Below are positions 1 through 64,000 of a stretch of 64,000 bases of DNA, piece by piece (the first letter of the stretch is position 1; every line of letters begins with the position of its first letter). Under the pieces are notes generated by a model. That model was given only the letters and a program-made list of their open reading frames with translations. It ran no database searches and was not told the origin of the DNA. Source of the DNA: Clostridia bacterium (GTDB lineage Bacteria > Bacillota > Clostridia > Oscillospirales > CAG-272); the NCBI GenBank assembly GCA_017456905.1, contig JAFTIL010000013.1:34207-98206 (forward strand). Direction: 5' to 3'. The translations under genes and the position numbers were made by a program.

Positions 1-80
1 ATACAATTCTCCTCTAAAACTTTATAAAAGTTTTAGAGGGGGTTCAAGGGGGAACCTTTTTCAAAAGGTTCCCTCTTGCC
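1..80 (-). repeat. Dispersed hairpin repeat, copy 1 (after the stop of the 85-1068 gene)
   Basis: Two hairpins stand side by side. Positions 11-39 form a 13-bp stem (CCTCTAAAACTTT and its complement). Positions 45-78 form the GGGGGAACC/GGTTCCC core with a T-rich tip. The element lies immediately 3' of the minus-strand gene that ends at 85, so it may act as a terminator or mRNA 3' end. The A/T-rich flank (AAAGTTTTAGAGGGGGTTC) matches the flank of the other copies in this window. Confidence 0.8.
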
Positions 81-84
81 GTAT

Positions 85-1068
85 TTAATCCTTCTTCAGA
101 TCATAGCTATACAGCCCATACCCGCTGAGCAGCTTGCCAAAAATGTACTTGTTGCAAGCGGACTCGTTGAGCACGTACAGACGGCCGTCGATACAAAGGA
201 TACCCTCTGCCATGGGAGGCGCCTTGACCGTGTGGGTCAGGGAAGCGCTGTCCATGTAGACCAGCGGAACCTCCACGCCGTTCACGGTATAAGTGCCCTG
301 CGCGGTCAGCTTCTCGGCATCGTACAGATACAGAATGGAAGAGTTGACGCTCCAAGAGGTAGACAGCGCCACTTCGCCTGTGTCGGTGACGCAGAAGCCT
401 TGCACACGGTTGGGGGTGGAAATGGCGGCCACGGGGGTAGGATCGATGCCCAAGGGCTGGGTAGCATCCAAACGGAAAACGGTGATCAGCGAGGTGTTCT
501 GATCACCCGCAGGTGTGGTCAAACGCTGTTCCTCGGGGGTTTCGTAGCTGACAGGCTCGTAAAAGGTGCCTGCCAAAATATAGTCGCCGTGGATGTAGCA
601 CCAAGCGGGATCAAGATGTGTGGCTACCTCGCCGATCTTGACAAGCTCATTCTTGCCCGACATCAAATCGTCCAAGCGATACACGTTCAGCCCTGCGTCG
701 CTTGTGACATACAGGAACTGATCAAAATGAGACACGCCGCCGGTGTGACCCATGTGGTCGGAGCCGTCCTCTTCTTTCATAAGAGCATAAGAGGCCTTGC
801 CGTTCTTGTCAATGAGATAAACGCGGGAAGCGGTGTCGTCGGACATATAGCCGCACATGAGGAAGGATTCCTTCTCGGCGATATAGTCAAAGCCTTGGGG
901 GACGCAGTTGTCGTTAAGGCCAGGGATGGTGAACTCGCGGTCAGCCTTGGCGTAAAAGCTACCGTAAACGATCCGCTCGCCTACCTTGATCAGCAGGAGA
1001 AGGGCGATGAGTGATGCTAAAATGATGGCTATGATCATTACGATTTTTCTCACGATCTTGTTTTTCAA
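85..1068 (-). CDS. Membrane-anchored extracytoplasmic protein, propeller-like, function unknown
   Basis: A 327-aa protein that I do not recognise. The start is set at a TTG at 1068 because AAAGGAGG lies at the right distance upstream; a longer reading to 1113 would put this site inside the gene. Residues 2-30 are a basic N-terminus followed by one long hydrophobic segment, so the rest should be outside the membrane. The body alternates short beta-type stretches with turns such as VYLIDKNG, NVYRLDDL and LYLYDAEK, spaced like blades of a beta-propeller. No catalytic motif is visible. It has its own promoter and is followed by repeat copy 1. The propeller fold is inference from the pattern only. 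Confidence 0.75.
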   Translation of the reverse strand: MKNKIVRKIVMIIAIILASLIALLLLIKVGERIVYGSFYAKADREFTIPGLNDNCVPQGFDYIAEKESFLMCGYMSDDTASRVYLIDKNGKASYALMKEEDGSDHMGHTGGVSHFDQFLYVTSDAGLNVYRLDDLMSGKNELVKIGEVATHLDPAWCYIHGDYILAGTFYEPVSYETPEEQRLTTPAGDQNTSLITVFRLDATQPLGIDPTPVAAISTPNRVQGFCVTDTGEVALSTSWSVNSSILYLYDAEKLTAQGTYTVNGVEVPLVYMDSASLTHTVKAPPMAEGILCIDGRLYVLNESACNKYIFGKLLSGYGLYSYDLKKD

Positions 1069-1103
1069 GGGAAAGCCTCCTTTATTTGAATGGGTTCGTG
1101 TAT

Positions 1104-1132
1104 AGCATAACACAGATCTTTTGATTTGTCAA
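1104..1132 (-). promoter_or_regulatory. Promoter for the 85-1068 gene
   Basis: Read on the minus strand: -35 TTGACA, 17-bp spacer, -10 TATGCT, about 35 bp before the TTG start. It lies between this gene and the terminator of the upstream VanY-like gene. Confidence 0.7.
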
Positions 1133-1151
1133 CCTTTTTATTTTTGGAATA

Positions 1152-1183
1152 AAAAAGCCGATCGCTGAAGCGGTCGGCTTTTT
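1152..1183 (-). terminator. Rho-independent terminator of the VanY-like gene
   Basis: Stem AAAAAGCCGATCGCT paired with AGCGGTCGGCTTTTT around a 3-nt loop, with A and T runs on either side. It sits 13 bp beyond the stop codon at 1196. Confidence 0.85.
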
Positions 1184-1195
1184 CGGTGTGATCCG

Positions 1196-2182
1196 TCAAC
1201 CTGCGACGGTTTCGGGAGTGGTTTCGGCAGAAGAAGCGGAGCGGCAAACAGTCACCACCACGCCGCCGTCGTTGGTACCCGAAACGGTGTAGGGGAAGTT
1301 GGTGGGGATCTTGATGGTAGCGCTGCCGTTCACCGCATAATAGTAAACGTCGTAAGCTTTACCGTCTGCACCCGTTACGGACAGAGGTTTCTTGTCGTTG
1401 ACATTGGCCTTGAGATACTCAACGTACTCTTCCAGGCACAGGTTGTTGGCGCTCATATAGGTTGCGTGCGCAACCCCCACGTAGCGATATGCGCTGGTGT
1501 AGCCCGTAACGCCGGTCTTATCGCCCTTGTCCTCGGGGTAACGAACCACGAAGCCGTACTTAGCGGCATTGGCATCCAGCCAAGCCTGGGCGGCATCGTT
1601 TTTGACATTCAGAGAGCAAAGACGGCCGGTGTGGTGATCCGAATAACCACCCTTAGTGGCAGAGCCGATGGCCTCCTGCTCGTCAAAGGAGCGGTAAGCC
1701 GATGCCAGAACCACCTCGTTGTATCCGGTGGCGGCAGCCAGGTCAGCAAGCATCTTGTCCACAGCCGTCAGCGCTGCATTGTCCAGACGGATGTTGTTGC
1801 CCAAGCCGTAAACCTTGGGACTGTGAGCGTTCCAGAGATTGTAGGCGTTGATAAGATGATCCTCGGTGGCGGGGAAGGTGTACTGATGGGTGCCGTTGAC
1901 GATCACCAGATCACCGGTAACCGTATCCTGGGCAGACACGGGCGAGGTCGTCCAGACCACCTTATCTTTGGATACGTTGCCGGAAGGATTGTTGGGGTCA
2001 TCGGGGTTGTTGCCCGAGGACACGAAGTAGCCGATGATGAGCACAGCCAGAGTGACTACCATGAGCACCATGAGTGCGCCGATGAGCATGAGGGTCATTC
2101 TCTGAAGCTTCAGTCTCTGGTCACGGCGGGAGATGGAGCTGTTGTTAACGGTGTTGAAACCGCGATCTTCGTTGTTAGACAT
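1196..2182 (-). CDS. VanY-like (peptidase M15B fold) membrane protein, probably catalytically dead
   Basis: A 328-aa protein with a cytoplasmic N-terminus, one membrane segment (about residues 32-54), a Pro/Asn-rich linker and an exported domain. Residues 158-255 follow the D-Ala-D-Ala carboxypeptidase pattern: ASAYRS, GYSDHHTG, WLDANAAKYGFVVRYP and YRYVG. In active M15B enzymes, zinc is held by the His and Asp of SxHxxGxAxD and by the His of EPWH, and the Glu of EPWH is catalytic. Here H183 remains, but the Asp position is S190, and the EPWH block reads YTSA (residues 228-231). The fold therefore looks kept while three of the four key residues are gone. About 65 extra C-terminal residues may form another small domain. 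A wall-peptide binding role is inference. Confidence 0.85.
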   Translation of the reverse strand: MSNNEDRGFNTVNNSSISRRDQRLKLQRMTLMLIGALMVLMVVTLAVLIIGYFVSSGNNPDDPNNPSGNVSKDKVVWTTSPVSAQDTVTGDLVIVNGTHQYTFPATEDHLINAYNLWNAHSPKVYGLGNNIRLDNAALTAVDKMLADLAAATGYNEVVLASAYRSFDEQEAIGSATKGGYSDHHTGRLCSLNVKNDAAQAWLDANAAKYGFVVRYPEDKGDKTGVTGYTSAYRYVGVAHATYMSANNLCLEEYVEYLKANVNDKKPLSVTGADGKAYDVYYYAVNGSATIKIPTNFPYTVSGTNDGGVVVTVCRSASSAETTPETVAG

Positions 2183-2241
2183 AAAAACCTCCTTCTTTTT
2201 TTGAGGGACATTTGAATGTGATCTGTGTGATATTATTTTTT

Positions 2242-2306
2242 TTAAGGTTCTTGGAGGGGGTCAAGGAGGAACCTTCTTGCAAGAAGGGTTCCCCCTTGCG
2301 TACTCC
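2242..2306 (-). repeat. Dispersed hairpin repeat, copy 2 (after pnp)
   Basis: The hairpin at 2262-2298 has GGAGGAACC/GGTTCCCCC arms and a TTCTTGCAAGAA tip. GAGTACGC, the family's gene-proximal signature, abuts the pnp stop codon. A T-run (2235-2243) lies on its far side, so it could end the pnp transcript. Confidence 0.8.
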
Positions 2307-2308
2307 TC

Positions 2309-4426
2309 TTACTGAGCGTCCTTGATGGAGAAGTCCATGCGACCCTTCTTGTCGAGGCCCAGGTACTTGACCTTGACGGTCATGCCGACCTCGATGCCTG
2401 CGTCTTCGACCTTCTCCAAACGGCGGTTAGCGATTTTGGAGATGTGGACCATGCCTTCCTTGCCGGGAGCGTACTCCACAAAGCAACCGAACTCCTTGAT
2501 GCCGGTGACCTTACCGGTGTAGATCTCGCCCACCTCAGGCTCAAAGACGATGGCGGCGATGGCGGCGTGTGCGGCCTCGGCCTGCTCACCGTTGACAGCG
2601 GCGATATGGATGGTACCGTCGTCCTCGATGTCGATCTTGGCACCGGACTCGGCGACGATCTTCTGGATGGTGGAGCCACCCTTACCGATGACCTCGCGGA
2701 TCTTGTCGGGATCGATCTTCATGGTGGTCATCTTGGGGGCGTACTTGGAAACGGTGGGACGGGGCTGATCGATAGCCTTCAGGATGACCTCATCAATGAT
2801 GTAGTCACGGCCTGCGTGGGTCTGCTCGAGCGCCTGCTTGATGATCTCGGGGGTCAGACCGTCGATCTTCAGGTCCATCTGAATGGAGGTGATACCCTTG
2901 TGAGTACCTGCCACCTTGAAGTCCATGTCGCCGTAGAAGTCCTCAAGACCCTGGATGTCGATCATGGTGTCCCAAGAGCCGTCCTCAGCGGTGATCAGAC
3001 CGCAGGAGATACCTGCTACGGGTGCCTTGATCGGCACACCTGCATCCATCAGAGCCAGGGTAGAACCACAGACGGAGCCCTGAGAGGTGGAGCCGTTGGA
3101 AGAAACAACGTCGGACACCAGACGGATGGCGTAGGGGAATTCTTCGGGGGAGGGCAGTACGGGCACGAGAGATCTCTCGGCCAGCGCACCGTGACCGATC
3201 TCGCGGCGTCCGGGAGAGCGGGTAGACTTGGCCTCACCGGTGGAGAAGCCGGGCATATTGTAGTGGTGCATATAGCGCTTTTCGGTCTCGTTATCGATAC
3301 CGTCCAGCATCTGAGCCTCGTTGAGAGTGCCGAGGGTAGCCACGGTCAGAACCTGGGTCTGACCACGGGTGAAGAGACCCGAACCGTGGGTTCTGGGCAG
3401 GATGCCGACTTCGGCGCCCAGAGGACGGATGGTGTTCATGGAACGACCGTCCACACGCTTCTTGTCCACCAACAGCCAGCGGCGAACGATCTTCTTCTGG
3501 ATTTTGTAGATCAGCTCGTCCATAATGGTGCTGATCTCGGGGTACTCTTCCTCAAACTGAGCGATGATGGCATCCTTGACGGGAACCATGCGGGCATCAC
3601 GGACGTTCTTGTCATCGGTGTCGAGGGCGGCCATCACATCCTGCTCGCAGAAGGCGAAGACCTTGTCGAACATATCATGGTCGAGATCGCCGGAGGGATA
3701 CTCGAACTTGGGCTTGCCGATGTCAGCGATGATGCTGTTGATGAAACCAAGCAGCTCCTTGATCTCAGCGTGAGCCTTCATGATGGCCTCGAACATGGTG
3801 TCGTCATCCACTTCGTTGGCGCCTGCCTCAATCATGACCACCTTCTCCATGGAAGCGGCCACGGTCAGCTCAAGGTCGCTGACCTTTCTCTGAGCCTCGG
3901 TGGGGTTGACTACCAGCTCACCGTTAACCAGGCCCATGAACACGCCGCCGATGGGGCCGTTCCACGGAATGTCGGAGATGGACAGAGCAATGGAAGCACC
4001 GATCATAGCGGTGATCTCAGGGGAGCAGTCGTGGTCAACGGACATGACGGTGAGGGTCAAAGCCACGTCGTTGCGGAGATCCTTGGGGAACAGGGGACGA
4101 ACGGGACGGTCGATCACACGGCTGGTGAGCACAGCCTTCTCGGAAGGCTTGCCCTCACGCTTGAGGTAACCGCCGGGGATCTTGCCTGCGGCGTACATTC
4201 TCTCATCGAAGTCGACGGAGAGGGGCAGGAAGTCGATGCCGTCGCGGGGCTTTTCGGATGCGGTAGCGCAGCAAAGAACGGCAGTCTCGCCATAGCGGCA
4301 GAGGCAGGAGCCGTTGGCCAGGCCTGCCAGCTTACCGGTCTCGATGACCAGGGGGCGGCCTGCAAGGGTGTACTCGTAAACCTTGTGGTTCTTAAATTCC
4401 ATAGTGGAACTCTGGATGGTGTACAT
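2309..4426 (-). CDS. pnp: Polyribonucleotide nucleotidyltransferase (PNPase)
   Basis: A 705-aa phosphorolytic 3'-5' exoribonuclease that degrades mRNA, releases nucleoside diphosphates and can polymerise in reverse. The order is canonical: two RNase PH-like domains (the second holds the FTRGQTQ and STGEAKSTRSPGRREIGHG motifs), a KH domain with VIGKGGSTIQKI, and an S1 domain (GEIYTGKVTGIKEFGCFVEY) at the C-terminus. Length is normal. I chose the ATG at 4426 because GGAGG lies 9 nt upstream; the ATG at 4432 is only 3 nt from it. The gene follows rpsO on the same strand after a strongly structured leader, the same order as in many bacteria, where PNPase controls its own mRNA through the leader. 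Confidence 0.98.
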   Translation of the reverse strand: MYTIQSSTMEFKNHKVYEYTLAGRPLVIETGKLAGLANGSCLCRYGETAVLCCATASEKPRDGIDFLPLSVDFDERMYAAGKIPGGYLKREGKPSEKAVLTSRVIDRPVRPLFPKDLRNDVALTLTVMSVDHDCSPEITAMIGASIALSISDIPWNGPIGGVFMGLVNGELVVNPTEAQRKVSDLELTVAASMEKVVMIEAGANEVDDDTMFEAIMKAHAEIKELLGFINSIIADIGKPKFEYPSGDLDHDMFDKVFAFCEQDVMAALDTDDKNVRDARMVPVKDAIIAQFEEEYPEISTIMDELIYKIQKKIVRRWLLVDKKRVDGRSMNTIRPLGAEVGILPRTHGSGLFTRGQTQVLTVATLGTLNEAQMLDGIDNETEKRYMHHYNMPGFSTGEAKSTRSPGRREIGHGALAERSLVPVLPSPEEFPYAIRLVSDVVSSNGSTSQGSVCGSTLALMDAGVPIKAPVAGISCGLITAEDGSWDTMIDIQGLEDFYGDMDFKVAGTHKGITSIQMDLKIDGLTPEIIKQALEQTHAGRDYIIDEVILKAIDQPRPTVSKYAPKMTTMKIDPDKIREVIGKGGSTIQKIVAESGAKIDIEDDGTIHIAAVNGEQAEAAHAAIAAIVFEPEVGEIYTGKVTGIKEFGCFVEYAPGKEGMVHISKIANRRLEKVEDAGIEVGMTVKVKYLGLDKKGRMDFSIKDAQ

Positions 4427-4440
4427 TTTCATTTTCCTCC

Positions 4441-4715
4441 GTTTTGTTTTTTTCTTTTTTGATGGGATATTTTCGGCATTACGGAGGTTTAGCACTTAAC
4501 GGCGCATTGGATAGCTCCAATGTACGGTTAAGAACTAATCCGTCGTAAGACCGCGGTGGCTTGGGGCCACGGATTGATGGCGCAAGGCCATCCGACGTAC
4601 ATAAGATTTTGAGGGATCGTCACCCCTCGACGGGATGCGACAAGCCCCTCAACGCAACGCAAGGGAGCGGGAGCGGCAAGCCGATATCGGCGCCGTTCCG
4701 CACTCCCTCTTTGTT
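4441..4715 (-). ncRNA. Structured rpsO-pnp intergenic leader RNA
   Basis: About 275 bases packed with complementary arms. 4495-4532: CTTAAC/GTTAAG closing a 7-bp CATTGGA/TCCAATG stem with a TAGC loop. 4536-4575: an outer AATCC/GGATT pair around GTGGC/GCCAC. 4576-4592: GATGGC/GCCATC. 4665-4707: GGGAG/CTCCC enclosing the GCCGATATCGGC palindrome. The last one has no U-run and looks more like an RNase III processing hairpin than a terminator. The region is likely transcribed from the rpsO promoter into pnp. Its length and position fit a pnp autoregulatory leader, but no named RNA family was recognised. Confidence 0.55.
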
Positions 4716-4719
4716 GACA

Positions 4720-4983
4720 TTACTTTCTGAGGTTCAGCTTCTCGATGATTGCACGATAACGATTGATGTCAACCTTCTGCAGATAACCGAGGAGGTTACG
4801 TCTGTGACCGACCATCTTCAGAAGACCGCGGCGGCTGTGGTGGTCCTTCATGTTGGACTTCAGGTGCTGGGTCAGGTGGTTGATGCGGTGGGTCAGAATA
4901 GCGATCTGAACTTCAGGGGAACCGGTGTCACCCTCGTGGATGGCATACTGGGCAATGATTGCCTGCTTTTCGGCGTTAGTCAT
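4720..4983 (-). CDS. rpsO: 30S ribosomal protein S15
   Basis: An 87-aa primary 16S rRNA-binding protein of the small subunit. The family signature is present: [16 protein letters not shown], then INHLTQHLK, then [20 protein letters not shown], ending [16 protein letters not shown] at 4995 is in frame, but it is part of the GAAAGGTG ribosome site, so the ATG at 4983 is the start. It is transcribed toward pnp. Confidence 0.98.
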
Positions 4984-5087
4984 GATTTTTTTCACCTTTC
5001 AAAATAAAATTTGGCATGGGCACAGAGAACGGTTGGTGAAATGCCGCGTGGCGGCTGTGTCCGAAACCCGTGCTCACGTCACGCTTC

Positions 5088-5116
5088 ATTATATCATGCA
5101 AAATGATTTTTGTAAA
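5088..5116 (-). promoter_or_regulatory. Promoter for rpsO (and probably pnp)
   Basis: Minus strand: -35 TTTACA, 17-bp spacer, -10 TATAAT, leaving a leader of about 100 nt before the rpsO ATG. No second promoter was seen between rpsO and pnp. Confidence 0.75.
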
Positions 5117-5218
5117 GAGGATGCATGAAAGTTTTCCTTTGGTTCATTATTTTGTTACAAATTTTGGCGCCTAAGTGTAGACATATTGACTAAAAAACAG
5201 ACTGAAAGAGTCTGTGCG

Positions 5219-5249
5219 CAAAAAGACGGGGGCGCGGTGCGCCCCCGTC
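5219..5249 (-). terminator. Terminator of spoIIR
   Basis: An 11-bp GC-rich stem (GACGGGGGCGC at 5225-5235, its partner at 5239-5249) with a 3-nt loop, followed on the minus strand by TTTTT. The spoIIR stop codon lies inside the upstream arm. Confidence 0.88.
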
Positions 5250-5856
5250 AGTCAAACCACCCCTTGACAGTCTCCAGTATTTTAAATCTTATCCGATATT
5301 TGGTGTCCTCGGTTTCGGTGATGATGCCGTATTGATCCTTGGTCAGTCCCACCTGGATAAAGGCATCCTCAGCGTCCTCCTTCTCGGTGGCGGCAGAAAG
5401 GCACAAGGGGGGGAATAGCACGCACCACCAGTTCTGTCCCTCGGCATCCCCGAGACAAACGCGCAGAGACAGATATTCGCCGGCGGGAAAAGCACAGCTT
5501 TCATAATTGCGGGTAGGGTATTCTTCCATATCCAGCATGACCGTGACGGTCTGATCGGAGCCGTTCTCGACTATGACAGCCTCGGCGGCGGCTTTGATGT
5601 CGGCCATGTGGTTACGGACGACGGCTTCGGCGCCGTCCCGATCGGTCACGCCATTCAAAAGGGGGGCGGTGACTTCCAGAACGGCGTCCCGCACCTTGAG
5701 CTTGAGGGCCTGATCCTCCTCTGTGTCTGAGTTGGCCAGCACGTGAAGGCGCAGGACGGTGTCGTAGACCTCTGCCTCACCGTGGATGGGAAGATAGCTG
5801 AGGGCCATGAGGATGACCATGGCAATGACCAATGCAACGTAAAATTTTCCGGGCAT
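5248..5856 (-). CDS. spoIIR: Stage II sporulation protein R
   Basis: A 202-aa exported signalling protein. In Bacillus subtilis SpoIIR is made in the forespore under sigma-F and activates SpoIIGA, which processes pro-sigma-E in the mother cell. A hydrophobic export signal covers about residues 5-23. The family core is clear: LRLHVLANSDTEEDQALKLK, then PTRNYESCAFPAGEYLSLRV, then NWWCVLFPPLC. The RBS AAAGGAG lies 7 nt before the ATG. This is the strongest single sign that the organism forms endospores. A sigma-F-like promoter precedes it. Confidence 0.96.
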   Translation of the reverse strand: MPGKFYVALVIAMVILMALSYLPIHGEAEVYDTVLRLHVLANSDTEEDQALKLKVRDAVLEVTAPLLNGVTDRDGAEAVVRNHMADIKAAAEAVIVENGSDQTVTVMLDMEEYPTRNYESCAFPAGEYLSLRVCLGDAEGQNWWCVLFPPLCLSAATEKEDAEDAFIQVGLTKDQYGIITETEDTKYRIRFKILETVKGWFD

Positions 5857-5905
5857 GAGAATTTCTCCTTTTATATGTTCTTTTTGATGAGAGATTGGGT
5901 AGGGA

Positions 5906-5935
5906 TATCATGACCCGCGGGAGAGGGGAATATAC
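5906..5935 (-). promoter_or_regulatory. Candidate sigma-F/sigma-G promoter for spoIIR
   Basis: Minus strand: GTATA, exactly 15 bp, then GGTCATGATA, about 50 bp before the ATG. This fits the B. subtilis sigma-F pattern (GYATA, N15, GGnnAnAnTR) with one mismatch. No good sigma-A promoter was seen for the gene. Confidence 0.55.
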
Positions 5936-6032
5936 AGAGAACGAAAACTTTTTTGCTTGAAGCGGAATATAATCAAGGAACAGAAGGTGATTGTAGATAA
6001 AAAAGGAAGCTGCTTTTTAGGGAGGATGTATA

Positions 6033-6061
6033 TTGACAAGAAATCTTTAATTTGATAAAAT
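6033..6061 (+). promoter_or_regulatory. Promoter for the secreted protein gene at 6126
   Basis: -35 TTGACA, 17-bp spacer, -10 TAAAAT. The expected leader is about 57 nt and ends in AAAGGAGG before the ATG. The rest of the 5857-6125 gap shows only the spoIIR promoter on the other strand. Confidence 0.7.
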
Positions 6062-6125
6062 ATTTTTATGAGGACATCGAGTCCCCACGAGGTTTTAATG
6101 CCTGGATATAAAGGAGGACATATTC

Positions 6126-7679
6126 ATGAGAGCAAAGAGGTTTTTAGCCGTCTTTATCAGCGCGGTGCTGATGCTTTCTGCTTTGGCGGGCTTGTTTACC
6201 AATACGAGTGCTGCCGATGTGGTGGGAGACTTTACTGTGTACCGTACTCCTGGGAGCTATATCCCCAACGAGGACGGATCCGAAAAGGTAGTTGCCCCCT
6301 GCCCGGGTTACGAATATTCCGATGACGGCTTTAGTATCCTGGCCCCCTCTTGGAAGGACTGTACCCCCTTTTATACCATCCAGACGATAGACAAGAAAAA
6401 TTTAAAGGATGGCGTTTATATGCAGTTCCGCGTAGATGACTATTCCTATGCGGGGGACAACGGCGCCGACCACTGGTTGGCCTTCTCTATCTGGGATTCC
6501 CAAAATTTGAACCCCGGCGCCACCAAGTACGGCCAAGGCTGGATCGGTCTGATGTATCCCCTGTCCGGTGACGTTTACAGCCACAACTCCACTGCGTCCG
6601 CTTTTACGTCTGTAGGAAAGACCACTATCGAGGCAGCGAAGGACGGCGAGGGCCGTGCGCTTTATGATCTGGAGGTGACTTGTAACGGCTCCGATTACGT
6701 GATTGCCATCAACGGCGTGGTTGTCGCGGGATTGGCTCATGTCAATTCTCATCTTGACTCCCTGAATTCCAACGGAGATTTCTATATTGGCGTGACCCTT
6801 TACACCGGTGTACGAAACGGTACGGGCGACTTGACGATCACCAAGTTTGGCGCCTCTAAGGCGGATGCCGCTACCCCTCGAGGCTCGGATTCGCGCGAGC
6901 CCGAGGCTAACAATCTGGTCATTGCGGATATCGTTGATCCCTCCACCGTGCCCGAGGGCACACCCGCCATGCTGTGGAACGCTGAGAAGGTGTCTGCTGT
7001 TGCGGGAGAATCCAATATGACCCTCTCCCCTAAGGGAGACAATTCCTACCATTGTGCAGCCACCGAAAACGCCTGTGAATTCCGCTGGGTTATGCCCAAT
7101 TCCATATCTTACGATGGCTCGGATTTTCCCGTGTTTACCATGCTCCTGCGAGATTATGATAACGATGGCGGTCACTTCTTCTATTGCGCGGGCGACGAGC
7201 TGGTGCCGTCCACGGCGACGAGACTGACGTGGAACGCCTACGAAGGAGATTGCGATTTTTTGGAGACTGAAACCGAGGAATACGTTCTGGTCGTGATCGA
7301 TCTGACAGATCGGTGGGACGGGCGCATTCATCAGGTCGTTCCCGGTTTTGCGGTGGATGCCGCTCAGGACACCGAATGGGACGTTTGCTACATGGGATTT
7401 TTCCGTTCGGTGGATGAGGCAGAGACCTATGCCTACGATCATCTTGGCATTGACGGTAGTGCTACGGAAGCGCCCACCGAAACGCCTACAGAAGCACCCA
7501 CCGAGCCTGTCACCGAGGCGCCCACCGCGGCACCTGTGGAAAAATCGACCCAGTCTGCTGCCACCGATTCCGAAACCACCCCTGCAGAGACAAAGGGCTG
7601 CACATCTGCCGTAGGCATGAGTGCGGTCATGGTGATGGTCGCCGTTGCCGCAGGCTTTGTTCTGGGCAAACACCGCTGA
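6126..7679 (+). CDS. Secreted, C-terminally anchored surface protein, function unknown
   Basis: 517 aa. A signal peptide (about 1-28, ending near TSAAD) leads into two beta-rich globular segments, roughly residues 30-245 and 265-440. The first (DHWLAFSIWD, WIGLMYPL, YDLEVTCNGSDYVIAINGV) has the feel of a jelly-roll or carbohydrate-binding lectin fold, but I cannot name a family. Residues about 445-490 are a Thr-Glu-Ala-Pro repeat linker of the kind that spans cell walls. The end is KGCTSAVGM, then a hydrophobic stretch, then KHR: a sortase-like three-part tail with no LPXTG. A strong promoter and terminator make it a single-gene unit. Substrate binding is inference. Confidence 0.8.
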   Translation: MRAKRFLAVFISAVLMLSALAGLFTNTSAADVVGDFTVYRTPGSYIPNEDGSEKVVAPCPGYEYSDDGFSILAPSWKDCTPFYTIQTIDKKNLKDGVYMQFRVDDYSYAGDNGADHWLAFSIWDSQNLNPGATKYGQGWIGLMYPLSGDVYSHNSTASAFTSVGKTTIEAAKDGEGRALYDLEVTCNGSDYVIAINGVVVAGLAHVNSHLDSLNSNGDFYIGVTLYTGVRNGTGDLTITKFGASKADAATPRGSDSREPEANNLVIADIVDPSTVPEGTPAMLWNAEKVSAVAGESNMTLSPKGDNSYHCAATENACEFRWVMPNSISYDGSDFPVFTMLLRDYDNDGGHFFYCAGDELVPSTATRLTWNAYEGDCDFLETETEEYVLVVIDLTDRWDGRIHQVVPGFAVDAAQDTEWDVCYMGFFRSVDEAETYAYDHLGIDGSATEAPTETPTEAPTEPVTEAPTAAPVEKSTQSAATDSETTPAETKGCTSAVGMSAVMVMVAVAAGFVLGKHR

Positions 7680-7693
7680 TCTTGCATTTTTAA

Positions 7694-7723
7694 CATACCC
7701 CGCCCGTCGGGGTATGTTTTTTT
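7694..7723 (+). terminator. Terminator after the 6126-7679 gene
   Basis: Perfect 9-bp stem CATACCCCG/CGGGGTATG with a 5-nt loop, followed by seven T. Confidence 0.93.
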
Positions 7724-7754
7724 ATATGGAATTGAAAAAAATGATGCTAACCCC

Positions 7755-7783
7755 TTGATAACCGCAAAAAAATGTGTTATAAT
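7755..7783 (+). promoter_or_regulatory. Promoter for pgk
   Basis: -35 TTGATA, 17-bp spacer, -10 TATAAT, giving a leader of about 58 nt. Confidence 0.8.
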
Positions 7784-7847
7784 GTAAGGTGAAGAAATTT
7801 GGGCAGGCATTTACCCTGTCCCATCTCAAAGAAAGGTGGAAAAAACC

Positions 7848-9164
7848 ATGACTTACAACAAGAAGACCATTGAAGACATTGCCGTTGCCGGCAAAAAAGT
7901 CCTTGTGCGTTGCGACTTCAACGTGCCCCTTAAGGACGGCGTGATCACCAGCGATAAGCGTATCGTTGAGGCTCTGCCCACCATCAAGTACCTGAGAGAT
8001 CAGGGTGCTATGGTGATCCTGTGCTCCCACATGGGCAAGCCCCACAACGTATTTGACGCCAAGCTGAAGCTGGACAAGAAGGAGATCGCCAAGATCGAGA
8101 AGCTGCCCGAGGCTGAGCAGGAGGCCGCTACCGCCGCGGCTCTGGAAAAGGCAAAGGGTGACGTGAAGAAGTTCTCCTTGCAGGTCGTTGCTGACAAGCT
8201 GAACGAGCTGCTGGGTGGCGGCGTTGTTTTCGCCAACGATACCGTGGGTGAGGATGCCCAGGCTAAGGTCGCTGCTATGAAGCCCGGCGATATCGTCCTG
8301 CTCCAGAACACCCGTTTCACCGCAGGTGAGTCCAAGAATGATCCCGAGTTCTCCAAGCAGTTGGCTGCTTTTGCCGAGATATTCGTCAACGACGCTTTCG
8401 GTACTGCTCACCGCGCTCACGCTTCCACCGCAGGTGTGGTTCAGCACGCAGGTCTGCCCGCTGTTTGCGGCTACCTGATCCAGAAGGAAATTTCCGTTAT
8501 GGGTAAGGCTCTGTCCGATCCCGCCCGTCCCTTCGTGGCAATCCTGGGCGGCGCAAAGGTTTCCGACAAGCTCAACGTTATCAACAACCTGCTGGGCAAG
8601 GTCGACACCCTCATCATCGGCGGTGGCATGGCTTACACCTTCCAGGCCGCTCGCGGCTATGAGGTCGGTAAGTCCCTCCTGGACGAGTCCAAGATCGACT
8701 ACTGCAAGGAAATGATGGCCAAGGCTGAGGCCAACGGCGTGAAGCTCCTCCTGCCCGTGGACGTCACCGTTGCCGCTGAGTTCCCCAACCCCATTGACGC
8801 TCCCATCGACGTTGAGGTGGTTCCCGCCTCCGCTATCCCCGCCGACAAGGAGGGAATGGACATCGGTACCGAGACCATGGCCCTCTACGCTGAGGCTGTG
8901 AAGACCGCTAAGACCGTTGTTTGGAACGGTCCCATGGGCGTGTTTGAGAACCCCACTCTGGCCAAGGGTACCATCTCCGTGGCCGAGGCTCTGGCTGACT
9001 CCGACTGCATCTCTATCGTCGGTGGTGGCGACTCTGCCGCCGCTTGCGAGCAGCTGGGCTACGCTGACCGCATCACCCACATCTCCACCGGTGGCGGCGC
9101 TTCTCTCGAGTTCCTCGAGGGCCTGGAGCTTCCCGGCATCGCTTGCCTGATGGACAAGGAGTAA
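7848..9164 (+). CDS. pgk: Phosphoglycerate kinase
   Basis: 438 aa. Transfers phosphate from 1,3-bisphosphoglycerate to ADP in glycolysis; cytoplasmic. Motifs: [11 protein letters not shown] at the N-terminus, [35 protein letters not shown], and the C-domain [11 protein letters not shown]. The usual SHLGRP reads SHMGKP here. Between it and the [13 protein letters not shown] helix there is an extra charged, Lys/Glu/Ala-rich stretch of about 30 residues (about 65-100), which explains why it is longer than the usual ~395 aa. The ATG at 7848 is chosen because the in-frame GTG at 7836 lies inside the AAAGGTGG ribosome site. Very rich in favoured codons, so probably highly expressed. Confidence 0.97.
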
Positions 9165-9232
9165 AACGGGAGAACGCGAAGGGGAGCTTTTGAGAAAAGC
9201 TCCCCCTCGACCCCCTCAAAACCTTTCAAAAA
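9165..9232 (+). repeat. Dispersed hairpin repeat, copy 3 (after pgk)
   Basis: The hairpin at 9181-9205 (11-bp GGGGAGCTTTT stem) starts 16 bp after the pgk stop and is followed by the CCCCCTCAAAACCTTTCAAA flank. A second, unrelated hairpin lies at 9259-9297. Confidence 0.8.
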
Positions 9233-9258
9233 GTCTTGACAAGCCCTACGTCCCCTTT

Positions 9259-9297
9259 GGAGGCTGTATGAGCAAGACCAAAGGCCTATCAGCCTCC
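9259..9297 (+). other. Hairpin between pgk and the esterase gene
   Basis: GGAGGCTG and CAGCCTCC pair around a 23-nt loop. There is no U-run, so it is not a classical terminator; transcription from pgk may continue into the esterase gene and tpiA. Confidence 0.4.
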
Positions 9298-9339
9298 CCG
9301 CGGGGCGCGATAGCAAAATAAAGAATACGAGGTGAAGGT

Positions 9340-9993
9340 ATGAACACCCACGAGTCTTATGTCGTCCCCGGGACGGGGATGTTCTGGGGCTATCTGCAAG
9401 CCCTGCCCAAGGATTACGATCCCAACGGAAGCTATCCGCTGGTGATCTTCCTCCACGGCACAGGCGAGTGTGGCAACGGCACCACCGAACTGGACCGCGT
9501 AGCCATTCACGGCTACCCCATGCACGTAAGTCAGGGGCGAGAGTACCCCTTCATCCTCATCAGTCCCCAGCTCCCCGAGGGGAAGTACTGGGGCGCCTAC
9601 ATTGAATCCCTGAATCTGTTTCTGGATCATCTCATCGCCACCCTTCCCGTGGATGAAAAGCGCATCTATCTGACGGGGCTTTCCAACGGCGGCACGGGCA
9701 CCTACCTGTGGGGTCAGGCCAACGCCGACCGCTTTGCCGCTCTGCTCCCCGTCTGCGGCGCGGGTATCGCTTGGGGTGTTCGCGAAATGCTGAACATTCC
9801 CGTGTGGGGCTTCCACGGCGACTGTGACGAAGCACTCCACTACACCGAGACCGTGAGGATGATCGAGGGCATCAACGCCATGGGCGGTAATGCCAAGCTG
9901 ACCATCTACCCCGGCGCGGGGCACGGCTGCTGGATCTACGTCTACGACGATCCCGAGGTCATGGCCTGGATGCTGGAACAGAAACGAAACTGA
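9340..9993 (+). CDS. Alpha/beta hydrolase, esterase/phospholipase-carboxylesterase type
   Basis: 217 aa, cytoplasmic (no signal peptide). It has the LpqC/dienelactone-hydrolase layout: the oxyanion-loop motif VIFLHGTGE near residue 38, nucleophile S115 in GLSNGG, an acid at D161 or D163 in FHGDCDE, and H195 in GAGHGCW. This is a complete catalytic triad. Family members cleave short-chain esters, acetylated sugars or feruloyl groups; the substrate here cannot be read from sequence. It sits between pgk and tpiA, two glycolytic genes that are often adjacent, so it appears inserted into that pair. The RBS is GAGGTGAAGG. Confidence 0.85.
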   Translation: MNTHESYVVPGTGMFWGYLQALPKDYDPNGSYPLVIFLHGTGECGNGTTELDRVAIHGYPMHVSQGREYPFILISPQLPEGKYWGAYIESLNLFLDHLIATLPVDEKRIYLTGLSNGGTGTYLWGQANADRFAALLPVCGAGIAWGVREMLNIPVWGFHGDCDEALHYTETVRMIEGINAMGGNAKLTIYPGAGHGCWIYVYDDPEVMAWMLEQKRN

Positions 9994-10020
9994 ATCAAAA
10001 CCGAAAGGAAATTGAATACC

Positions 10021-10776
10021 ATGAGAAGATACGTAATCGCAGGTAACTGGAAGATGAACAAGACTCCCAGCGCCGCCAAGGCTCTGATTGAGGAGATGAA
10101 GCCCCTGGTGGCCGGCAAGGACAACTGTGACGTGGTCCTGTGCGTGCCCGCCATCGACATCCCCGCCGCTATCGAGGCAACCGCCGGCTCTAACATCAAG
10201 ATCGGTGCCGAGAACGTCCACTTCAAGGCCTCCGGCGCCTACACCGGCGAGATCTCTGCCGAGATGCTGGTTGAGGCCGGCGTGGAGTACGTGGTGATCG
10301 GTCACTCCGAGCGCAGACAGTACTTCGCCGAGACCGACCAGACCGTCAACCTCCGCACCCTGGCCGCTCTGAACGCAGGCCTGAAGGCCATCGTTTGCGT
10401 GGGCGAGACCCTGGAGCAGAGAGAGCTGGGATACACCGAGACCCTTCTGAAGTTCCAGACCAAGATGGCTCTGACCAATGTCACCGCCGAGCAGATGAAG
10501 AACGTCATCATCGCCTATGAGCCCGTCTGGGCAATCGGTACCGGCGTGACCGCTACCGCCGATCAGGCTGACGAGGGCAACGGCTACGTTCGTGCCGCTG
10601 TGGCCGAGATGTTCGGTGCCGAGATCGCCGAGGCTACCGTCGTTCAATACGGCGGCTCCATGAACGAGAAGAACGCCGCAGAGCTTCTGTCCAAGCCCAA
10701 CGTGGACGGCGGCCTCATCGGCGGCGCATCCCTCGTGGCTGCTAAGTTCACCGCAATCGTAGACGCTGCTCAGTAA
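10021..10776 (+). CDS. tpiA: Triosephosphate isomerase
   Basis: 251 aa. Interconverts glyceraldehyde-3-phosphate and dihydroxyacetone phosphate. TIM-barrel landmarks: AGNWKMNK (catalytic K11), VIGHSERR (H95), AYEPVWAIGTG (E167) and the phosphate loops YGGSMNEKN and GLIGGASL. The ATG at 10021 is preferred over an in-frame TTG at 10012 because AAAGGAA lies before it. It follows pgk and the esterase, forming a lower-glycolysis group. Confidence 0.97.
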   Translation: MRRYVIAGNWKMNKTPSAAKALIEEMKPLVAGKDNCDVVLCVPAIDIPAAIEATAGSNIKIGAENVHFKASGAYTGEISAEMLVEAGVEYVVIGHSERRQYFAETDQTVNLRTLAALNAGLKAIVCVGETLEQRELGYTETLLKFQTKMALTNVTAEQMKNVIIAYEPVWAIGTGVTATADQADEGNGYVRAAVAEMFGAEIAEATVVQYGGSMNEKNAAELLSKPNVDGGLIGGASLVAAKFTAIVDAAQ

Positions 10777-10852
10777 TGGAGTACGGAGTACGCTGGGGAG
10801 GAACTTCTTGAAAGAAGTTCCTCCCCAGACCCCACTTCAAGAACTTCTGAAA
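10777..10852 (+). repeat. Dispersed hairpin repeat, copy 4 (after tpiA)
   Basis: Perfect 16-bp stem at 10794-10827 (TGGGGAGGAACTTCTT, 2-nt loop), preceded by GAGTACGC and followed by ACCCCACTTCAAGAACTT. It forms an inverted pair with copy 5. Confidence 0.85.
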
Positions 10853-10899
10853 CTGTATTTGTTGCGAATATGCTTTCAAAAATTCTTGAATCCTCATAT

Positions 10900-10972
10900 A
10901 AAAGTTTTGAAAAGGATGGGGTTCGGGGAAGGAAAAACTTTTTCAAAAGTTTTTCCTTCCCCGCAAAAAACA
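10900..10972 (-). repeat. Dispersed hairpin repeat, copy 5 (before rbfA, inverted relative to copy 4)
   Basis: The hairpin at 10924-10963 has CGGGGAAGGAAAAACTTT arms. The AAAAGTTTTGAAAAGGATGG flank is the reverse complement of the flank of copy 4, so copies 4 and 5 are arranged tail to tail over 200 bp. Confidence 0.8.
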
Positions 10973-10989
10973 CCCCCAAAGGAGAAGAC

Positions 10990-11400
10990 ATGGCAAAACA
11001 CAGAAGAGGCCGCATCAATGAAGAGATGTTCAAGGAAACGGCCAAGATCATGCAGAACGTCAAGGATCCCCGCATCAGCGAGAATTTCGTCAGCGTCACG
11101 GCTGTAGACGTGACCCCCGACCTGAAATTCGCCAAGGTCTATTATTCCGCCCTGCGCGGCGACCCCAAAGAAATCAAGAAGGGTCTTGCTTCCTGCGCGG
11201 GCTTTATCCGTGGGCAGATCGCTAAAAATCTGAATCTCCGCATCACCCCCGAACTGACCTTCGTGGAGGATACCTCTATCGCCTACGGTGCCAAGATCGA
11301 AAAGATTATCAGCGGCTTTACCTATGTCACCGAGGAGTTTTCCGACGAGGATAAGACCGAGAATATTGAAGATGATGAGGACGAGGATGACGATGAGTGA
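10990..11400 (+). CDS. rbfA: Ribosome-binding factor A
   Basis: 136 aa. A cold-shock assembly factor that binds the 30S subunit and helps mature the 16S 5' end. KH-type core: KHRRGRINEEMFKETAKIM, DPRISENFVSVTAVDVTPDL, FAKVYYSAL and LRITPELTFVEDTSIAYGAKI. The C-terminus adds a run of about 20 mostly acidic residues. Start chosen at 10990 after AAAGGAGAAGAC. It is normally found in the nusA-infB cluster; here only nrnA follows, overlapping by 8 nt. Confidence 0.96.
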   Translation: MAKHRRGRINEEMFKETAKIMQNVKDPRISENFVSVTAVDVTPDLKFAKVYYSALRGDPKEIKKGLASCAGFIRGQIAKNLNLRITPELTFVEDTSIAYGAKIEKIISGFTYVTEEFSDEDKTENIEDDEDEDDDE

Positions 11401-12406
11401 TTTTCGCTCCATGACTCTTGCCGAGTTGGCGGCATCCCTCCGCGGTGGTGTTGCTACGTTGGTCATTTTCCACCGACATCCCGACGGTGATGCCGTTGGC
11501 GCGGGCTTTGCCCTCCGCCTGCTGTTGGAGGCCATGGGGTGCACCGTGCGGTGTATCTGCGAGGACGAGATCCCTGAAAGACTACGCTTTCTCGTGGGGG
11601 ACAAGCAGGAGAGCATTTTGCCCGAAAACCTGTCTGCGGATTTTGTCCCTGGGCAGATCATCACCGTAGATACTGCTTCCCCCGCCCAGATGGGAAGCCT
11701 TTATCCCGTGTACGAGGGCAAGGTGGATCTGATGATCGACCACCACGAGCGAGGCGAAAGGTATGCTCACGGTTGGATCAACGGACGCGCCTCCTCCACG
11801 GGTGAGATGATCTTCGAGCTGTCCTGTGAGCTTTTGAAAACGGGACGCATTTCAGCCATTCCCGACGGGCTCTGCAAGCTGCTGTACGCCGCTGTCAGCT
11901 CGGACACGGGTTGCTTCCGCTACAGCAACGTGACCCCCACGACCCATGCCTGCGCGGCTGAGCTTTTGTCGGGAGGCACTTTTGATCCCGCAGAGATCAA
12001 CCATCAGCTCTTTGAAGTAAAATCCGAAAAGCTCGTGTTAGCCGAGCGGTTGGGTGCCGAGCGCCTGACCCGATATTGCGGCGGCGCGTTGGGGATCATT
12101 ACCTTTCCCGTGAGCCTTAAAAAAGAGCACGGGCTTACCGACGAGCATCTGGAGACCCTGGTGGATATCCCTCGTTCTCTGGAGGGCGTACAGGTGGCCG
12201 TGGCCATCCGTCAGCCGACGGACGCGCCCGTGTTCCGCGTTTCCATGCGCTCCAACGGCCACGTGGACGTGGCGGCTGTCTGCGCTCGCTTTGGCGGCGG
12301 CGGACACGTCAAGGCGGCGGGCTGTACCATAGACGAACCTGCCGTTGAAACCGTCCTGCAAGCCGCAGATACGGTGGCGGCGGTAATTTCTCAAGTCTTG
12401 AAATAA
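11393..12406 (+). CDS. nrnA: Bifunctional oligoribonuclease / pAp phosphatase (DHH family)
   Basis: 337 aa. NrnA degrades 2-5 nt RNA fragments and dephosphorylates 3'-phosphoadenosine 5'-phosphate. DHH motifs in order: FHRHPDGDAVGAG, VDTASPAQMG, IDHHERGE, SSDTGCFRYSN; the DHHA1 domain ends with FGGGGHVKAAG. These give a full set of manganese ligands. The ATG at 11393 lies inside the rbfA end (8-nt overlap), which implies translational coupling. rbfA-nrnA is a common pair in Firmicutes; the usual truB does not follow here. Confidence 0.95.
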   Translation: MSDFRSMTLAELAASLRGGVATLVIFHRHPDGDAVGAGFALRLLLEAMGCTVRCICEDEIPERLRFLVGDKQESILPENLSADFVPGQIITVDTASPAQMGSLYPVYEGKVDLMIDHHERGERYAHGWINGRASSTGEMIFELSCELLKTGRISAIPDGLCKLLYAAVSSDTGCFRYSNVTPTTHACAAELLSGGTFDPAEINHQLFEVKSEKLVLAERLGAERLTRYCGGALGIITFPVSLKKEHGLTDEHLETLVDIPRSLEGVQVAVAIRQPTDAPVFRVSMRSNGHVDVAAVCARFGGGGHVKAAGCTIDEPAVETVLQAADTVAAVISQVLK

Positions 12407-12435
12407 AATTACAATATATTTAAGGAGGACGACCC

Positions 12436-13065
12436 ATGAGTACCCTGCATATCGTAGACCATCCCCTCATCACCCACAAGCTGTCCATTATGAGACAAAA
12501 GGACACAGGTTCTAAGGATTTCCGTGAGCTGCTCGACGAGATCGCCATGCTCATGGGCTATGAGTTGACCCGCGACCTCCCCCTGGAGGACGTGGATATT
12601 GAGACTCCTCTGGTGCCTATGAAGGCAAAAATGGTGGCAGGACGTAAGCTGGCCATCGTTCCCATCCTTCGCGCCGGTCTCGGCATGGTGGACGGACTGC
12701 TCCGCCTGGTACCCGTGGCCAAGGTGGGTCACATCGGTCTCTACCGTGACCCCGAAACCCACAAGCCCGTGGAATATTACTGCAAGCTCCCCTTTGACAT
12801 TGAGGACCGTCTGGTCATCCTGGTGGACCCCATGCTGGCCACCGGTGGCTCTGCCGCTGACGCGCTGACCATGCTGAAGGCCAAGGGTTGCAAGAACATC
12901 CGCTTCATGTGTCTGGTGGCTGCCCCTGAGGGCGTGAAGGTGGTACAGGAGGCTCATCCCGACGTGGATATCTACACCGCATCCTTGGACGAGTGTCTCA
13001 ACGACCACGCCTACATCGTTCCCGGTCTTGGTGACGCGGGTGACCGTATCTTTGGTACGCTGTAA
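12436..13065 (+). CDS. upp: Uracil phosphoribosyltransferase
   Basis: 209 aa of normal length. Makes UMP from uracil and PRPP (pyrimidine salvage). Motifs: [28 protein letters not shown], the PRPP loop [14 protein letters not shown], and the uracil-binding end [13 protein letters not shown]. The RBS AAGGAGG stands 8 nt before the ATG. A hairpin follows the stop codon. Confidence 0.97.
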
Positions 13066-13078
13066 TTGATCATATCAG

Positions 13079-13112
13079 CCCCCGACAAATCCTTTGTCGG
13101 GGGTGAACTTTT
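13079..13112 (+). terminator. Terminator after upp
   Basis: Perfect 11-bp stem CCCCCGACAAA/TTTGTCGGGGG with a 3-nt loop. The following T-run is weak (TGAACTTTT). Confidence 0.75.
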
Positions 13113-13131
13113 ATCACCCCGCGTAGGGAAG

Positions 13132-13425
13132 TAAATTGTTGTTTGGCGGAGGACGAGGAGTACGCGAGGGGAACTTTTCTCAAAAGTTCCCCTCGACCCC
13201 TCAAAACCTTTTAAAAGGGATTATGTCAAGAAATCAATACCCGATAGATATCTAAATTTCCTTTGTGTGTCGAGAGAAATTTATATCACCGCGGGTAGCC
13301 GTTTGCCGCCCATGTGGGGCCCCTTCCCCACAGTGATATCCCAACATTATTTCGCGGGATGGCATTTACACGGGTTAAACATCCCCGGCATTGGCCGGCG
13401 GCACTGCCGCCTAAACAACAATTTA
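13132..13425. mobile_element. MITE-like element with terminal inverted repeats, non-coding
   Basis: TAAATTGTTGTTTGGCGG at 13132-13149 is repeated in reverse complement at 13407-13425 with one extra base. The 294-bp interval has no gene. It carries hairpin repeat copy 6, a TGTGGGG/CCCCACA hairpin at 13313-13332 and a GC-rich hairpin at its right end. The same left end (GGGAAGTAAATTGTTGTTT) recurs at 63889-63907, again followed by a hairpin repeat, so this is a dispersed unit and not chance symmetry. No clear target-site duplication was seen. Confidence 0.6.
13153..13219 (+). repeat. Dispersed hairpin repeat, copy 6 (inside the MITE-like element)
   Basis: The hairpin at 13165-13195 has a CGAGGGGAACTTTT stem, preceded by GAGGAGTACG and followed by ACCCCTCAAAACCTTTTAAA. 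Here the repeat lies 90-150 bp from the stop of upp instead of abutting it. Confidence 0.8.
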
Positions 13426-13454
13426 TAAAATTATAAAAAATAAAATTTGGTTTG

Positions 13455-13499
13455 GAAAGAAATCAACGCAGGACGGTGTCTTAATAGGTACAGAGACAA
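13455..13499 (+). promoter_or_regulatory. Candidate ECF-sigma promoter of the first sigma module
   Basis: GAAAGA, 17 bp, GTCTTAATA, then TACAGAGACAA just before the RBS. The same blocks at the same spacing occur at 16303-16347 before the second module. This suggests the sigma factors recognise their own promoters. Confidence 0.6.
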
Positions 13500-13516
13500 A
13501 AAGGAGGAAATCGAAT

Positions 13517-14059
13517 ATGAATGATCAGGACATTATTGCTCTGTATTTTAACCGAGATGAACAGGCCATCGTGGAGACCGATAAAAAATACGGAAACCTG
13601 TGTATGCAGGTGTCCATGAACGTGCTGGATAGCAAGCCCGACGCCGAGGAATGCGTCAGCGATACGTATTTAAAGACGTGGAACACTATCCCGCCCACAA
13701 AGCCCAACTCTCTCTGCGCCTTCGTTTGTAAGATCGTGCGAAATCTTTCCCTCAATCGCCTGCGGGATCTGCGCCGCGAAAAGCGCAACCGTGAGCTGAC
13801 GGTCTCCTTTGAGGAGTTGGAGGCCTGCATCCCCATGCCAGATGAGTCCAAAAACGAGCTATCCCACCTGCTCACCGCCTTTTTGGACGGGCAGGGAGAA
13901 ACTGACCGCGTGCTGTTTATGGGACGGTATTGGTTCCATTGCTCGGTTGGCGACCTGGCCAAACGCATGGGACTGACCCAAAACGCCGTGTCCCTGCGGC
14001 TCTACAAGACCCGTGAAAAGCTGCGGGCGTATCTCACCGAAAGGGGGTATCGCGTATGA
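13517..14059 (+). CDS. ECF-type RNA polymerase sigma factor (first of two paralogues)
   Basis: 180 aa. Region sigma-2: EQAIVETDKKYGNLCMQVSM, DAEECVSDTYLKTWNTIPP, then FVCKIVRNLSLNRLR. Region sigma-4: LAKRMGLTQNAVSLRLYKTR, the DNA-binding helix-turn-helix. These bind core polymerase and direct it to a small regulon. The stop codon overlaps the next gene's start (ATGA), so it is translated with its membrane partner. It is very similar to the gene at 16366 along its whole length. The signal sensed is unknown. Confidence 0.93.
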   Translation: MNDQDIIALYFNRDEQAIVETDKKYGNLCMQVSMNVLDSKPDAEECVSDTYLKTWNTIPPTKPNSLCAFVCKIVRNLSLNRLRDLRREKRNRELTVSFEELEACIPMPDESKNELSHLLTAFLDGQGETDRVLFMGRYWFHCSVGDLAKRMGLTQNAVSLRLYKTREKLRAYLTERGYRV

Positions 14060-16233
14060 CACGGGAAAACATCATGGAAGCCATGAACGGCATCGGTGAG
14101 CATCTCATCGTGGAGGCCGCCGAAACGCTGGGCTTTGTGAAAGGCTCTGCCGTTGTCGTCAAGGCTGAAAGGCGAAAAGGGCCGAGTGCCTTTTCGAGAT
14201 TCATGAACAGCGGATGGGGCGTTGCCGCCGTCTGCGCCCTGGTAGCCGTCAGCGTCATGGGCGGTATCATCTGGGCGGGGCAGCAGCCGGGGGTCAATCC
14301 GCCGGTGGTGACGCCCGAGGAATCTGAGACGGTGACGGAAGCCGTTGGATCGGAGATTGAAAGCCTGGAACAAACCGTGGAAGCAGACACCGCAGCTGGG
14401 ACCGAGAGCGAAGCCGAGACTGAGACCAAAACCGACGCGAGCGAATTTTCTTCGTTGCGCCTGACGGACTTTTCTCAGGTGGATCCGTCCGTGTTTACCA
14501 CTTTTCAGTGTGACGTATCCATCACAGAGGACGGAAGTCTGCTCCTTTCGGCCAACTGGCCTTACGGCTCCTATGCCAGTGCCTCGTTTGCGGTGGACCC
14601 TCGTGATCTTATAGCCTGCGTCCCCGGACAAGATAACGCTGTCTACACCCCCGGTGCCATTCTTTTCAAATTTAAACGTGTAAATGCAGATAACGGCACG
14701 GTTGACGCTCTCTTCAAGGGCAAAGACCAGCCGGATGCCGAGGGGAGCCGACCTCCCCACCTCTATCAGTGCGACGAAAATACGGGTTATGAATATCTGA
14801 TCCTGTGTACCGATCATATGGAAACCTATATGAACGGCAGCCAACCTGCTATGACTATGATATGGATATATTTAGGCACTGATCAGGTCTACTCCGACGG
14901 CCGCACCATGACGGTGGAGGAGATGATCTTCTATCCTACCTCAAGCGAAGCCCTTTCTGCTTATTCGGACTATCTGAAAGGGGAAGGGATCGTGGCTGAA
15001 TTGCTTTACAACAAGGGTAATTCCGACACTTGTTATGTGGTGGACAATCCGAACTACAAAAACGTTGCCTTGCAGATCCCTTCTACGAGCCCTGACGGAC
15101 GGAAAGTCAAAGAAGTTAACGATGGCGCTTTTCGTAATAACGTCTTCCTCCGCCTTCTGACCGTTGACGAGGGGGTGGAGTATATCGGCAGAGACGCCTT
15201 TTATAACTGCACCGGTATGACTGTAGCCTACCTGCCTGATTCTCTGATCTATTTGGAAAGAAGCGCCTTTGGCCAATGCAACGCCATGACAGAGATCTAT
15301 CTGGGGAAGGGTCTGCGATCGATAGAACAGTACGCCTTGCCTATATCGTCCGAGGCATTTACAGACATCTACTATAACGGCACGATTGCTGATTGGTATC
15401 GCATTGCTCGCCGAACCACAACGGCCAATCATCCCATTACGGTGCATTGTAGCGACGGTGCGGTGGACTATTCGGATCCTGCGCCAGAAAACCTGCCCGA
15501 CAACGAGGTATATTGGGATCTGTCCTCGCTTTTGGCCATGGCTCCTGCCATGGAATCTGAGGCAGGAGAGACTTTGGTTTCCTGTGAAGCGAAAGTGATT
15601 CGGCTGAAGCAAGGTAAATACGGTGCGTACATGGACGTCGTTTTGCGTTGGGGATTGTTTGTCAAACAAAATATTTCTCGCTACGGCTTTGATATTCTAT
15701 CCATTCAAGATGGCCGTATTCTGGCGAAGCCTGATATCGCGCCCGGTATGTACCGCGCCAACGGTGCGGGCGGTATGGTGTATTTCGAAGAAGCAATTTC
15801 CGGTGATTATGACGCGATGATCTTTATGTATGATTACGGCATGGATAGTGGTAATGTTTTTCGCTACAGGACTTTGTATTACGGCATTGAATGTGATAAC
15901 GGTACTGTTGAAATCAAAAACAACTACCATATGAGCCCAGGACTGACGGAAGACGGTTATATTGACAGAGGATATCAAAGACGTGAATTGTCTGATCGGA
16001 TCAACGTGTTTAACGTTTTAAAATATGATCTGGACGATTATTATTTTGGCTCGGACGGTTACTATCTTATGGCTACCGCACCTGACGGGAATACCACCGT
16101 GTTCACCCCAAAGAATGCGCCGACCTTTGTTCGCGAGAACGTAGGGATTGTGGGGAGCATGACTCTGACGGATATTCTCAATCAAGGTTTTCCTGCTTTC
16201 TACGAGCAATACGGTCCTCGCAAGAAAGATTGA
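14056..16233 (+). CDS. Membrane-bound probable anti-sigma partner with BspA-type leucine-rich repeats
   Basis: 725 aa. Residues 1-50 are cytoplasmic (NIMEAMNGIGEHLIVEAAE), 53-73 is a single membrane helix, and 80-135 is a Ser/Thr/Glu-rich linker. The long exported part holds about three LRR_5/BspA-type repeats near residues 345-445 (DGAFRNNVFLRLLTVDEGVE, YIGRDAFYNCTGMTVAYLPD, SAFGQCNAMTEIYLGKGLRS), flanked by beta-rich regions with no family I know. Coupling to the sigma gene through ATGA and the one-helix layout argue that the cytoplasmic part holds the sigma factor. No zinc-binding HxxxCxxC is present, so it is not a ZAS-type anti-sigma factor. The anti-sigma role is inferred from context. 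Confidence 0.8.
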   Translation: MTRENIMEAMNGIGEHLIVEAAETLGFVKGSAVVVKAERRKGPSAFSRFMNSGWGVAAVCALVAVSVMGGIIWAGQQPGVNPPVVTPEESETVTEAVGSEIESLEQTVEADTAAGTESEAETETKTDASEFSSLRLTDFSQVDPSVFTTFQCDVSITEDGSLLLSANWPYGSYASASFAVDPRDLIACVPGQDNAVYTPGAILFKFKRVNADNGTVDALFKGKDQPDAEGSRPPHLYQCDENTGYEYLILCTDHMETYMNGSQPAMTMIWIYLGTDQVYSDGRTMTVEEMIFYPTSSEALSAYSDYLKGEGIVAELLYNKGNSDTCYVVDNPNYKNVALQIPSTSPDGRKVKEVNDGAFRNNVFLRLLTVDEGVEYIGRDAFYNCTGMTVAYLPDSLIYLERSAFGQCNAMTEIYLGKGLRSIEQYALPISSEAFTDIYYNGTIADWYRIARRTTTANHPITVHCSDGAVDYSDPAPENLPDNEVYWDLSSLLAMAPAMESEAGETLVSCEAKVIRLKQGKYGAYMDVVLRWGLFVKQNISRYGFDILSIQDGRILAKPDIAPGMYRANGAGGMVYFEEAISGDYDAMIFMYDYGMDSGNVFRYRTLYYGIECDNGTVEIKNNYHMSPGLTEDGYIDRGYQRRELSDRINVFNVLKYDLDDYYFGSDGYYLMATAPDGNTTVFTPKNAPTFVRENVGIVGSMTLTDILNQGFPAFYEQYGPRKKD

Positions 16234-16240
16234 TCTTTCA

Positions 16241-16265
16241 CCCCGCCTTTTGGGGCGGGGTTTCT
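16241..16265 (+). terminator. Terminator after the first sigma module
   Basis: CCCCGCC pairs with GGCGGGG around a short TTTTGG loop, followed by TTTCTTT. Confidence 0.85.
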
Positions 16266-16302
16266 TTATAAACGCACTTTTTGCAAAAAATTCAAATAAT
16301 AT

Positions 16303-16347
16303 GAAAGATGACGACATATAACGGGGTCATAATAAATACAGAGACAA
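16303..16347 (+). promoter_or_regulatory. Candidate ECF-sigma promoter of the second sigma module
   Basis: GAAAGA, 17 bp, GTCATAATA, then TACAGAGACAA. Across the 27 bases from 16321 it differs from the first module's copy (13473-13499) at four positions. The distance to the RBS is also similar. Confidence 0.6.
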
Positions 16348-16365
16348 TTTGAATGGGAGGTAGCT

Positions 16366-16908
16366 ATGAACGACCAAGATATCATCACTCTGTATTTTGA
16401 CCGTGACGAGCAGGCCATCGTGGAGACAGACAGAAAATATGGTAAGCTGTGTATGCAGATCTCCATGAACGTGCTGGCCAGCAAGCCCGACGCCGAGGAA
16501 TGCATCAACGATACATATTTGAAGACCTGGAACAGGATTCCCCCGGTCAAGCCCAATTCCCTGGGGGCATTTGTCTGCCGCATCGTGCGGAATCTTTCCA
16601 TCAAACGGTACAGAGACCAGCACAGAGCGCGGAGAGACTGTAACCTGACGGTGTCCTTTGAGGAGCTGGAGGCCTGCATCCCCATGCCCGAGGAGGCACA
16701 AAGTGAGTTGCCTGTGTTGATGTCTGCTTTTTTGGTGGGGCAAGGAGAGGTGGACCGCGTGCTGTTCATGGGGCGGTATTTTTACGCCTATCCCGTCAGC
16801 GAGCTGGCGGGGCGCATGGGCATGACGCCCAATGCCGTCTCTCTGCGGCTTCACAGAACCCGTGAAAAACTGCGGGAATACCTCACGGAAAGGGGGTATC
16901 GCGTATGA
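16366..16908 (+). CDS. ECF-type RNA polymerase sigma factor (second paralogue)
   Basis: 180 aa, the same length as the sigma factor at 13517. The N-terminal ~60 residues and the FEELEACIPMP linker are nearly identical; differences cluster around the sigma-2/4 junction (KRYRDQHRARRDCN) and in VPVLMSAF-type positions of the linker-sigma-4 part. Helix-turn-helix: LAGRMGMTPNAVSLRLHRTR. The RBS is GGGAGG. It overlaps the following gene by ATGA. Because the recognition helices are close, both factors may read both promoters; this is inference. Confidence 0.93.
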   Translation: MNDQDIITLYFDRDEQAIVETDRKYGKLCMQISMNVLASKPDAEECINDTYLKTWNRIPPVKPNSLGAFVCRIVRNLSIKRYRDQHRARRDCNLTVSFEELEACIPMPEEAQSELPVLMSAFLVGQGEVDRVLFMGRYFYAYPVSELAGRMGMTPNAVSLRLHRTREKLREYLTERGYRV

Positions 16909-18233
16909 ACGGCATCACAGCCTTTGAGGCCATGAGCAACGTGAGCGACAGCCTGATCATGGAGACCGCCGAAAAACTGGGCTTTTTGAGTGACGCGCCC
17001 GTGACTCGCAAACCGAAGGGGCCGAGTGCCTTTTCAAGATTCATGAACAGCGGATGGGGCGTTGCCGCCGTCTGCGCCTTGGTGGCCGTCAGCGTCATGG
17101 GCGGTATCATCTGGGCGGGGCATCAGCCGGGACATCAGCCGCCTGCGGAGGAGAGCACCGAAACGACGGAGCTTGAAAGCTTGGTGTATATCGGCAACGA
17201 GCAAACCGACATAGAGATCTCATGCAACGGTCAGATCATATCTCCGAGAAGATTTTTGGATTGGGAAGGCTATGCCGAGGATTGGGACTTCTATGACAGC
17301 GTCAAATATAGAAAGCTGGACGTATATCTGCCTGTGCTTTATTATACCAGGTATGATGAGATTGATTGGACTTGGCTGAATGAATCCTGCCGATTGAAAA
17401 AAATACGAGCGTATGACATGAATATGCAGTTGGTAGCAACCGAGCGTTGGGGCCTGAGTGATTTACTTCAGGATCTGCCCGAGGGGCGGTATCATATTGC
17501 CTTGTATGGTGAAAGCCTTCAAAATAATGAAGCTGTCTGGGGGGCGGATTATGCGTTCACCGTGAATGTGGCGCCGTTCATTCCGTCGAGCGAGCCTATG
17601 GCGCCCGAAGCTCATCGTTTCCAATTTCCCCTGACCTCCGCGGAGGATATGACCAGTTACGTTGCGGTTTCTGACATGAACGCGGAGGGGGCAAAATGGA
17701 TCGAATTTTTCGTACAGCCCGACGGGCAAGACCTGACAAGTGCATATAAAAAGCGATTGCCTGCACAAGGAGAGATGTATTTGTTAGTGGTTGCTTGCCG
17801 TGAAAAACGAACGGGTATGTATAAGCTGTTCTATATTGCAGAAAGTACGGAGGTCAAGACGGTAGACGGTGAAGAGCAGTATACCCTCACCTTGGACGGC
17901 CGCCATATGGTCTTCGGAAAAGTACCCTATGATAACGGTGAATACGCTGCGACGGGGTGGGAGACTCCAAGCGTAGGTATTGGCGAAATGGCGAGTGCTT
18001 CTTATACAGAGGAAACCCGTCGGGAGGTCATGGATGGATTCCATGCGTATTATGCCAAATCTTATATCGAAATCGATAATGCCGTTCACAGCTACGCGGA
18101 GTATGCTTCGTATTATGATTTTGTGGTGGTTTACAGTAATGTAACGGGCGAAGAAATGATCAATACCCCCGTGGACAGCATACCGACGTTCCCGTATGAG
18201 CTGCATCAAGAGGACAGTGCTTTCAAGCCGTAA
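16905..18233 (+). CDS. Membrane-bound probable anti-sigma partner, second module
   Basis: 442 aa. The cytoplasmic N-terminus (ITAFEAMSNVSDSLIMETAE) resembles that of the first module. Residues 38-72 (PKGPSAFSRFMNSGWGVAAV onward) are identical to it, including the whole membrane helix. The exported part (about 75-442) is unrelated to the LRR domain of its neighbour: an early segment (DIEISCNGQIISPRRF) looks Ig-like, followed by a beta-rich region I cannot name. One output device therefore appears fitted with two different outer domains. The role is inferred from context. Confidence 0.78.
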   Translation: MNGITAFEAMSNVSDSLIMETAEKLGFLSDAPVTRKPKGPSAFSRFMNSGWGVAAVCALVAVSVMGGIIWAGHQPGHQPPAEESTETTELESLVYIGNEQTDIEISCNGQIISPRRFLDWEGYAEDWDFYDSVKYRKLDVYLPVLYYTRYDEIDWTWLNESCRLKKIRAYDMNMQLVATERWGLSDLLQDLPEGRYHIALYGESLQNNEAVWGADYAFTVNVAPFIPSSEPMAPEAHRFQFPLTSAEDMTSYVAVSDMNAEGAKWIEFFVQPDGQDLTSAYKKRLPAQGEMYLLVVACREKRTGMYKLFYIAESTEVKTVDGEEQYTLTLDGRHMVFGKVPYDNGEYAATGWETPSVGIGEMASASYTEETRREVMDGFHAYYAKSYIEIDNAVHSYAEYASYYDFVVVYSNVTGEEMINTPVDSIPTFPYELHQEDSAFKP

Positions 18234-18290
18234 CTTGTGATCGGGTATGCGCGATTTGCGTGGAGTTCAAGAAAAATCCCCCACGCCCTC

Positions 18291-18319
18291 TTGACAAATC
18301 CCCCTTTCTGCGATATAAT
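18291..18319 (+). promoter_or_regulatory. Promoter for proS
   Basis: Consensus -35 TTGACA, 17-bp spacer, -10 TATAAT, with a short (about 36 nt) leader. There is no room for a T-box leader. Confidence 0.9.
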
Positions 18320-18362
18320 AAATTATCTATTGAAATTTATCCCGAGAAAGGTAGAACATATC

Positions 18363-19802
18363 ATGGCAAAAGAAAAAATGGTAGAACAGATCACCTCCAT
18401 GGAGGAGGATTTCGGTCAGTGGTATACTGACGTGGTCAAAAAGGCCGAGCTGGTGGACTACTCCGGCGTTAAGGGCTGCATGATCATCCGCCCCTACGGC
18501 TACGCCATCTGGGAGAACATCCAGAAGGACCTGGACGCGCGCTTCAAGAAGCTGGGGCACGAGAACGTGTATATGCCCATGTTCATCCCCGAGAGCCTGC
18601 TTCAGAAGGAGAAGGATCACGTGGAGGGTTTCGCTCCCGAGTGCGCCGTGGTGACCATTGGCGGTCAGACCCAGCTCTCCGAGCGTCTCATCGTCCGTCC
18701 CACCTCCGAGACCCTGTTCTGCGAGCATTATAAGGACATCATCCACTCCTACCGCGACCTGCCCAAGCTGTATAACCAGTGGTGCAACGTGGTTCGCTGG
18801 GAGAAGACCACTCGTCCCTTCCTCCGCACCTCCGAGTTTTTGTGGCAGGAGGGTCACACCATGCACGCCACCGAGGAGGAGGCAAGACAGGAGACTTTGC
18901 AGATGCTGAAGGTCTACGAGGACTTCTACCGCGAGACACTGGCCATCCCCGCCATCACGGGTCAGAAGACCGAGAAGGAGAAGTTCGCGGGTGCCGTGGA
19001 GACCTACACCATCGAGCCCATGATGCACAACGGCGTGGCACTCCAGGGCGGTACCTCCCACTACTTCGGCACGGGCTTTGCCGAGGCCTTTGACATCACC
19101 TTCACCGACCGCGACAACACCGTGAAGCACCCCCATCAGACCTCTTGGGGCGTGTCCACCCGTATGATCGGCGCCATCATCATGGCTCACGGTGACAACA
19201 ACGGTCTGATCCTGCCTCCTCGCGTGGCGCCCATCCAGGTGGTCATTATCCCCGCCGCTCAGCATAAGGAAGGCGTGCTTGAGGCCGCCAACGCATTGAA
19301 GGATAAGCTTCTTGACGCAGGTCTGCGTGTGAAGCTGGACGACAGCGATAACTCTGCGGGCTGGAAGTTCAGCCAGTACGAGATGAAGGGCGTGCCCGTC
19401 CGCTTGGAGATCGGCCCCCGCGACATCGCCAGCAACTCCTGCGTGCTGGTCAGCCGCGTGACCAGAGAGAAGAAGTTCGTGTCTCTGGACAACATCGAGG
19501 CCGAGGTTCAGGCTATGCTGGATCAGGTACACAACGAGCTGTCTGCCCGCGTAGAGCAGAACCTGGCCGAGAAGACCTTCGTGGCCCGCAACCACGAGGA
19601 ATTTTTGGACATCGCCGCCAACCATCCCGGCTACATCAAGGCCATGTGGTGCGGTGAGACCGCCTGCGAGGATCAGCTCAAGGACGAGACGGGCGGTGTC
19701 AAGTCCCGTTGCATCCCCTTCAATGAGGAAAAGCTCTCTGACGTGTGCGCTTGCTGCGGTAAGCCCGCCAAGCATATGGTGGTTTGGGGAAGACAGTATT
19801 GA
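18363..19802 (+). CDS. proS: Prolyl-tRNA synthetase, eukaryote/archaeal type
   Basis: 479 aa. Charges tRNA-Pro. The class II core is clear: [46 protein letters not shown] and [17 protein letters not shown]. It lacks the ~180-residue editing insertion of the typical bacterial form and instead ends in the extra C-terminal domain of the archaeal/eukaryotic form, with Cys pairs ([17 protein letters not shown]) and terminal Tyr. This form is common in Clostridia and mycoplasmas. ATG at 18363 after GAAAGG; a reading from 18237 would include the promoter. Confidence 0.97.
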
Positions 19803-19814
19803 TGAAATCATGAT

Positions 19815-19848
19815 GGGTCGCTGTGTTGCACAGCGACCCGTTTTATTT
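19815..19848 (+). terminator. Terminator after proS
   Basis: Perfect 11-bp stem GGGTCGCTGTG/CACAGCGACCC, 3-nt loop, then GTTTTATTT. Confidence 0.92.
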
Positions 19849-19882
19849 GTATCGCTTTTGCGCCGATCCCCACATTTTACTC

Positions 19883-19911
19883 TTGCATTTCTCCCCCGAA
19901 TATGCTATAAT
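19883..19911 (+). promoter_or_regulatory. Promoter for the RodA/FtsW-family gene
   Basis: -35 TTGCAT, 17-bp spacer, -10 TATAAT (preceded by TGC), about 40 bp before the ATG. Confidence 0.75.
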
Positions 19912-19951
19912 AAACTTATCTATACCATTCCGCGAGAAAGGAGGCGCCACC

Positions 19952-21082
19952 ATGCTGAAAAATATCAAAGCCAATCTGTCTCTGGGCATCCGCAGGGTGG
20001 ATCCCGTCCTCCTTTTGTGCACCGTCGTGCTCCTGGGCATCAGCCTGCTGACCATATGGGGCGCGGTGGAAAATTTCGGCATGAGCAAGCTTCGTATGCA
20101 GCTTGCCATGGGCATTTTGGGGATCTTTGCCACCTTCGTGGTGGCCAATCTGGATTACCACGTCATACTGGACCGCCTTTTCTGGGTGCTGCTCGTTTTT
20201 TCAGCGGCCATCTTGGCTGTTACCCTGGGGGCCGGTGAGACAGGTGCCGGCATGGAGACCAGCAACAAAAGCTGGCTGACCATTCCCGTCATTGGTATCG
20301 CTATTCAGCCCTCGGAGTTTGTCAAGATCACCTTTATCTGTACCTTTTCCAAGCACCTCTGGACAGTCCACGACAAGATCAATCACCCCAAGGCCCTGCT
20401 GGGCCTCATGATCCACGCGGGGCTCATTGTGGGTCTCATCCTTCTGTCGGGAGACCTGGGTGTTGCCCTTGTTTATATGGTTCTGGTGCTCATCATGCTG
20501 TACTGCTCGGGCCTCCATCTTTGGTATTTCGGCGGTGCGGCGGTAGTGCTTGTTTTGGCCTTCCCGTTCCTATGGGATTTCCTGGCAGGCTACCAGCAAG
20601 ACCGTATCCTTGTGGGCTTTCAACCCGAGCTCGACCCTCTCGACCGAGGTTGGCAACCCTTGCTCAGTCGTCAATGCATTGAAAACGGCGGGCTTTTGGG
20701 CGTGGGGCTTTTTGGCGGCGGAGACCACGAGCAGTTGGCCGCCTCCCACACCGACTTTATCCTCGCTTCAGTTGCCGAAAAATTCGGCTTTGTGGGCGTG
20801 CTTTTGGTGATCGCGGCCTTGGTGGTCATGGTGATCCGTATTTTGTGGATCGCCCGCCGTGCCCGCCGCGATTACGGTATGTACCTCTGCGTGGGTGTGG
20901 CGGCGGTGATGGTAGCACAGATTTTGGAGAATGTGGGTATGTGCCTGGGTATTCTGCCCGTAGTGGGTCTGACGTTGCCCTTTGTCTCTTGCGGCGGATC
21001 CTCTCTACTGGCAACCTTTATGCTCATGGGGATCGTCCACTCGGTCAACGCTCATCGCCCCGGTATGAGGGCAGGCGAATGA
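19952..21082 (+). CDS. SEDS-family peptidoglycan polymerase (RodA/FtsW-like)
   Basis: 376 aa with about ten membrane helices. SEDS proteins polymerise glycan strands from lipid II with a class B PBP. Motifs: SWLTIPVIGIAIQPSEFVK, LLSGDLGVALV, QDRILVGFQP, ENGGLLGVGLFGG, SHTDFILASVAEKFGFVG and the final GLTLPFVSCGGSS (usually PFVSYGGSS). The order and the HTDFI block fit RodA slightly better than FtsW or SpoVE, but no neighbour (PBP, mreBCD or division gene) settles it. ATG at 19952 after AAAGGAGG. It stands alone between its promoter and the nagA promoter. Confidence 0.9.
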   Translation: MLKNIKANLSLGIRRVDPVLLLCTVVLLGISLLTIWGAVENFGMSKLRMQLAMGILGIFATFVVANLDYHVILDRLFWVLLVFSAAILAVTLGAGETGAGMETSNKSWLTIPVIGIAIQPSEFVKITFICTFSKHLWTVHDKINHPKALLGLMIHAGLIVGLILLSGDLGVALVYMVLVLIMLYCSGLHLWYFGGAAVVLVLAFPFLWDFLAGYQQDRILVGFQPELDPLDRGWQPLLSRQCIENGGLLGVGLFGGGDHEQLAASHTDFILASVAEKFGFVGVLLVIAALVVMVIRILWIARRARRDYGMYLCVGVAAVMVAQILENVGMCLGILPVVGLTLPFVSCGGSSLLATFMLMGIVHSVNAHRPGMRAGE

Positions 21083-21132
21083 TTTGTTTTTAGGCTTTTT
21101 TATCTTAATTTCAACTATTTTCGACAAAACTA

Positions 21133-21161
21133 TTGAAAAATATCATGAAAAGAGATATAAT
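21133..21161 (+). promoter_or_regulatory. Promoter for nagA
   Basis: -35 TTGAAA, 17-bp spacer, -10 TATAAT, only 25 bp before the ATG. Confidence 0.75.
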
Positions 21162-21186
21162 TAACTGTCAGAAAGTGGGGCGCGTT

Positions 21187-22350
21187 ATGTCAATTTTAAT
21201 TCGCAATGCAAAGGTGTTCCGTGCCGAACGCAAAGATTTTACCCTTGGGGACGTGTTGGTTTCCGACGGGTTGATCGTCGCCGTGACCGAAGGGACGGCC
21301 CTTGACGTTTCGGCTGATCCTCACGTAGAGATATTTGATGCACAGGGCCGCTATTTGATCCCGGGTCTTGTGGACGTTCATACCCACGGTCGTGCCGGGG
21401 GAGATTTTTCCACCGCCGACGAGACCATGCTGCGAAAGATGGCCAAAAGCTATCTTGCCTCGGGCGTGACTACCCTCCTGCCCACCCTGGCTTCTGCACC
21501 CCTGGAAGAGCTTTGCGCGGCAACCGAGCGTATTGAGGCTGTCCGTAAAGAGACTGAAGGCGATCCTGCTTATGCACGCTTTGCAGGTTTGCACCTGGAG
21601 GGCCGCTATCTGAATCCCTCCAAAAGAGGCGCTCATGCGCCCCATCTGCTGTTTCCTCTGAACGCTGACGAGGCTGTCGATATCATGGACAGATGCAGCG
21701 GTGTCAAGCATATTTCCGCCGCCCTTGAAATGGACGGTGGACGGGAATTTCTCGATTGCATGAAGGCTCGGGGGATCACCGTGGGCTTGGGACATACCGC
21801 CGCTACCTACGCCGAGGCGATGGATGCCATCCAAGGCGGCATCAAATCTATGACCCACCTGTTCAATGCCATGCCTCCCCTCCATCACCGTGATGGCGGA
21901 GCTGTCTGTGCAGGGCTTCTGACCCCTCACGTGTATTGCGAGCTCATCTGCGACGGCTATCATATTGCCCCTGAGATGGTGGCGCTGGCTTATCGCATGA
22001 AGGGAGACCACTTGACCCTCATTACCGACTCCATGGAGGCCACCGATTGTGCCGACGGCGAATATGCCATCGCGGGTATGCCTGTGATCGTCAAGGACGG
22101 TAAGGCCCGCACCATTGACGGTGCCATCGCCGGTTCTACGCTGTCTCTCTTGGAGGCCGTGAAGAACCTTACGATATTTGCCCGTATATCTCTTGGTGAA
22201 GCCGTTTACGCTGCCACTATGGCGCCCGCCCTGCAGGTTGGGCTGGCCGCCGAGATCGGCTCCGTATCCGAGGGCAAGCGTGCAGATCTGCTGCTGCTCA
22301 ACGAGGATTTGGATATTTCTTTGATGATGCACGGCGGCGCGTGGGTGTGA
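21187..22350 (+). CDS. nagA: N-acetylglucosamine-6-phosphate deacetylase
   Basis: 387 aa. Amidohydrolase that removes acetate from GlcNAc-6-P, feeding amino sugars into glycolysis or wall recycling. Motifs: PGLVDVHTHGRAGGDF (metal site), GLHLEGRYLNPSKRGAH (usually LEGPF), GLGHTAATYAEA, MTHLFNAMPPLHHR, and catalytic Asp in LITDSMEATD. The replaced Pro in LEGP is unusual but not a catalytic residue. ATG at 21187 after GAAAGTGGGG. No nagB (deaminase) is in the window. Confidence 0.94.
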   Translation: MSILIRNAKVFRAERKDFTLGDVLVSDGLIVAVTEGTALDVSADPHVEIFDAQGRYLIPGLVDVHTHGRAGGDFSTADETMLRKMAKSYLASGVTTLLPTLASAPLEELCAATERIEAVRKETEGDPAYARFAGLHLEGRYLNPSKRGAHAPHLLFPLNADEAVDIMDRCSGVKHISAALEMDGGREFLDCMKARGITVGLGHTAATYAEAMDAIQGGIKSMTHLFNAMPPLHHRDGGAVCAGLLTPHVYCELICDGYHIAPEMVALAYRMKGDHLTLITDSMEATDCADGEYAIAGMPVIVKDGKARTIDGAIAGSTLSLLEAVKNLTIFARISLGEAVYAATMAPALQVGLAAEIGSVSEGKRADLLLLNEDLDISLMMHGGAWV

Positions 22351-22425
22351 TACCCAAAAAATTGTCGTTGTTGGATCGTATATTTTAATGTATATGTAAA
22401 TTAATGTGAAAGGAGGCCGTCGGCC

Positions 22426-23466
22426 GTGAAAAAGAAAGATATGGCTATGCCCAAGGGGATCTGTATGCCCGAGACCGCCGAAGCCTCTTTGGAGCATACC
22501 TCTCCCATGCTCCATCCTGCCGTTTATGCCGCGCCCCTCAAAAAAAGGGCAAGGGAAGTGCTGAACGGCCATCACGCCGAAAATCGATTGACCCTGATTT
22601 TGGGCCTCTTGATTGTTTTGGGGATAGGCTTTGCTATTCCCGCTATCCTGGACTGCCTTTTGCTGCTGGCTGAGATACTTGGCGCTTTATCGGACGGGGG
22701 AGAGGTACTTTGGCCTGTTATCCTCTGTTATGCGCTGAGCGGCCTTGCTCTGTTGTTTATCACTCTGCCACTGCTGGCGTCATTGTACCGTTTGGCAGTG
22801 CTTATGACCCCTGTGAACGCGAAGGAAGGAGACGGCGTACCCCGTGTGAGGCTGTTTGAGCTTCTGTATCCCTTTACCTCGTCCCGCGCATATGGCAGAA
22901 CGCTGTGGGTGGCCCTCAGGGGCGTTGGAGGCTTTTTGCTTACCTTCCTGCCCGGGGTTTTGCTGATCGCTTCGGCTTTCTGGTGGATCCCTCTGGTTTC
23001 CCAAGGCTTGCCTACGATCGTCTACGTTTTGCTATGGGTGACGGTAATTGCCGCTGCCTGTGTCTCCTTGTGGGGCATGGCTGTGTGGTCACTTAGATTA
23101 TCGGGCTACGCCTACCTTGTTTTTTCTCACCCGGAAACAACGCTGTCCCAAGTGCGCCGTGAATTCGCGGTATGTCGCGGCTCGTATATTCTCCCGTTGT
23201 GGCTGCTCCTCAGCTTTGGCGGATGGATCGCCTTGTCGGTTGTGGCCGTATTTGTTCCCTTTGTTTTACATACTTGTCCCTATATGTTGCTTTCTCATGC
23301 CTCCTATGGGCGCTATCTTGCAGAGTCAAGCGAAGCTCACAAGATGAAAGACAGCCCCTCGTCTCCGTCGGGAAGCGTTGCTCGCGTCGAGGACGCGCCC
23401 CTTCCTGCGTCCGCCGCGTTCTCCGAGATGCCCGATGCGGATAACGTTGCGGAGGCGATCGAATGA
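22426..23466 (+). CDS. DUF975-like integral membrane protein
   Basis: 346 aa, GTG start after AAAGGAGG. About six hydrophobic segments lie between residues 60 and 285; both ends are polar, the C-terminus Ser/Pro/Ala-rich. The segment near 245-290 (TTLSQVRREFAVCRGSY, LLSFGGWIALSV, CPYMLL) follows the DUF975 pattern of an SFxGW helix and a Pro-Tyr near the end. No enzyme motif. Its stop overlaps the start of the dehydratase gene (ATGA), so the two are made together. A role in surface polysaccharide is suggested only by this coupling. Confidence 0.75.
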   Translation: MKKKDMAMPKGICMPETAEASLEHTSPMLHPAVYAAPLKKRAREVLNGHHAENRLTLILGLLIVLGIGFAIPAILDCLLLLAEILGALSDGGEVLWPVILCYALSGLALLFITLPLLASLYRLAVLMTPVNAKEGDGVPRVRLFELLYPFTSSRAYGRTLWVALRGVGGFLLTFLPGVLLIASAFWWIPLVSQGLPTIVYVLLWVTVIAAACVSLWGMAVWSLRLSGYAYLVFSHPETTLSQVRREFAVCRGSYILPLWLLLSFGGWIALSVVAVFVPFVLHTCPYMLLSHASYGRYLAESSEAHKMKDSPSSPSGSVARVEDAPLPASAAFSEMPDADNVAEAIE

Positions 23467-25517
23467 TGCATAAAACGTCAAATCAACCGACGGAGCGGCA
23501 GGATAAACCGTTAAACAGGAGAATTCCTTTTGGCAAGCGAAAATTGCTGTTGGTCATCATAGACGTGGCCTTCTATATTGCGGCTTATCTCGTTACGATT
23601 TTTCTCTCGTCCATGTCAGTCAGTATGGGGCATTTCAGCTTTGAGCATTATTTGGCCAATGCGCTGATCCTGCTGGCGCTTCTCATGGGTTGCCGCGCGT
23701 TGTTCTCTGTCTATCAGAACGTGTGGCGATATCCCAACGTTCGGGCGTACCTTGCTATCGTTATATCGGATGTTCTGGCGGGGATGCTGTGTCTCGTGCT
23801 GACCCGTTTTCTGCCGGGCTTCAGAGCAACGTACATTGGCTTTGCCCAAAACTTTATTGTAGTCACGGTGTTTATTCTGACTACGCTTTTCAATCGTTTT
23901 GCATATCAGCTTTTACATCAGCACCGCAATGCTACCAACGGCGCGCAGCGCGACAAACACGTGATCCCCGAGAAAATCGGTGTTGCCATTGTGGGCGCGG
24001 GACGGGTGGGCATAAAACTGGCAGAGGAATTGATCTATAACGCTTCATCCCCCTATCGCCCTGTTTGCTTTATTGAATGTGACAGAGGCAAGATCGGTGC
24101 TAAGGTTTGTGGCCTCAAGGTTTACGGTGATGACGAAGCTATCATTGATCAGCTCAAGAAAATGCCTGTGCAGGAGATCTTTATTGCCCTGCCCAATATT
24201 ACCTCCGAGCACGCGGCCATTCTTTACCAGTTCTATAGCCAAACGGGGTGTAAGGTCAAGCTGTACGATCTTCCCATGAAGGATGCAGATATTGATCCTG
24301 AAAGCGAGAACGAGGAAGAGACGGCCCAAACGGCCAAGCGTCAGCTTCGCGAAATACGCATCGAGGACCTGCTGTTCCGCAATTCCATGGTGGTCGAGGA
24401 TAAGCGTGTGAACGCCTACTATCGTGGCAAGACGATTTTGGTTACGGGCGGAGGCGGATCCATTGGCAGTGAGCTTTGCCGCCAGATCGCAAAATGCAGG
24501 CCCCAACGGCTGATCATCCTTGATATATACGAAAACAATGCATACACCATCCAGCAGGAGTTGATCAGCAAATATGGTGAAAAATTGAACCTGTCCGTAG
24601 AGATTGCTTCTGTCAGAGACGTTGTACGCCTTGAGGCTATCTTTGAGGCTTATCGCCCCCAGATCGTCTTTCACGCGGCTGCCCATAAGCACGTGCCTCT
24701 CATGGAGCATAGCGCCGGTGAAGCCGTAAAGAACAACGTGATGGGCACTTACAACACGGCGAACGTGGCCGAAAAGTACGGTGCCGAGAAGTATATTCTG
24801 ATCTCTACAGATAAGGCCGTCAATCCCACCAACATCATGGGTGCATCCAAGCGTATGTGCGAGATGGTGGTGCAGTGCCGCGGCGACAGTAAGACCTCCT
24901 TCTCTGCGGTGCGTTTCGGTAATGTCCTGGGCTCCAACGGCTCGGTGATTCCCTTGTTTCGCGAGCAGATCGAAAAGGGCGGTCCGGTTACCATTACGGA
25001 CAAACGTATCATCCGCTATTTTATGACCATTACTGAGGCTACCCGCCTGGTCATGAGCGCAGGCTCTATGGCAAAGAGCGGCGAGCTGTTCATTCTGAAC
25101 ATGGGTAAGCCCGTACGTATTCTGGATCTGGCAGAGACCATGATCAAGCTGGCGGGTCTGACACCGTACGTAGACGTCGACATTGTGGAGATCGGCCTCC
25201 GCCCAGGAGAAAAGCTCTACGAGGAGCTGATCATGAAATCCGAAACCTTTTCCGAAACCGAAAACAGTCTGATCTTTATTGAAAAAGACACCCCTTGTAC
25301 CCGCGCTGAGGTAGAGAAAAAATTAGACATCCTGCGGAAAGTGGTGAATGCATCCGAGTCCACGTTGGAGGCATCCAAAATCAAGCGGGCGATGAAAGCC
25401 GTCGTGCCTACCTATCGGGATCCCGAGGAGGTTAATAAGATCTTTGATGACTCTGAGGAGAAAAAGCTTTCCGAGGATGCCGAGCCCGCAGTTGCGGCAG
25501 TCACAGAAAACAAGTAA
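23463..25517 (+). CDS. Membrane-bound UDP-sugar 4,6-dehydratase (CapD/PglF/FlaA1 type)
   Basis: 684 aa. About four N-terminal membrane helices (20-140), a CoA-binding/Rossmann-like segment (VGVAIVGAGRVGIKLAEE), then the catalytic SDR domain: TGGGGSIGSELCRQ (NAD), HAAAHKHVPLME, STDKAVNPTNIMGASKR (TDK and M-x3-K replacing Y-x3-K, as in PglF-type UDP-GlcNAc 4,6-dehydratases), and RPGEKLYEEL. Enzymes of this type start synthesis of bacillosamine, QuiNAc or FucNAc for capsules and glycoproteins; the exact product is unknown. The C-terminal 40 residues are acidic. No other glycan-synthesis gene follows. Confidence 0.92.
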   Translation: MMHKTSNQPTERQDKPLNRRIPFGKRKLLLVIIDVAFYIAAYLVTIFLSSMSVSMGHFSFEHYLANALILLALLMGCRALFSVYQNVWRYPNVRAYLAIVISDVLAGMLCLVLTRFLPGFRATYIGFAQNFIVVTVFILTTLFNRFAYQLLHQHRNATNGAQRDKHVIPEKIGVAIVGAGRVGIKLAEELIYNASSPYRPVCFIECDRGKIGAKVCGLKVYGDDEAIIDQLKKMPVQEIFIALPNITSEHAAILYQFYSQTGCKVKLYDLPMKDADIDPESENEEETAQTAKRQLREIRIEDLLFRNSMVVEDKRVNAYYRGKTILVTGGGGSIGSELCRQIAKCRPQRLIILDIYENNAYTIQQELISKYGEKLNLSVEIASVRDVVRLEAIFEAYRPQIVFHAAAHKHVPLMEHSAGEAVKNNVMGTYNTANVAEKYGAEKYILISTDKAVNPTNIMGASKRMCEMVVQCRGDSKTSFSAVRFGNVLGSNGSVIPLFREQIEKGGPVTITDKRIIRYFMTITEATRLVMSAGSMAKSGELFILNMGKPVRILDLAETMIKLAGLTPYVDVDIVEIGLRPGEKLYEELIMKSETFSETENSLIFIEKDTPCTRAEVEKKLDILRKVVNASESTLEASKIKRAMKAVVPTYRDPEEVNKIFDDSEEKKLSEDAEPAVAAVTENK

Positions 25518-25527
25518 CGATATCCGC

Positions 25528-25566
25528 AAACAACACCGTACCATTCCCCCGCGCGGTGTTGTTTTT
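25528..25566 (+). terminator. Terminator after the dehydratase gene
   Basis: AAACAACACCG pairs with CGGTGTTGTTT (11 bp) around a 15-nt loop, ending in TTTTT. The RBS of the next gene starts right after it. Confidence 0.75.
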
Positions 25567-25583
25567 GAAGAAAGGAGGGGCCC

Positions 25584-26639
25584 ATGCGCCCTGTGAATAG
25601 AACTCTTATGGCCGTTCTTTGCCTGTCCCTCGCCTTGCTTATGGTTTGCGTTGGGCTGACGGGTTGTTCAGGCGAATATCTCAATCCTGACGGAACCGTA
25701 GGCACCAAGGGCGAAGGCTATACCGAAGCACCTGCTGACTCTGTGGGAAGCGGACAGATCAGCTTGGAAACCGAAAAGCAAACAGGCGGCTCGCTGGTCA
25801 TCGGCGGTCAGGATCCCGAGGAAATGTTTAAAGATTCCCCCCATGTTATGCACGCAGAATTCCTCAAAACCGGAGAATCAGACAGCATACTCATCCGTAT
25901 GGACAATACTGTGGTGCTGGTGGATACCGCTGACAGCGACGACTACGGTGCGCTGAAGACGAAACTCACGAGCCACGGTATCACTGCCATCGACTATCTC
26001 ATCATCACCCACTTTGATAACGACCATATCGGCTCGGCGGCAGGCATCATCAAGGATTTTGATGTAAAGCAGATCTACACGCCCGATTATATCCGCGATT
26101 CGGGTCTGTATCGCAGTATGATGTCCGCCATCGAAGCGAAAGGGCAGGGAACCACCTTGCACCGTGTCACAGAGGACGTGGAGATCACCCTGGACTACGG
26201 CCGCCTGTGGCTCAACCCCACCCACCTGTACCCTTCGGGCGAGGTGTTGGGCCATGACAGCCCTGACGCGGCGGTGGAGGAAAATAACTTTTCGCTGATC
26301 ACCTCTGTCTATTTTGGCGAAGTGTCACTGCTTCTCTTGGGAGACGCTGAGGAGGATCGCATGGCCGAGTTCAACGCCTTGTTCTCGGAAGGGAACTACC
26401 CCACCTATACATTGGTCAAGACACCCCACCACGGCAGCTATGATAAGAACTTGGGCGCAAGCCTTTCGGCCATCCGTCCTCGCTACTGCGTGGTCATGAC
26501 CGACACCGAAAGCAAGGTGGAGGCGGGGCTGGTCACCTCCATGCGGGCGTCGGGCGCGGCGGCCTATTACACCTACAACGGTGAGATCACCTTCTCCACC
26601 GATGGAAGTGCTACCAAGCGGCTGCTGACGCAGAAGTAA
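25584..26639 (+). CDS. ComEC-like metallo-beta-lactamase-fold lipoprotein
   Basis: 351 aa. Signal peptide with lipobox LTGC (Cys near residue 28), then a Gly/Thr/Glu linker and a metallo-hydrolase domain. Metal motif THFDNDHIGSAAG near residues 141-153, TSVYFGEVSLLLLGDAEED, then TPHHGSYDKN. This is the ComEC-type layout without the ComEC membrane channel. ComEC's own domain is thought to degrade one DNA strand during uptake; for stand-alone exported forms the substrate is unknown (nuclease or phosphodiesterase are candidates). The RBS AAAGGAGG follows the preceding terminator directly. Confidence 0.88.
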   Translation: MRPVNRTLMAVLCLSLALLMVCVGLTGCSGEYLNPDGTVGTKGEGYTEAPADSVGSGQISLETEKQTGGSLVIGGQDPEEMFKDSPHVMHAEFLKTGESDSILIRMDNTVVLVDTADSDDYGALKTKLTSHGITAIDYLIITHFDNDHIGSAAGIIKDFDVKQIYTPDYIRDSGLYRSMMSAIEAKGQGTTLHRVTEDVEITLDYGRLWLNPTHLYPSGEVLGHDSPDAAVEENNFSLITSVYFGEVSLLLLGDAEEDRMAEFNALFSEGNYPTYTLVKTPHHGSYDKNLGASLSAIRPRYCVVMTDTESKVEAGLVTSMRASGAAAYYTYNGEITFSTDGSATKRLLTQK

Positions 26640-26688
26640 AATTCAACCACCCGTTCAAAAATTCAACCCAAACTGAACAACGCGGTTA

Positions 26689-26739
26689 TTGAAAAAGCGC
26701 TTGTCATCTGGTATAATCATATCAGAACAAGCGCTTGTT
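26689..26739 (+). promoter_or_regulatory. Promoter with two operator palindromes for the XRE regulator
   Basis: -35 TTGAAA (26689-26694), 17-bp spacer, -10 TATAAT (26712-26717). The palindrome AACAAGCGCTTGTT lies at 26726-26739. A second copy, AAAAAGCGCTTGTC, lies at 26692-26705 across the -35/spacer. Their centres are 34 bp apart. A regulator bound to both would block polymerase, so this looks like an autoregulatory operator. Confidence 0.7.
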
Positions 26740-26761
26740 ACTTTTTATCTGGAGGTATTCC

Positions 26762-27829
26762 ATGAATATTACTTTAAATGAGCAACTGAAAAAGCTACGA
26801 AAGAAGAAGGGCAACACCCAAGAAGATTTGGCCAATCATCTGGGGATCACGGTGCAGGCGGTGTCCAAGTGGGAGAGAAACGAGGGCTACCCCGACATCA
26901 CCCTCCTGCCCGCCGTCAGCGCGTATTATAACGTCAGCATCGACGAGCTGCTGGGCGTGGGACAGGCAGAGCGAGAGAAAAAGATCGAGGCGTATCGTGA
27001 GAGGGATACTGTTCTGTTCCGTGAGGGTAAGAGCACCGAGAGGGTGGCTTTGCTTCGTGAGGCCTTGGCTGAGTTTCCCAATGAGATGCGCCTGGTGTAT
27101 GACTTGATGTATGCGTTGAGAGCCGAAAATGGTGCCGAAAACGCTGATGAAATCATTGAACTGGGTGAACGAATTCTGGATGAGTCTACCGATAATCACA
27201 TACGAGGTGGAGCCATTCAATCGCTTGCTTTTACCTACCAAGGAAAAGGAGATAACAAAAACGCAAAGAAGTACGCGCAGATGGCAGATACCATGTGGGT
27301 CAGCAATGAGATGCTTATGATGAATCTATTGGAGGGAGAGGAGGCCGTCAAGCATTGCCAAGGTATGCTGTGCAGCTTTTGGGATATGATGTACTCGGTT
27401 ACAAACGTCATCACGTGGCAGGGTGGATATGGCCCCGAGGATGCCATCAAATGCCGTCAATTTATGCTGGACTGCTTCAAGCTTCTTTATCCGGATGAGA
27501 ATTACGGCTTTTACCATTGCCGTGTCTCTGACCTCTATCACCGTCTCGGCAACAACTATATGTGGCTGGGGCAAGAGGATCAGATGTTTGATAGCTTTGA
27601 AAAGGCTGCCGAGCACGCGGTTAAATACGATACAAGGGGCAGCGGCAAGTATACTGCCTTTATGGTGAACCGCCTGAGTTATTCCGTGGATGAGGCGGTG
27701 AAGGACTATACGGAAAACGACTCTGCTCTTCTCCTGCGGGATTTTAAGGGCGAGGCTTACGCCGCCTACCACGACCATCCCCGCATGAAGGCCGTCATGG
27801 AGAAGCTCTCCGAGGTGGCGGTGTTTTGA
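26762..27829 (+). CDS. XRE-family regulator with a C-terminal helical-repeat domain
   Basis: 355 aa. Residues 1-65 are an HTH domain: LNEQLKKLRKKKGNTQEDLA, LGITVQAVSKWERNEGYPD, LLPAVSAYYNVSIDELLG. The remaining ~290 residues are helical and TPR-like (YDLMYALRAENG, AIQSLAFTYQGKGDNKNAKK, LYHRLGNNYMWLGQEDQMFD), which in related proteins binds a peptide, partner or effector. The ATG at 26762 follows GGAGG; a TTG reading from 26735 would start inside the operator. The two palindromes at its promoter suggest self-control. It is monocistronic, so other targets lie outside or are unknown. Confidence 0.9.
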   Translation: MNITLNEQLKKLRKKKGNTQEDLANHLGITVQAVSKWERNEGYPDITLLPAVSAYYNVSIDELLGVGQAEREKKIEAYRERDTVLFREGKSTERVALLREALAEFPNEMRLVYDLMYALRAENGAENADEIIELGERILDESTDNHIRGGAIQSLAFTYQGKGDNKNAKKYAQMADTMWVSNEMLMMNLLEGEEAVKHCQGMLCSFWDMMYSVTNVITWQGGYGPEDAIKCRQFMLDCFKLLYPDENYGFYHCRVSDLYHRLGNNYMWLGQEDQMFDSFEKAAEHAVKYDTRGSGKYTAFMVNRLSYSVDEAVKDYTENDSALLLRDFKGEAYAAYHDHPRMKAVMEKLSEVAVF

Positions 27830-27830
27830 T

Positions 27831-27899
27831 CGTAGGGGAGGGGTCTCCCCTCCCGAAACAGCGTCTGAATACGGGCGGGAGGCGCAACGCCTCCCCTAC
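27831..27899. repeat. Small GC-rich inverted-repeat element
   Basis: A 69-bp unit with GTAGGGGAGG at 27832-27841 and CCTCCCCTAC at 27890-27899. Internal stems are GGGGAGG/CCTCCCC near the left end and GGGAGGCG/CGCCTCCC at the right. It starts 1 bp after the stop of the XRE gene. Only one copy is in this window, so calling it a dispersed element is inference. Confidence 0.5.
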
Positions 27900-27952
27900 A
27901 AAAAAACAAGAACCCGACGCAAGCATCACTGCTAAAGCGCCGGGTTCTTTGC
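27898..27952. terminator. Bidirectional terminator between the convergent XRE and RlmI-like genes
   Basis: AAGAACCCGACGC (27908-27920) pairs with GCGCCGGGTTCTT (27937-27949) with one mismatch. An A-run lies to the left and TTT to the right, so it can serve both strands. Confidence 0.8.
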
Positions 27953-28008
27953 TCAATTTATATTAACAGAAAATTGAATAATTAACAATACATAGAATAT
28001 ATGTGGCA

Positions 28009-29277
28009 TTATACCACTTGGAAGATGTAAAAAGTCAGATAATCTGTCTCGGGGACGTTCCACAGGATGGGATGATCGGGCCCCTGTTGGCGGGCTTCGA
28101 TCTGGCGGAGGGACACGCCCGCGTCCTCTGCGGCGTTGTGGAGCATTTGCTTGAAATAGGTGTCGGTCATGAAATGCGAGCAGGAGCAGGTGGCCAGATA
28201 CCCGCCGCGGGGGAGCAGCTTCATGGCCAGGACGTTGATCTCCCGATAGCCCTTGATGGCGTTTTTGAGGGTATCGCGGCTTTTGGTGAAGGCAGGCGGG
28301 TCGAGGATGATGAAGTCATAGGGAGCTGCGCCGCGGCCCGTGGCGAGGGTGCGGAGATAGTCAAAAACATCAGCTTTGACATAGGTAATTTTGTTCGAAA
28401 GCCCGTTCTGCGCGGCGTTCTCGGCGGCTGTTTTCAGGGCATCCTCGGAGATGTCCACCGAGGTGACGTGATCTGCTCCCGCAATCGCGGCGTTGAGGCC
28501 AAAAGAGCCCGTGTGGGTAAAGCAATCCAGCACGCGGCGACCCTTGGAAACGGCGTGGATGGCGCGGCGGTTGTACTTCTGATCCAGGAAAAAGCCGGTC
28601 TTCTGCCCGTTGACGTAGTCCACCGTGTAAATAATGCCGTTTTCGGTGATCTTGGTAGTGCCATCGAGGCCGTCGGCGTCTGTCTTGAGGGACAGGGAGG
28701 GATGGGTGTAATAGCCCTCGAAGCGGGGCAGGCCCTCCAGGGTACGGATGGCCATGTCGTTGCGGAGGTATACGGCGTCGATCTCCGCGCCGTAAGTTTC
28801 CTTGAGTTGGGTCACAAGGGCAGGGAACACCCAGTCCAAAATCTTTTCCATACCCATGGAAAGTACTTCTGCCACAAGGATATTTTCAAATCTGTCCACC
28901 GTCAAACCGGGGAAGGAATCAGCCTCTCCGAAGATGAGTCGGCAACACTTGAAATCCGTCTCGCCCATGACCGAATAACGATAGGCGAGGGCATATCCCA
29001 CGCGCCGCGCCCAAAAGGTCTCGTTGGGGATGTCGTTGGCACTGCGGGTGATCATGCGGATGCGGATCTTGGAGTTGGCATTGAAAAAGCCAAGACCCAT
29101 GAACTTATTTTTTGTGGTGCGGATTGCCACGATGTCTCCGTTTTCGGGCACGGCATCGAGGGAGATCACCTCGTCGGCATAGACCCAGACGTGGCCGCCC
29201 TTGAGGAGCTTTTCTCCCTTTCCTGTAATGACGGCTACGGGATAGTTGGAGCTTCGGCTTTTCTGTATTTCTTGCAT
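28009..29277 (-). CDS. RlmI-like SAM-dependent rRNA (cytosine-5) methyltransferase
   Basis: 422 aa. An N-terminal PUA-type domain (VAVITGKGEKLLKGGHVWVY), a middle domain, and a C-terminal Rossmann methyltransferase: VNGQKTGFFLDQKYNRR (family hallmark), VLDCFTHTGSFGLNAAIAG (SAM loop), SVDISEDAL, ILDPPAFTKS and LATCSCSHFM. E. coli RlmI methylates C1962 of 23S rRNA; the exact site here is not proven. The RBS ACGGAGG stands before the ATG. Convergent with the XRE gene. Confidence 0.92.
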   Translation of the reverse strand: MQEIQKSRSSNYPVAVITGKGEKLLKGGHVWVYADEVISLDAVPENGDIVAIRTTKNKFMGLGFFNANSKIRIRMITRSANDIPNETFWARRVGYALAYRYSVMGETDFKCCRLIFGEADSFPGLTVDRFENILVAEVLSMGMEKILDWVFPALVTQLKETYGAEIDAVYLRNDMAIRTLEGLPRFEGYYTHPSLSLKTDADGLDGTTKITENGIIYTVDYVNGQKTGFFLDQKYNRRAIHAVSKGRRVLDCFTHTGSFGLNAAIAGADHVTSVDISEDALKTAAENAAQNGLSNKITYVKADVFDYLRTLATGRGAAPYDFIILDPPAFTKSRDTLKNAIKGYREINVLAMKLLPRGGYLATCSCSHFMTDTYFKQMLHNAAEDAGVSLRQIEARQQGPDHPILWNVPETDYLTFYIFQVV

Positions 29278-29318
29278 ATGTGTTCCTCCGTTTCGGGATG
29301 TATTCTTTCATCCCCCAT

Positions 29319-29347
29319 AGTATACCATATTTCGCAGCATTTTTCAA
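29319..29347 (-). promoter_or_regulatory. Promoter for the RlmI-like gene
   Basis: Minus strand: -35 TTGAAA, 17-bp spacer, -10 TATACT, about 40 bp before the ATG. Confidence 0.75.
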
Positions 29348-29796
29348 GAGGCCCTCGTCGCGTGGCCTCCGAATGTGTGAAAATTGCAAAAGCAGTCACA
29401 AAGCATCAAAAATCAACAATCAAAAGAGCAAGAGAGAAAAGTTTGTGCAATTCGCCGATACGTAGAAAAACGGCGCCTAAAATTGTGCATATTGCCAAAA
29501 CAATCAAAAGAACAGATGAAGAGGAACTGAAGAAAAGGTGAATTTCCAATGTGAAAAGTGTAAACAAATCGCGCTTTTTGTGTAAACAATGTTTTCTGAT
29601 ATGTGAATAAAGGGAGAACAAACACAAAAATATTTCAAAATCGAAACAATGAATTCAAATTCTCTTTGGGGTCACACGGTCACGCGAACGGGTTACCTGC
29701 CGAAACCCTTCTCTAAACGGAATTTTTAACAAACCGTGAACGGTCGCAAAAGGGCGTTTTTGACGCTCCTTTTAATGTATAAAACATTCCCGCCAC
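29348..29796. other. AT-rich non-coding region upstream of the ABC/DUF5696 operon
   Basis: About 450 bases, clearly richer in A/T than the surroundings. No believable gene; open frames here have no RBS and no family features. It holds two direct copies of GTGTAAACAA (29558-29567 and 29580-29589), 22 bp apart, and a TGTGAAAAGTG just before the first. These could be regulator sites for the downstream promoter. Nothing else was seen. Confidence 0.5.
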
Positions 29797-29825
29797 TTGA
29801 CAATTTCGGGTTTTTGTGGTATCAT
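29797..29825 (+). promoter_or_regulatory. Promoter for the ABC/DUF5696 operon
   Basis: -35 TTGACA, 17-bp spacer, -10 TATCAT. The start site would be near 29832, about 408 nt before the first ATG. No later promoter was seen before any of the seven genes. Confidence 0.75.
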
Positions 29826-29831
29826 GCAAGG

Positions 29832-30239
29832 GTCAAATTAGGGTGTTTTGCAACCGCCCCGAGTGATTTGACGGGCCCAAAAGGCTTTTGTGAGAGCGAA
29901 AGTACGTTTGCGGAAAACGGTGCCGCAAGCGTCTTTTTCCGCCCCTATGAGGCCTTTGACACCTGTCGATCCTGCCTCGACTGCCACACGTATGTCCGCT
30001 GCGTTTGGATAAGCCTTCGGCTTGTTTTCAAACGATTTTCGGCTGAAAACGGTCCCTGTCGCATAGCCTCTGCGACTTGTGATTGTCCGACTGCCGGGAA
30101 AAGCCGGATCTTGGCGGACGCGCAGGAGAGGTTCGGAGCGGATTTCCGCATCTGTGGTATGCTGACGGCAGCAACATACCCTGAGGACACGGTTCTGTCC
30201 CGGGCTGTGTCCCGAAAATCTTACCAGGAGGAAAATTGA
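29832..30239 (+). ncRNA. Long structured 5' leader of the ABC/DUF5696 operon
   Basis: 408 nt without a convincing gene; an open frame from 29736 reaches the ATG but has no RBS, is Cys/Arg-rich and low in favoured codons. Hairpin arms: TTTGCGG with CCGCAA near 29908-29930, AAGCC/GGCTT near 30010-30024, GGTATGCTG with CAGCA-CATACC at 30157-30180, and GGACAC/GTGTCC at 30184-30211, then AGGAGG. Such a leader fits an attenuator or riboswitch, but I recognise no known class. Confidence 0.45.
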
Positions 30240-33200
30240 ATGTTGGGAACGAAATTGAAAAGACTGGTCGCCGGTTTGCTTTGCTTTGCAATGCTTTTTG
30301 GTTGTACTGCAGTCGTTGCGTCAGCTTCGGGTATCGGTTCCGATGACGGCTCTGGCTCTGTCACGGACTCGTCTTTGGCCGATCTGAAGGAGCTTTTAAA
30401 CGCAATTTCGTACGATAAGTATGAAGAGAAAAATCAGAACGTACCCAAGGCTGACGCCGCTGTCGAAGTCTCTGTAAAGGACTTTACTGTTGAGAGCGGT
30501 GATGGCTTTGAACTGAAGACGGTAGAGGGTGAACAGGTTCTGTTTACACCCCAGGACGGTGCCGTATCTTGGACTGTGAACGTCCCTAAGACGGCTAAAT
30601 ACGCGATCAAGATCGTGTACTATCCTGATCGTAACCGCTCCACTTCTATCGAGCGTATTCTGAAGATCAACGATGAGGTGCCTTTTGCTGAGGCAAGATT
30701 TTTGACCCTCCCCAAGAACTGGGTCAATGAATATGTCGATGCTGTATATGCCCCCAAGGATGGCGAGTCTGCTGAGGCTATAGCGCAGGCTGCGAGAGAT
30801 GCGGGCTTTGCCGAGGTCAATGTAACCGATGGAAACGTATGTATCGCTTTCCCTGAGTATATGACCGAAGCCATGCGCGCTTTCTGCGATGCTTATGAGA
30901 TCCGTTTCTTCGTAACGGATATCAACAATAACGAGATCCGCCCCACGGCTGTGGACAGCCCCAAGTGGATGGATTACTACCTCCGCGACTCTTCCGGTTA
31001 TTACACCAATAACTTCGAGTTCGCTTTGGAGGCGGGCGAGAACAAGATCACCCTTGAGGGTCAGAACGAGCCCATGTCCATCAAGGCTATCGTGCTGTAT
31101 CCTGCTGAGGACATTCCTACATATGAGGAATATGCCCAGAAGTATGCAGGTAAGCCTGAGGGTAGCGACGTGATCAAGATTGAGGCTGAGGAGTTTACCG
31201 CTGCTTCGGGTAAGACCATTTACTCTACCGAGGACCGCTCCTGCGCCATCAACTCTCCCTCTGATGTGACCCGTTCCGTGCTGAACACCCTTGGCGGCGA
31301 GAAGTGGGCGACTGCAGGTCAGTGGGTAGAATATCGCTTCCAGGTCAGCTCCTCGGGTATGTACGACATCGTTTCCCGCTTCAAGCAGGACGTGCTGGAC
31401 GGTATGTATACTTGCCGTACCCTGTATCTTTACAGCCAGGGACTGGCAGAGGGTGCCGACGGTTATTACAACGGTTCGCCCTTCGAGGAGGCACAGAAGC
31501 TGGTCTATGACTACAGCGCTTCCTGGCAGGTCACCGCTCTTTCCAGCGGCGTGCAGAATGACAGCAACGGCGATGGCAAGATCGATAAGAAAGATAGTGA
31601 CGTGACCTATCCCGTATACCTGGAAAAGGATGTTGTCTATACCATTCGTCTTGAGGTTACCCTGGGTAAGATGGGCGAGGTCGTCCGCAAGACTCAAGAG
31701 GTTCTGAACTCCATCAACGCCGACTACTTGAATATCATCAAGCTGACCGGTACGGCTCCCGACTCTTACCGTGACTATGGATTTACCCAGGTCATGCCCG
31801 ACGTCATGGAGGACATGGTTCTCCAGTCCATCGCCCTCAACGAGCTGGCAGATGAGCTCACCGAGCTGGCAGGTAACACCTCTTCCAACGTAGCAACTCT
31901 GAAGAAGGTCGCTCGACTCCTGGAGAAGATGGGCCGTGATGATGACGAGGTGGCTAAGAACCTTGCAAACCTGAAGACCAACATCGGTACGTTGGGTACC
32001 TTCCTGTCTGATGCGCAGACTCAGCCTCTCCAGTTGGACTACCTTGTGATCCAACCCGCCAAGAGTGAGCTGCCCAAGGCAGAGCCTAATTTCTGGCAGA
32101 GCTTCGTTCATGAGATCGGTGGCTTCATCCAGTCCTTCTTCCGTGATTACGACAGTATGGGTGCTCTGACCGAGACCGAAGAGGGTTCCGTCCAAGTGTG
32201 GATGGAGTCCGCTCGTGACCAGTCTCAGGTGCTCCGTAACCTCGTAAACAACGGTTTCACCCCCGACACCGGCATCGCCGTTGACCTTAAGCTGGTTGCA
32301 GGCGGTACCCTCCTGCCCTCCATTCTGGCAGGCTCCGGCCCTGATGTTTCTCTCGGCCGCGGTCAGGGTGACGTTATCAACTACGCAATCCGTTCCGCTC
32401 TTCTGGACATCGACCGTTTCGACGACTTTGAAGAGACGTCCCAGAACTTCAACGAAGCCGCTATGCTGGTTCTCGGTATCGAGGATGCCGACGAAGTTCT
32501 TCATTATTATGGTCTGCCTGAGGTGCAGGGCTTCCCCATGATGTTCCTGCGTACAGATATTCTGGCTGACCTCGGCCTTGAGATCCCCAAGTCCTGGGAT
32601 GATATCATGGCTTGCATTCCTACCCTGCAGGCAAACAACATGCAGATCGGTCTTTCCACCGACTACAAGATCTTCCTGTATCAGCAGGGCGGTGACCTCT
32701 TCGCTGACGGCGGTATGCGCATCAATCTGGACTCCCAGTTGGCGCTCGCTTCCTTCGAGAAGATGTGTAACCTCTTTACCATGTACTCCTTCCCCTACCA
32801 GTACAATGCTGCGAACCGTTTCCGTACCGGTGAGATGCCTATCATCATCGGTGACTACGTTGGTACCTACAACCAGCTGAAGGTCTTCGCAACTGAAATC
32901 CAGGGTAAGTGGGAGTTCCTGCCTCTGCCCGGTGAAATTCAGGCTGACGGCTCTATCAACAACGTTTCTATCTCCGGTGTGACCGCTTGCGTCATGGTCA
33001 GCGGTTGTAAGGAGGAGAAGCAGGCTCCTGCTTGGGAGTTTATGAAGTGGTACACCGGCGAACAGTGCCAGGTGGACTACGCCAACGAAATGGTTGCTAT
33101 TCTGGGTCCCTCCGGTAAGCAGGCAACCGCAAACAAGGCCGCTCTCGCAAGCTTGCCTTGGACCACCGATGAGTACGAGCAGGTACAGCTCCAGTTCAAC

Positions 33201-33788
33201 AACCTGGCATCTGTTCCTAACTACCCCGGTGCTTATATCATCGACCGTTACACCAGCTTCGCCTTCCTCAGTGCTTACAACGACAGCGCAGACCCCTCCG
33301 ACTCCTTGATGACACACATCAATACCATCAATAAGGAGATCGCACGTAAGCGTGCAGAGTTCGGTCTGGAGACACTGACGGATGCTAAGGGCGTGGATCA
33401 TAAGGATCTTCTCTCCAAGCGTCTCGAACAGCTCCGCCAGCTTGTTGAAAGCATGAGAGAAAATGACGCCTTCCTCTCCGAGTATGAATCCCTCATGGTT
33501 CAGATCGAACGAGCTGTTAAGAGTGATGACAAGGCTACCCTGAATGAGTGTGCCGTTGATGTTTGGGCTCTTTACAACAAGCTTGATCCTACGGGCGAGA
33601 TCTACACGGCAGATAAGATCGAGGTCATGGGTTATGATATGAGAGATACCTCCCTGACCAAGGATCAGAAGAGAAAGCTGCGTAAGTGCTACTCCTACGA
33701 GGTCTACGATAACAGTGACGAGCTGGTAACCTTGCTGCACTGTGCCGCTGAGTTCCTCGAGGATGCCGCTACTTACACCGAGGATTGA
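30240..33788 (+). CDS. Large ABC-transporter solute-binding protein with carbohydrate-binding-like modules
   Basis: 1182 aa. An export signal covers about 1-29; MLFGC at residue 22 is a weak lipobox, so lipid anchoring is uncertain. About 45-300: a beta-sandwich-like region (AVSWTVNVPKTAKYAIKIVY, FEFALEAGENKITLEGQNEP). About 309-640: a second CBM6-like region (IKIEAEEFTAASG, AGQWVEYRFQVSSSGMYDIV), interrupted near 440-455 by a single dockerin/EF-hand-like loop DSNGDGKIDKKDSD. About 648-1020: a family 1 solute-binding domain (VDLKLVAGGTLLPSILAGSG, GFPMMFLRTDILADLGLEIP, ADGGMRINLDSQLALASFEK, WEFMKWYTGEQCQVDYA). A helical tail follows. A typical solute-binding protein is about 400-450 aa, so the N-terminal 640 residues are an addition. 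It captures a sugar or oligosaccharide for the permeases that follow 47 nt later. Confidence 0.88.
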   Translation: MLGTKLKRLVAGLLCFAMLFGCTAVVASASGIGSDDGSGSVTDSSLADLKELLNAISYDKYEEKNQNVPKADAAVEVSVKDFTVESGDGFELKTVEGEQVLFTPQDGAVSWTVNVPKTAKYAIKIVYYPDRNRSTSIERILKINDEVPFAEARFLTLPKNWVNEYVDAVYAPKDGESAEAIAQAARDAGFAEVNVTDGNVCIAFPEYMTEAMRAFCDAYEIRFFVTDINNNEIRPTAVDSPKWMDYYLRDSSGYYTNNFEFALEAGENKITLEGQNEPMSIKAIVLYPAEDIPTYEEYAQKYAGKPEGSDVIKIEAEEFTAASGKTIYSTEDRSCAINSPSDVTRSVLNTLGGEKWATAGQWVEYRFQVSSSGMYDIVSRFKQDVLDGMYTCRTLYLYSQGLAEGADGYYNGSPFEEAQKLVYDYSASWQVTALSSGVQNDSNGDGKIDKKDSDVTYPVYLEKDVVYTIRLEVTLGKMGEVVRKTQEVLNSINADYLNIIKLTGTAPDSYRDYGFTQVMPDVMEDMVLQSIALNELADELTELAGNTSSNVATLKKVARLLEKMGRDDDEVAKNLANLKTNIGTLGTFLSDAQTQPLQLDYLVIQPAKSELPKAEPNFWQSFVHEIGGFIQSFFRDYDSMGALTETEEGSVQVWMESARDQSQVLRNLVNNGFTPDTGIAVDLKLVAGGTLLPSILAGSGPDVSLGRGQGDVINYAIRSALLDIDRFDDFEETSQNFNEAAMLVLGIEDADEVLHYYGLPEVQGFPMMFLRTDILADLGLEIPKSWDDIMACIPTLQANNMQIGLSTDYKIFLYQQGGDLFADGGMRINLDSQLALASFEKMCNLFTMYSFPYQYNAANRFRTGEMPIIIGDYVGTYNQLKVFATEIQGKWEFLPLPGEIQADGSINNVSISGVTACVMVSGCKEEKQAPAWEFMKWYTGEQCQVDYANEMVAILGPSGKQATANKAALASLPWTTDEYEQVQLQFNNLASVPNYPGAYIIDRYTSFAFLSAYNDSADPSDSLMTHINTINKEIARKRAEFGLETLTDAKGVDHKDLLSKRLEQLRQLVESMRENDAFLSEYESLMVQIERAVKSDDKATLNECAVDVWALYNKLDPTGEIYTADKIEVMGYDMRDTSLTKDQKRKLRKCYSYEVYDNSDELVTLLHCAAEFLEDAATYTED

Positions 33789-33835
33789 TCCCGTTTCCGT
33801 GAAATTCCTACATTTTAATAAAGGAGAGAGAGTTA

Positions 33836-34783
33836 ATGGGTACTAAAAACGCTGCAAAGCGGACCAAGAATCATGGTGACATGACGATGATGCAGTGGAA
33901 ACTTAAGGAAATGCGCCAAAATTGGGTTGCCTACCTGATGGTTGCTCCTTACATGATCCTCTTCACATTGTTTACCATCGTTCCCGTGGTCCTGTCCATT
34001 TTCATCAGCTTTACAGACTTTAACATGCTGGAAATGCCCAACATCGTCTGGCTGAAAAACTACGTGACTCTGTTCTTCGACGATGATGTATTCCTCACCG
34101 CCTGCAAGAACACGTTTATCTTCGCCGTGATCGTAGGACCTACCTCCTACCTCATGTCCTTCCTTGTGGCTTGGTTCATCAACGAGCTTCCCCCCAAGAT
34201 CCGTGCTCTGGTCACCCTGATCTTCTATGCACCTTCCATTTCCGGTCAGGTGTACTTGATCTGGGGTACCCTGTTCGCATCCGACTCCCAGGGTTGGGCA
34301 AACGCCATCCTTCTGGAAATGGGCATCATCGAAACCGAAATCGCCTTCTTCCAGAACGAGACTTATGTTATGCCCCTCTGTATCATCGTTTCTCTGTGGA
34401 CGTCCCTCGGTACCTCCTTCCTTGCGTTTATCGCAGGTCTTCAGGGTATCGACCACTCCCTGTTTGAGGCAGGTGCCGTGGACGGTGTCCGTAACCGTTG
34501 GCAGGAGCTTTACTATATCACCCTGCCTTCCATGAAGCCCCAGCTGATGTTCGGTGCTATCATGGCTATCACCGGCTCCTTCGGCTTCGGTGGTATCGTT
34601 ACGGCACTGGCAGGCTTCCCCTCTGTCAACTACTGTGCCCACACCATCATGCACCACCTGGAGGACTACGGTGGACAGCGTTACGAGATCGGTTATTCCT
34701 CAACCATCGCAGTAATCCTGTTTTTGATCATGATCGGTGCCAATATGTTGGTCAAGCGGATCATTTCCAAGCTTGGTACTTGA
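33836..34783 (+). CDS. ABC sugar transporter permease, MalF-like (first pair)
   Basis: 315 aa with six membrane helices. The EAA loop that docks the ATPase reads EAGAVDGVRNRWQELYYITL near residue 210. The RBS is AAGGAGAG. It is followed after 12 nt by its MalG-like partner. The ATPase is not encoded in the window; Firmicutes often use one shared MsmX/UgpC-type ATPase for many sugar importers. Confidence 0.93.
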   Translation: MGTKNAAKRTKNHGDMTMMQWKLKEMRQNWVAYLMVAPYMILFTLFTIVPVVLSIFISFTDFNMLEMPNIVWLKNYVTLFFDDDVFLTACKNTFIFAVIVGPTSYLMSFLVAWFINELPPKIRALVTLIFYAPSISGQVYLIWGTLFASDSQGWANAILLEMGIIETEIAFFQNETYVMPLCIIVSLWTSLGTSFLAFIAGLQGIDHSLFEAGAVDGVRNRWQELYYITLPSMKPQLMFGAIMAITGSFGFGGIVTALAGFPSVNYCAHTIMHHLEDYGGQRYEIGYSSTIAVILFLIMIGANMLVKRIISKLGT

Positions 34784-34795
34784 TGAGGTGAAGAT

Positions 34796-35668
34796 ATGGC
34801 AAAATTAAGAACAAGAAAACATAAAGTCGTCCTTGCCCGTTCCGCAGGCGGCGACGCGGGTATTTCTGTCATCCTGATCATCCTGGGTATCTTCATGTTC
34901 CTGCCCATGTACTACGTGGTCATCCAGTCCTTGAAGCCCCTCGATGAGCTGTGGATGTATCCTCCCCGTTTCTACGTAATGTCCCCCACCTTTAAGAACT
35001 ACCGCGATCTGTTCACTCTGATGAACATTTCCTGGGTTCCTTTCTCCCGTTACATTTTCAATACCGTGCTGACCTCTATCGCAGGTACCTTCGGTCACCT
35101 GCTGCTGGCTTCCATGGCCGCATACGCGCTGGCTAAGATCAAGTTCCCCGGCCGTAACGGTATGTTCCAGATGGTTCAGCTCTCCCTGATGTTTAACGCA
35201 ACGGTTACCGCGATCACCCAGTTCATTCTGATGTCTGCTCTGGGTTGGCTGGATAGCTACCTTGCCATCATCGTCCCCGCATGGTGTTCCTCCCTGGGTC
35301 TGTACCTCATGAAGCAGTTCATGGATACCAACGTCAACGACTCGGTGCTTGAATCCGCAAGACTTGACGGCGCGGGTGAGTTCAAGACCTTCTGGGTCAT
35401 CGCCATGCCTATGGTTAAGCCCGCTTGGCTGACTCTGATCATTTATTCCTTCCAGGGTCTGTGGAACGCGGGTGCATCCATGTATATCTATTCCGAACAA
35501 TATAAGTCGTTCAACTACGCCATCGGTCAGATCCTGGCAGGTGGTATCAAGCGTCAGGGTGCCGCAGGTGCCGCGCAGGTGATCATGATGCTGGTGCCTA
35601 TCTCGGTATTCGTCATTTCTCAGTCGAACATCATCGAGACCATGGGTTCCAGTGGTATGAAGGATTAA
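34796..35668 (+). CDS. ABC sugar transporter permease, MalG-like (first pair)
   Basis: 290 aa, six helices. EAA loop ESARLDGAGEFKTFWVIAMP near residue 183. The N-terminus is basic (KLRTRKHKVVLARSAG) before the first helix. RBS GAGGTGAAG. It pairs with the gene 12 nt upstream to form the channel. Confidence 0.93.
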   Translation: MAKLRTRKHKVVLARSAGGDAGISVILIILGIFMFLPMYYVVIQSLKPLDELWMYPPRFYVMSPTFKNYRDLFTLMNISWVPFSRYIFNTVLTSIAGTFGHLLLASMAAYALAKIKFPGRNGMFQMVQLSLMFNATVTAITQFILMSALGWLDSYLAIIVPAWCSSLGLYLMKQFMDTNVNDSVLESARLDGAGEFKTFWVIAMPMVKPAWLTLIIYSFQGLWNAGASMYIYSEQYKSFNYAIGQILAGGIKRQGAAGAAQVIMMLVPISVFVISQSNIIETMGSSGMKD

Positions 35669-35686
35669 CGGAGGTGAGTATATAAT

Positions 35687-37861
35687 ATGAAGAAAATATC
35701 TCTTATGAAAAAAATACTCTGCCTCGCATTTGCAGTGATGATGGTGGCCACCGTTCTGGTGGTCCCCACCTCCGCAGGCTCCGCATATCAGACCTACGTG
35801 TATGATATCGACGGTTTCCCGCTGTACTCTCCTGATGCCTATACAGCCATCAAGAGCGTAAACTCCGATGAAATGGGCCTCGAAGTGGCCATTGAAACTC
35901 CCGGTGATATGATCACGGATAAGGATCAGAATGTGTATGTAGCCGATACCGGTAACAACCGTATCGTCGTTCTGAACCGTTACCTCAAGGTTCAGTTCAC
36001 CATCTCTACCTTCTCCAATGACCAGGGCGTTCCCGATAGCCTTGCGGCTCCTCAGGGCGTGTTCGTCAGCGAACCCAACGATAAGTACGGCAAGCTGATT
36101 TGGGTCTGCGACACGGGTAACAACCGTATCGTTGTGTTCGACGAGAAGGGTGAATTCTTCAAGATCATTGAAGAGCCCGAGGATTCTTTGTTCGAGACTG
36201 ACTCGGTCTATAAGCCTGTAGCTATGGCAGTGGACCAGTACAACAGATTGTACATCGTTTCTTCTACCACCTATCAGGGTATCATCGTTATGACCGACGA
36301 AGGCGAGTTTACCGGTTTTATCGGTGCTCAGAAGGTTGCCATCTCGGCTTGGGATATCATCTGGCGTCGTTTCCAAACCGACGAGCAGAGAGAGCAGCAG
36401 GAGCAGCTCGTTTCTACTGAGTTTAATAACATCGCCATCAACCGCGATAAGGGCCTTGTTTACGTTACCACCTCCACCATTGATGACGCTAACGTTGACG
36501 GCGCTATCAGAAACGGCTCCAAGGACGGTATCTACTCTCCCGTTAAGCTGCTCAATGCCAACGGTGACGAGATCATGAGACGTAACGGCTTCTGGATCCC
36601 CGCAGGTGAAATTGACTACGTGAATATGTCCTCCGACTCCGATGATGTTACCGGTGTTTCCCGTATCATCGACGCAGCCGTTGGTCCTCTGGACACTTGG
36701 TCCATCATCGACGAGAACAGAAACCGTATCTACACCTACGATTTCAACGGTAACCTCCTGTTTGCCTTCGGTGACAAGGGTACCATGCTGGGCAACCTGG
36801 CCAGCATCGAGGCCATCGCTTACCAGGGCGACAATATGCTGATCCTGGATAAGACCAATGATAACATTACCATCTACCAGAGAACAGAGTACGGTAATAT
36901 CCTGCTCTCCGCCATCGAGGCCGAAGCCAATCAGGACTTTGATCTGGCCATCGATCTCTGGACTAAGGTTCTGCAGAGAAACTCCAACTTCGACTCGGCT
37001 TATGTCGGTATCGGTCAGGCTATGTACCGTAATAAGGACTATGCCAACTCTCTGACCTACTTCGAGTCTGCATACGACACCACCAACTGGTCCAACTCCT
37101 ATAAGGAGATCCGTAAGGAATGGATGTCCACTTACTTCCTGCTGTTGCTTGCCATCATCGTGGGTCTGATCCTCGGTGTGATGTTCTTCTTCCGCTGGAT
37201 GGCGAAGATCAACAAGAAGGTTGCAACTTCGGGTAAGAAGAGAACCTTTGGTCAGGAATTGGCCTATGGCTTCCACGTGATCTTCCATCCTTTCGACGGC
37301 TTCTGGGATCTGAAGCACGAGAAGAGAGGCTCTGTCAGAGGCGCTATCTTCTATATCCTTCTGGCAATCGTCACCTTCTACTATCAGGCCATCGGCCAGG
37401 GCTACCTCCTGGATCCTTACGGTGGATTTGCCAGCGTTTGGGGACAGGTTCTGGGCGTTCTCGTTCCTCTGTTCCTGTTCGTATTGGCTAACTGGTGTCT
37501 TACCACCCTGTTCGAGGGCGAAGGCTCCTTCAAGGATGTTTTCGTGGCTACCTCCTACAGCTTGGTTCCCCTGCCTCTCCTGATCATTCCCGCAACCATT
37601 TATTCCAATTTCTGTATCACTACCGAAGTCGATATCATCGGCTTCATTGGCACGCTGGCCTTCATCTGGCTGGGTCTGCTCGTCTTCTTTGGCACCATGG
37701 TCACTCACGACTACTCTATGGGTAAGAACGTGATCACCTTCCTTGGTACCATCGTTGCCATGGTCTTCATCATGTTCGTAGCAGTCCTGTTTACCACTCT
37801 GATCGGTAAGATCGTCAGCTTGATCACTAACATCGTCACAGAAATTCAGTACAGACTATAA
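35687..37861 (+). CDS. Exported NHL-propeller / TPR protein with a C-terminal YIP1-type membrane domain
   Basis: 724 aa. Signal peptide 1-30 (VVPTSAG). About 70-400: NHL-type propeller repeats, two of them nearly identical in core (VYVADTGNNRIVVLNRYLKV and WVCDTGNNRIVVFDEKGEF). About 405-465: TPR-like helices (NQDFDLAIDLWTKVLQRN, NKDYANSLTYFESAYD). A first membrane helix near 483-503; then 525-724 resembles YIP1 domains (GFHVIFHPFDGFWDLKHEKR, then about five helices). The propeller should face outside, next to the importer. The order permease pair - this protein - DUF5696 protein suggests a fixed partnership. Biochemical function unknown. Confidence 0.85.
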   Translation: MKKISLMKKILCLAFAVMMVATVLVVPTSAGSAYQTYVYDIDGFPLYSPDAYTAIKSVNSDEMGLEVAIETPGDMITDKDQNVYVADTGNNRIVVLNRYLKVQFTISTFSNDQGVPDSLAAPQGVFVSEPNDKYGKLIWVCDTGNNRIVVFDEKGEFFKIIEEPEDSLFETDSVYKPVAMAVDQYNRLYIVSSTTYQGIIVMTDEGEFTGFIGAQKVAISAWDIIWRRFQTDEQREQQEQLVSTEFNNIAINRDKGLVYVTTSTIDDANVDGAIRNGSKDGIYSPVKLLNANGDEIMRRNGFWIPAGEIDYVNMSSDSDDVTGVSRIIDAAVGPLDTWSIIDENRNRIYTYDFNGNLLFAFGDKGTMLGNLASIEAIAYQGDNMLILDKTNDNITIYQRTEYGNILLSAIEAEANQDFDLAIDLWTKVLQRNSNFDSAYVGIGQAMYRNKDYANSLTYFESAYDTTNWSNSYKEIRKEWMSTYFLLLLAIIVGLILGVMFFFRWMAKINKKVATSGKKRTFGQELAYGFHVIFHPFDGFWDLKHEKRGSVRGAIFYILLAIVTFYYQAIGQGYLLDPYGGFASVWGQVLGVLVPLFLFVLANWCLTTLFEGEGSFKDVFVATSYSLVPLPLLIIPATIYSNFCITTEVDIIGFIGTLAFIWLGLLVFFGTMVTHDYSMGKNVITFLGTIVAMVFIMFVAVLFTTLIGKIVSLITNIVTEIQYRL

Positions 37862-37882
37862 CGCAGATAGGAGAAAGATATA

Positions 37883-40800
37883 ATGAAAATAACCAAAAAA
37901 ATCATATCCCTGCTCTTAGCTGTTCTCATGTTGTGCGGCACGCTGACTGTCTTTTCTATTAACGTGGCAGCCGAGGAGGAATCCGAAACCACTACCGGAT
38001 CCGGTGTGATCAATGTAATGGATGAAGAAGAAATCATCAAGCATTACACCACCACGGTTTATGCCACTCCCGAGGAAAAGCTGGAAACCATGGATCTTAT
38101 GACCACCAAGGGCAACTATCGGCTCTACGCTGATGCTCTGTCCGGTGAGGTTGCCGTTAAGGACCTTACCTCGGGTCAGATCCTGTTCACCAACCCCTAC
38201 GATCTTGGCGCCACCACCGCTGTGGAAAGTGTTAAGATGCAGTTGATGTCCCAGATCATCGTCCGCTACACTGAAAACGGCCGTCCCAAGGAGTATTACA
38301 GCTTCGAATACGCTGCTACTCGTAACCAGATCAAGGTTAAGAATATCAAGAACGGTATTCGTGTTGAGTACACCATTGGCCGTGAGGAAGCAAGACGTCT
38401 CGTTCCCCGTATGATCGAGCAGTCCCGTTTTGAGACGCTCATCAAGCTCCCCCTGCTGGAGTACTTTGATGGCAACGAGAACAACTTCTACTTTAAGCAG
38501 TTCATGTCCTATTATCAGCTGAAGGGTCTGGAGTTCTGCTCCTCTGACCGCTTGAAGGAAGACCTTTTGTCGGTCTATCCCGTCGTTAAGGATATGAACA
38601 TCTACGTGTTCGACCCCACCGCTACCACCGTTGAGTTGGAGAAGCGTGAGGAAGACATCAAGACCGCTTGTCCTAACTATTCCTACGAGGAAATGGACTA
38701 CGACCATCAGCAGACAGGATACGAGAGCGAAGACGAAAATCCTCCCGTATTTAAGATGGCTTTGGAATATACCATCGACGAGGACGGCTTCTCTGTTCGT
38801 CTCCCTGCGAACGGTATTCGTTTCAACGAGTCCAAGTTCCAGCTTGAAAGCATTTGTGTTCTGCCTTATCTGGGCGCTGGTAACATCGCATATGAGGGTT
38901 ATACCTTCTTCCCCGATGGTGCAGGTGCACTGTTTGCCTTTGAGGATCTGGTAGACGTTAACAGTAACTCGGTGGCCAGCAAGGTCTACGGTACTGACTA
39001 CGCTTACCACGAGATCTCCGGTACTTATCAGCAGACCGTCCGTTATCCCGTGTTCGGTATCGTGGAAAAGACCAGATACTACGACTTCAACGAGTTTAAT
39101 GAGAACACCGGTGAGACCGAGACTACGACCATCAACGGTATGATCTTTGATGCTCTGGAGGCTACTCGTACCGAAGGTGCAACCCTGCCTACCGCCCTTT
39201 CCAAGTACAGCAAGCTCAGCGCTTCCAGCGGTGAGGCTGTCAAGGAAGTGATTAACCGCGGTTTTGTCGCTATCATCGAAGAGGGCGACTCCATGGCCGA
39301 GATCGCTACCAAGCATGAAGGCGTGAAGCATCCCTACGACACCGTGGAGATGAGCTTCTACCCCAGACCTCAGGATACTTATAACATGGCAGACGCTATT
39401 TCCGTCGGTACCGCTACTGACTGGACCGTTGTGTCTACCCGTAAGTACGTAGGTAACTACAAGATCCATTACGTGATGCTTACGGATGAGAACGTTGCCG
39501 AGGAGAAGCAGATCGCGGATGGCGATTGGTATGATGCTACTTGGATGGGCATGGCTATCGCTTACCGTGACTATCTGGTTAAGAAGGGCGTACTCAGTCC
39601 TCTTTCCACCGAGGATACTTCCAGCGACATTCCCCTTTACATTGAGGCTTTCGGTACCATTGAGACCATTGAGAAGATCGCCTCTATCCCTGTGGAGGTC
39701 ATGAAGCCTCTGACTACCTTTGCTGACGTGCAGACCATGTTTACCGAGCTGCTCTCCGCAGGCGTCAATAACGTCAACTTCAAGCTGACAGGTCACGCCA
39801 ACGGCGGTTTCTTCTCCACCATGCCTTATAAGCTGAAGTGGGAAAAGTCCGTCAGCGAGGATACCGATTTCCAGGAACTGATTAACTTTGCTAAGACCAT
39901 CAACGACGGTGACTACTCCGTTCTCGTGGACTATGCCAAGGAGAACAACGTCTTTGAAAATGAAGAAGATCTCGCAGCCTTCGAGGCTTACGTTGCCGAG
40001 CTTAAGGGCAGCAACCTGGGTATCTTCCCCGACTTCAACTTCTCTTACGCACATCGTTCCATGGACGAAATGTTCGACGGTCTGAACCTCCGCAAGCACG
40101 CCGTCAGAACCATCGACGACCGTTATACTCAGAAGCGTTACTACTACGCAACCCGTCAGAGACACGTCGGCTATTATGAACTGGCCATCTCTCCTGCCTA
40201 CTTCAATCACTTCTATGAGAAGCTGATCGGTAACTACCTGAAGTATGACAATGTCTCGGGTATTTCCGTGGGTTCCTTGGGCGATAGCTTGAACTCCGAC
40301 TTCGACGAGGATGAGCCCTACAACCGCGCTGACTCTAAGGGCTTCGTTCTGCAGGCTCTGGAGTACTTCACCGCAGCCGACGGTGCTAACCTCGAGGTCA
40401 TGGTCAACGGCGGTAACGCTTATACCTGGCAGTACGTTGACCATATCCTGGGCGCTCCCCTGGATTCCAGCCGCTATATCCGCGCAAGCTACAGCATTCC
40501 TTTCATTGGTGTTGTGCTTCACGGCTATTCCAAGTTTGCAGGCTCTCCTCTGAACATGGAAGGTGACCTGAACTACGCGAAGCTGAAGGCCATCGAAAAC
40601 GGTGCAGCCATCTACTTCACCCTGTCCTATCAGAACACCCAGGTGCTGAAGGAAGACTTCCTCACCAGCCAGTATTATTCCGTTCGTTATGACATCTGGT
40701 ACGACGACGTGGTTGAGATCTATAACGAGCTCAATACCGTGACCAAGGATCTGCAGGATAAGCTGATCGTTGACCACGATTTCCTCTCCGGTATGCGTGT

Positions 40801-43800
40801 GCCCGATACCGACGAGCTTTATAACGATATCATGGATGACTTCAATGCCGTCCTTGACTTCCAGAGCAACAAGGCCGAGTACGAAGAACAGATGAAGAAC
40901 GATGCCGTGGCTGATGCCCGCGATAAGATCGCCAGCACCGAAGCCCAGGCAAAGGCCTTCATTGATCTTTGCCTCGCCAACTACAGCGGCATCAACGGTG
41001 CTGCCTACCTGTACGTCACGGGCGACAGAAGCTTTGAACGCCGTTATTCCACTTTCGTGGAGGCTAATACCGCACTTCAGGCCATTGAGGCTCGTTATGA
41101 GTCCGCTACTCCCGAGGAGAAGGAAGCAATGGCCGCGGATCTGGAGAGTGCTCAGATCACCCAGAAGCAGGCAAGAGGTCAGCTTCTGACTTACATCCGT
41201 AACATTTCCAGAGCTATTTCCAATATGGAAGTTGCTTACGAGAATTTGAGCAAGCTGCTTGAAGATGCTCAGGAAGGTCAGCTTCTGATCAATTCCACCG
41301 ATGAGATCCCCCAGAGCATCATCGACGAGATCGCCGCTCAGCTGAAGGCTACCGAAGAAATGATGGAGCAGAAGCTTGGCGTTATGTTCGATCAGACCGT
41401 TGAGAAGGCCGAAATGGATACCTTCATCCATACCCACGTGGCTCAGCTTATCCTCAACTCCTATGGTGAAGGTGCTGATACCGCTGTCGGTAAGATGGAG
41501 AATATCTTCAATATGTTCCTCGAGAAGGACTACGGTTTGGCGCTCTCTGAGGTCGAGCTGCTCCGCTACCTTGAGGCTAACCGTGACCTGACCAACGATC
41601 AGCTCATTGAGAAGTACGGTCTCTCTGCTGATAAGACCTCTGTTGCCGGTCTCGTCAAATATTTGAGAGAACTGCTGGGTGACACCTATAAGTTCGATCC
41701 CACTCTCTCTGATGAAGCTGCCGAGGGCGAGTTCAGCGAGATCGATCAGCACGTACTGGGTTACTACCTGTACGTTCTGACGAACCGTATCACCGGTCTC
41801 AGCGACTCTGCTGTGATCCCTGCGCTCAACTTCGTTCCTACCCGTATCAACGAAAATGGTAAGACCGTTTCCAATACTAAGAACATCTCTGATGTGACCA
41901 ATAAGATCAAGGATGCGATTGCCAAGGCTCTGACCGGCAGCAGCGGTGTCCTTTCTAAGGTGGAGGACGGCAACTACAACCTGGACGATCTGTTCACCGA
42001 TGCTGAGTGGACAACTCTCATTGAGGCTTGTAAGAAGTTCATCACGGATTCCGCTCAAACGGCCGCTACCAAGGTTGAGTACGCAACCCCCGAGACTTTG
42101 GATGCTGACCTCCGCGCTTATGCTGAGGCTCTGTACTACCAGAAGGCTCTGACAAATATACTGCCCGAGAAGACCGTCTCTTCTCTCTACATCATGACGG
42201 TTTCCTACGTGACCAATGACAGCCTTTCTATCCTGGTTGAGGAATTCGTTGCCAATTATGACGGCGAGGATACCTCCGCGGCTGCCATCTACACCGCCCT
42301 CATGAATGACGAGGAGATTTTGGCTTCCGTTGATACCATCGCTGAAATGCTGAAGGATAGCTACGGCGACGTCAAGGCTCAGCTCTTGAAGGCTCTGGGC
42401 AGCATGGCTGCTGATAAGATCCTCGGCAAGAAGGCTCCCACCCTGAACATTGGCAAGGCTCCCGCTCTGAGCTTGGATCTGCCTTCCAAGAAGGATGACG
42501 AGCATCCTGTCACCAAGGCAGAGGCTATCAAGGCTGTTGACGAGATCATTGAGGCCGCTCTGCCTGAGGCTACCGTTGATACCGTGGCAAGCATCATTGC
42601 AGAGGTGACCGCTTACCTGGCTCCTTATAACTTTGTAGAAGGCGTTGATCGTGATACCGCAATCGCTGATTACGTCAACTATGCGTACACCGAGCAGGCT
42701 ATGGAGCAAGCTACCAAGGATATCGACGCTATCATCGAAGCCGGTGTTCCCACCGCTGACGATGCAAAGATGGCCGAGATCCTGGCACAGGCCGCCGCCA
42801 TTCTGGCTCCTCTGACCTTTATGGAAGGCGTGGATATGGATGCTCAGCTCAAGGCTTACGTCTACTATCCTTATCTGGCTCTGATTGCCGATCAGGCCTA
42901 CGACAGCTACTACTACGACGTACAGCTTGGCAAGGCCGATGCTTCCGTTCGTGAGAGCGTGGCTGCTATGTACAGCCAGATCGTGGCTAATCTGCCCACA
43001 GACGCCGACGTTTACGACCTTTACAACGTGGTTCTCGATGCTCTGACCAACAAGGAGTATGACGTGGCCGGTATCACCGCTGCCATCGCCGCAGAGATCA
43101 CTCACCACGTGGAAGGTAAGAATAACCTTTCTACCGACGTCTTGAATTACTTCTGCTTCCTGTTGCTCAACAGCTTCGAGGGTTATTCCTTGGGCGAGGA
43201 CGCTCCCGCTATCACGGCGATCGAGTCCAGCAAGCTGAACAACGCAATGAAGCAGATCAACAAGAGCTTGAACGCTAAGATCAATGCCCTGGTCGTGGAG
43301 ATCAAGACCAACACCTCCAGAGGTGCCATCTCCAATTACTCCCTCTCTTCCGTCATGAGCGACGAGGAGCTGACTGCCCTTTGCGACGCAGAGGTCACTT
43401 CTCTGATTGATGCTCTGTTCGCAACTGAGGAAGTTCGCGAAACCCTCCGTGCCGAGCTGGAGGAACTCTTCAAGTATAAGTTCTACACCAGTGCTCTGGA
43501 TGAGCTGGGTGCTGACAAGAAGCCTTCCTTCCACGTGTCCGAGATCTATGGTGATGATCTGTATACCGCAGGTCAAGGCCTGAAGTCTCTGCTCCGCTGG
43601 TACGTCGTTCAGTATTCTCAGGCTATGACCGAAGAAGAGATTGATACCCTGATCGGTTCGACCTCCGGTAGCATTGAGGAGGAAGAAACTGACGAGTCCA
43701 AGTACCTGTCCGATGACGGTCGTATCGTGGCTGTGACTTACGGTGCTGCCGGCGCAAACGGTGGTTATGATAACTACAGAACCTTCGTCCTTAACTATAA

Positions 43801-43879
43801 CAACTTCTCTGTCAGCGTGGTCTACGACGGTATCCAGTATACCATCCCCGCTTTCAGCTACGTTGTTATTGATTATTGA
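37883..43879 (+). CDS. Very large exported DUF5696-like protein
   Basis: 1998 aa, the largest gene here. Signal peptide about 1-31 (SINVAAEE). About 55-400: beta-rich domain (GNYRLYADALSGEVAVKDLT, FSVRLPANGIRFNE). About 575-940: a TIM-barrel-like region (LYIEAFGTIETIEKI, VNNVNFKLTGHANGGF, LGIFPDFNFSYAHRSMDEMF, DNVSGISVGSLGDSL, LEVMVNGGNAYTWQYVD, YDIWYDDVVEIYNELN) that resembles the DUF5696 family and, more remotely, glycoside hydrolases. About 960-1925: nearly all helical, Ala/Glu/Asp/Leu-rich, with degenerate repeats (two segments share TADDAKMAEILAQAAAIL-like text). The last 55 residues (RIVAVTYGAAG, FVLNYNNFSVSVVYDGIQYT) return to beta structure. No sure catalytic pair. Family assignment is from memory of the pattern, not a search. 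Confidence 0.78.
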   Translation: MKITKKIISLLLAVLMLCGTLTVFSINVAAEEESETTTGSGVINVMDEEEIIKHYTTTVYATPEEKLETMDLMTTKGNYRLYADALSGEVAVKDLTSGQILFTNPYDLGATTAVESVKMQLMSQIIVRYTENGRPKEYYSFEYAATRNQIKVKNIKNGIRVEYTIGREEARRLVPRMIEQSRFETLIKLPLLEYFDGNENNFYFKQFMSYYQLKGLEFCSSDRLKEDLLSVYPVVKDMNIYVFDPTATTVELEKREEDIKTACPNYSYEEMDYDHQQTGYESEDENPPVFKMALEYTIDEDGFSVRLPANGIRFNESKFQLESICVLPYLGAGNIAYEGYTFFPDGAGALFAFEDLVDVNSNSVASKVYGTDYAYHEISGTYQQTVRYPVFGIVEKTRYYDFNEFNENTGETETTTINGMIFDALEATRTEGATLPTALSKYSKLSASSGEAVKEVINRGFVAIIEEGDSMAEIATKHEGVKHPYDTVEMSFYPRPQDTYNMADAISVGTATDWTVVSTRKYVGNYKIHYVMLTDENVAEEKQIADGDWYDATWMGMAIAYRDYLVKKGVLSPLSTEDTSSDIPLYIEAFGTIETIEKIASIPVEVMKPLTTFADVQTMFTELLSAGVNNVNFKLTGHANGGFFSTMPYKLKWEKSVSEDTDFQELINFAKTINDGDYSVLVDYAKENNVFENEEDLAAFEAYVAELKGSNLGIFPDFNFSYAHRSMDEMFDGLNLRKHAVRTIDDRYTQKRYYYATRQRHVGYYELAISPAYFNHFYEKLIGNYLKYDNVSGISVGSLGDSLNSDFDEDEPYNRADSKGFVLQALEYFTAADGANLEVMVNGGNAYTWQYVDHILGAPLDSSRYIRASYSIPFIGVVLHGYSKFAGSPLNMEGDLNYAKLKAIENGAAIYFTLSYQNTQVLKEDFLTSQYYSVRYDIWYDDVVEIYNELNTVTKDLQDKLIVDHDFLSGMRVPDTDELYNDIMDDFNAVLDFQSNKAEYEEQMKNDAVADARDKIASTEAQAKAFIDLCLANYSGINGAAYLYVTGDRSFERRYSTFVEANTALQAIEARYESATPEEKEAMAADLESAQITQKQARGQLLTYIRNISRAISNMEVAYENLSKLLEDAQEGQLLINSTDEIPQSIIDEIAAQLKATEEMMEQKLGVMFDQTVEKAEMDTFIHTHVAQLILNSYGEGADTAVGKMENIFNMFLEKDYGLALSEVELLRYLEANRDLTNDQLIEKYGLSADKTSVAGLVKYLRELLGDTYKFDPTLSDEAAEGEFSEIDQHVLGYYLYVLTNRITGLSDSAVIPALNFVPTRINENGKTVSNTKNISDVTNKIKDAIAKALTGSSGVLSKVEDGNYNLDDLFTDAEWTTLIEACKKFITDSAQTAATKVEYATPETLDADLRAYAEALYYQKALTNILPEKTVSSLYIMTVSYVTNDSLSILVEEFVANYDGEDTSAAAIYTALMNDEEILASVDTIAEMLKDSYGDVKAQLLKALGSMAADKILGKKAPTLNIGKAPALSLDLPSKKDDEHPVTKAEAIKAVDEIIEAALPEATVDTVASIIAEVTAYLAPYNFVEGVDRDTAIADYVNYAYTEQAMEQATKDIDAIIEAGVPTADDAKMAEILAQAAAILAPLTFMEGVDMDAQLKAYVYYPYLALIADQAYDSYYYDVQLGKADASVRESVAAMYSQIVANLPTDADVYDLYNVVLDALTNKEYDVAGITAAIAAEITHHVEGKNNLSTDVLNYFCFLLLNSFEGYSLGEDAPAITAIESSKLNNAMKQINKSLNAKINALVVEIKTNTSRGAISNYSLSSVMSDEELTALCDAEVTSLIDALFATEEVRETLRAELEELFKYKFYTSALDELGADKKPSFHVSEIYGDDLYTAGQGLKSLLRWYVVQYSQAMTEEEIDTLIGSTSGSIEEEETDESKYLSDDGRIVAVTYGAAGANGGYDNYRTFVLNYNNFSVSVVYDGIQYTIPAFSYVVIDY

Positions 43880-43911
43880 TGAGATCAGAAAGGAAAGTGA
43901 GGTAAAATTAT

Positions 43912-44886
43912 ATGACCAATGAAGTTAACCTTCAGGGAACGGTCAGCGCGCCCAAGGCCAAGAAGCGCAAAGTTGCGTCTCTTGATCGTAAAAAGGCTCG
44001 GGCAGGCTGGGTATTCGTTCTGCCTTTCGCGATCGGTTTCTTGTTCGTCTATCTGCCGATTATCTGGAATTCTATTTACATGAGCTTTAACGAGGTCAAA
44101 ACCATCACCGGTGGTGGTATTGAACTCATCTGGTGTGGCCTTGACAACTACAAATGGGCCATTCTGGAGGATCCCAGCTTCGTTCAGACCCTGATTACGG
44201 GTCTGGGCGAGCTCCTCTTCGACGTTCCCGCGATCCTGATCTTCTCTCTGTTCATGGCTGTGCTTTTGAACCAGAAGATGGTGGGCCGTGCCGCGTTCCG
44301 TGCGATCTTCTTTATCCCTGTTATCCTGGCTACAGGTATCATGGAGTCCATCGAGGGCCAGAATATTCTGGGTACCATGATGGAATCCGGTATCAACGAC
44401 GGCTCGGGTGGCAGCGCATCTACCGAGATCGTTTCGGCTATGGATATCTCCCGTCTGTTCTCCTCTATGAAGATCGGTACCGAGCTTGTAGAGTACGTTG
44501 TAAAAGTCATCAACAACATCTACGATATCGTCAACCGTTCGGGTGTACAGATGCTGATCTTCCTGGCGGGTCTGCAGTCTATTTCTCCTGCTATTTACGA
44601 GGCTTGTCGTATTGACGGTGCAACCGCTTGGGAAACCTTCTGGAAGATCACCTTCCCCATGATCAGCCCTATGATCCTGGTGAACGGTGTCTACACCATC
44701 ATCGACTCCTTTACCACCGATTCCAACTCGGTCATGTCTTACATCTCTCAGGTGTATAACCAGACCGACGGACAGGTGCATTCCTCCGCTATGGCTTGGA
44801 TGTACTTCATGATCGTCGTGCTGATCGTCCTTGTCGTTGTCGGTATCTTCTCCGCTTTTGTATTCTATCAAAAGCGTGATGCATAA
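43912..44886 (+). CDS. ABC sugar transporter permease, MalF-like (second pair)
   Basis: 324 aa, six helices after a Lys/Arg-rich cytoplasmic N-terminus (KAKKRKVASLDRKKARAG). The EAA loop (EACRIDGATAWETFWKITFP) is near residue 235. A periplasmic-type insertion of about 50 residues (near 155-205) separates helices 3 and 4 and is absent from the first-pair permease. It is not a close copy of the gene at 33836, so the pair was not made by recent local duplication. Confidence 0.92.
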   Translation: MTNEVNLQGTVSAPKAKKRKVASLDRKKARAGWVFVLPFAIGFLFVYLPIIWNSIYMSFNEVKTITGGGIELIWCGLDNYKWAILEDPSFVQTLITGLGELLFDVPAILIFSLFMAVLLNQKMVGRAAFRAIFFIPVILATGIMESIEGQNILGTMMESGINDGSGGSASTEIVSAMDISRLFSSMKIGTELVEYVVKVINNIYDIVNRSGVQMLIFLAGLQSISPAIYEACRIDGATAWETFWKITFPMISPMILVNGVYTIIDSFTTDSNSVMSYISQVYNQTDGQVHSSAMAWMYFMIVVLIVLVVVGIFSAFVFYQKRDA

Positions 44887-44898
44887 GGAGGTGGCACA

Positions 44899-46002
44899 AT
44901 GGATGTAAATATGCAACAACCTAAAATTACTAAGGAATCCAAGAATAAGATCAAGGTTGAATTTGAAAGAACACCTCTGAAGGAAAGACTGAAGGCGAAG
45001 TTCCTCAATCTGTACTTCTTCCAGCAGGTGGGCTGGTATATCTTCCGCCTGGTTCTGCTCATCGGTCTTTCCTACGTCGTTTTGTATCCCTTCCTTACAA
45101 AGATCGCAGGCTCTTTCATGTCTCCCGAGGACTTCGTTGACGTGACGGTTCGCTTGATCCCCAAGAACTTTACCTTGGACACCTACAAAGCCATTCTGAC
45201 CGAGCTCGACTATTTCGAGGCTTTTGGTAACACCCTGTTGCTCTCTCTGGTCTGCGGTGTTCTCCAGACGTTCTCCTGCTGCTTTATCGCATATGGTCTG
45301 GCTAAGTTCAGATTCCGTGGCAACAAGCTGGTTATGGCTCTGGTCGTTCTGACCATGATCGTGCCTCACCAGACGCTGCAGTACTCCATGTTCATAGGCT
45401 TCCGTTACTTTGATATCTGGGGCATTTTGTCCTTCCTCAGCGGCGGTGCGTCCATCGACATCGCAGGCTTTGAAGGCGTCAACGCCATCCTGGCCAATAT
45501 TAAGCTCTTTGAGCTGGAGAACAACTCTTTGACGCTCACCAACACTTTCGCGCCTCTGGTCATCCTGTCCTCGACAGGTCTTGCCTTCAAGAACGGTCTG
45601 TATATCTTCATGCTGCGCCAGTTCTTCAACGGTGTGCCTGATGCGCTTGAGGAGTCCGCGTATATCGACGGCTCGGGCGTGTACCGTACCTTCTTGACCA
45701 TTATTCTGCCCTTGTCCATCCCCATGATGATGACAGTATTCCTGTTTGCCTTCTGTTGGCAGTGGATGGATGACTTCTACACCAACTTGTTCTTTACCGG
45801 CACTAAGTCGATCAAGTTGCTGCCTAAGATCGTAGATATCCCCAGCTCGCTGAAGATGGACTACGCAGGTCAGAACCTGTACTATTCCGCAATTCGAAAC
45901 ACTTGCGGTATTTGTATCATTCTGCCTCTCGTAATCCTCTACATCTTCTGCCAGAACTTCCTGGTACAAGGTATCGAGCGCTCCGGTTTGACCGCAGAAT
46001 AA
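44899..46002 (+). CDS. ABC sugar transporter permease, MalG-like (second pair)
   Basis: 367 aa, longer than the usual ~280. About 50 extra N-terminal cytoplasmic residues precede helix 1, and there is a longer loop around 180-215 (GGASIDIAGFEGVNAILANI). EAA loop: EESAYIDGSGVYRTFLTIIL near residue 252. RBS AAGGAGGTGG. It is the last gene of the operon; the terminator follows at once. This second pair has no solute-binding gene of its own. Confidence 0.92.
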   Translation: MDVNMQQPKITKESKNKIKVEFERTPLKERLKAKFLNLYFFQQVGWYIFRLVLLIGLSYVVLYPFLTKIAGSFMSPEDFVDVTVRLIPKNFTLDTYKAILTELDYFEAFGNTLLLSLVCGVLQTFSCCFIAYGLAKFRFRGNKLVMALVVLTMIVPHQTLQYSMFIGFRYFDIWGILSFLSGGASIDIAGFEGVNAILANIKLFELENNSLTLTNTFAPLVILSSTGLAFKNGLYIFMLRQFFNGVPDALEESAYIDGSGVYRTFLTIILPLSIPMMMTVFLFAFCWQWMDDFYTNLFFTGTKSIKLLPKIVDIPSSLKMDYAGQNLYYSAIRNTCGICIILPLVILYIFCQNFLVQGIERSGLTAE

Positions 46003-46011
46003 TTCTTTTAG

Positions 46012-46043
46012 ATCCCCGCATCCTCGGATGCGGGGATTTTTTT
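46012..46043 (+). terminator. Terminator of the ABC/DUF5696 operon
   Basis: Perfect 12-bp stem ATCCCCGCATCC/GGATGCGGGGAT with a 2-nt loop, followed by seven T. Confidence 0.95.
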
Positions 46044-46075
46044 GCATTTTGCAAGGAAAATATTCAGTTGCCCCC

Positions 46076-46104
46076 TTGATTATTTGTCATCCTTGTGTTA
46101 TAAT
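46076..46104 (+). promoter_or_regulatory. Promoter for the exonuclease-thiI operon
   Basis: -35 TTGATT, 17-bp spacer, -10 TATAAT, placed about 170 bp before the TTG start at 46275. Confidence 0.8.
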
Positions 46105-46110
46105 TAAAAT

Positions 46111-46274
46111 TGATATATTATGGGTAGTTATGCTTACTTTTGAGAGATGACCCCATAAAAATGCTTTCAGAGCATCTGTGAAGGTGATCACTTCACCGAG
46201 AATATTGTATTTTGCCGACAGGGCAGGGCGGTCGGGAACCGTCGGGGCACTGTTGGATTTTGGAGGTATATATT
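46111..46274 (+). ncRNA. Structured leader before the exonuclease gene
   Basis: About 164 nt with four possible stems in a row: ATGGG/CCCAT closing 46119-46155, ATGCT/AGCAT with a 5-nt loop near 46160-46174, GTGAAG/CTTCAC near 46179-46198, and CGGT/ACCG with CCGAC/GTCGG near 46214-46245. No U-run follows, and no known riboswitch core was recognised. Confidence 0.35.
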
Positions 46275-47462
46275 TTGGAACTTACACTTGACATGGCCGA
46301 GGAACTTCATATCCCTCGGGTGACAGCGGAGGAGGCTGACAGGAAACGCTATTTATCCAAAGCGCTCCTGGACCGTATGCACCTGTCTCCCGTGGGTGGC
46401 CCCGTGGCCTATGACGTGGCAGAGGATGGCACCGTTACCTATTATTTTGACCCTACGCGGGTGACTGAAACGCCCCCCGAAAAGTGGTATCGCGGCACCA
46501 TCGAAAAGATGGAGGGCGACCCTGATGGCGGGGGAGAGAAAAAGATCTCCGCGCCTCGTCCCTTGCGTGACCCAATGACCTTGCCCTCGGGTACGGTCAT
46601 TGAAAAGATGGGATCTAAGCGCGCCGCTTCCTTCGGCTACTACACCGAGGAAAGATTGGGCCAGCTCAATTATGACGTGGGCTCCGAGCCTGCCGCTTAC
46701 AACACCAAGGCTGACGGTAGTGTGGTGTATTTCTACGACAAGCGCCTGGCCATCCGCCGCCCCCTCAAATGCGTGGTCTGCGGGAAGGACGTTCGCTATA
46801 AGCGTAAAATGTGCCGTGCCTGTTTTGAAAAGGATCTGGCTGTCCGCCGCGCCGAGGGCGATGCCTACCGTGAAAAGCCTCGCCACATGGACCGCCGCCG
46901 CGTCCTGTTCTTCGACCTTGAGTTGACGGGTGTTTACGATCACGACGAGATCATCTCGGTCTCCATCTGTGATGGTACGGGGGAGACTCTTATGGATACC
47001 CTTGTAAAGCCTCGCCACAAGAAAAAGTGGAATCGCACAGAGAAGATCCACGGCATCTCCCCCGCCATGGTGCAGGATGCCCCCTATCTGGACGAACTGG
47101 TGCCCCGCATCAAGGAGCTTTTTGAAAATGCGGATAACCTGGTGGCCTTTGGCGTTTCCACCGACTATAGCCATATCAAATACATCTACGAGACCGAGCG
47201 TGAGCAAGAAGCCCTCCACAGAAAGGTGCGCTGCTGCGCCATTGAGTTCGTCAGATTTCAAAACGAGCATTATCCCGACAATAATCACGCCTCCCTCGTT
47301 GATGCCATGGAAACCTTGGGCATCGCCTGGGACGGTATCCCCCACTCCTCCATGGCAGACACCATTGCCTGCATGAAGGTCTGGGAGGCTTTGTTCCCCA
47401 ACTATTATGACGACGTCGCTCCTGCCGAGGCCTCGGCAGAACAGGAGGAAAGCCATGTTTGA
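46275..47462 (+). CDS. DEDDh 3'-5' exonuclease with a zinc ribbon and a duplicated N-terminal domain
   Basis: 395 aa from a TTG start that is 8 nt from GGAGG; a reading from 46212 lacks an RBS. Residues about 24-60 and 108-158 are copies of one motif (GGPVAYDVAEDGTVTYYFD; SEPAAYNTKADGSVVYFYD). Residues 166-184 form a CxxC...CxxC zinc ribbon (CVVCG, MCRACF). From 208 the exonuclease domain has DLELTG (motif I), KIHGISPAMVQDAP, FGVSTDYSHI (motif II) and HSSMAD (motif III, H-x4-D): all DEDDh acids are kept. Related domains are found in PolC/DnaQ and RNase T; the substrate is unknown. The N-terminal part may bind nucleic acid. Confidence 0.85.
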   Translation: MELTLDMAEELHIPRVTAEEADRKRYLSKALLDRMHLSPVGGPVAYDVAEDGTVTYYFDPTRVTETPPEKWYRGTIEKMEGDPDGGGEKKISAPRPLRDPMTLPSGTVIEKMGSKRAASFGYYTEERLGQLNYDVGSEPAAYNTKADGSVVYFYDKRLAIRRPLKCVVCGKDVRYKRKMCRACFEKDLAVRRAEGDAYREKPRHMDRRRVLFFDLELTGVYDHDEIISVSICDGTGETLMDTLVKPRHKKKWNRTEKIHGISPAMVQDAPYLDELVPRIKELFENADNLVAFGVSTDYSHIKYIYETEREQEALHRKVRCCAIEFVRFQNEHYPDNNHASLVDAMETLGIAWDGIPHSSMADTIACMKVWEALFPNYYDDVAPAEASAEQEESHV

Positions 47463-47784
47463 TATGTTCGGACTTGAAAAAGACCACAAGATCGCATACG
47501 GCGAAGAGGTGGCTCACCTGACCACCGTATACGACGTGGCTATGCTGGGTATGATACGCGGCCTTTTGGAGGACGCCGACATCCCCTATCTTGTGCACGA
47601 GCGTGCCACGGGCAGCGCCATGCGTATTATGACGGGCTTTTCCCTCTACGGCACGGATATTTTCGTGCCCAAGGCCGCCGAGGAGACAGCCCGTGATCTG
47701 ATTGCGGGTATTGACACCGACGGCGAAGGCGCCGAGCCCGTGACCATCCTTGAAGATGAGAAAATTGAGGGCGAAGAGCAATGA
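47455..47784 (+). CDS. DUF2007-like small protein
   Basis: 109 aa. It overlaps the exonuclease end by 8 nt and thiI by 4 nt, so it is translated as part of the chain. The pattern MIRGLLEDADIPYLVHE, then SLYGTDIFVPKAAEETARDL follows DUF2007, a small beta-alpha fold of unknown function sometimes called a putative signal-transducing protein. The C-terminus is acidic. No membrane helix. Confidence 0.75.
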   Translation: MFDMFGLEKDHKIAYGEEVAHLTTVYDVAMLGMIRGLLEDADIPYLVHERATGSAMRIMTGFSLYGTDIFVPKAAEETARDLIAGIDTDGEGAEPVTILEDEKIEGEEQ

Positions 47785-48980
47785 AAGAGATCATACTTTG
47801 TAAATACGGCGAGATCGTCCTGAAGGGTGCAAACCGCAGATTTTTCGAGGATATGCTTTGCCGTCAGCTCAGACAAAAAGCCAAGGCCTGCGGTAATTTT
47901 GACATTTACCGCGCCCAAAGCACGGTGTATATTGAGCCTCTGGATGACAGCGCCGACATCGACGCCATGATGGCGGCCGCAGGAAAGGTCTTCGGTATCG
48001 TGGCCATCTGCCGTGCCGCTGTGTGCGAAAAAAACATGGAGAGCATCCTGGCTACGGTCAAGGCGTACATCCCTCCTTATCTGGAAGGGAAGCGTACCTT
48101 CAAGGTTGAATCCAAGCGTTCGGACAAGCGGTTTCCTCTGAATTCCATCGCCATCTCGGGTGAAGCGGGCGGTGCCATTCTGGAAACCTGTCCCCGCATG
48201 CGGGTGGACGTCCACAATCCTGACGTCACCGTTAAAGTGGAGGTCCGAGAGACCGCCGCTTACGTTCACCCCGGCCCCGTTAAGGGCGCGGGCGGTATGC
48301 CCGTGGGCTCCAACGGCCGCGGTATGCTTCTTCTGTCAGGCGGTATCGATTCCCCCGTAGCAGGCTACATGATGGCCAAACGCGGCCTGCAGATCGAAGC
48401 CGTTCATTTCGAGTCCTTCCCCTATACCAGCGAAATGGCAAGAGACAAGGTGCTGCGCCTGGCGCAGATCGTATCCGAATATAACTGCGAGGAAATGATC
48501 GTCCACGTGGTGTCCCTGACCAAGGTTCAGGAAGAGCTGGTCAAGCATTGTCAGGAGGATTACTTCACCCTCTTGCTCCGCAGATATATGATGGCCATTG
48601 CCGATAAGGTGGCCCGCAGATTCAAATGCGGTGCTTTGATCACGGGTGAAAGCCTGGGTCAGGTGGCTTCTCAGACCACCGAAGCGTTGGGCGTGACCAA
48701 CCCCATGGCCTCTTTGCCTGTGTTCCGCCCCTGCATTGGCATGGACAAGGAGGAGATCGTGGAGATCTCCCGTAAGATCGGCACCTTCGAGACCTCGATC
48801 GAGCCTTACGAGGACTGCTGTACCGTGTTCACTCCCCGCCATCCCCGTACCCGCCCCGACCTCAAAAAGGTCATGGCCGAGGAAGAGAAGCTCCCCTTCG
48901 ACGAGCTGGTGGATGAGGCCCTTGCGGGAATGTACCGCGTGATTGTAACGCCTAATGGATACGAGGTGAATGAAAGATGA
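47781..48980 (+). CDS. thiI: tRNA 4-thiouridine synthase
   Basis: 399 aa. ThiI makes s4U8 in tRNA and can take part in thiamine thiazole synthesis. NFLD and THUMP domains lie in residues 1-165 (KYGEIVLKGANRRFFE, RTFKVESKRSDKRFPLNS); the PP-loop ATP site LLLSGGIDSPVAGYMM is near 185; SLGQVASQTTEAL is also typical. There is no rhodanese domain, as in Gram-positive ThiI, so sulfur must come straight from a cysteine desulfurase, which is not in the window. Overlaps both neighbours by ATGA. Confidence 0.96.
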   Translation: MKEIILCKYGEIVLKGANRRFFEDMLCRQLRQKAKACGNFDIYRAQSTVYIEPLDDSADIDAMMAAAGKVFGIVAICRAAVCEKNMESILATVKAYIPPYLEGKRTFKVESKRSDKRFPLNSIAISGEAGGAILETCPRMRVDVHNPDVTVKVEVRETAAYVHPGPVKGAGGMPVGSNGRGMLLLSGGIDSPVAGYMMAKRGLQIEAVHFESFPYTSEMARDKVLRLAQIVSEYNCEEMIVHVVSLTKVQEELVKHCQEDYFTLLLRRYMMAIADKVARRFKCGALITGESLGQVASQTTEALGVTNPMASLPVFRPCIGMDKEEIVEISRKIGTFETSIEPYEDCCTVFTPRHPRTRPDLKKVMAEEEKLPFDELVDEALAGMYRVIVTPNGYEVNER

Positions 48981-50215
48981 AATATTTGTTTATCGGCTTG
49001 GTGCTGCTGGATTTCCTCTGGAAGCTCTTTGAGGTGTATCTGTCGTCGAAACAGATGAAAAAGCCTCTTCCCACCTGTGTGCAGGGCATCTACGACGACG
49101 AGCAGTACGCCCGTTGGGTTGCCTACACCCACGAAAAGCGCCGCTTTAACCTTATCACAGGAGGCATTTCGACCGTCCTTTTGATGGCTATTTTCGCCTT
49201 TGATCTGCTGGCGGTCCTCTATAACGCTCTGAGTGTTGCTACCTCGGGGAATGGCTACCTGAGCAGTACTTTGATGGTAACCATCCTCTGCTTGTTCTTC
49301 TCGGTGGTGGATATTATTCCAAACTACATCTTTACTTTCCGTATTGAGGAAAAGTATGGCTTCAACAAGTCTACCAAAAAGACCTTCTGGGGAGACACGA
49401 TCAAGAACGCTATCCTGAACCTCGCCCTCAATCTGGCTCTGGCCATGACCGCTACCGCTCTTTATGAGGCCGTTGGTCTCTGGCTCATCGCGGGTATTTT
49501 CGGATTCTTCCTGATCATCGTTCTGGTAGGTTCGGTCTTCACCTTGCCTCTGCAAAAGCTGTTCTATCGTTTCGACCCCCTGGAGGATGGCAGCCTGAAG
49601 GATCGCATTAACGAGCTGTTTCTCTCCAACGGATACAAGATCCGCAGTATCTACGTCATGAACGCCTCCAAACGCACCACCCGTGCCAACGCTTTCTGCG
49701 CCGGCATTGGTAAGGCTAAGAAAATTGCCTTGTTTGACAATCTGGTTAACAACTACTCGGAGGACGAGATTACCGCCGTCTTTGCCCACGAGCTGGGACA
49801 CGACAAGCACAAGGACACCTCGGTGTTGATGATTCTGCAAACGGTTATCTACGCTGTAGTCTCTGCTCTCATCGGCTTGATGGTAGCGACTCCCGCTGCT
49901 AGTGTGGCCATGGGCTTTGCTGAAACAAATGCGGCGGCCATGGTTATGGTGCTGTCTATGGCGGTGCTGGGTCCCGTTATGACTCTGCTCATGATCCCGT
50001 TCAACCTCATTTCCCGTCATATGGAACGCAGAGCCGACACTTTTGCTGCAGATTGCGGCTTGGGTCAGCCCCTCATGGACGCACTGAAACGTCTTTCTCG
50101 CGATAATTTCGCTAACCTCAATCCTCACCCCTTCCTTTCCGCCATCGGAGATTCCCACCCCACCGTGGGCGAGCGGGTGCAGGTCATTGAGCGCGCAATG
50201 TCAAGAAAAAAGTAA
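48977..50215 (+). CDS. M48-family zinc metalloprotease, Ste24/CAAX-protease-1-like
   Basis: 412 aa, about six membrane helices. Zinc motif VFAHELGHDKHKD (HExxH near 271-275), third ligand Glu in SRHMERRADTFAAD; between them a long hydrophobic stretch. The preceding block FDPLEDGSLKDRINEL and NAFCAGIGKAKKIALFDNLV is typical of full-length Ste24 enzymes. In bacteria such proteases act in membrane-protein quality control or peptide maturation. Starts on ATGA inside the thiI end. Confidence 0.93.
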   Translation: MKYLFIGLVLLDFLWKLFEVYLSSKQMKKPLPTCVQGIYDDEQYARWVAYTHEKRRFNLITGGISTVLLMAIFAFDLLAVLYNALSVATSGNGYLSSTLMVTILCLFFSVVDIIPNYIFTFRIEEKYGFNKSTKKTFWGDTIKNAILNLALNLALAMTATALYEAVGLWLIAGIFGFFLIIVLVGSVFTLPLQKLFYRFDPLEDGSLKDRINELFLSNGYKIRSIYVMNASKRTTRANAFCAGIGKAKKIALFDNLVNNYSEDEITAVFAHELGHDKHKDTSVLMILQTVIYAVVSALIGLMVATPAASVAMGFAETNAAAMVMVLSMAVLGPVMTLLMIPFNLISRHMERRADTFAADCGLGQPLMDALKRLSRDNFANLNPHPFLSAIGDSHPTVGERVQVIERAMSRKK

Positions 50216-50239
50216 TTCTATAACGAAAGGAATTGCATC

Positions 50240-50803
50240 ATGGAACAAATGTATTACAACATGACCATCGCGGGCTGTGAACGAGCCCTGCCTCTGTGTC
50301 CTCTGAACGATCAGCTGATGATCGGCGCCTTCGTCATCTTCGGTGACCCCGAGTTGACCACCGCCTGTGCCGATGCCCTGCTGAAAAAGGTCCCCGAATA
50401 TGACTACATGATCACCGCCGAGGCCAAGGGCATCCCGCTGATCCACGAAATGGCACGTCTGGCAGGCAATCAGAAATATATGCTGGCCCGTAAAGGCACC
50501 AAGCTCTATATGAGAGACATTCTGGATGTGAAGGTCAACTCCATCACCACCAACCGCGAGCAGCACCTCTACCTGGACGGAAACGACGCCGCCCTCATGA
50601 AGGGCAAGCGCATCCTCATCGTGGACGACGTAGTATCCCTCGGTGATTCCATGCACGCCCTGGAGCAGCTGGTGGAGGCGGCAGGCGGTATCGTCTGCGG
50701 TCGCGCTACCATTCTCGCCGAGGGCGACGCGGCTGACCGCAAGGACCTCGTCTATCTTGAAAAGCTCCCCCTGTTTCTCAAGGACGGCACGCCGTTGAGT
50801 TGA
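50240..50803 (+). CDS. Adenine/xanthine-type phosphoribosyltransferase
   Basis: 187 aa. PRPP loop ILIVDDVVSLGDSMHALE (the usual STGGT reads SLGDS), plus AEAKGIPLIHEMARLA and MLARKGTKLY, which match the Apt/Xpt group. Likely salvages a purine base or acts as a PRPP-binding regulator. It lies 24 nt after the protease with its own AAAGGAA RBS, so it closes the operon. The base used cannot be told from sequence. Confidence 0.82.
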   Translation: MEQMYYNMTIAGCERALPLCPLNDQLMIGAFVIFGDPELTTACADALLKKVPEYDYMITAEAKGIPLIHEMARLAGNQKYMLARKGTKLYMRDILDVKVNSITTNREQHLYLDGNDAALMKGKRILIVDDVVSLGDSMHALEQLVEAAGGIVCGRATILAEGDAADRKDLVYLEKLPLFLKDGTPLS

Positions 50804-50806
50804 GAT

Positions 50807-50860
50807 TGTGGGGTTTCACCCCACACCCCACAAACCTTTCTTGAAAGAAAGGTTTGACCA
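50807..50860 (+). repeat. Hairpin pair after the phosphoribosyltransferase gene, copy 7 (diverged)
   Basis: Two perfect hairpins: TGTGGGGT/ACCCCACA at 50807-50825 and an 11-bp AAACCTTTCTT stem at 50832-50855. It occupies the usual place after a stop codon and forms an inverted pair with copy 8. The core sequence has drifted from the family. Confidence 0.6.
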
Positions 50861-50906
50861 AAGAACTTAAAAAATAAAAAACGAGTGCGACCTGATAATG
50901 AAATTT

Positions 50907-50972
50907 ACTTTTTGAAAGTTTTTGAAGGGTTCCAAGGGGAACTTTTTTCAAAAAGTTCCCCTTGGCGCACCC
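50907..50972 (-). repeat. Dispersed hairpin repeat, copy 8 (before aspS)
   Basis: Perfect 16-bp stem at 50932-50965 (CCAAGGGGAACTTTTT, 2-nt loop) with flank TTTTTGAAAGTTTTTGAAGG on the left and GCGCAC on the right. It ends 28 bp before the aspS start. Confidence 0.85.
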
Positions 50973-50992
50973 ACGGAAAGAAGGAAAATAAA

Positions 50993-52783
50993 ATGGCAGA
51001 ACTTTTGACATCCCAAGACAAACGCACGTGCCTGTGTGCAGAGCTTTCCGCCGCCAACGTCGGCCAGGAGGTCTGCGTCATGGGTTGGTCCCAGAAGCAG
51101 AGAGACCTGGGTGCTCTCATTTTCATCGATCTCCGCGACAGAAGCGGTATCGTCCAGCTGGCCTTTGACGACAGCACCGACCGCGAAGCCTTCAACAAGG
51201 CCTTTACTGTCCGTGCCGAGTTTGTTCTCTGCGCTCACGGTACTGTCCGCCGCCGCGGCGAGGGTGCCGTCAACAAGAATATCCCCACGGGTGAGATTGA
51301 GATCGCCGTCTCCGAGCTGAAGATCCTCTCCGCCGCCGAGACCCCTCCCTTCGAGATCGTGGAGAACAGCCCCGTCAAGCCCGAGCTGAGACTCCAGCAC
51401 AGATATCTCGACCTGCGCCGTCCCGACATGGCTTACAACATCATGGCTCGCTCCAAGATCACCAAGCTGGCTCGTGACTACTACGCCGCCAACGGCTTCA
51501 TCGACATCGAGACCCCTTGTCTCATCGCGCCCACCCCCGAAGGAGCAAGAGACTATCTCGTGCCCTCCCGCGTCCACCACGGCAAGTTCTACGCTCTGCC
51601 CCAGTCTCCCCAGCTCTACAAGCAGCTGCTCATGGTCTCGGGCTTTGACCGCTACTTCCAGATCGCCCGTTGCTTCCGCGACGAGGACCTCCGCGCTGAC
51701 CGCCAGCCCGAGTTCACCCAGATCGACACCGAGATGTCCTTCGTCAACGAGGACGACGTCATGCGTATGCACGAGGGCTTCCTGAAGTTCATGTTCAAGG
51801 AGTTCTACGGCATTGATCTCGGCGGCGACTTCATCCGTATGCCCTACGCCGAGGCCATGGATCGCTTCGGCTCCGACAAACCCGACATCCGCTTCGGCTT
51901 CGAGCTGAAGAACCTGTCCGACATTCTCGCAGGCACCGAGTTCAAGGTGTTTGCGGGTGCCATCGCGAACGGCGGCTCTGTCCGCGCCATCAACGTCAAC
52001 GGCGGCGCGTCCATGTCCCGTAAGGAGATCGACGCTCTGGTTGAGTTCGTCAAGACCTACAAGGCCAAGGGCCTGGCATGGCTGAAGTGGGCAGAGAACG
52101 GGGATATTTCCTCCTCTTACGCCAAGTTCCTCACAGAGGAAGAAAACGAGGCTATCAAGGCTCGCATGGAGGCAAAGCCCGGCGACCTGATCCTCATCGT
52201 GGCCGACAAAAACAGCGTGGTCTTCGACGCCCTGGGCGCGCTCCGTTGCCATTGCGCTAAGAAGATGGGCCTGTGCGACCCCAAGGACTTCAAGTTCCTG
52301 TGGGTCACCGAGTTCCCCCTCCTGGAGTACAGCGAGGAGGACGGCCGCTTCTACGCCAAGCACCATCCCTTCACCATGCCCATGGAGGAGGATCTCCAGT
52401 ACATTGACAGCGATCCCGGCCGTGTCCGCGCCAAGGCATACGATATCGTTCTGAACGGTACCGAACTGGGCGGCGGCTCCATCCGTATCCACTCGGGTGA
52501 GATCCAGTCCAAGATGTTCGAGGTACTGGGCTTTACTCCCGAGGATGCCCAGGAGAAGTTCGGCTTCCTCTTGGAGGCCTTCAAGTACGGCGTACCTCCT
52601 CACGGCGGTCTGGCTTTCGGTCTCGACCGTCTGGTGGCTCTCTCCATCGGTCTGGAGGACATCCGCGACGTCATCGCCTTCCCCAAGGTGCAGAACGCCA
52701 GCGAGCTTATGACCAAGTGCCCCTCCCCCGCCGATCCCAAGGCTCTCGAGGAGCTGGCGATCGCGGTTGTAGAGGAAGAATAA
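50993..52783 (+). CDS. aspS: Aspartyl-tRNA synthetase, bacterial type
   Basis: 596 aa. OB-fold anticodon domain at the N-terminus (VCVMGWSQKQRDLGALIFID), class II motif 2 (FRDEDLRADRQPEFTQIDTE), an inserted GAD domain (about 290-420), and motif 3 (PHGGLAFGLDRLVAL). Length is normal for the bacterial form. ATG at 50993 after AAGAAGG; reading from 50885 would cross the hairpin repeat. No sign of operon partners: repeats flank it on both sides. Confidence 0.97.
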   Translation: MAELLTSQDKRTCLCAELSAANVGQEVCVMGWSQKQRDLGALIFIDLRDRSGIVQLAFDDSTDREAFNKAFTVRAEFVLCAHGTVRRRGEGAVNKNIPTGEIEIAVSELKILSAAETPPFEIVENSPVKPELRLQHRYLDLRRPDMAYNIMARSKITKLARDYYAANGFIDIETPCLIAPTPEGARDYLVPSRVHHGKFYALPQSPQLYKQLLMVSGFDRYFQIARCFRDEDLRADRQPEFTQIDTEMSFVNEDDVMRMHEGFLKFMFKEFYGIDLGGDFIRMPYAEAMDRFGSDKPDIRFGFELKNLSDILAGTEFKVFAGAIANGGSVRAINVNGGASMSRKEIDALVEFVKTYKAKGLAWLKWAENGDISSSYAKFLTEEENEAIKARMEAKPGDLILIVADKNSVVFDALGALRCHCAKKMGLCDPKDFKFLWVTEFPLLEYSEEDGRFYAKHHPFTMPMEEDLQYIDSDPGRVRAKAYDIVLNGTELGGGSIRIHSGEIQSKMFEVLGFTPEDAQEKFGFLLEAFKYGVPPHGGLAFGLDRLVALSIGLEDIRDVIAFPKVQNASELMTKCPSPADPKALEELAIAVVEEE

Positions 52784-52851
52784 GAGTACGCGAGGGGGAA
52801 ACTTTTTGAAAAAGTTTCCCCCTCGACCCCTTTCAAAAACTTCAAAAAGGA
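52784..52851 (+). repeat. Dispersed hairpin repeat, copy 9 (after aspS)
   Basis: GAGTACG abuts the aspS TAA. Hairpin 52791-52825 has perfect 17-nt arms (CGAGGGGGAAACTTTTT), then ACCCCTTTCAAAAACTTCAA. The flank runs directly into the AAAAAGGAGG ribosome site of the next gene. Confidence 0.88.
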
Positions 52852-52860
52852 GGATGGTTT

Positions 52861-53526
52861 ATGAAACTGCTGATCAACGCCCTCATCAAATTCATAGCGG
52901 GCCTCCTCATGGTCGCCCTTCTGTTATTCCTCCCCGCAGGCACTTTGGCCTATCCCGGGGGGCTTTTGTTCCTTTGTCTGCTCTTTGTTCCCATGTTCAT
53001 GATGGGCATCGTCATGATGATCTGCGCACGCGATCTTCTTGCCAAGCGGTTGGACGTTAAGGAAAAGCAGGGCACCCAAAAGGGCGTGGTGGCCGTTATG
53101 GGTCTGATCTTCCTCGGCGGCTTCATCCTCGCGGGGCTGGACTTCCGGTTCGGCTGGTCCAAAGTCCCCCTCCCCGTGGTCATCGTCGCCTCGGTGCTGT
53201 TTCTCGTGGGCTATGCCCTCTACGCCGAGGTCATGCGGGAGAACGCCTACCTGTCCCGCACCGTCAGGGTGGAGGAGGGGCAAACCGTTATCTCCACAGG
53301 ACTTTACGGCGTGGTACGCCATCCTATGTATATGGCCTCCACGGTTATGTTTTTAGCCCTCCCTCTCGTCCTCGGCTCGTGGTACGCCCTCATCCCCTTC
53401 GCCTTCTACCCCGTCCTCATGATTGTCCGCATCCGTGGGGAAGAGAACCTTCTGACGGCGGAGCTTTCGGGATATGACGAGTATAAGAAAAAAGTCAAGT
53501 ATCGCATGATCCCCTTTATTTGGTAA
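52861..53526 (+). CDS. ICMT/PEMT-family membrane methyltransferase
   Basis: 221 aa with about five helices. The C-terminal SAM-binding pattern of the isoprenylcysteine carboxyl methyltransferase family is clear: GLYGVVRHPMYMAS, IRGEENLLTAELSGYDEYKK and YRMIPFIW at the end. Bacterial members methylate lipids or unknown small molecules; no prenylated protein is known here. RBS AAAAAGGAGG. tatD follows after 32 nt. Confidence 0.88.
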   Translation: MKLLINALIKFIAGLLMVALLLFLPAGTLAYPGGLLFLCLLFVPMFMMGIVMMICARDLLAKRLDVKEKQGTQKGVVAVMGLIFLGGFILAGLDFRFGWSKVPLPVVIVASVLFLVGYALYAEVMRENAYLSRTVRVEEGQTVISTGLYGVVRHPMYMASTVMFLALPLVLGSWYALIPFAFYPVLMIVRIRGEENLLTAELSGYDEYKKKVKYRMIPFIW

Positions 53527-53558
53527 ACGGTGATCTTATCGCTTTGAAAGGAGTCCCT

Positions 53559-54374
53559 ATGCCCACCTATTTCGACACTCACGCCCACTATTTTGACCGC
53601 AAATTTGACACCCTCGACGGAGGTGCCGAGGAGCTTTTGAACAGCCCTGCCTTTCAGTCTGCCGTTTATGGCGTGATCAACGCGGGTACGAATCTCATCA
53701 ACAGCCAAACCGCCGTAGACATGACAGGGAAGTACTCCTTCATGTACGCCGCCGTGGGTATCCATCCCGAGGACGCCCAAGGATTGCCCGACGGCACACC
53801 CATGGATCCCGACACCACCCTTTCTGCGCTATATGATTGGGTCAGCGACGCTGACCGCCGAAAGCGGGACAAGATCGTGGCCATCGGTGAGATCGGTCTG
53901 GACTATCATTGGCAGCCCATGGATAAGGATCTGCAAAAGGTCTTTTTTGAGGGTCAGTTGGACATCGCCCGCCGTGTGGGACTCCCTGTGTTGATCCACG
54001 ACCGCGAAGCCCACGGGGATTGCTTTGAAACCGTACTGAAATATCCCGACGTGCGAGGTGTATTCCATGGTTACAGCGGCTCGGCCGAGATGGCTAGGGA
54101 GCTGGTCAAGCGGGGCTGGTACATCGCTTTCGGCGGGACGGTCACCTTCAAAAACGCCGAGCGGGTCAGGGCTGTGGCGGCGTCGATTCCCTTGGATCAC
54201 CTGCTGGTGGAAACGGATTGCCCCTACATGGCCCCTGTCCCCTTTCGCGGAAAGATCTGTCATTCTGCTATGCTCCCCTATGTGGGCGAGGTGCTGGCAG
54301 AGCTTCACGGGGTTAGCGCGGAGGAGATTTCAAGGGTGACCACCGAAAATGCCAAAAAACTGTTTGATCTATAA
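53559..54374 (+). CDS. TatD-family metal-dependent hydrolase/DNase
   Basis: 271 aa. Metal ligands in order: DTHAHYF, AIGEIGLDYHW, LIHDREAH, GVFHGYSGS and VETDCPYMAPVPFRG. TatD proteins have 3'-5' exonuclease/AP-type activity and roles in DNA repair and fragmentation. The ATG at 53559 follows GAAAGGAG; the reading from 53520 overlaps the previous gene and lacks an RBS. Followed by a strong terminator. Confidence 0.93.
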   Translation: MPTYFDTHAHYFDRKFDTLDGGAEELLNSPAFQSAVYGVINAGTNLINSQTAVDMTGKYSFMYAAVGIHPEDAQGLPDGTPMDPDTTLSALYDWVSDADRRKRDKIVAIGEIGLDYHWQPMDKDLQKVFFEGQLDIARRVGLPVLIHDREAHGDCFETVLKYPDVRGVFHGYSGSAEMARELVKRGWYIAFGGTVTFKNAERVRAVAASIPLDHLLVETDCPYMAPVPFRGKICHSAMLPYVGEVLAELHGVSAEEISRVTTENAKKLFDL

Positions 54375-54376
54375 AG

Positions 54377-54407
54377 AAAAGTCGGCTCACGTGAGCCGAC
54401 TTTTTTT
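54377..54407. terminator. Bidirectional terminator between tatD and the isomerase gene
   Basis: A 14-bp perfect palindrome AAAAGTCGGCTCAC/GTGAGCCGACTTTT with seven T after it and an A-run before it; the genes on both sides converge on it. Confidence 0.92.
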
Positions 54408-54455
54408 CTAAACGGAAAGGAGAGCTTGCCCAAGAAGCTCTACTTTAAATGATTA

Positions 54456-55424
54456 TTATGCCCAACTCATGGTCGTAGGCTTCTCCTCGAAGATGCAAAC
54501 GCCCTTGAGGAACGCCACGGCCTTGGACAGGCCCTCGTCGATGGTCATGATGCTGTCCTCATGCTCGATAGAAAGCACCTTGTCATAACCGCAGAGGCGG
54601 AGGTTGGAGATCATGTCTCTCCAGTAGGTCTCGCCGTTGCCGTAGCCCACGGTGCGGAAGATCCAGGAGCGGTTCAGCTCGTCGGAGTAGTGCTTGGTGT
54701 CCAGCACGCCGTTTGCCGCGGTGTTGTACTTGTCGATCTTGGTGTCCTTGGCGTGGACGTGGTAGATGGCCCCCTTCAGCTCGCGGATGGCGGCCACGGG
54801 ATCCATGCCCTGCCAGACCAGGTGAGAGGGATCGAAGTTGGCGCCGATCACGGGACCGACGGCCTCGCGGAGGCGGAGCAGGGTCGCGGGGTTGTAGACG
54901 CAGAAGCCGGGGTGCATCTCAAAGGCGATGTGGGGGACGTTGTGAGCCAGAGCGAAGGCACCTGCTTCCTTCCAGTAGGGAATGACCTTTTCGTTCCATT
55001 GCCAATCAAGGATAGCGAGGAAATCCTCGGGCCAGGGGCAGGTGACCCAGTTGGGGTACTTGGCACCCTCGTGATCGCCGGGACAGCCGGAGAAGGTAAT
55101 AACGGTATCCACGCCCATCTTTTCGGCCAGCAGGATAGCATTGCGGAAGTCCTTGTCGAACTGGTCGGCGATAGCCTTATCGGGGTGCAGGGCGTTGCCG
55201 TGGCAGGCCAGCGCGCAGACCTCTACGTCGTACTTCTTGAGAGTGGCGATGAACTCGTCGTACTTGGCGTCATCGGCCAGCAGCTCGGCGGGGTTGCAAT
55301 GAGCCTTGCCGGGGTAACCGCCTGCGCCCAGCTCTACGGTGTGAACGCCCAGACCGGTGAGGATCTGCAAGGTTTCGTCTAAAGATTTAGAACCGTACAG
55401 GTTTGCTAAAACACTCAGTTTCAT
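54456..55424 (-). CDS. Sugar phosphate isomerase/epimerase (AP endonuclease 2-type TIM barrel)
   Basis: 322 aa. Metal ligands typical of the xylose-isomerase-like group appear in order: Glu in IAFEMHPGF, Asp in GANFDPSHL, His in YHVHAKDTK and Glu in LSIEHED. ACHGNALHPD is also a family feature. ATG at 55424 after GAAAGGAA; the reading from 55511 goes into the repeat. With the upstream Gfo/Idh/MocA dehydrogenase it makes a common pair for catabolism of inositol, sugar acids or modified sugars. Exact substrate unknown. Confidence 0.9.
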   Translation of the reverse strand: MKLSVLANLYGSKSLDETLQILTGLGVHTVELGAGGYPGKAHCNPAELLADDAKYDEFIATLKKYDVEVCALACHGNALHPDKAIADQFDKDFRNAILLAEKMGVDTVITFSGCPGDHEGAKYPNWVTCPWPEDFLAILDWQWNEKVIPYWKEAGAFALAHNVPHIAFEMHPGFCVYNPATLLRLREAVGPVIGANFDPSHLVWQGMDPVAAIRELKGAIYHVHAKDTKIDKYNTAANGVLDTKHYSDELNRSWIFRTVGYGNGETYWRDMISNLRLCGYDKVLSIEHEDSIMTIDEGLSKAVAFLKGVCIFEEKPTTMSWA

Positions 55425-55439
55425 AGTGGTAATATTCCT

Positions 55440-55636
55440 TTCAGTAGTTGTCAAGGCTCTCCCTCTGGGTAGCGAAGCGGCGACACGGAAGTGAATGGAT
55501 GCCGGTGGCATCCAGAGCCGTGGCGTGCCCGAGCCTCAGCGAGAAAGCTCCCGCCGCAGGCGGGTGAGAGGGGAACGCCCTCTCTGTCACGCCCGTGCGG
55601 GCGTGACACCTCCCCCTCCGGGGGAGGCTTACAGTA
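55440..55636. repeat. GC-rich repeat-like spacer between the two minus-strand catabolic genes
   Basis: About 200 bases without a gene, unusually GC-rich, with several perfect hairpins: GGATGCC/GGCATCC at 55497-55513, GTCACGCCCG/CGGGCGTGAC at 55587-55607, and CCTCCCCC/GGGGGAGG at 55611-55629. Its look is of a dispersed non-coding element inserted between operon genes; only one copy is in this window. Confidence 0.5.
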
Positions 55637-56728
55637 TCAGTCGAAGTAGTAGGGCTGACCCGTCTTGGCGGACTCGTAGATGCCCTCCAGAATACGGGTG
55701 ACGGTGTAGGCCTGCTCGGGGAGGACGCAGGGGTCAGTGTCGGTGACCACGGCGTTGATCCATTGAGCTGCTTCCATGACCGAGGGATCGGCATTGTTCA
55801 CACCCTCATAGAAGGCCGCGCCCTGAGGATTGAGGGTGGGGCGAAGGACGTACTGGCTGTTGTTGCGGATGCCGTTGATGCGTACGCCGTCGTAGAGGTC
55901 GGCGCCGGCCTTGGTGCCGCAGATGCAGGTGGTTGCCTCACGGACGTCCAGCATATTGATGGCCCAGGAGGATTCCAGGTTGATGGTGGCGCCGTTCTCC
56001 ATGACGATGAAGCCAAAGGCGGAATCCTCCACCGTGAACTTCTCGGGATCCCAGTTACCCCAGGCGTTACCCTGGTTGGTGTCCTTGTTGAGCTTGTGGT
56101 AGGAGGTGCCCACGCAGTACTTGGGCTTATAGTTGTCCATGAGCCACAGGGTCAGATCTAGGGAGTGAGTACCGATATCGATCAGAGGACCGCCGCCCTG
56201 CTCATATTCGTTGAGGAAAACGCCCCATGTAGGAACAGCTCTGCGACGAAGGGCGGTAGCCTTGGCGTAATAGATCTCACCGAAGGTGCCGTCCAGAGCC
56301 TCCTGCTTGAGGTACTGGGCACCGGCGGCCTGGCGGGACTGATAGCCGATGGTCAGCTTCTTGCCGCTGCGCTTTTGAGCATCCAACATCTTTCTGGCCT
56401 CGGCGGAGTTGATGGCCATGGGCTTCTCGCACATGACGTGCTTGCCCGCGTCCAGCGCGTCTACGGTGATGAAGCTGTGGGAACGGTTGGGGGTGCAGAC
56501 GTGAACTACCTCAATGGACTCGTCAGCCAGAAGATCCTTGTAGTTTTCGTAGACCTTAGCGTCGGGAGTGCCGTACTTGGCCTTGGCGGTCTCAGCACGT
56601 TCTACGATGATGTCACAGAAGGCCACCATTTCCACGTTGGGAAGCTGTTTCAAAGAGGGCATATGCTTACCGTTGGCGATACCGCCGCAGCCGATGATAC
56701 CGACCTTTACGATTCTTTTTTCTGCCAT
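55637..56728 (-). CDS. Gfo/Idh/MocA-family oxidoreductase
   Basis: 363 aa. NAD(P)-binding start VKVGIIGCGGIANGKHMPSL, VHVCTPNRSHSFI, catalytic-region HVMCEKPMA, and GGGPLIDIGTHSLDL with the C-terminal substrate domain. It oxidises or epimerises a sugar or inositol type substrate, most likely feeding the isomerase gene downstream. The ATG at 56728 follows AAAGGAG. It has its own promoter, divergent from the S24 regulator 470 bp away. Confidence 0.92.
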   Translation of the reverse strand: MAEKRIVKVGIIGCGGIANGKHMPSLKQLPNVEMVAFCDIIVERAETAKAKYGTPDAKVYENYKDLLADESIEVVHVCTPNRSHSFITVDALDAGKHVMCEKPMAINSAEARKMLDAQKRSGKKLTIGYQSRQAAGAQYLKQEALDGTFGEIYYAKATALRRRAVPTWGVFLNEYEQGGGPLIDIGTHSLDLTLWLMDNYKPKYCVGTSYHKLNKDTNQGNAWGNWDPEKFTVEDSAFGFIVMENGATINLESSWAINMLDVREATTCICGTKAGADLYDGVRINGIRNNSQYVLRPTLNPQGAAFYEGVNNADPSVMEAAQWINAVVTDTDPCVLPEQAYTVTRILEGIYESAKTGQPYYFD

Positions 56729-56784
56729 GTTTCTGTTCTCCTTTTTCTTGAACATAATGCAACCGCAATGCGGCTATTACCCAC

Positions 56785-56813
56785 ATTTTACAGCATTTCC
56801 GGGGGTTTTTCAA
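56785..56813 (-). promoter_or_regulatory. Promoter for the Gfo/Idh/MocA-isomerase pair
   Basis: Minus strand: -35 TTGAAA, 17-bp spacer, -10 TAAAAT, about 50 bp before the ATG. Confidence 0.7.
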
Positions 56814-57121
56814 TGGGTTTATGCGGTTTTTTTGAAGTTTGTCGGGTTGCACAAAACGGGGATGGGGGTTTTGGGCGAAATGGCGGTTGACTTGGGGAGC
56901 ATTAAAAAGCCATACTGTATATAATGAAAAGACGCTTAGGCTACTCCGCCCCTATGAAGGGATTTCCTCAATGGCTTTTTAAACCTTTGAAATTCCTGGC
57001 TTCATACAACCGAGCGTTTAGCTTTAGCATCGGGAGGTTCTGTAAAAGATGCGTGCGGTAAAATGACGCAAAAGTCAAGACGAAAAAGAATCAAAAATCG
57101 GAATAAATTTTCAAAAACCTC
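56814..57121. other. Non-coding divergent region with a long inverted repeat
   Basis: About 310 bases, no gene seen. TTAAAAAGCCAT (56902-56913) and ATGGCTTTTTAA (56971-56982) are perfect inverted repeats 57 bp apart. A TATAAT at 56920-56925 lies just inside the left arm, but no matching -35 was found at normal spacing. The arms could form a stem in RNA or be binding sites. The rest shows nothing recognisable. Confidence 0.45.
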
Positions 57122-57150
57122 TTTACAAATTGTGAAAAATATGCTATAAT
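57122..57150 (+). promoter_or_regulatory. Promoter for the S24 regulator
   Basis: -35 TTTACA, 17-bp spacer, -10 TATAAT, about 50 bp before the ATG. Confidence 0.75.
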
Positions 57151-57199
57151 AGTTCCAAATAAAGAACAGAGGCGGTCTTGCCTTTGTGCGGAGGTGCTC

Positions 57200-58219
57200 A
57201 TGGTGCAGGAAACCTATTTAGATCGGATCAAAAAGATCAAAAGTGAGCGGAAGATCACAAATGAAAAGCTGTCGGAAATGACGGGCATTCCCCTGGGAAC
57301 CCTGTCCAAGCTTTTGGCGGGTATCAGCGATTCTCCCAAACTGGTCAATATGGTGGCGATCTGCCGTGCGCTGGAATGTTCTCTTGACTATCTAATGACG
57401 GGTGAGCCAGAGAACACCAATAACTATACCCTGTCTCCCGAGGAAATGACCCTGGTGGAAAATTATCGTTTGTTAGATGCATACGGTCGTTCTCTTGCGG
57501 CTATGGTCGTTGAAAAGGAGCGAGACAGGGCTTCCCGCCAGGCCGCCGAGGAGGCAATTTTGCTCCGCGATCTGGCAGAGCAGAAGAATGCTACCCGCCG
57601 TCCCAAGAGCCGCCGTTCCACTGCTGCCGACGAATCCGCCGAGGCGGCAGAGCGTGTGGTGGCCGCCGCCGTGAAGCAGAGCGAGGCTTATCGTTATCAT
57701 TTCGACGGAATGCAGGCCCCCGTGGTTTTGGAAACTCCTCCGGCTGTAGCCCAGGTGCAGGCGCCTGTGGCTTCGGCTCCTGTGGCTGCCACACCTGTTT
57801 CGTCCGCTGAGAGCCGTGTGATCCGAGGCTCGATGCCTGCGGGTCTGGGCCGCCGTCGCATCTCCCTCTACGATCTCCCTGTATCTGCGGGTGTGGGTGA
57901 GTTCTTGTCCGAGAGCACAGGTACCGAGATCTTCATACCCGATGCCCCCAAGACCAAGGAGGCGGATTACGCCCTGCGGATCGCGGGCGACAGCATGGAG
58001 CCCAAATATCATTCGGGCGACGTGCTCCTGGTGGAAAACTGCGATTTCGTGGAAGAAGGGGAGCTGGGCATTTTCGTGCTGGACGGCTCCGGTTATTTCA
58101 AGAAATACGGTGGTGACCGTCTGATCTCCCTCAATACGGCGTATGCCCCCATCATGCTCAAGGATTTTGAACAGGTGGTTTGCTGCGGCCGCGTGGTGGG
58201 TAAGCTGAAGAGAAAATGA
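57200..58219 (+). CDS. XRE/S24 (LexA/CI-like) regulator with a long linker
   Basis: 339 aa. Residues 1-70: HTH (YLDRIKKIKSERKITNEKLS, MTGIPLGTLSKLLAGIS). About 85-215: a helical then Ala/Pro/Val-rich linker (VVLETPPAVAQVQAPVASAP). About 220-339: an S24 peptidase domain, with LPVSAGVGEFL (possible Ala-Gly cleavage bond), Ser in AGDSMEPKYHSGD near 263 and Lys in GYFKKYGG near 300. All parts for RecA-stimulated self-cleavage are there, as in LexA and phage CI. The ATG is 5 nt from GGAGG; a GTG six bases earlier lies in that site. No phage genes are nearby, so a damage- or stress-responsive chromosomal regulator is likelier than a prophage repressor. Confidence 0.9.
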   Translation: MVQETYLDRIKKIKSERKITNEKLSEMTGIPLGTLSKLLAGISDSPKLVNMVAICRALECSLDYLMTGEPENTNNYTLSPEEMTLVENYRLLDAYGRSLAAMVVEKERDRASRQAAEEAILLRDLAEQKNATRRPKSRRSTAADESAEAAERVVAAAVKQSEAYRYHFDGMQAPVVLETPPAVAQVQAPVASAPVAATPVSSAESRVIRGSMPAGLGRRRISLYDLPVSAGVGEFLSESTGTEIFIPDAPKTKEADYALRIAGDSMEPKYHSGDVLLVENCDFVEEGELGIFVLDGSGYFKKYGGDRLISLNTAYAPIMLKDFEQVVCCGRVVGKLKRK

Positions 58220-58228
58220 TGATAATGT

Positions 58229-58261
58229 GAAACGGCAGGCTCAAAGAGAGCCTGCCGTTTC
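58229..58261. terminator. Hairpin terminator shared by convergent genes
   Basis: A 14-bp perfect stem GAAACGGCAGGCTC/GAGCCTGCCGTTTC, 5-nt loop. The stop codon of the minus-strand lipoprotein is inside it. T-runs are short on both sides. Confidence 0.75.
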
Positions 58262-59185
58262 AGATTCAGGATAAAGCGCTTTGGCGTATACCGTCAGATC
58301 TTCTAAAGTATTGAGATCTTCTTCTGTTGCGAGCTGTGTGCAGGCGCGGTCCAGATAGAGTGCGGTATAATCGTCGGGATAATAAAACTCCACGTAATCC
58401 TCCTTGGGAAGAGTCACGGAATACGCAGCTTCGTAAGAAGTGTCGGGGTCTAAAATGATGGTGAAGGTACGGGTATCTGAGGGATCGGATATATGCTGCA
58501 TCAAGGAATGGAGCTCATCGGGGGTTGCCACGTTGGCCTTCATGCGGCTTTCCATCGTATCGTATGAACCATCCGTAAATTTGTACGTTGTGGTTGATTC
58601 AAGTATGACGTAGGTTTCTGCATCCAGCACGTATGCTATCATCACAGAGGAGAGATCTTCTATATCGTTATACACGTCATCAATATACTCCGCGGGCACA
58701 AAGGTATTCACATAGAGCTTTCCGTCCCGTAGGGTGGCCCGCATCACAGTCTCCCACAGCGCGTCGTGATCGTCTAACGCAAGCCAACGGCTCCAGGAAA
58801 TGTCAGGCGTAATACCTGCGTACAAGACTTGACCGTAATAACCACTATCGTAATATATACAATCTGTTTCGGTGAAAACGGCGCAATAATCTTCATTATC
58901 CATTTCAAATATTGTATCTCTGTCCACATAATAGTCGAAAACGTAGCCGTCGCTATATGTATAGGTGATGCTGAAGCTGTTATAGATTTCACGGAGTTTG
59001 GCCGTGCTGTTGGCATGAACGATCTCGGCCATGGTGATGCTCGGTGACTGTTCTGCCTCGTTGGGATCGCGGCTTTCGGTTTTCGTCTCGGTATTTTCCT
59101 CGGTATTCATAAAGGCCGGGTCACACCCCGAAAGACAAGGAAGCAAGAGGCAAATTGTCAGTATAAAGCAGAGCCATTTTTTCAT
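58241..59185 (-). CDS. Lipoprotein, function unknown
   Basis: 314 aa. Signal peptide with lipobox LSGC (Cys near residue 21), an acidic Thr/Glu linker, then a mixed domain with many Tyr and Asp (YTYSDGYVFDYYVDRDTIFE, FTETDCIYYDSGYYGQVLYA). The C-terminal half (TFTIILDPDTSYEAAYSVTL, VEFYYPDDYTALYLDRACTQ) reads like an LolA/LppX-type or DUF-class lipoprotein fold, but I cannot assign one. RBS AAAGGAGG. It is a single gene with its own promoter. Confidence 0.8.
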   Translation of the reverse strand: MKKWLCFILTICLLLPCLSGCDPAFMNTEENTETKTESRDPNEAEQSPSITMAEIVHANSTAKLREIYNSFSITYTYSDGYVFDYYVDRDTIFEMDNEDYCAVFTETDCIYYDSGYYGQVLYAGITPDISWSRWLALDDHDALWETVMRATLRDGKLYVNTFVPAEYIDDVYNDIEDLSSVMIAYVLDAETYVILESTTTYKFTDGSYDTMESRMKANVATPDELHSLMQHISDPSDTRTFTIILDPDTSYEAAYSVTLPKEDYVEFYYPDDYTALYLDRACTQLATEEDLNTLEDLTVYAKALYPESETAGSL

Positions 59186-59214
59186 GACGGGTCCTCCTTT
59201 ATGGTGTTAGAACC

Positions 59215-59243
59215 ATTATACCATACCGCGCAACTCGTGTCAA
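59215..59243 (-). promoter_or_regulatory. Promoter for the lipoprotein gene
   Basis: Minus strand: -35 TTGACA, 17-bp spacer, -10 TATAAT (30 bp before the ATG). Confidence 0.88.
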
Positions 59244-59290
59244 GTACATGAAATTTTGCTTGCCTGCCACAACTTTTTTTGACTTCACTG

Positions 59291-59319
59291 TAGACAAGAC
59301 GGAAAATATGTGATATAAT
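59291..59319 (+). promoter_or_regulatory. Promoter for the MBL-fold hydrolase gene
   Basis: -35 TAGACA, 17-bp spacer, -10 TATAAT, about 33 bp before the ATG. It diverges from the lipoprotein promoter with 47 bp between them. Confidence 0.7.
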
Positions 59320-59352
59320 ATAAGATGTATTTCTATGATCGAGAGGTAATTT

Positions 59353-59997
59353 ATGGAGATCATCAATCTTTTCCCCGGTTCCTTTGCCTCCAACTGTTAT
59401 CTTCTGAGGCAGGGAGGACAAGCCTTTATCATTGACCCCAGTGCCGCTGCCGCGTCGATCATGAAACGGCTTCACGAAGAGAATCTGATTCCCGCAGGCA
59501 TTCTGCTCACCCACGGTCACTTTGACCACATCCTCTCGGTGGACACTTTGCGCGCCGCCGCAAAGGAGGAAGGGTATGACTTGAAGGTATATATCCACGA
59601 GGGTGACGCACCCATGCTCACCGACGGAGAAAAGAACGGTTTTTCCTTCTTTTTTGGCCAAGACAGGGTCTACGCCCCCGCCGACATTCTGCTCAAGGAC
59701 GGAGACGAATTGCCCCTGAGCGGAGGCAAGATCAAGGTGGTCCATACTCCCGGACACTCTCCCGGATCGGTGTGCTATCTCTGTGTCGAGCCCACGGGCA
59801 ACGCCCGTATCCTCGTCACCGGAGATACCCTCTTTGCCGACAATATCGGCCGTTGGGATCTCTGGGGTGGTAGCAGGGAAGTGCTGTTCCGCTCTCTGGG
59901 GCTACTCCGCACCCTGGACGGCAAGCTCACCATCTATCCCGGTCACGGTGACAGCGCAAGGCTGTCTCAAGCTTTGGACAACGTGATGTATTTTTAA
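59353..59997 (+). CDS. Metallo-beta-lactamase-fold hydrolase, glyoxalase-II-like
   Basis: 214 aa, cytoplasmic. THGHFDHILSV near residue 53 gives the HxHxDH metal motif; then VVHTPGHSPGSVCYL, VTGDTLFADNIGRWDL and YPGHGD. This is the standard short hydroxyacylglutathione-hydrolase-like form seen in Firmicutes (YcbL/YqgX type). Physiological substrate unknown. gltX starts 45 nt later and could share its transcript. Confidence 0.92.
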   Translation: MEIINLFPGSFASNCYLLRQGGQAFIIDPSAAAASIMKRLHEENLIPAGILLTHGHFDHILSVDTLRAAAKEEGYDLKVYIHEGDAPMLTDGEKNGFSFFFGQDRVYAPADILLKDGDELPLSGGKIKVVHTPGHSPGSVCYLCVEPTGNARILVTGDTLFADNIGRWDLWGGSREVLFRSLGLLRTLDGKLTIYPGHGDSARLSQALDNVMYF

Positions 59998-60042
59998 AAG
60001 AATAGCCTACGCATTAACTTACCGAAAGGATGACGATACAAG

Positions 60043-61725
60043 ATGAATTTAGATTATCAAAAATTAGCTGATCTTCTGTTTCCCAACGTGACGAAAACGC
60101 CCGAGGACATGGAGGCCGCCTATCCTGCAAGAAAACTTCCCGAAGGTGCCAAGGTCACCCGTTTTGCGCCCAGCCCCACGGGTTTTGTCCACTTTGGCGG
60201 ATTATTCCCCGTTATGGTCGGCGAGCGTCTGGCCCATCAGTCGGGCGGTGTGTTCTATCTTCGCATTGAGGACACCGACGCCAAGCGAGAGGTTCCCGGT
60301 GCTGCCGAGGGTCTCATCACCACCCTGGAGCATTACGGCATCCACTTTGACGAGGGAGCCATCCTGGGCCCCGACGGCAAGGTGCAGGATACGGGCATTT
60401 ACGGCCCCTACAAGCAGAGCCTCCGCGCCCCCATCTACCACGTCTATGCCAAAAAGCTGGTGGCCGAGGGCAAGGCTTATCCCGTTTTCTCCACCGAAGA
60501 AGAGTTGGAGGCCTTGAAGCAGGCTGACAAGAAAGCCGAGATCAAAAACGTGGACTGGGAGGCCGAGGCCGCCGCGAGACGGGCTGAGATGCTGTCCCAC
60601 AGAGAATTCACTATGCAGGATGTGGAGGCCAATCTGGCCGCAGGCAACCCCTGGGTGCTCCGCCTGCTGTCCGACGGTGACGGCGAAAAGAAGATCGCCT
60701 TTCAGGACCTTGTGAGAGGCAAGCTGGAAATGCCTGTCAACGATGAGGATTTCGTCCTGCTCAAGTCCGACGGCATCCCCACCTACCACTTTGCTCACGC
60801 AGTAGACGATCACCTCATGGGGACCAATTTGGTCATCCGCGGTGAGGAATGGCTGCCCTCTCTGCCCAAGCATCTGCAGCTGTTCTATTACCTTGGCTTC
60901 AAGGCGCCCAAGTATATGCACATTTCCCAGATCATGCGTCTGGATGAGAACGGCAACAAGAAGAAGCTCTCCAAGCGTGACATGGGGGCTAACCTGGATG
61001 ACTACGCCCGCATGGGCTATGCTCCCGAGGCGGTGGCTGAGTACGTCCTGACCCTGCTCAACTCCAACTACGAGGAGTGGAGAGCAGCCAATCCCGAGGC
61101 TCACTACACCGCTTTCCCCTTCAATATTAAGAAGATGTCCGCGTCGGGCTGTCTCTTTGATTTCCAAAAGCTTACCGACGTGTCCAAGAACGTATTGTCC
61201 CGCATGACCGCCGAGCAGGTCTACGACGGTGTGGTTGGTTGGGCTGCTGAGTTCGATCCCGAGCTGGCTGCTTTGCTGACCGCTGATCCCGACTATGCCA
61301 AGGCCATCTTTGCCATTGGCCGCGGCGGCAAGAAGCCCAGAAAGGACTTTGCCACCTGGACCGACGTACGTCCTTATCTGGATTTCTTCTATGATGATCT
61401 CTTCGCTGTCAAGGATAGCCTTCCCGAGGGTACAGATATGGCTGACGTGAAGGCTACCATCACCGCTTTCAAGGCTACCTACGATCCTGCCGATGAAATG
61501 ACCGTTTGGTTTGACAAGGTCAAGGCCATTGCCACGGATTTGGGCTATGCCGCCGATATGAAGGCCTATAAGGCTGACCCCACCGCCTTCAAGGGTAGCG
61601 TGGCCGATATCTCTTCTTTCCTCCGCGTGGCGGTCACGGGTAAGCTCAACGCTCCCGACCTCTACACCGTCATGAAGCTTCTGGGCAAGGATCGCGTCTT
61701 CGCAAGACTGGATGTGTTTAACTAA
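60043..61725 (+). CDS. gltX: Glutamyl-tRNA synthetase
   Basis: 560 aa, somewhat longer than the usual 480-500. Class I motifs: FAPSPTGFVHFGGL (HIGH replaced by HFGG) near residue 50, YLRIEDTD, and KKLSKRD (KMSKS) near 308. The C-terminal helical anticodon domain has extra length (about 400-560). A glnS gene follows directly, so this enzyme need not mischarge tRNA-Gln. RBS GAAAGGATG. Confidence 0.95.
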   Translation: MNLDYQKLADLLFPNVTKTPEDMEAAYPARKLPEGAKVTRFAPSPTGFVHFGGLFPVMVGERLAHQSGGVFYLRIEDTDAKREVPGAAEGLITTLEHYGIHFDEGAILGPDGKVQDTGIYGPYKQSLRAPIYHVYAKKLVAEGKAYPVFSTEEELEALKQADKKAEIKNVDWEAEAAARRAEMLSHREFTMQDVEANLAAGNPWVLRLLSDGDGEKKIAFQDLVRGKLEMPVNDEDFVLLKSDGIPTYHFAHAVDDHLMGTNLVIRGEEWLPSLPKHLQLFYYLGFKAPKYMHISQIMRLDENGNKKKLSKRDMGANLDDYARMGYAPEAVAEYVLTLLNSNYEEWRAANPEAHYTAFPFNIKKMSASGCLFDFQKLTDVSKNVLSRMTAEQVYDGVVGWAAEFDPELAALLTADPDYAKAIFAIGRGGKKPRKDFATWTDVRPYLDFFYDDLFAVKDSLPEGTDMADVKATITAFKATYDPADEMTVWFDKVKAIATDLGYAADMKAYKADPTAFKGSVADISSFLRVAVTGKLNAPDLYTVMKLLGKDRVFARLDVFN

Positions 61726-61815
61726 TGCGGGGCTCTGCCCCACAGCGATATTTTATATTTATAAAGTTTTTGAAAGGGTGCGGAAAACTTTCCCCAAAAA
61801 GTTTTTTCGCATAAA
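61726..61815 (-). repeat. Hairpin repeat, copy 10 (between gltX and glnS)
   Basis: A TGCGGGGC/GCCCCACA hairpin at 61726-61744 abuts the gltX stop. A second, imperfect one at 61779-61811 (TGCGGAAAACTTT with AAAGTTTTTTCGCA) is preceded by AAAGTTTTTGAAAGGG. This is a diverged copy in the same orientation as copies 5 and 8, and it ends 11 bp before the glnS ATG. Confidence 0.7.
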
Positions 61816-61822
61816 TACCACC

Positions 61823-63481
61823 ATGGAAAACGAAATCAAGCATTCGAATTTTATTCATGACATCATTGACGAGGATCTTGTGGCCAACCCCGAACTGAAG
61901 ATCCACACCCGTTTCCCCCCCGAGCCCAACGGCTATCTGCACATTGGCTCTGTAAAGGCTATCTGCGTCAACACCGACGTGGCCAATAAGTACAACGGTC
62001 TTTTCAACCTCCGCTACGATGACACCAACCCCGCCAAGGAGAGCGATGAGTTCGTCCGCTCCATCCGCGAGGATCTGGAGTGGTTGGGTGCTATTCCCAC
62101 GGGCGGTGTGTTCTATGGCTCGGATTATTTCGGCAAGTGCTATGAGTTCGCCGTCCAGCTCATCAAGCAGGGCGACGCCTACGTCTGCGATCTGTCCAAG
62201 GATGACTTGGCGGATTACAAAGGCACCGACCGCGCCCAGGCTTCCAAGGAGTCTCCTTACCGTAACCGTAGCGTGGAGGAGAATTTGGCGCTGTTCGAGC
62301 GTATGAAGAACGGCGAGTTTGAGGATGGCGCGCGGACACTTCGCGCCAAGATCGACCCCTCCTCGGACAACCCCTACCTCCGTGACCCCGTTATCTACCG
62401 TATCAAGCACATTCACCATCACCGTCAGGGCGACGAATGGTGCGTGTACCCCATGTACGACTTTGCCCATCCCATCCAGGACGCGCTGGAGGGTATCACC
62501 CACTCTCTCTGCTCCAGTGAGTTCCGCAACCATAGACCTCTGTACGACTGGGTTGTGGAGAAGATCGGCTTTGCTCAGAAGCCCCACCAGTGGGAGTTCG
62601 GCCGCATGAACATCACCTACACCGTCATGTCCAAGCGTTACCTCCGTCAGCTTGTGGAAGAAAACCACGTGGACGGCTGGGATGACCCCCGTCTGCCCAC
62701 GCTCAAGGGTCTGCGCCGCCGTGGCTATACCCCGAACGCTCTGTTCACCTTTGTCCGCGAGGCGGGCGTGACCAATACCGACCACACCGTGGATATCCGT
62801 CAACTGGAGGCCTGCGTTCGTGACGATCTCAACGAAAACGCCCTGCGCCGTGTGGCCATTGCTCATCCCATCAAGGTGGTGATCGACAACTATCCCGAGG
62901 ATAAGGAGGAGATGATCTCCCTCCCCAACCATCCTCAAAAGCCTGAGCTGGGCACCCGTGAGGTTCCCATGACCCGCGAGGTCTATATCGACGCCGATGA
63001 TTTTGCCGAGGTTCCCCCGCCCAAGTTCTTCCGTCTCAAACCCGAGGGTGAGGTGCGTCTCATGGGTGGCTATATCATCAAGTGCGGTGAGATTGAGAAG
63101 AATGAGGATGGCTCTATTAAGTGCATCCACGCCACCGCCGATTTGGAAACGGGTAGCGGGATGCCCACCGACGGCCGCAAGGTCAAGGGCACCATTCATT
63201 GGCTCTCTGCCAAGTACGCCAAGCCCACCACCCTCATGCTCTACGATCGCTTGTTCAACATTGAGAACACTGCCGACGTTCCCGAGGGCAAGACCTATCT
63301 GGACTTCCTGAACGAGAATTCTCTGACCAAGATCGAGGGCGCCATGGTGGAGCCTTCTCTGGAGACGGCCGAAGGCGGCGAGAGATTCCAGTTCGTCCGT
63401 TTCGGTTATTTCTGCAAGGATACCAAGCATGAGAACACTTACAACCAGGTGGTATCTCTGAAAGATAACGCCAAAAAGTGA
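61823..63481 (+). CDS. glnS: Glutaminyl-tRNA synthetase
   Basis: 552 aa. FPPEPNGYLHIGSVKA (class I HIGH) near residue 40, LRYDDTNP, PMYDFAHPIQDALEGITHSL, VMSKRYL (KMSKS) near 267, and two C-terminal beta-barrel anticodon domains (VPPPKFFRLKPEGEVRLMGG). Charges tRNA-Gln directly. Most Firmicutes lack GlnRS and use GatCAB, so it may be an acquired gene. The ATG at 61823 is supported by homology (ENEIKHSNFIHDIIDEDL), but no Shine-Dalgarno sequence stands before it; repeat copy 10 occupies that space. Confidence 0.96.
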   Translation: MENEIKHSNFIHDIIDEDLVANPELKIHTRFPPEPNGYLHIGSVKAICVNTDVANKYNGLFNLRYDDTNPAKESDEFVRSIREDLEWLGAIPTGGVFYGSDYFGKCYEFAVQLIKQGDAYVCDLSKDDLADYKGTDRAQASKESPYRNRSVEENLALFERMKNGEFEDGARTLRAKIDPSSDNPYLRDPVIYRIKHIHHHRQGDEWCVYPMYDFAHPIQDALEGITHSLCSSEFRNHRPLYDWVVEKIGFAQKPHQWEFGRMNITYTVMSKRYLRQLVEENHVDGWDDPRLPTLKGLRRRGYTPNALFTFVREAGVTNTDHTVDIRQLEACVRDDLNENALRRVAIAHPIKVVIDNYPEDKEEMISLPNHPQKPELGTREVPMTREVYIDADDFAEVPPPKFFRLKPEGEVRLMGGYIIKCGEIEKNEDGSIKCIHATADLETGSGMPTDGRKVKGTIHWLSAKYAKPTTLMLYDRLFNIENTADVPEGKTYLDFLNENSLTKIEGAMVEPSLETAEGGERFQFVRFGYFCKDTKHENTYNQVVSLKDNAKK

Positions 63482-63489
63482 GGCAGGAA

Positions 63490-63786
63490 ATGAATGATCC
63501 TTTGAAGATATTTTTGCTTTATTTAGGTGTCATTTCCATTCTTTCGGTGATTATTTGCATTTATGATAAGCTTTTTTCAAAGCTGAATCATGTGAGATTT
63601 CGCGTGCCCGAAAGTTCCTTGCTTTTGATCTCTTCTTTGGGAGGCTCGGTGGCGATGTTTCTGTGTATGCTGATCTTTAGGCATAAGACAAAACACGCCA
63701 AATTTATGCTGGGGATCCCCGTGATCATTTTGTTGCAGGCTGCGCTGGTCTACGCAGGATTTCATTTCGGCATTTTCATATTTTGA
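63490..63786 (+). CDS. DUF1294 small membrane protein
   Basis: 98 aa. IYDKLFSKLNHVRFRVPESSLLLIS, GGSVAMFL and MLIFRHKTKHAKF form the DUF1294 pattern, with three helices and a re-entrant Gly-Gly region. Function unknown; many Firmicutes have one copy. A GTG at 63478 overlaps the glnS stop, but the ATG at 63490 with GAGG six nt before it is preferred. Confidence 0.88.
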   Translation: MNDPLKIFLLYLGVISILSVIICIYDKLFSKLNHVRFRVPESSLLLISSLGGSVAMFLCMLIFRHKTKHAKFMLGIPVIILLQAALVYAGFHFGIFIF

Positions 63787-63789
63787 TTT

Positions 63790-63828
63790 GAAAAAGCAGA
63801 TACTCTCGCGTGGGGTATCTGCTTTTTC
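63790..63828. terminator. Terminator after the DUF1294 gene
   Basis: A 14-bp perfect stem GAAAAAGCAGATAC/GTATCTGCTTTTTC with an 11-nt loop; U-rich in both directions. Confidence 0.88.
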
Positions 63829-63888
63829 AAAATATTTTTTATTTCCTGTAAGATTTTGGCTTTTCGGTTCGTCATAGGTAGCAGAGGG

Positions 63889-63979
63889 AAGTAAATTGTT
63901 GTTTATAGAGGTGCGGCCAAGGGAAACTTTTTGCAAAAAGTTTCCCTTGGAACCCTTCAAAAACCTTTAAAAAGAATCA
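63889..63979 (+). repeat. Composite repeat: TAAATTGTTGTTT end plus hairpin copy 11
   Basis: GGGAAGTAAATTGTTGTTT (63889-63907) equals the left end of the element at 13132. It is followed by a perfect 16-bp hairpin at 63917-63950 (CCAAGGGAAACTTTTT, GC loop) and the ACCCTTCAAAAACCTTTAAA flank. Confidence 0.8.
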
Positions 63980-64000
63980 TTATTTAAAGGTTCTTGGAGG
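63980..64000 (-). repeat. Start of a further hairpin repeat, copy 12 (cut by the window end)
   Basis: TTATTTAAAGGTTCTTGGAGG matches the flank of copy 2 and is the reverse of the flank of copy 11, so an inverted pair begins here. The hairpin itself lies beyond the window. Confidence 0.6.

Follow-up and report, generated by a model that had tools for sequence, protein, structure and literature searches.

In Bacteroidota, SusCD-type capture pairs a surface glycan-binding protein with an importer, a TonB-dependent pore. Among type I sugar importers of the CUT1 class, sharing of one MsmX-type ATPase is established in Bacillus subtilis, where AraNPQ and the pectin-oligosaccharide importers depend on it (PMC5730181; for sharing also PMC7658222, both in their available parts). 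The same is reported for Anaerocellum bescii, in which an importer locus without a nearby ATPase is powered by MsmK (PMC12838199, available part). The locus analysed here probably belongs to this class; its two permease pairs and their constant partner proteins set it apart.

Operon organization and conservation

The window, a 64,000-nucleotide stretch of a Clostridia genome, contains seven reading frames on the + strand spanning 30240-46002, with gaps of 47, 12, 18, 21, 32 and 12 nt in order. They lie between a sigma-70 type promoter (29797..29825, + strand; TTGACA-17-TATCAT, 11/12 matches, with a TG before the -10 that makes it an extended -10) and an intrinsic terminator (46010..46039, + strand; 13 pairs and a T-rich tail). 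As the promoter and terminator totals in this stretch are at chance level, only these two outliers were used: the promoter is the top match of 17 promoter-like sites in the scanned 28500-47500, where chance alone would give 16.3. The remaining ones are thus no evidence for internal promoters; the next best terminator candidate has 8 pairs. All elements by which the preliminary description had united the seven genes, one promoter, one terminator and gaps of 12-47 nt, were thereby recovered. A further promoter-like site (46076-46104; 10/12, extended -10) lies right past the terminator, ahead of an exonuclease-domain gene (46212-47462).

Of 105 leaders, 81 carry a TTGACN-N17-TANNNT motif at varying distance, either in the 900 nt ahead of the binding-protein gene or right at its predicted start; about 1.5% of leaders would be expected to carry it by an arithmetic estimate assuming even base use, and the 105 leaders are two overlapping samples of related loci plus the window. 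The 5' leader of the window operon is long (414 nt, 29826..30239, + strand) and starts with GGGTCAAATTAGGGTGTTTTGCAAC, a start common to several loci of the genus. A riboswitch or other known RNA in this leader was rejected, as no Rfam family matched there: the search of 27000-47500 returned a single irrelevant sub-threshold match outside it. GGT accounts for 61% of 329 Gly codons in the operon versus 28% of 170 in five other window genes, and CGT for 52% of 154 Arg codons versus 26% of 134, confirming a dominance noted before; this codon use is compatible with high expression. Very long open frames on the - strand opposite the operon genes (30396-33740, 34805-37708 and 37916-43576) are probably mirror frames arising from the codon bias.

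The first three genes constitute module A. Gene 1 (30240..33788, + strand; Pfam SBP_bac_8) encodes an exported binding protein of 1182 aa, predicted to consist of a signal peptide, beta-sandwich (CBM35/6-like) domains within residues ~75-475, a helical part (478-593), the MalE-type binding domain expected of a CUT1 importer (~647-1042) and a helical C-terminus. In profile searches the beta-sandwich region matched carbohydrate-enzyme structures in the PDB (best E 4.5e-6), Pfam CBM_35 scored 13.4 bits, below its cut-off of 28, and structure searches with the protein were dominated by its MalE-type domain. Gene 2 (33836..34783, + strand) encodes the MalF-type permease 1, with EAGAVDG at residue 211; its BPD_transp_1 match is under the curated cut-off, and so is its NCBIfam match to UgpA (E 6.7e-19). 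Gene 3 (34796..35668, + strand; Pfam BPD_transp_1) encodes the MalG-type permease 1, with ESARLDG at residue 186.

Module B begins with gene 4 (35687..37861, + strand), encoding a 724-aa protein in which Pfam and hydropathy place an NHL propeller, TPR and a membrane Yip1 domain, Yip1 and NHL above the cut-off and TPR below; in many relatives NHL/TPR and Yip1 are encoded by two separate genes. It is followed by gene 5 (37883..43879, + strand), encoding a 1998-aa DUF5696 protein, and by genes for the MalF-type permease 2 (gene 6, 43912..44886, + strand; BPD_transp_1, EACRIDG at residue 230) and the MalG-type permease 2 (gene 7, 44899..46002, + strand; BPD_transp_1, ESAYIDG at residue 252). Both pairs are therefore MalF/MalG-type permeases with an EAA loop, judged by these motifs in the window permeases; regular-expression counts were set aside as too narrow or too loose and without a control. 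Apart from the two sub-threshold domains (BPD_transp_1 in gene 2, TPR in gene 4), Pfam agrees with the gene identities first given. A literature search for YIP1 together with ABC importers returned nothing, YIP1 is absent from the available main text of the regulon paper on C. bescii (PMC8579813), and the available part of PMC12838199, the one paper in which NHL was sought, has none.

Pfam DUF5696 matched at E <= 0.001 in 46 of 58 genomes (the window's own and 57 relatives). By the analyst's reading the operon type occurs in 42 of the 57 relatives, three more having weak or GH129-type matches only. In 47 loci from those 42 relatives the seven genes stand in order in 42, four being cut by contig ends and one (L081) rearranged. 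Six of the 47 come from G044, a single genome of the order with six copies of the system (L068, L077-L081); in one copy MalF2/MalG2-like permeases precede the binding protein. Scanning named genome contigs gave at least 565 relatives among at least 595 candidates; in the best 80 of these relatives the full order is present in 70 (split genes merged, unassigned ORFs ignored), strictly contiguous in 68, and the rest are cut by contig ends, as far as read. Clostridia assemblies from the guts of ruminants or other herbivores make up many of the 80 records.

Across the phylum, DUF5696 matched at E <= 1e-20 in 20 of 249 genomes drawn (own included), in scattered genera, and 18 of the 19 other matching genomes (G191 left out) supplied 20 distant loci. 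All seven functions occur in the same order in 12 of these (MalG1 is interrupted in L243, and the binding protein of L239 is cut by the contig start), module B precedes module A in two, and six have module B without an adjoining module A. In the five genomes behind these six loci the module A binding protein is encoded at another site, and the four other genomes searched have it too (in G159 as a contig-edge fragment only). On account of this conservation of gene order, a chance cluster and unrelated units were both rejected. The neighbourhood search proposed in the preliminary description has thus found an order kept far beyond the genus, and neither of the observations it had named as contrary, a lack of conservation elsewhere or internal promoters splitting the operon, was made.

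Predicted fold and catalytic position of the DUF5696 protein

The term DUF5696 is absent from the open-licence literature searched, which comprises 5.39 million papers. Gene 5, first described as a DUF5696-like giant, does match this family (406 bits) and is more than an unknown giant: a GH129-type core (~70-970) is followed by an Ala/Leu/Glu-rich insertion (~1045-1860), which occurs mainly in the window's genus and accounts for most of the size, and by a short C-terminal stretch that re-aligns with relatives. The predicted model, which covers the core, assigns a GH129/GH101-type glycosidase fold to the whole core. ZGAL_3152, a GH129-like carrageenan enzyme, keeps just one of the two NagBb catalytic residues, Asp435 (as Asp486), and has further essential acids (PMC5698469, available part). 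In both profile alignments even this position falls in a gap of DUF5696, indicating that the usual GH129 catalytic Asp position has been lost, and in the aligned strand no acid is invariant. DUF5696 as an ordinary GH129 member was rejected on account of this gap. Pfam Glyco_hydro_129 was uninformative as a marker, as it matched nothing in 149 genomes or in any control genome.

DUF5696 might still be catalytically active, as an exo- or endo-alpha-glycosidase belonging to a new family that trims the glycan before uptake through other acids, namely Asp806 and Glu905. The fold extends throughout the core, all 61 aligned proteins have Glu905 and 53 of them Asp806 (the seven most divergent dropped), and the ZGAL_3152 precedent shows a GH129-like enzyme working with other acids; in a more divergent set the Glu is nearly invariant, L081 having Ala there. 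Against this stand the gap at the one position that ZGAL_3152 did keep and the absence of an invariant acid from the aligned strand, and we regard an active enzyme as possible but the less probable case. A role in holding glycans is more probable for DUF5696 than that of a normal hydrolase. Of the suggestion that a surface machine captures and perhaps processes a glycan, capture is accordingly the better supported part and processing the weaker, since the catalytic Asp position is lost in the profile alignments.

A weak DUF5696 match on contig 78 of the same genome was considered as a second system and rejected, being a true GH129 alpha-N-acetylgalactosaminidase homologue (L082:6109-7968, - strand; E 1.4e-126 to NagBb) with an N-terminus lacking an evident signal peptide. 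Its presence suggests that the genome uses GalNAc-bearing glycans. A similar gene is present in G049, a relative without an operon-type DUF5696 match.

Permease pairs, binding proteins and a likely ATPase

Of the 20 distant loci, 18 have a second binding protein in the examined stretch, in most cases 420-490 aa long; in three loci it is upstream of module A. Ten of the 18 supplied training sequences of the search model, and independent recovery is 8/10. Pfam SBP_bac_1 matched 8 of the first 10 of these ORFs scanned and 4 more later. Such a protein is rare in close relatives (2/47 and 2/80 loci, 4/127 together), and the window's own genome has three SBP_bac_1 matches in all: that of the operon, one belonging to a complete ABC set and one adjacent to a PotB-type permease, with no spare one for pair 2. 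The two permease pairs with one binding protein highlighted at the outset are thus true of the window, but this arrangement is probably a derived state, given the contrast between distant and close loci and the lack of a spare protein in the genome. In a distant family (L239, L254), the operon is followed by arrays of similar binding proteins of ~445 aa, at least four in tandem.

Pair 2 could instead be coupled to pair 1 as its partner or as a sensor, with transport carried out by pair 1 and the single binding protein only. The operon does have one binding protein, and the genome's two other SBP_bac_1 matches adjoin their own transporters; the EAA-type loops are, however, kept in both pairs, and a second binding protein, which would serve pair 2, is usual in distant loci. 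We consider such a role unlikely and favor a second importer.

The seven-gene operon contains no ATPase. The whole-genome search for an MsmX-type ATPase, advised in the preliminary description, found one on a contig other than the operon's (contig 41, 13 kb; L189:1770-2921) scoring above the NCBIfam UgpC cut-off (471.5 vs 432 bits), in an assembly of 94.7% completeness and 8.8% contamination. The gene sits near the contig end, and no BPD_transp_1 permease was found on that contig. The other MalF/MalG-like pairs of the genome are one set with its own ATPase, one Pot-type set, and pairs on contigs 30 and 36 outside the classification. Because the genome has another complete ATPase-MalF-MalG-binding protein set, pairing of the orphan ATPase with the operon by elimination is not strict.

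A 99% identical fragment of the orphan ATPase occurs in G006 (same genus), and G033 has a like ATPase (481.2 bits) on a 71-kb contig without a permease, its other classified permease sets being of PotB and PhnU2 types, with two single permeases outside the classification. OB_MalK matched below 1e-8 in 35 of 42 operon-bearing relatives, and a protein search of the remaining 7 gave a UgpC-like match in 3 (the G006 fragment, a 92% identical fragment in G012 and a 56% identical match in G011). A UgpC/MalK-like ATPase is thus present in 38 of 42 other operon-bearing genomes, typed by NCBIfam for G033 only; in G001, G022, G034 and G057 no close MsmX was seen. An operon without an ATPase and a UgpC/MsmX-type ATPase in trans are what is expected of a CUT1 importer of the shared type.

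Substrate clues, proposed mechanism and comparison with known systems

The window flanks contain neither a linked glycosidase nor a linked sugar regulator, bearing out the earlier remark that no hydrolase or known sugar regulator is present. Flanking genes tested with Pfam encode beta-lactamase-fold, HTH/TPR, exonuclease-domain, ThiI, M48 peptidase and phosphoribosyltransferase proteins, and further ones a class II (D/K/N) tRNA synthetase, a polysaccharide-biosynthesis protein and frames without a Pfam match, all unrelated. The polysaccharide-biosynthesis gene (Polysacc_synt_2; 23463-25517, ~5 kb upstream) may mean that the genome makes a surface glycan of its own. For close relatives, a simple script called the first downstream ORF (150-1000 aa) at 69 loci, of which 67 were scanned: alanyl-tRNA synthetase tops the neighbours with 7/67, Dockerin_1 has 2/67 and carbohydrate kinase 1/67. 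A scan of 20 neighbouring ORFs, selected by eye, gave matches to glycosidase or pectic lyase families at 10 of the 20 distant loci (at least one ORF each), namely GH26 (three), pectic lyase, GH106, apiosidase, GH28, GH29, GH31, GH42, GH43 and GH3 (two); the GH3 of L245 may be of the envelope-recycling type and not a plant-glycan enzyme. That the system recycles or assembles an envelope or self-made polymer instead of importing food glycans, as the strong conserved promoter, the high-expression codon use and the mostly housekeeping neighbours of close relatives, seen without linked glycosidase or regulator, might suggest, is improbable, given the glycan-degrading enzymes beside half of the distant loci (the L245 GH3 perhaps excepted) and the 15 of 57 relatives without operon-type DUF5696 (analyst's reading).

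One operon of glycan-import character, as originally described, is supported, with homology and neighbourhood pointing to a glycan as substrate. We propose, with moderate confidence, that the operon encodes a machine for the uptake of complex oligosaccharides, expressed strongly and probably constitutively, in which two CUT1 importers are coupled, DUF5696 acts as a holder and MsmX provides the power. In module A, the large binding protein would grip the glycan by its CBM-like domains, and released oligosaccharide would be bound in the MalE-type cleft and passed to MalF1/MalG1. In module B, DUF5696, anchored beside MalF2/MalG2 by the NHL/TPR/Yip1 membrane protein, would act at the cell surface by holding or presenting side chains or the ends of chains. 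Pair 2 may be supplied by the shared single binding protein or by delivery from DUF5696, and the orphan UgpC/MsmX protein would serve as ATPase for all four permeases. Physical assembly as one machine is suggested by the conserved order alone. A bolder and doubtful version is a Gram-positive counterpart of SusCD, a single trans-envelope assembly in which a catalytically dead GH129-fold DUF5696 and the CBM-armed binding protein hold a branched glycan and an NHL/Yip1 scaffold fixes both permease pairs next to each other; in this clade DUF5696 would have taken the place of the second binding protein and would feed pair 2 itself.

With a predicted fold for DUF5696, two modules and a likely ATPase, a conserved gut-bacterial operon becomes a testable glycan-uptake system; if true, it would exemplify a glycosidase fold recruited as part of a transporter, and it suggests a poorly known route for capturing complex sugars of plant or host origin. 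It departs from the MsmX- and MsmK-dependent importers in that a single operon encodes both permease pairs, the binding protein carries fused CBM-like domains, and NHL/Yip1 and DUF5696 are constant companions. From the GH129 (NagBb, ZGAL_3152) and GH101 glycosidases DUF5696 differs in the deleted catalytic Asp position of GH129, the transport-operon setting and the long insertion in the window's genus. With Gram-positive polysaccharide utilization loci the system shares the enzyme neighbours seen at half the distant loci, whereas the window has no linked CAZymes or sugar regulator, and glycosidases are absent from the commonest downstream neighbours of close relatives (25 families listed of 101). 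The operon would share with SusCD a surface glycan-binding protein joined to an importer, but it builds this arrangement from unrelated proteins and ABC permeases.
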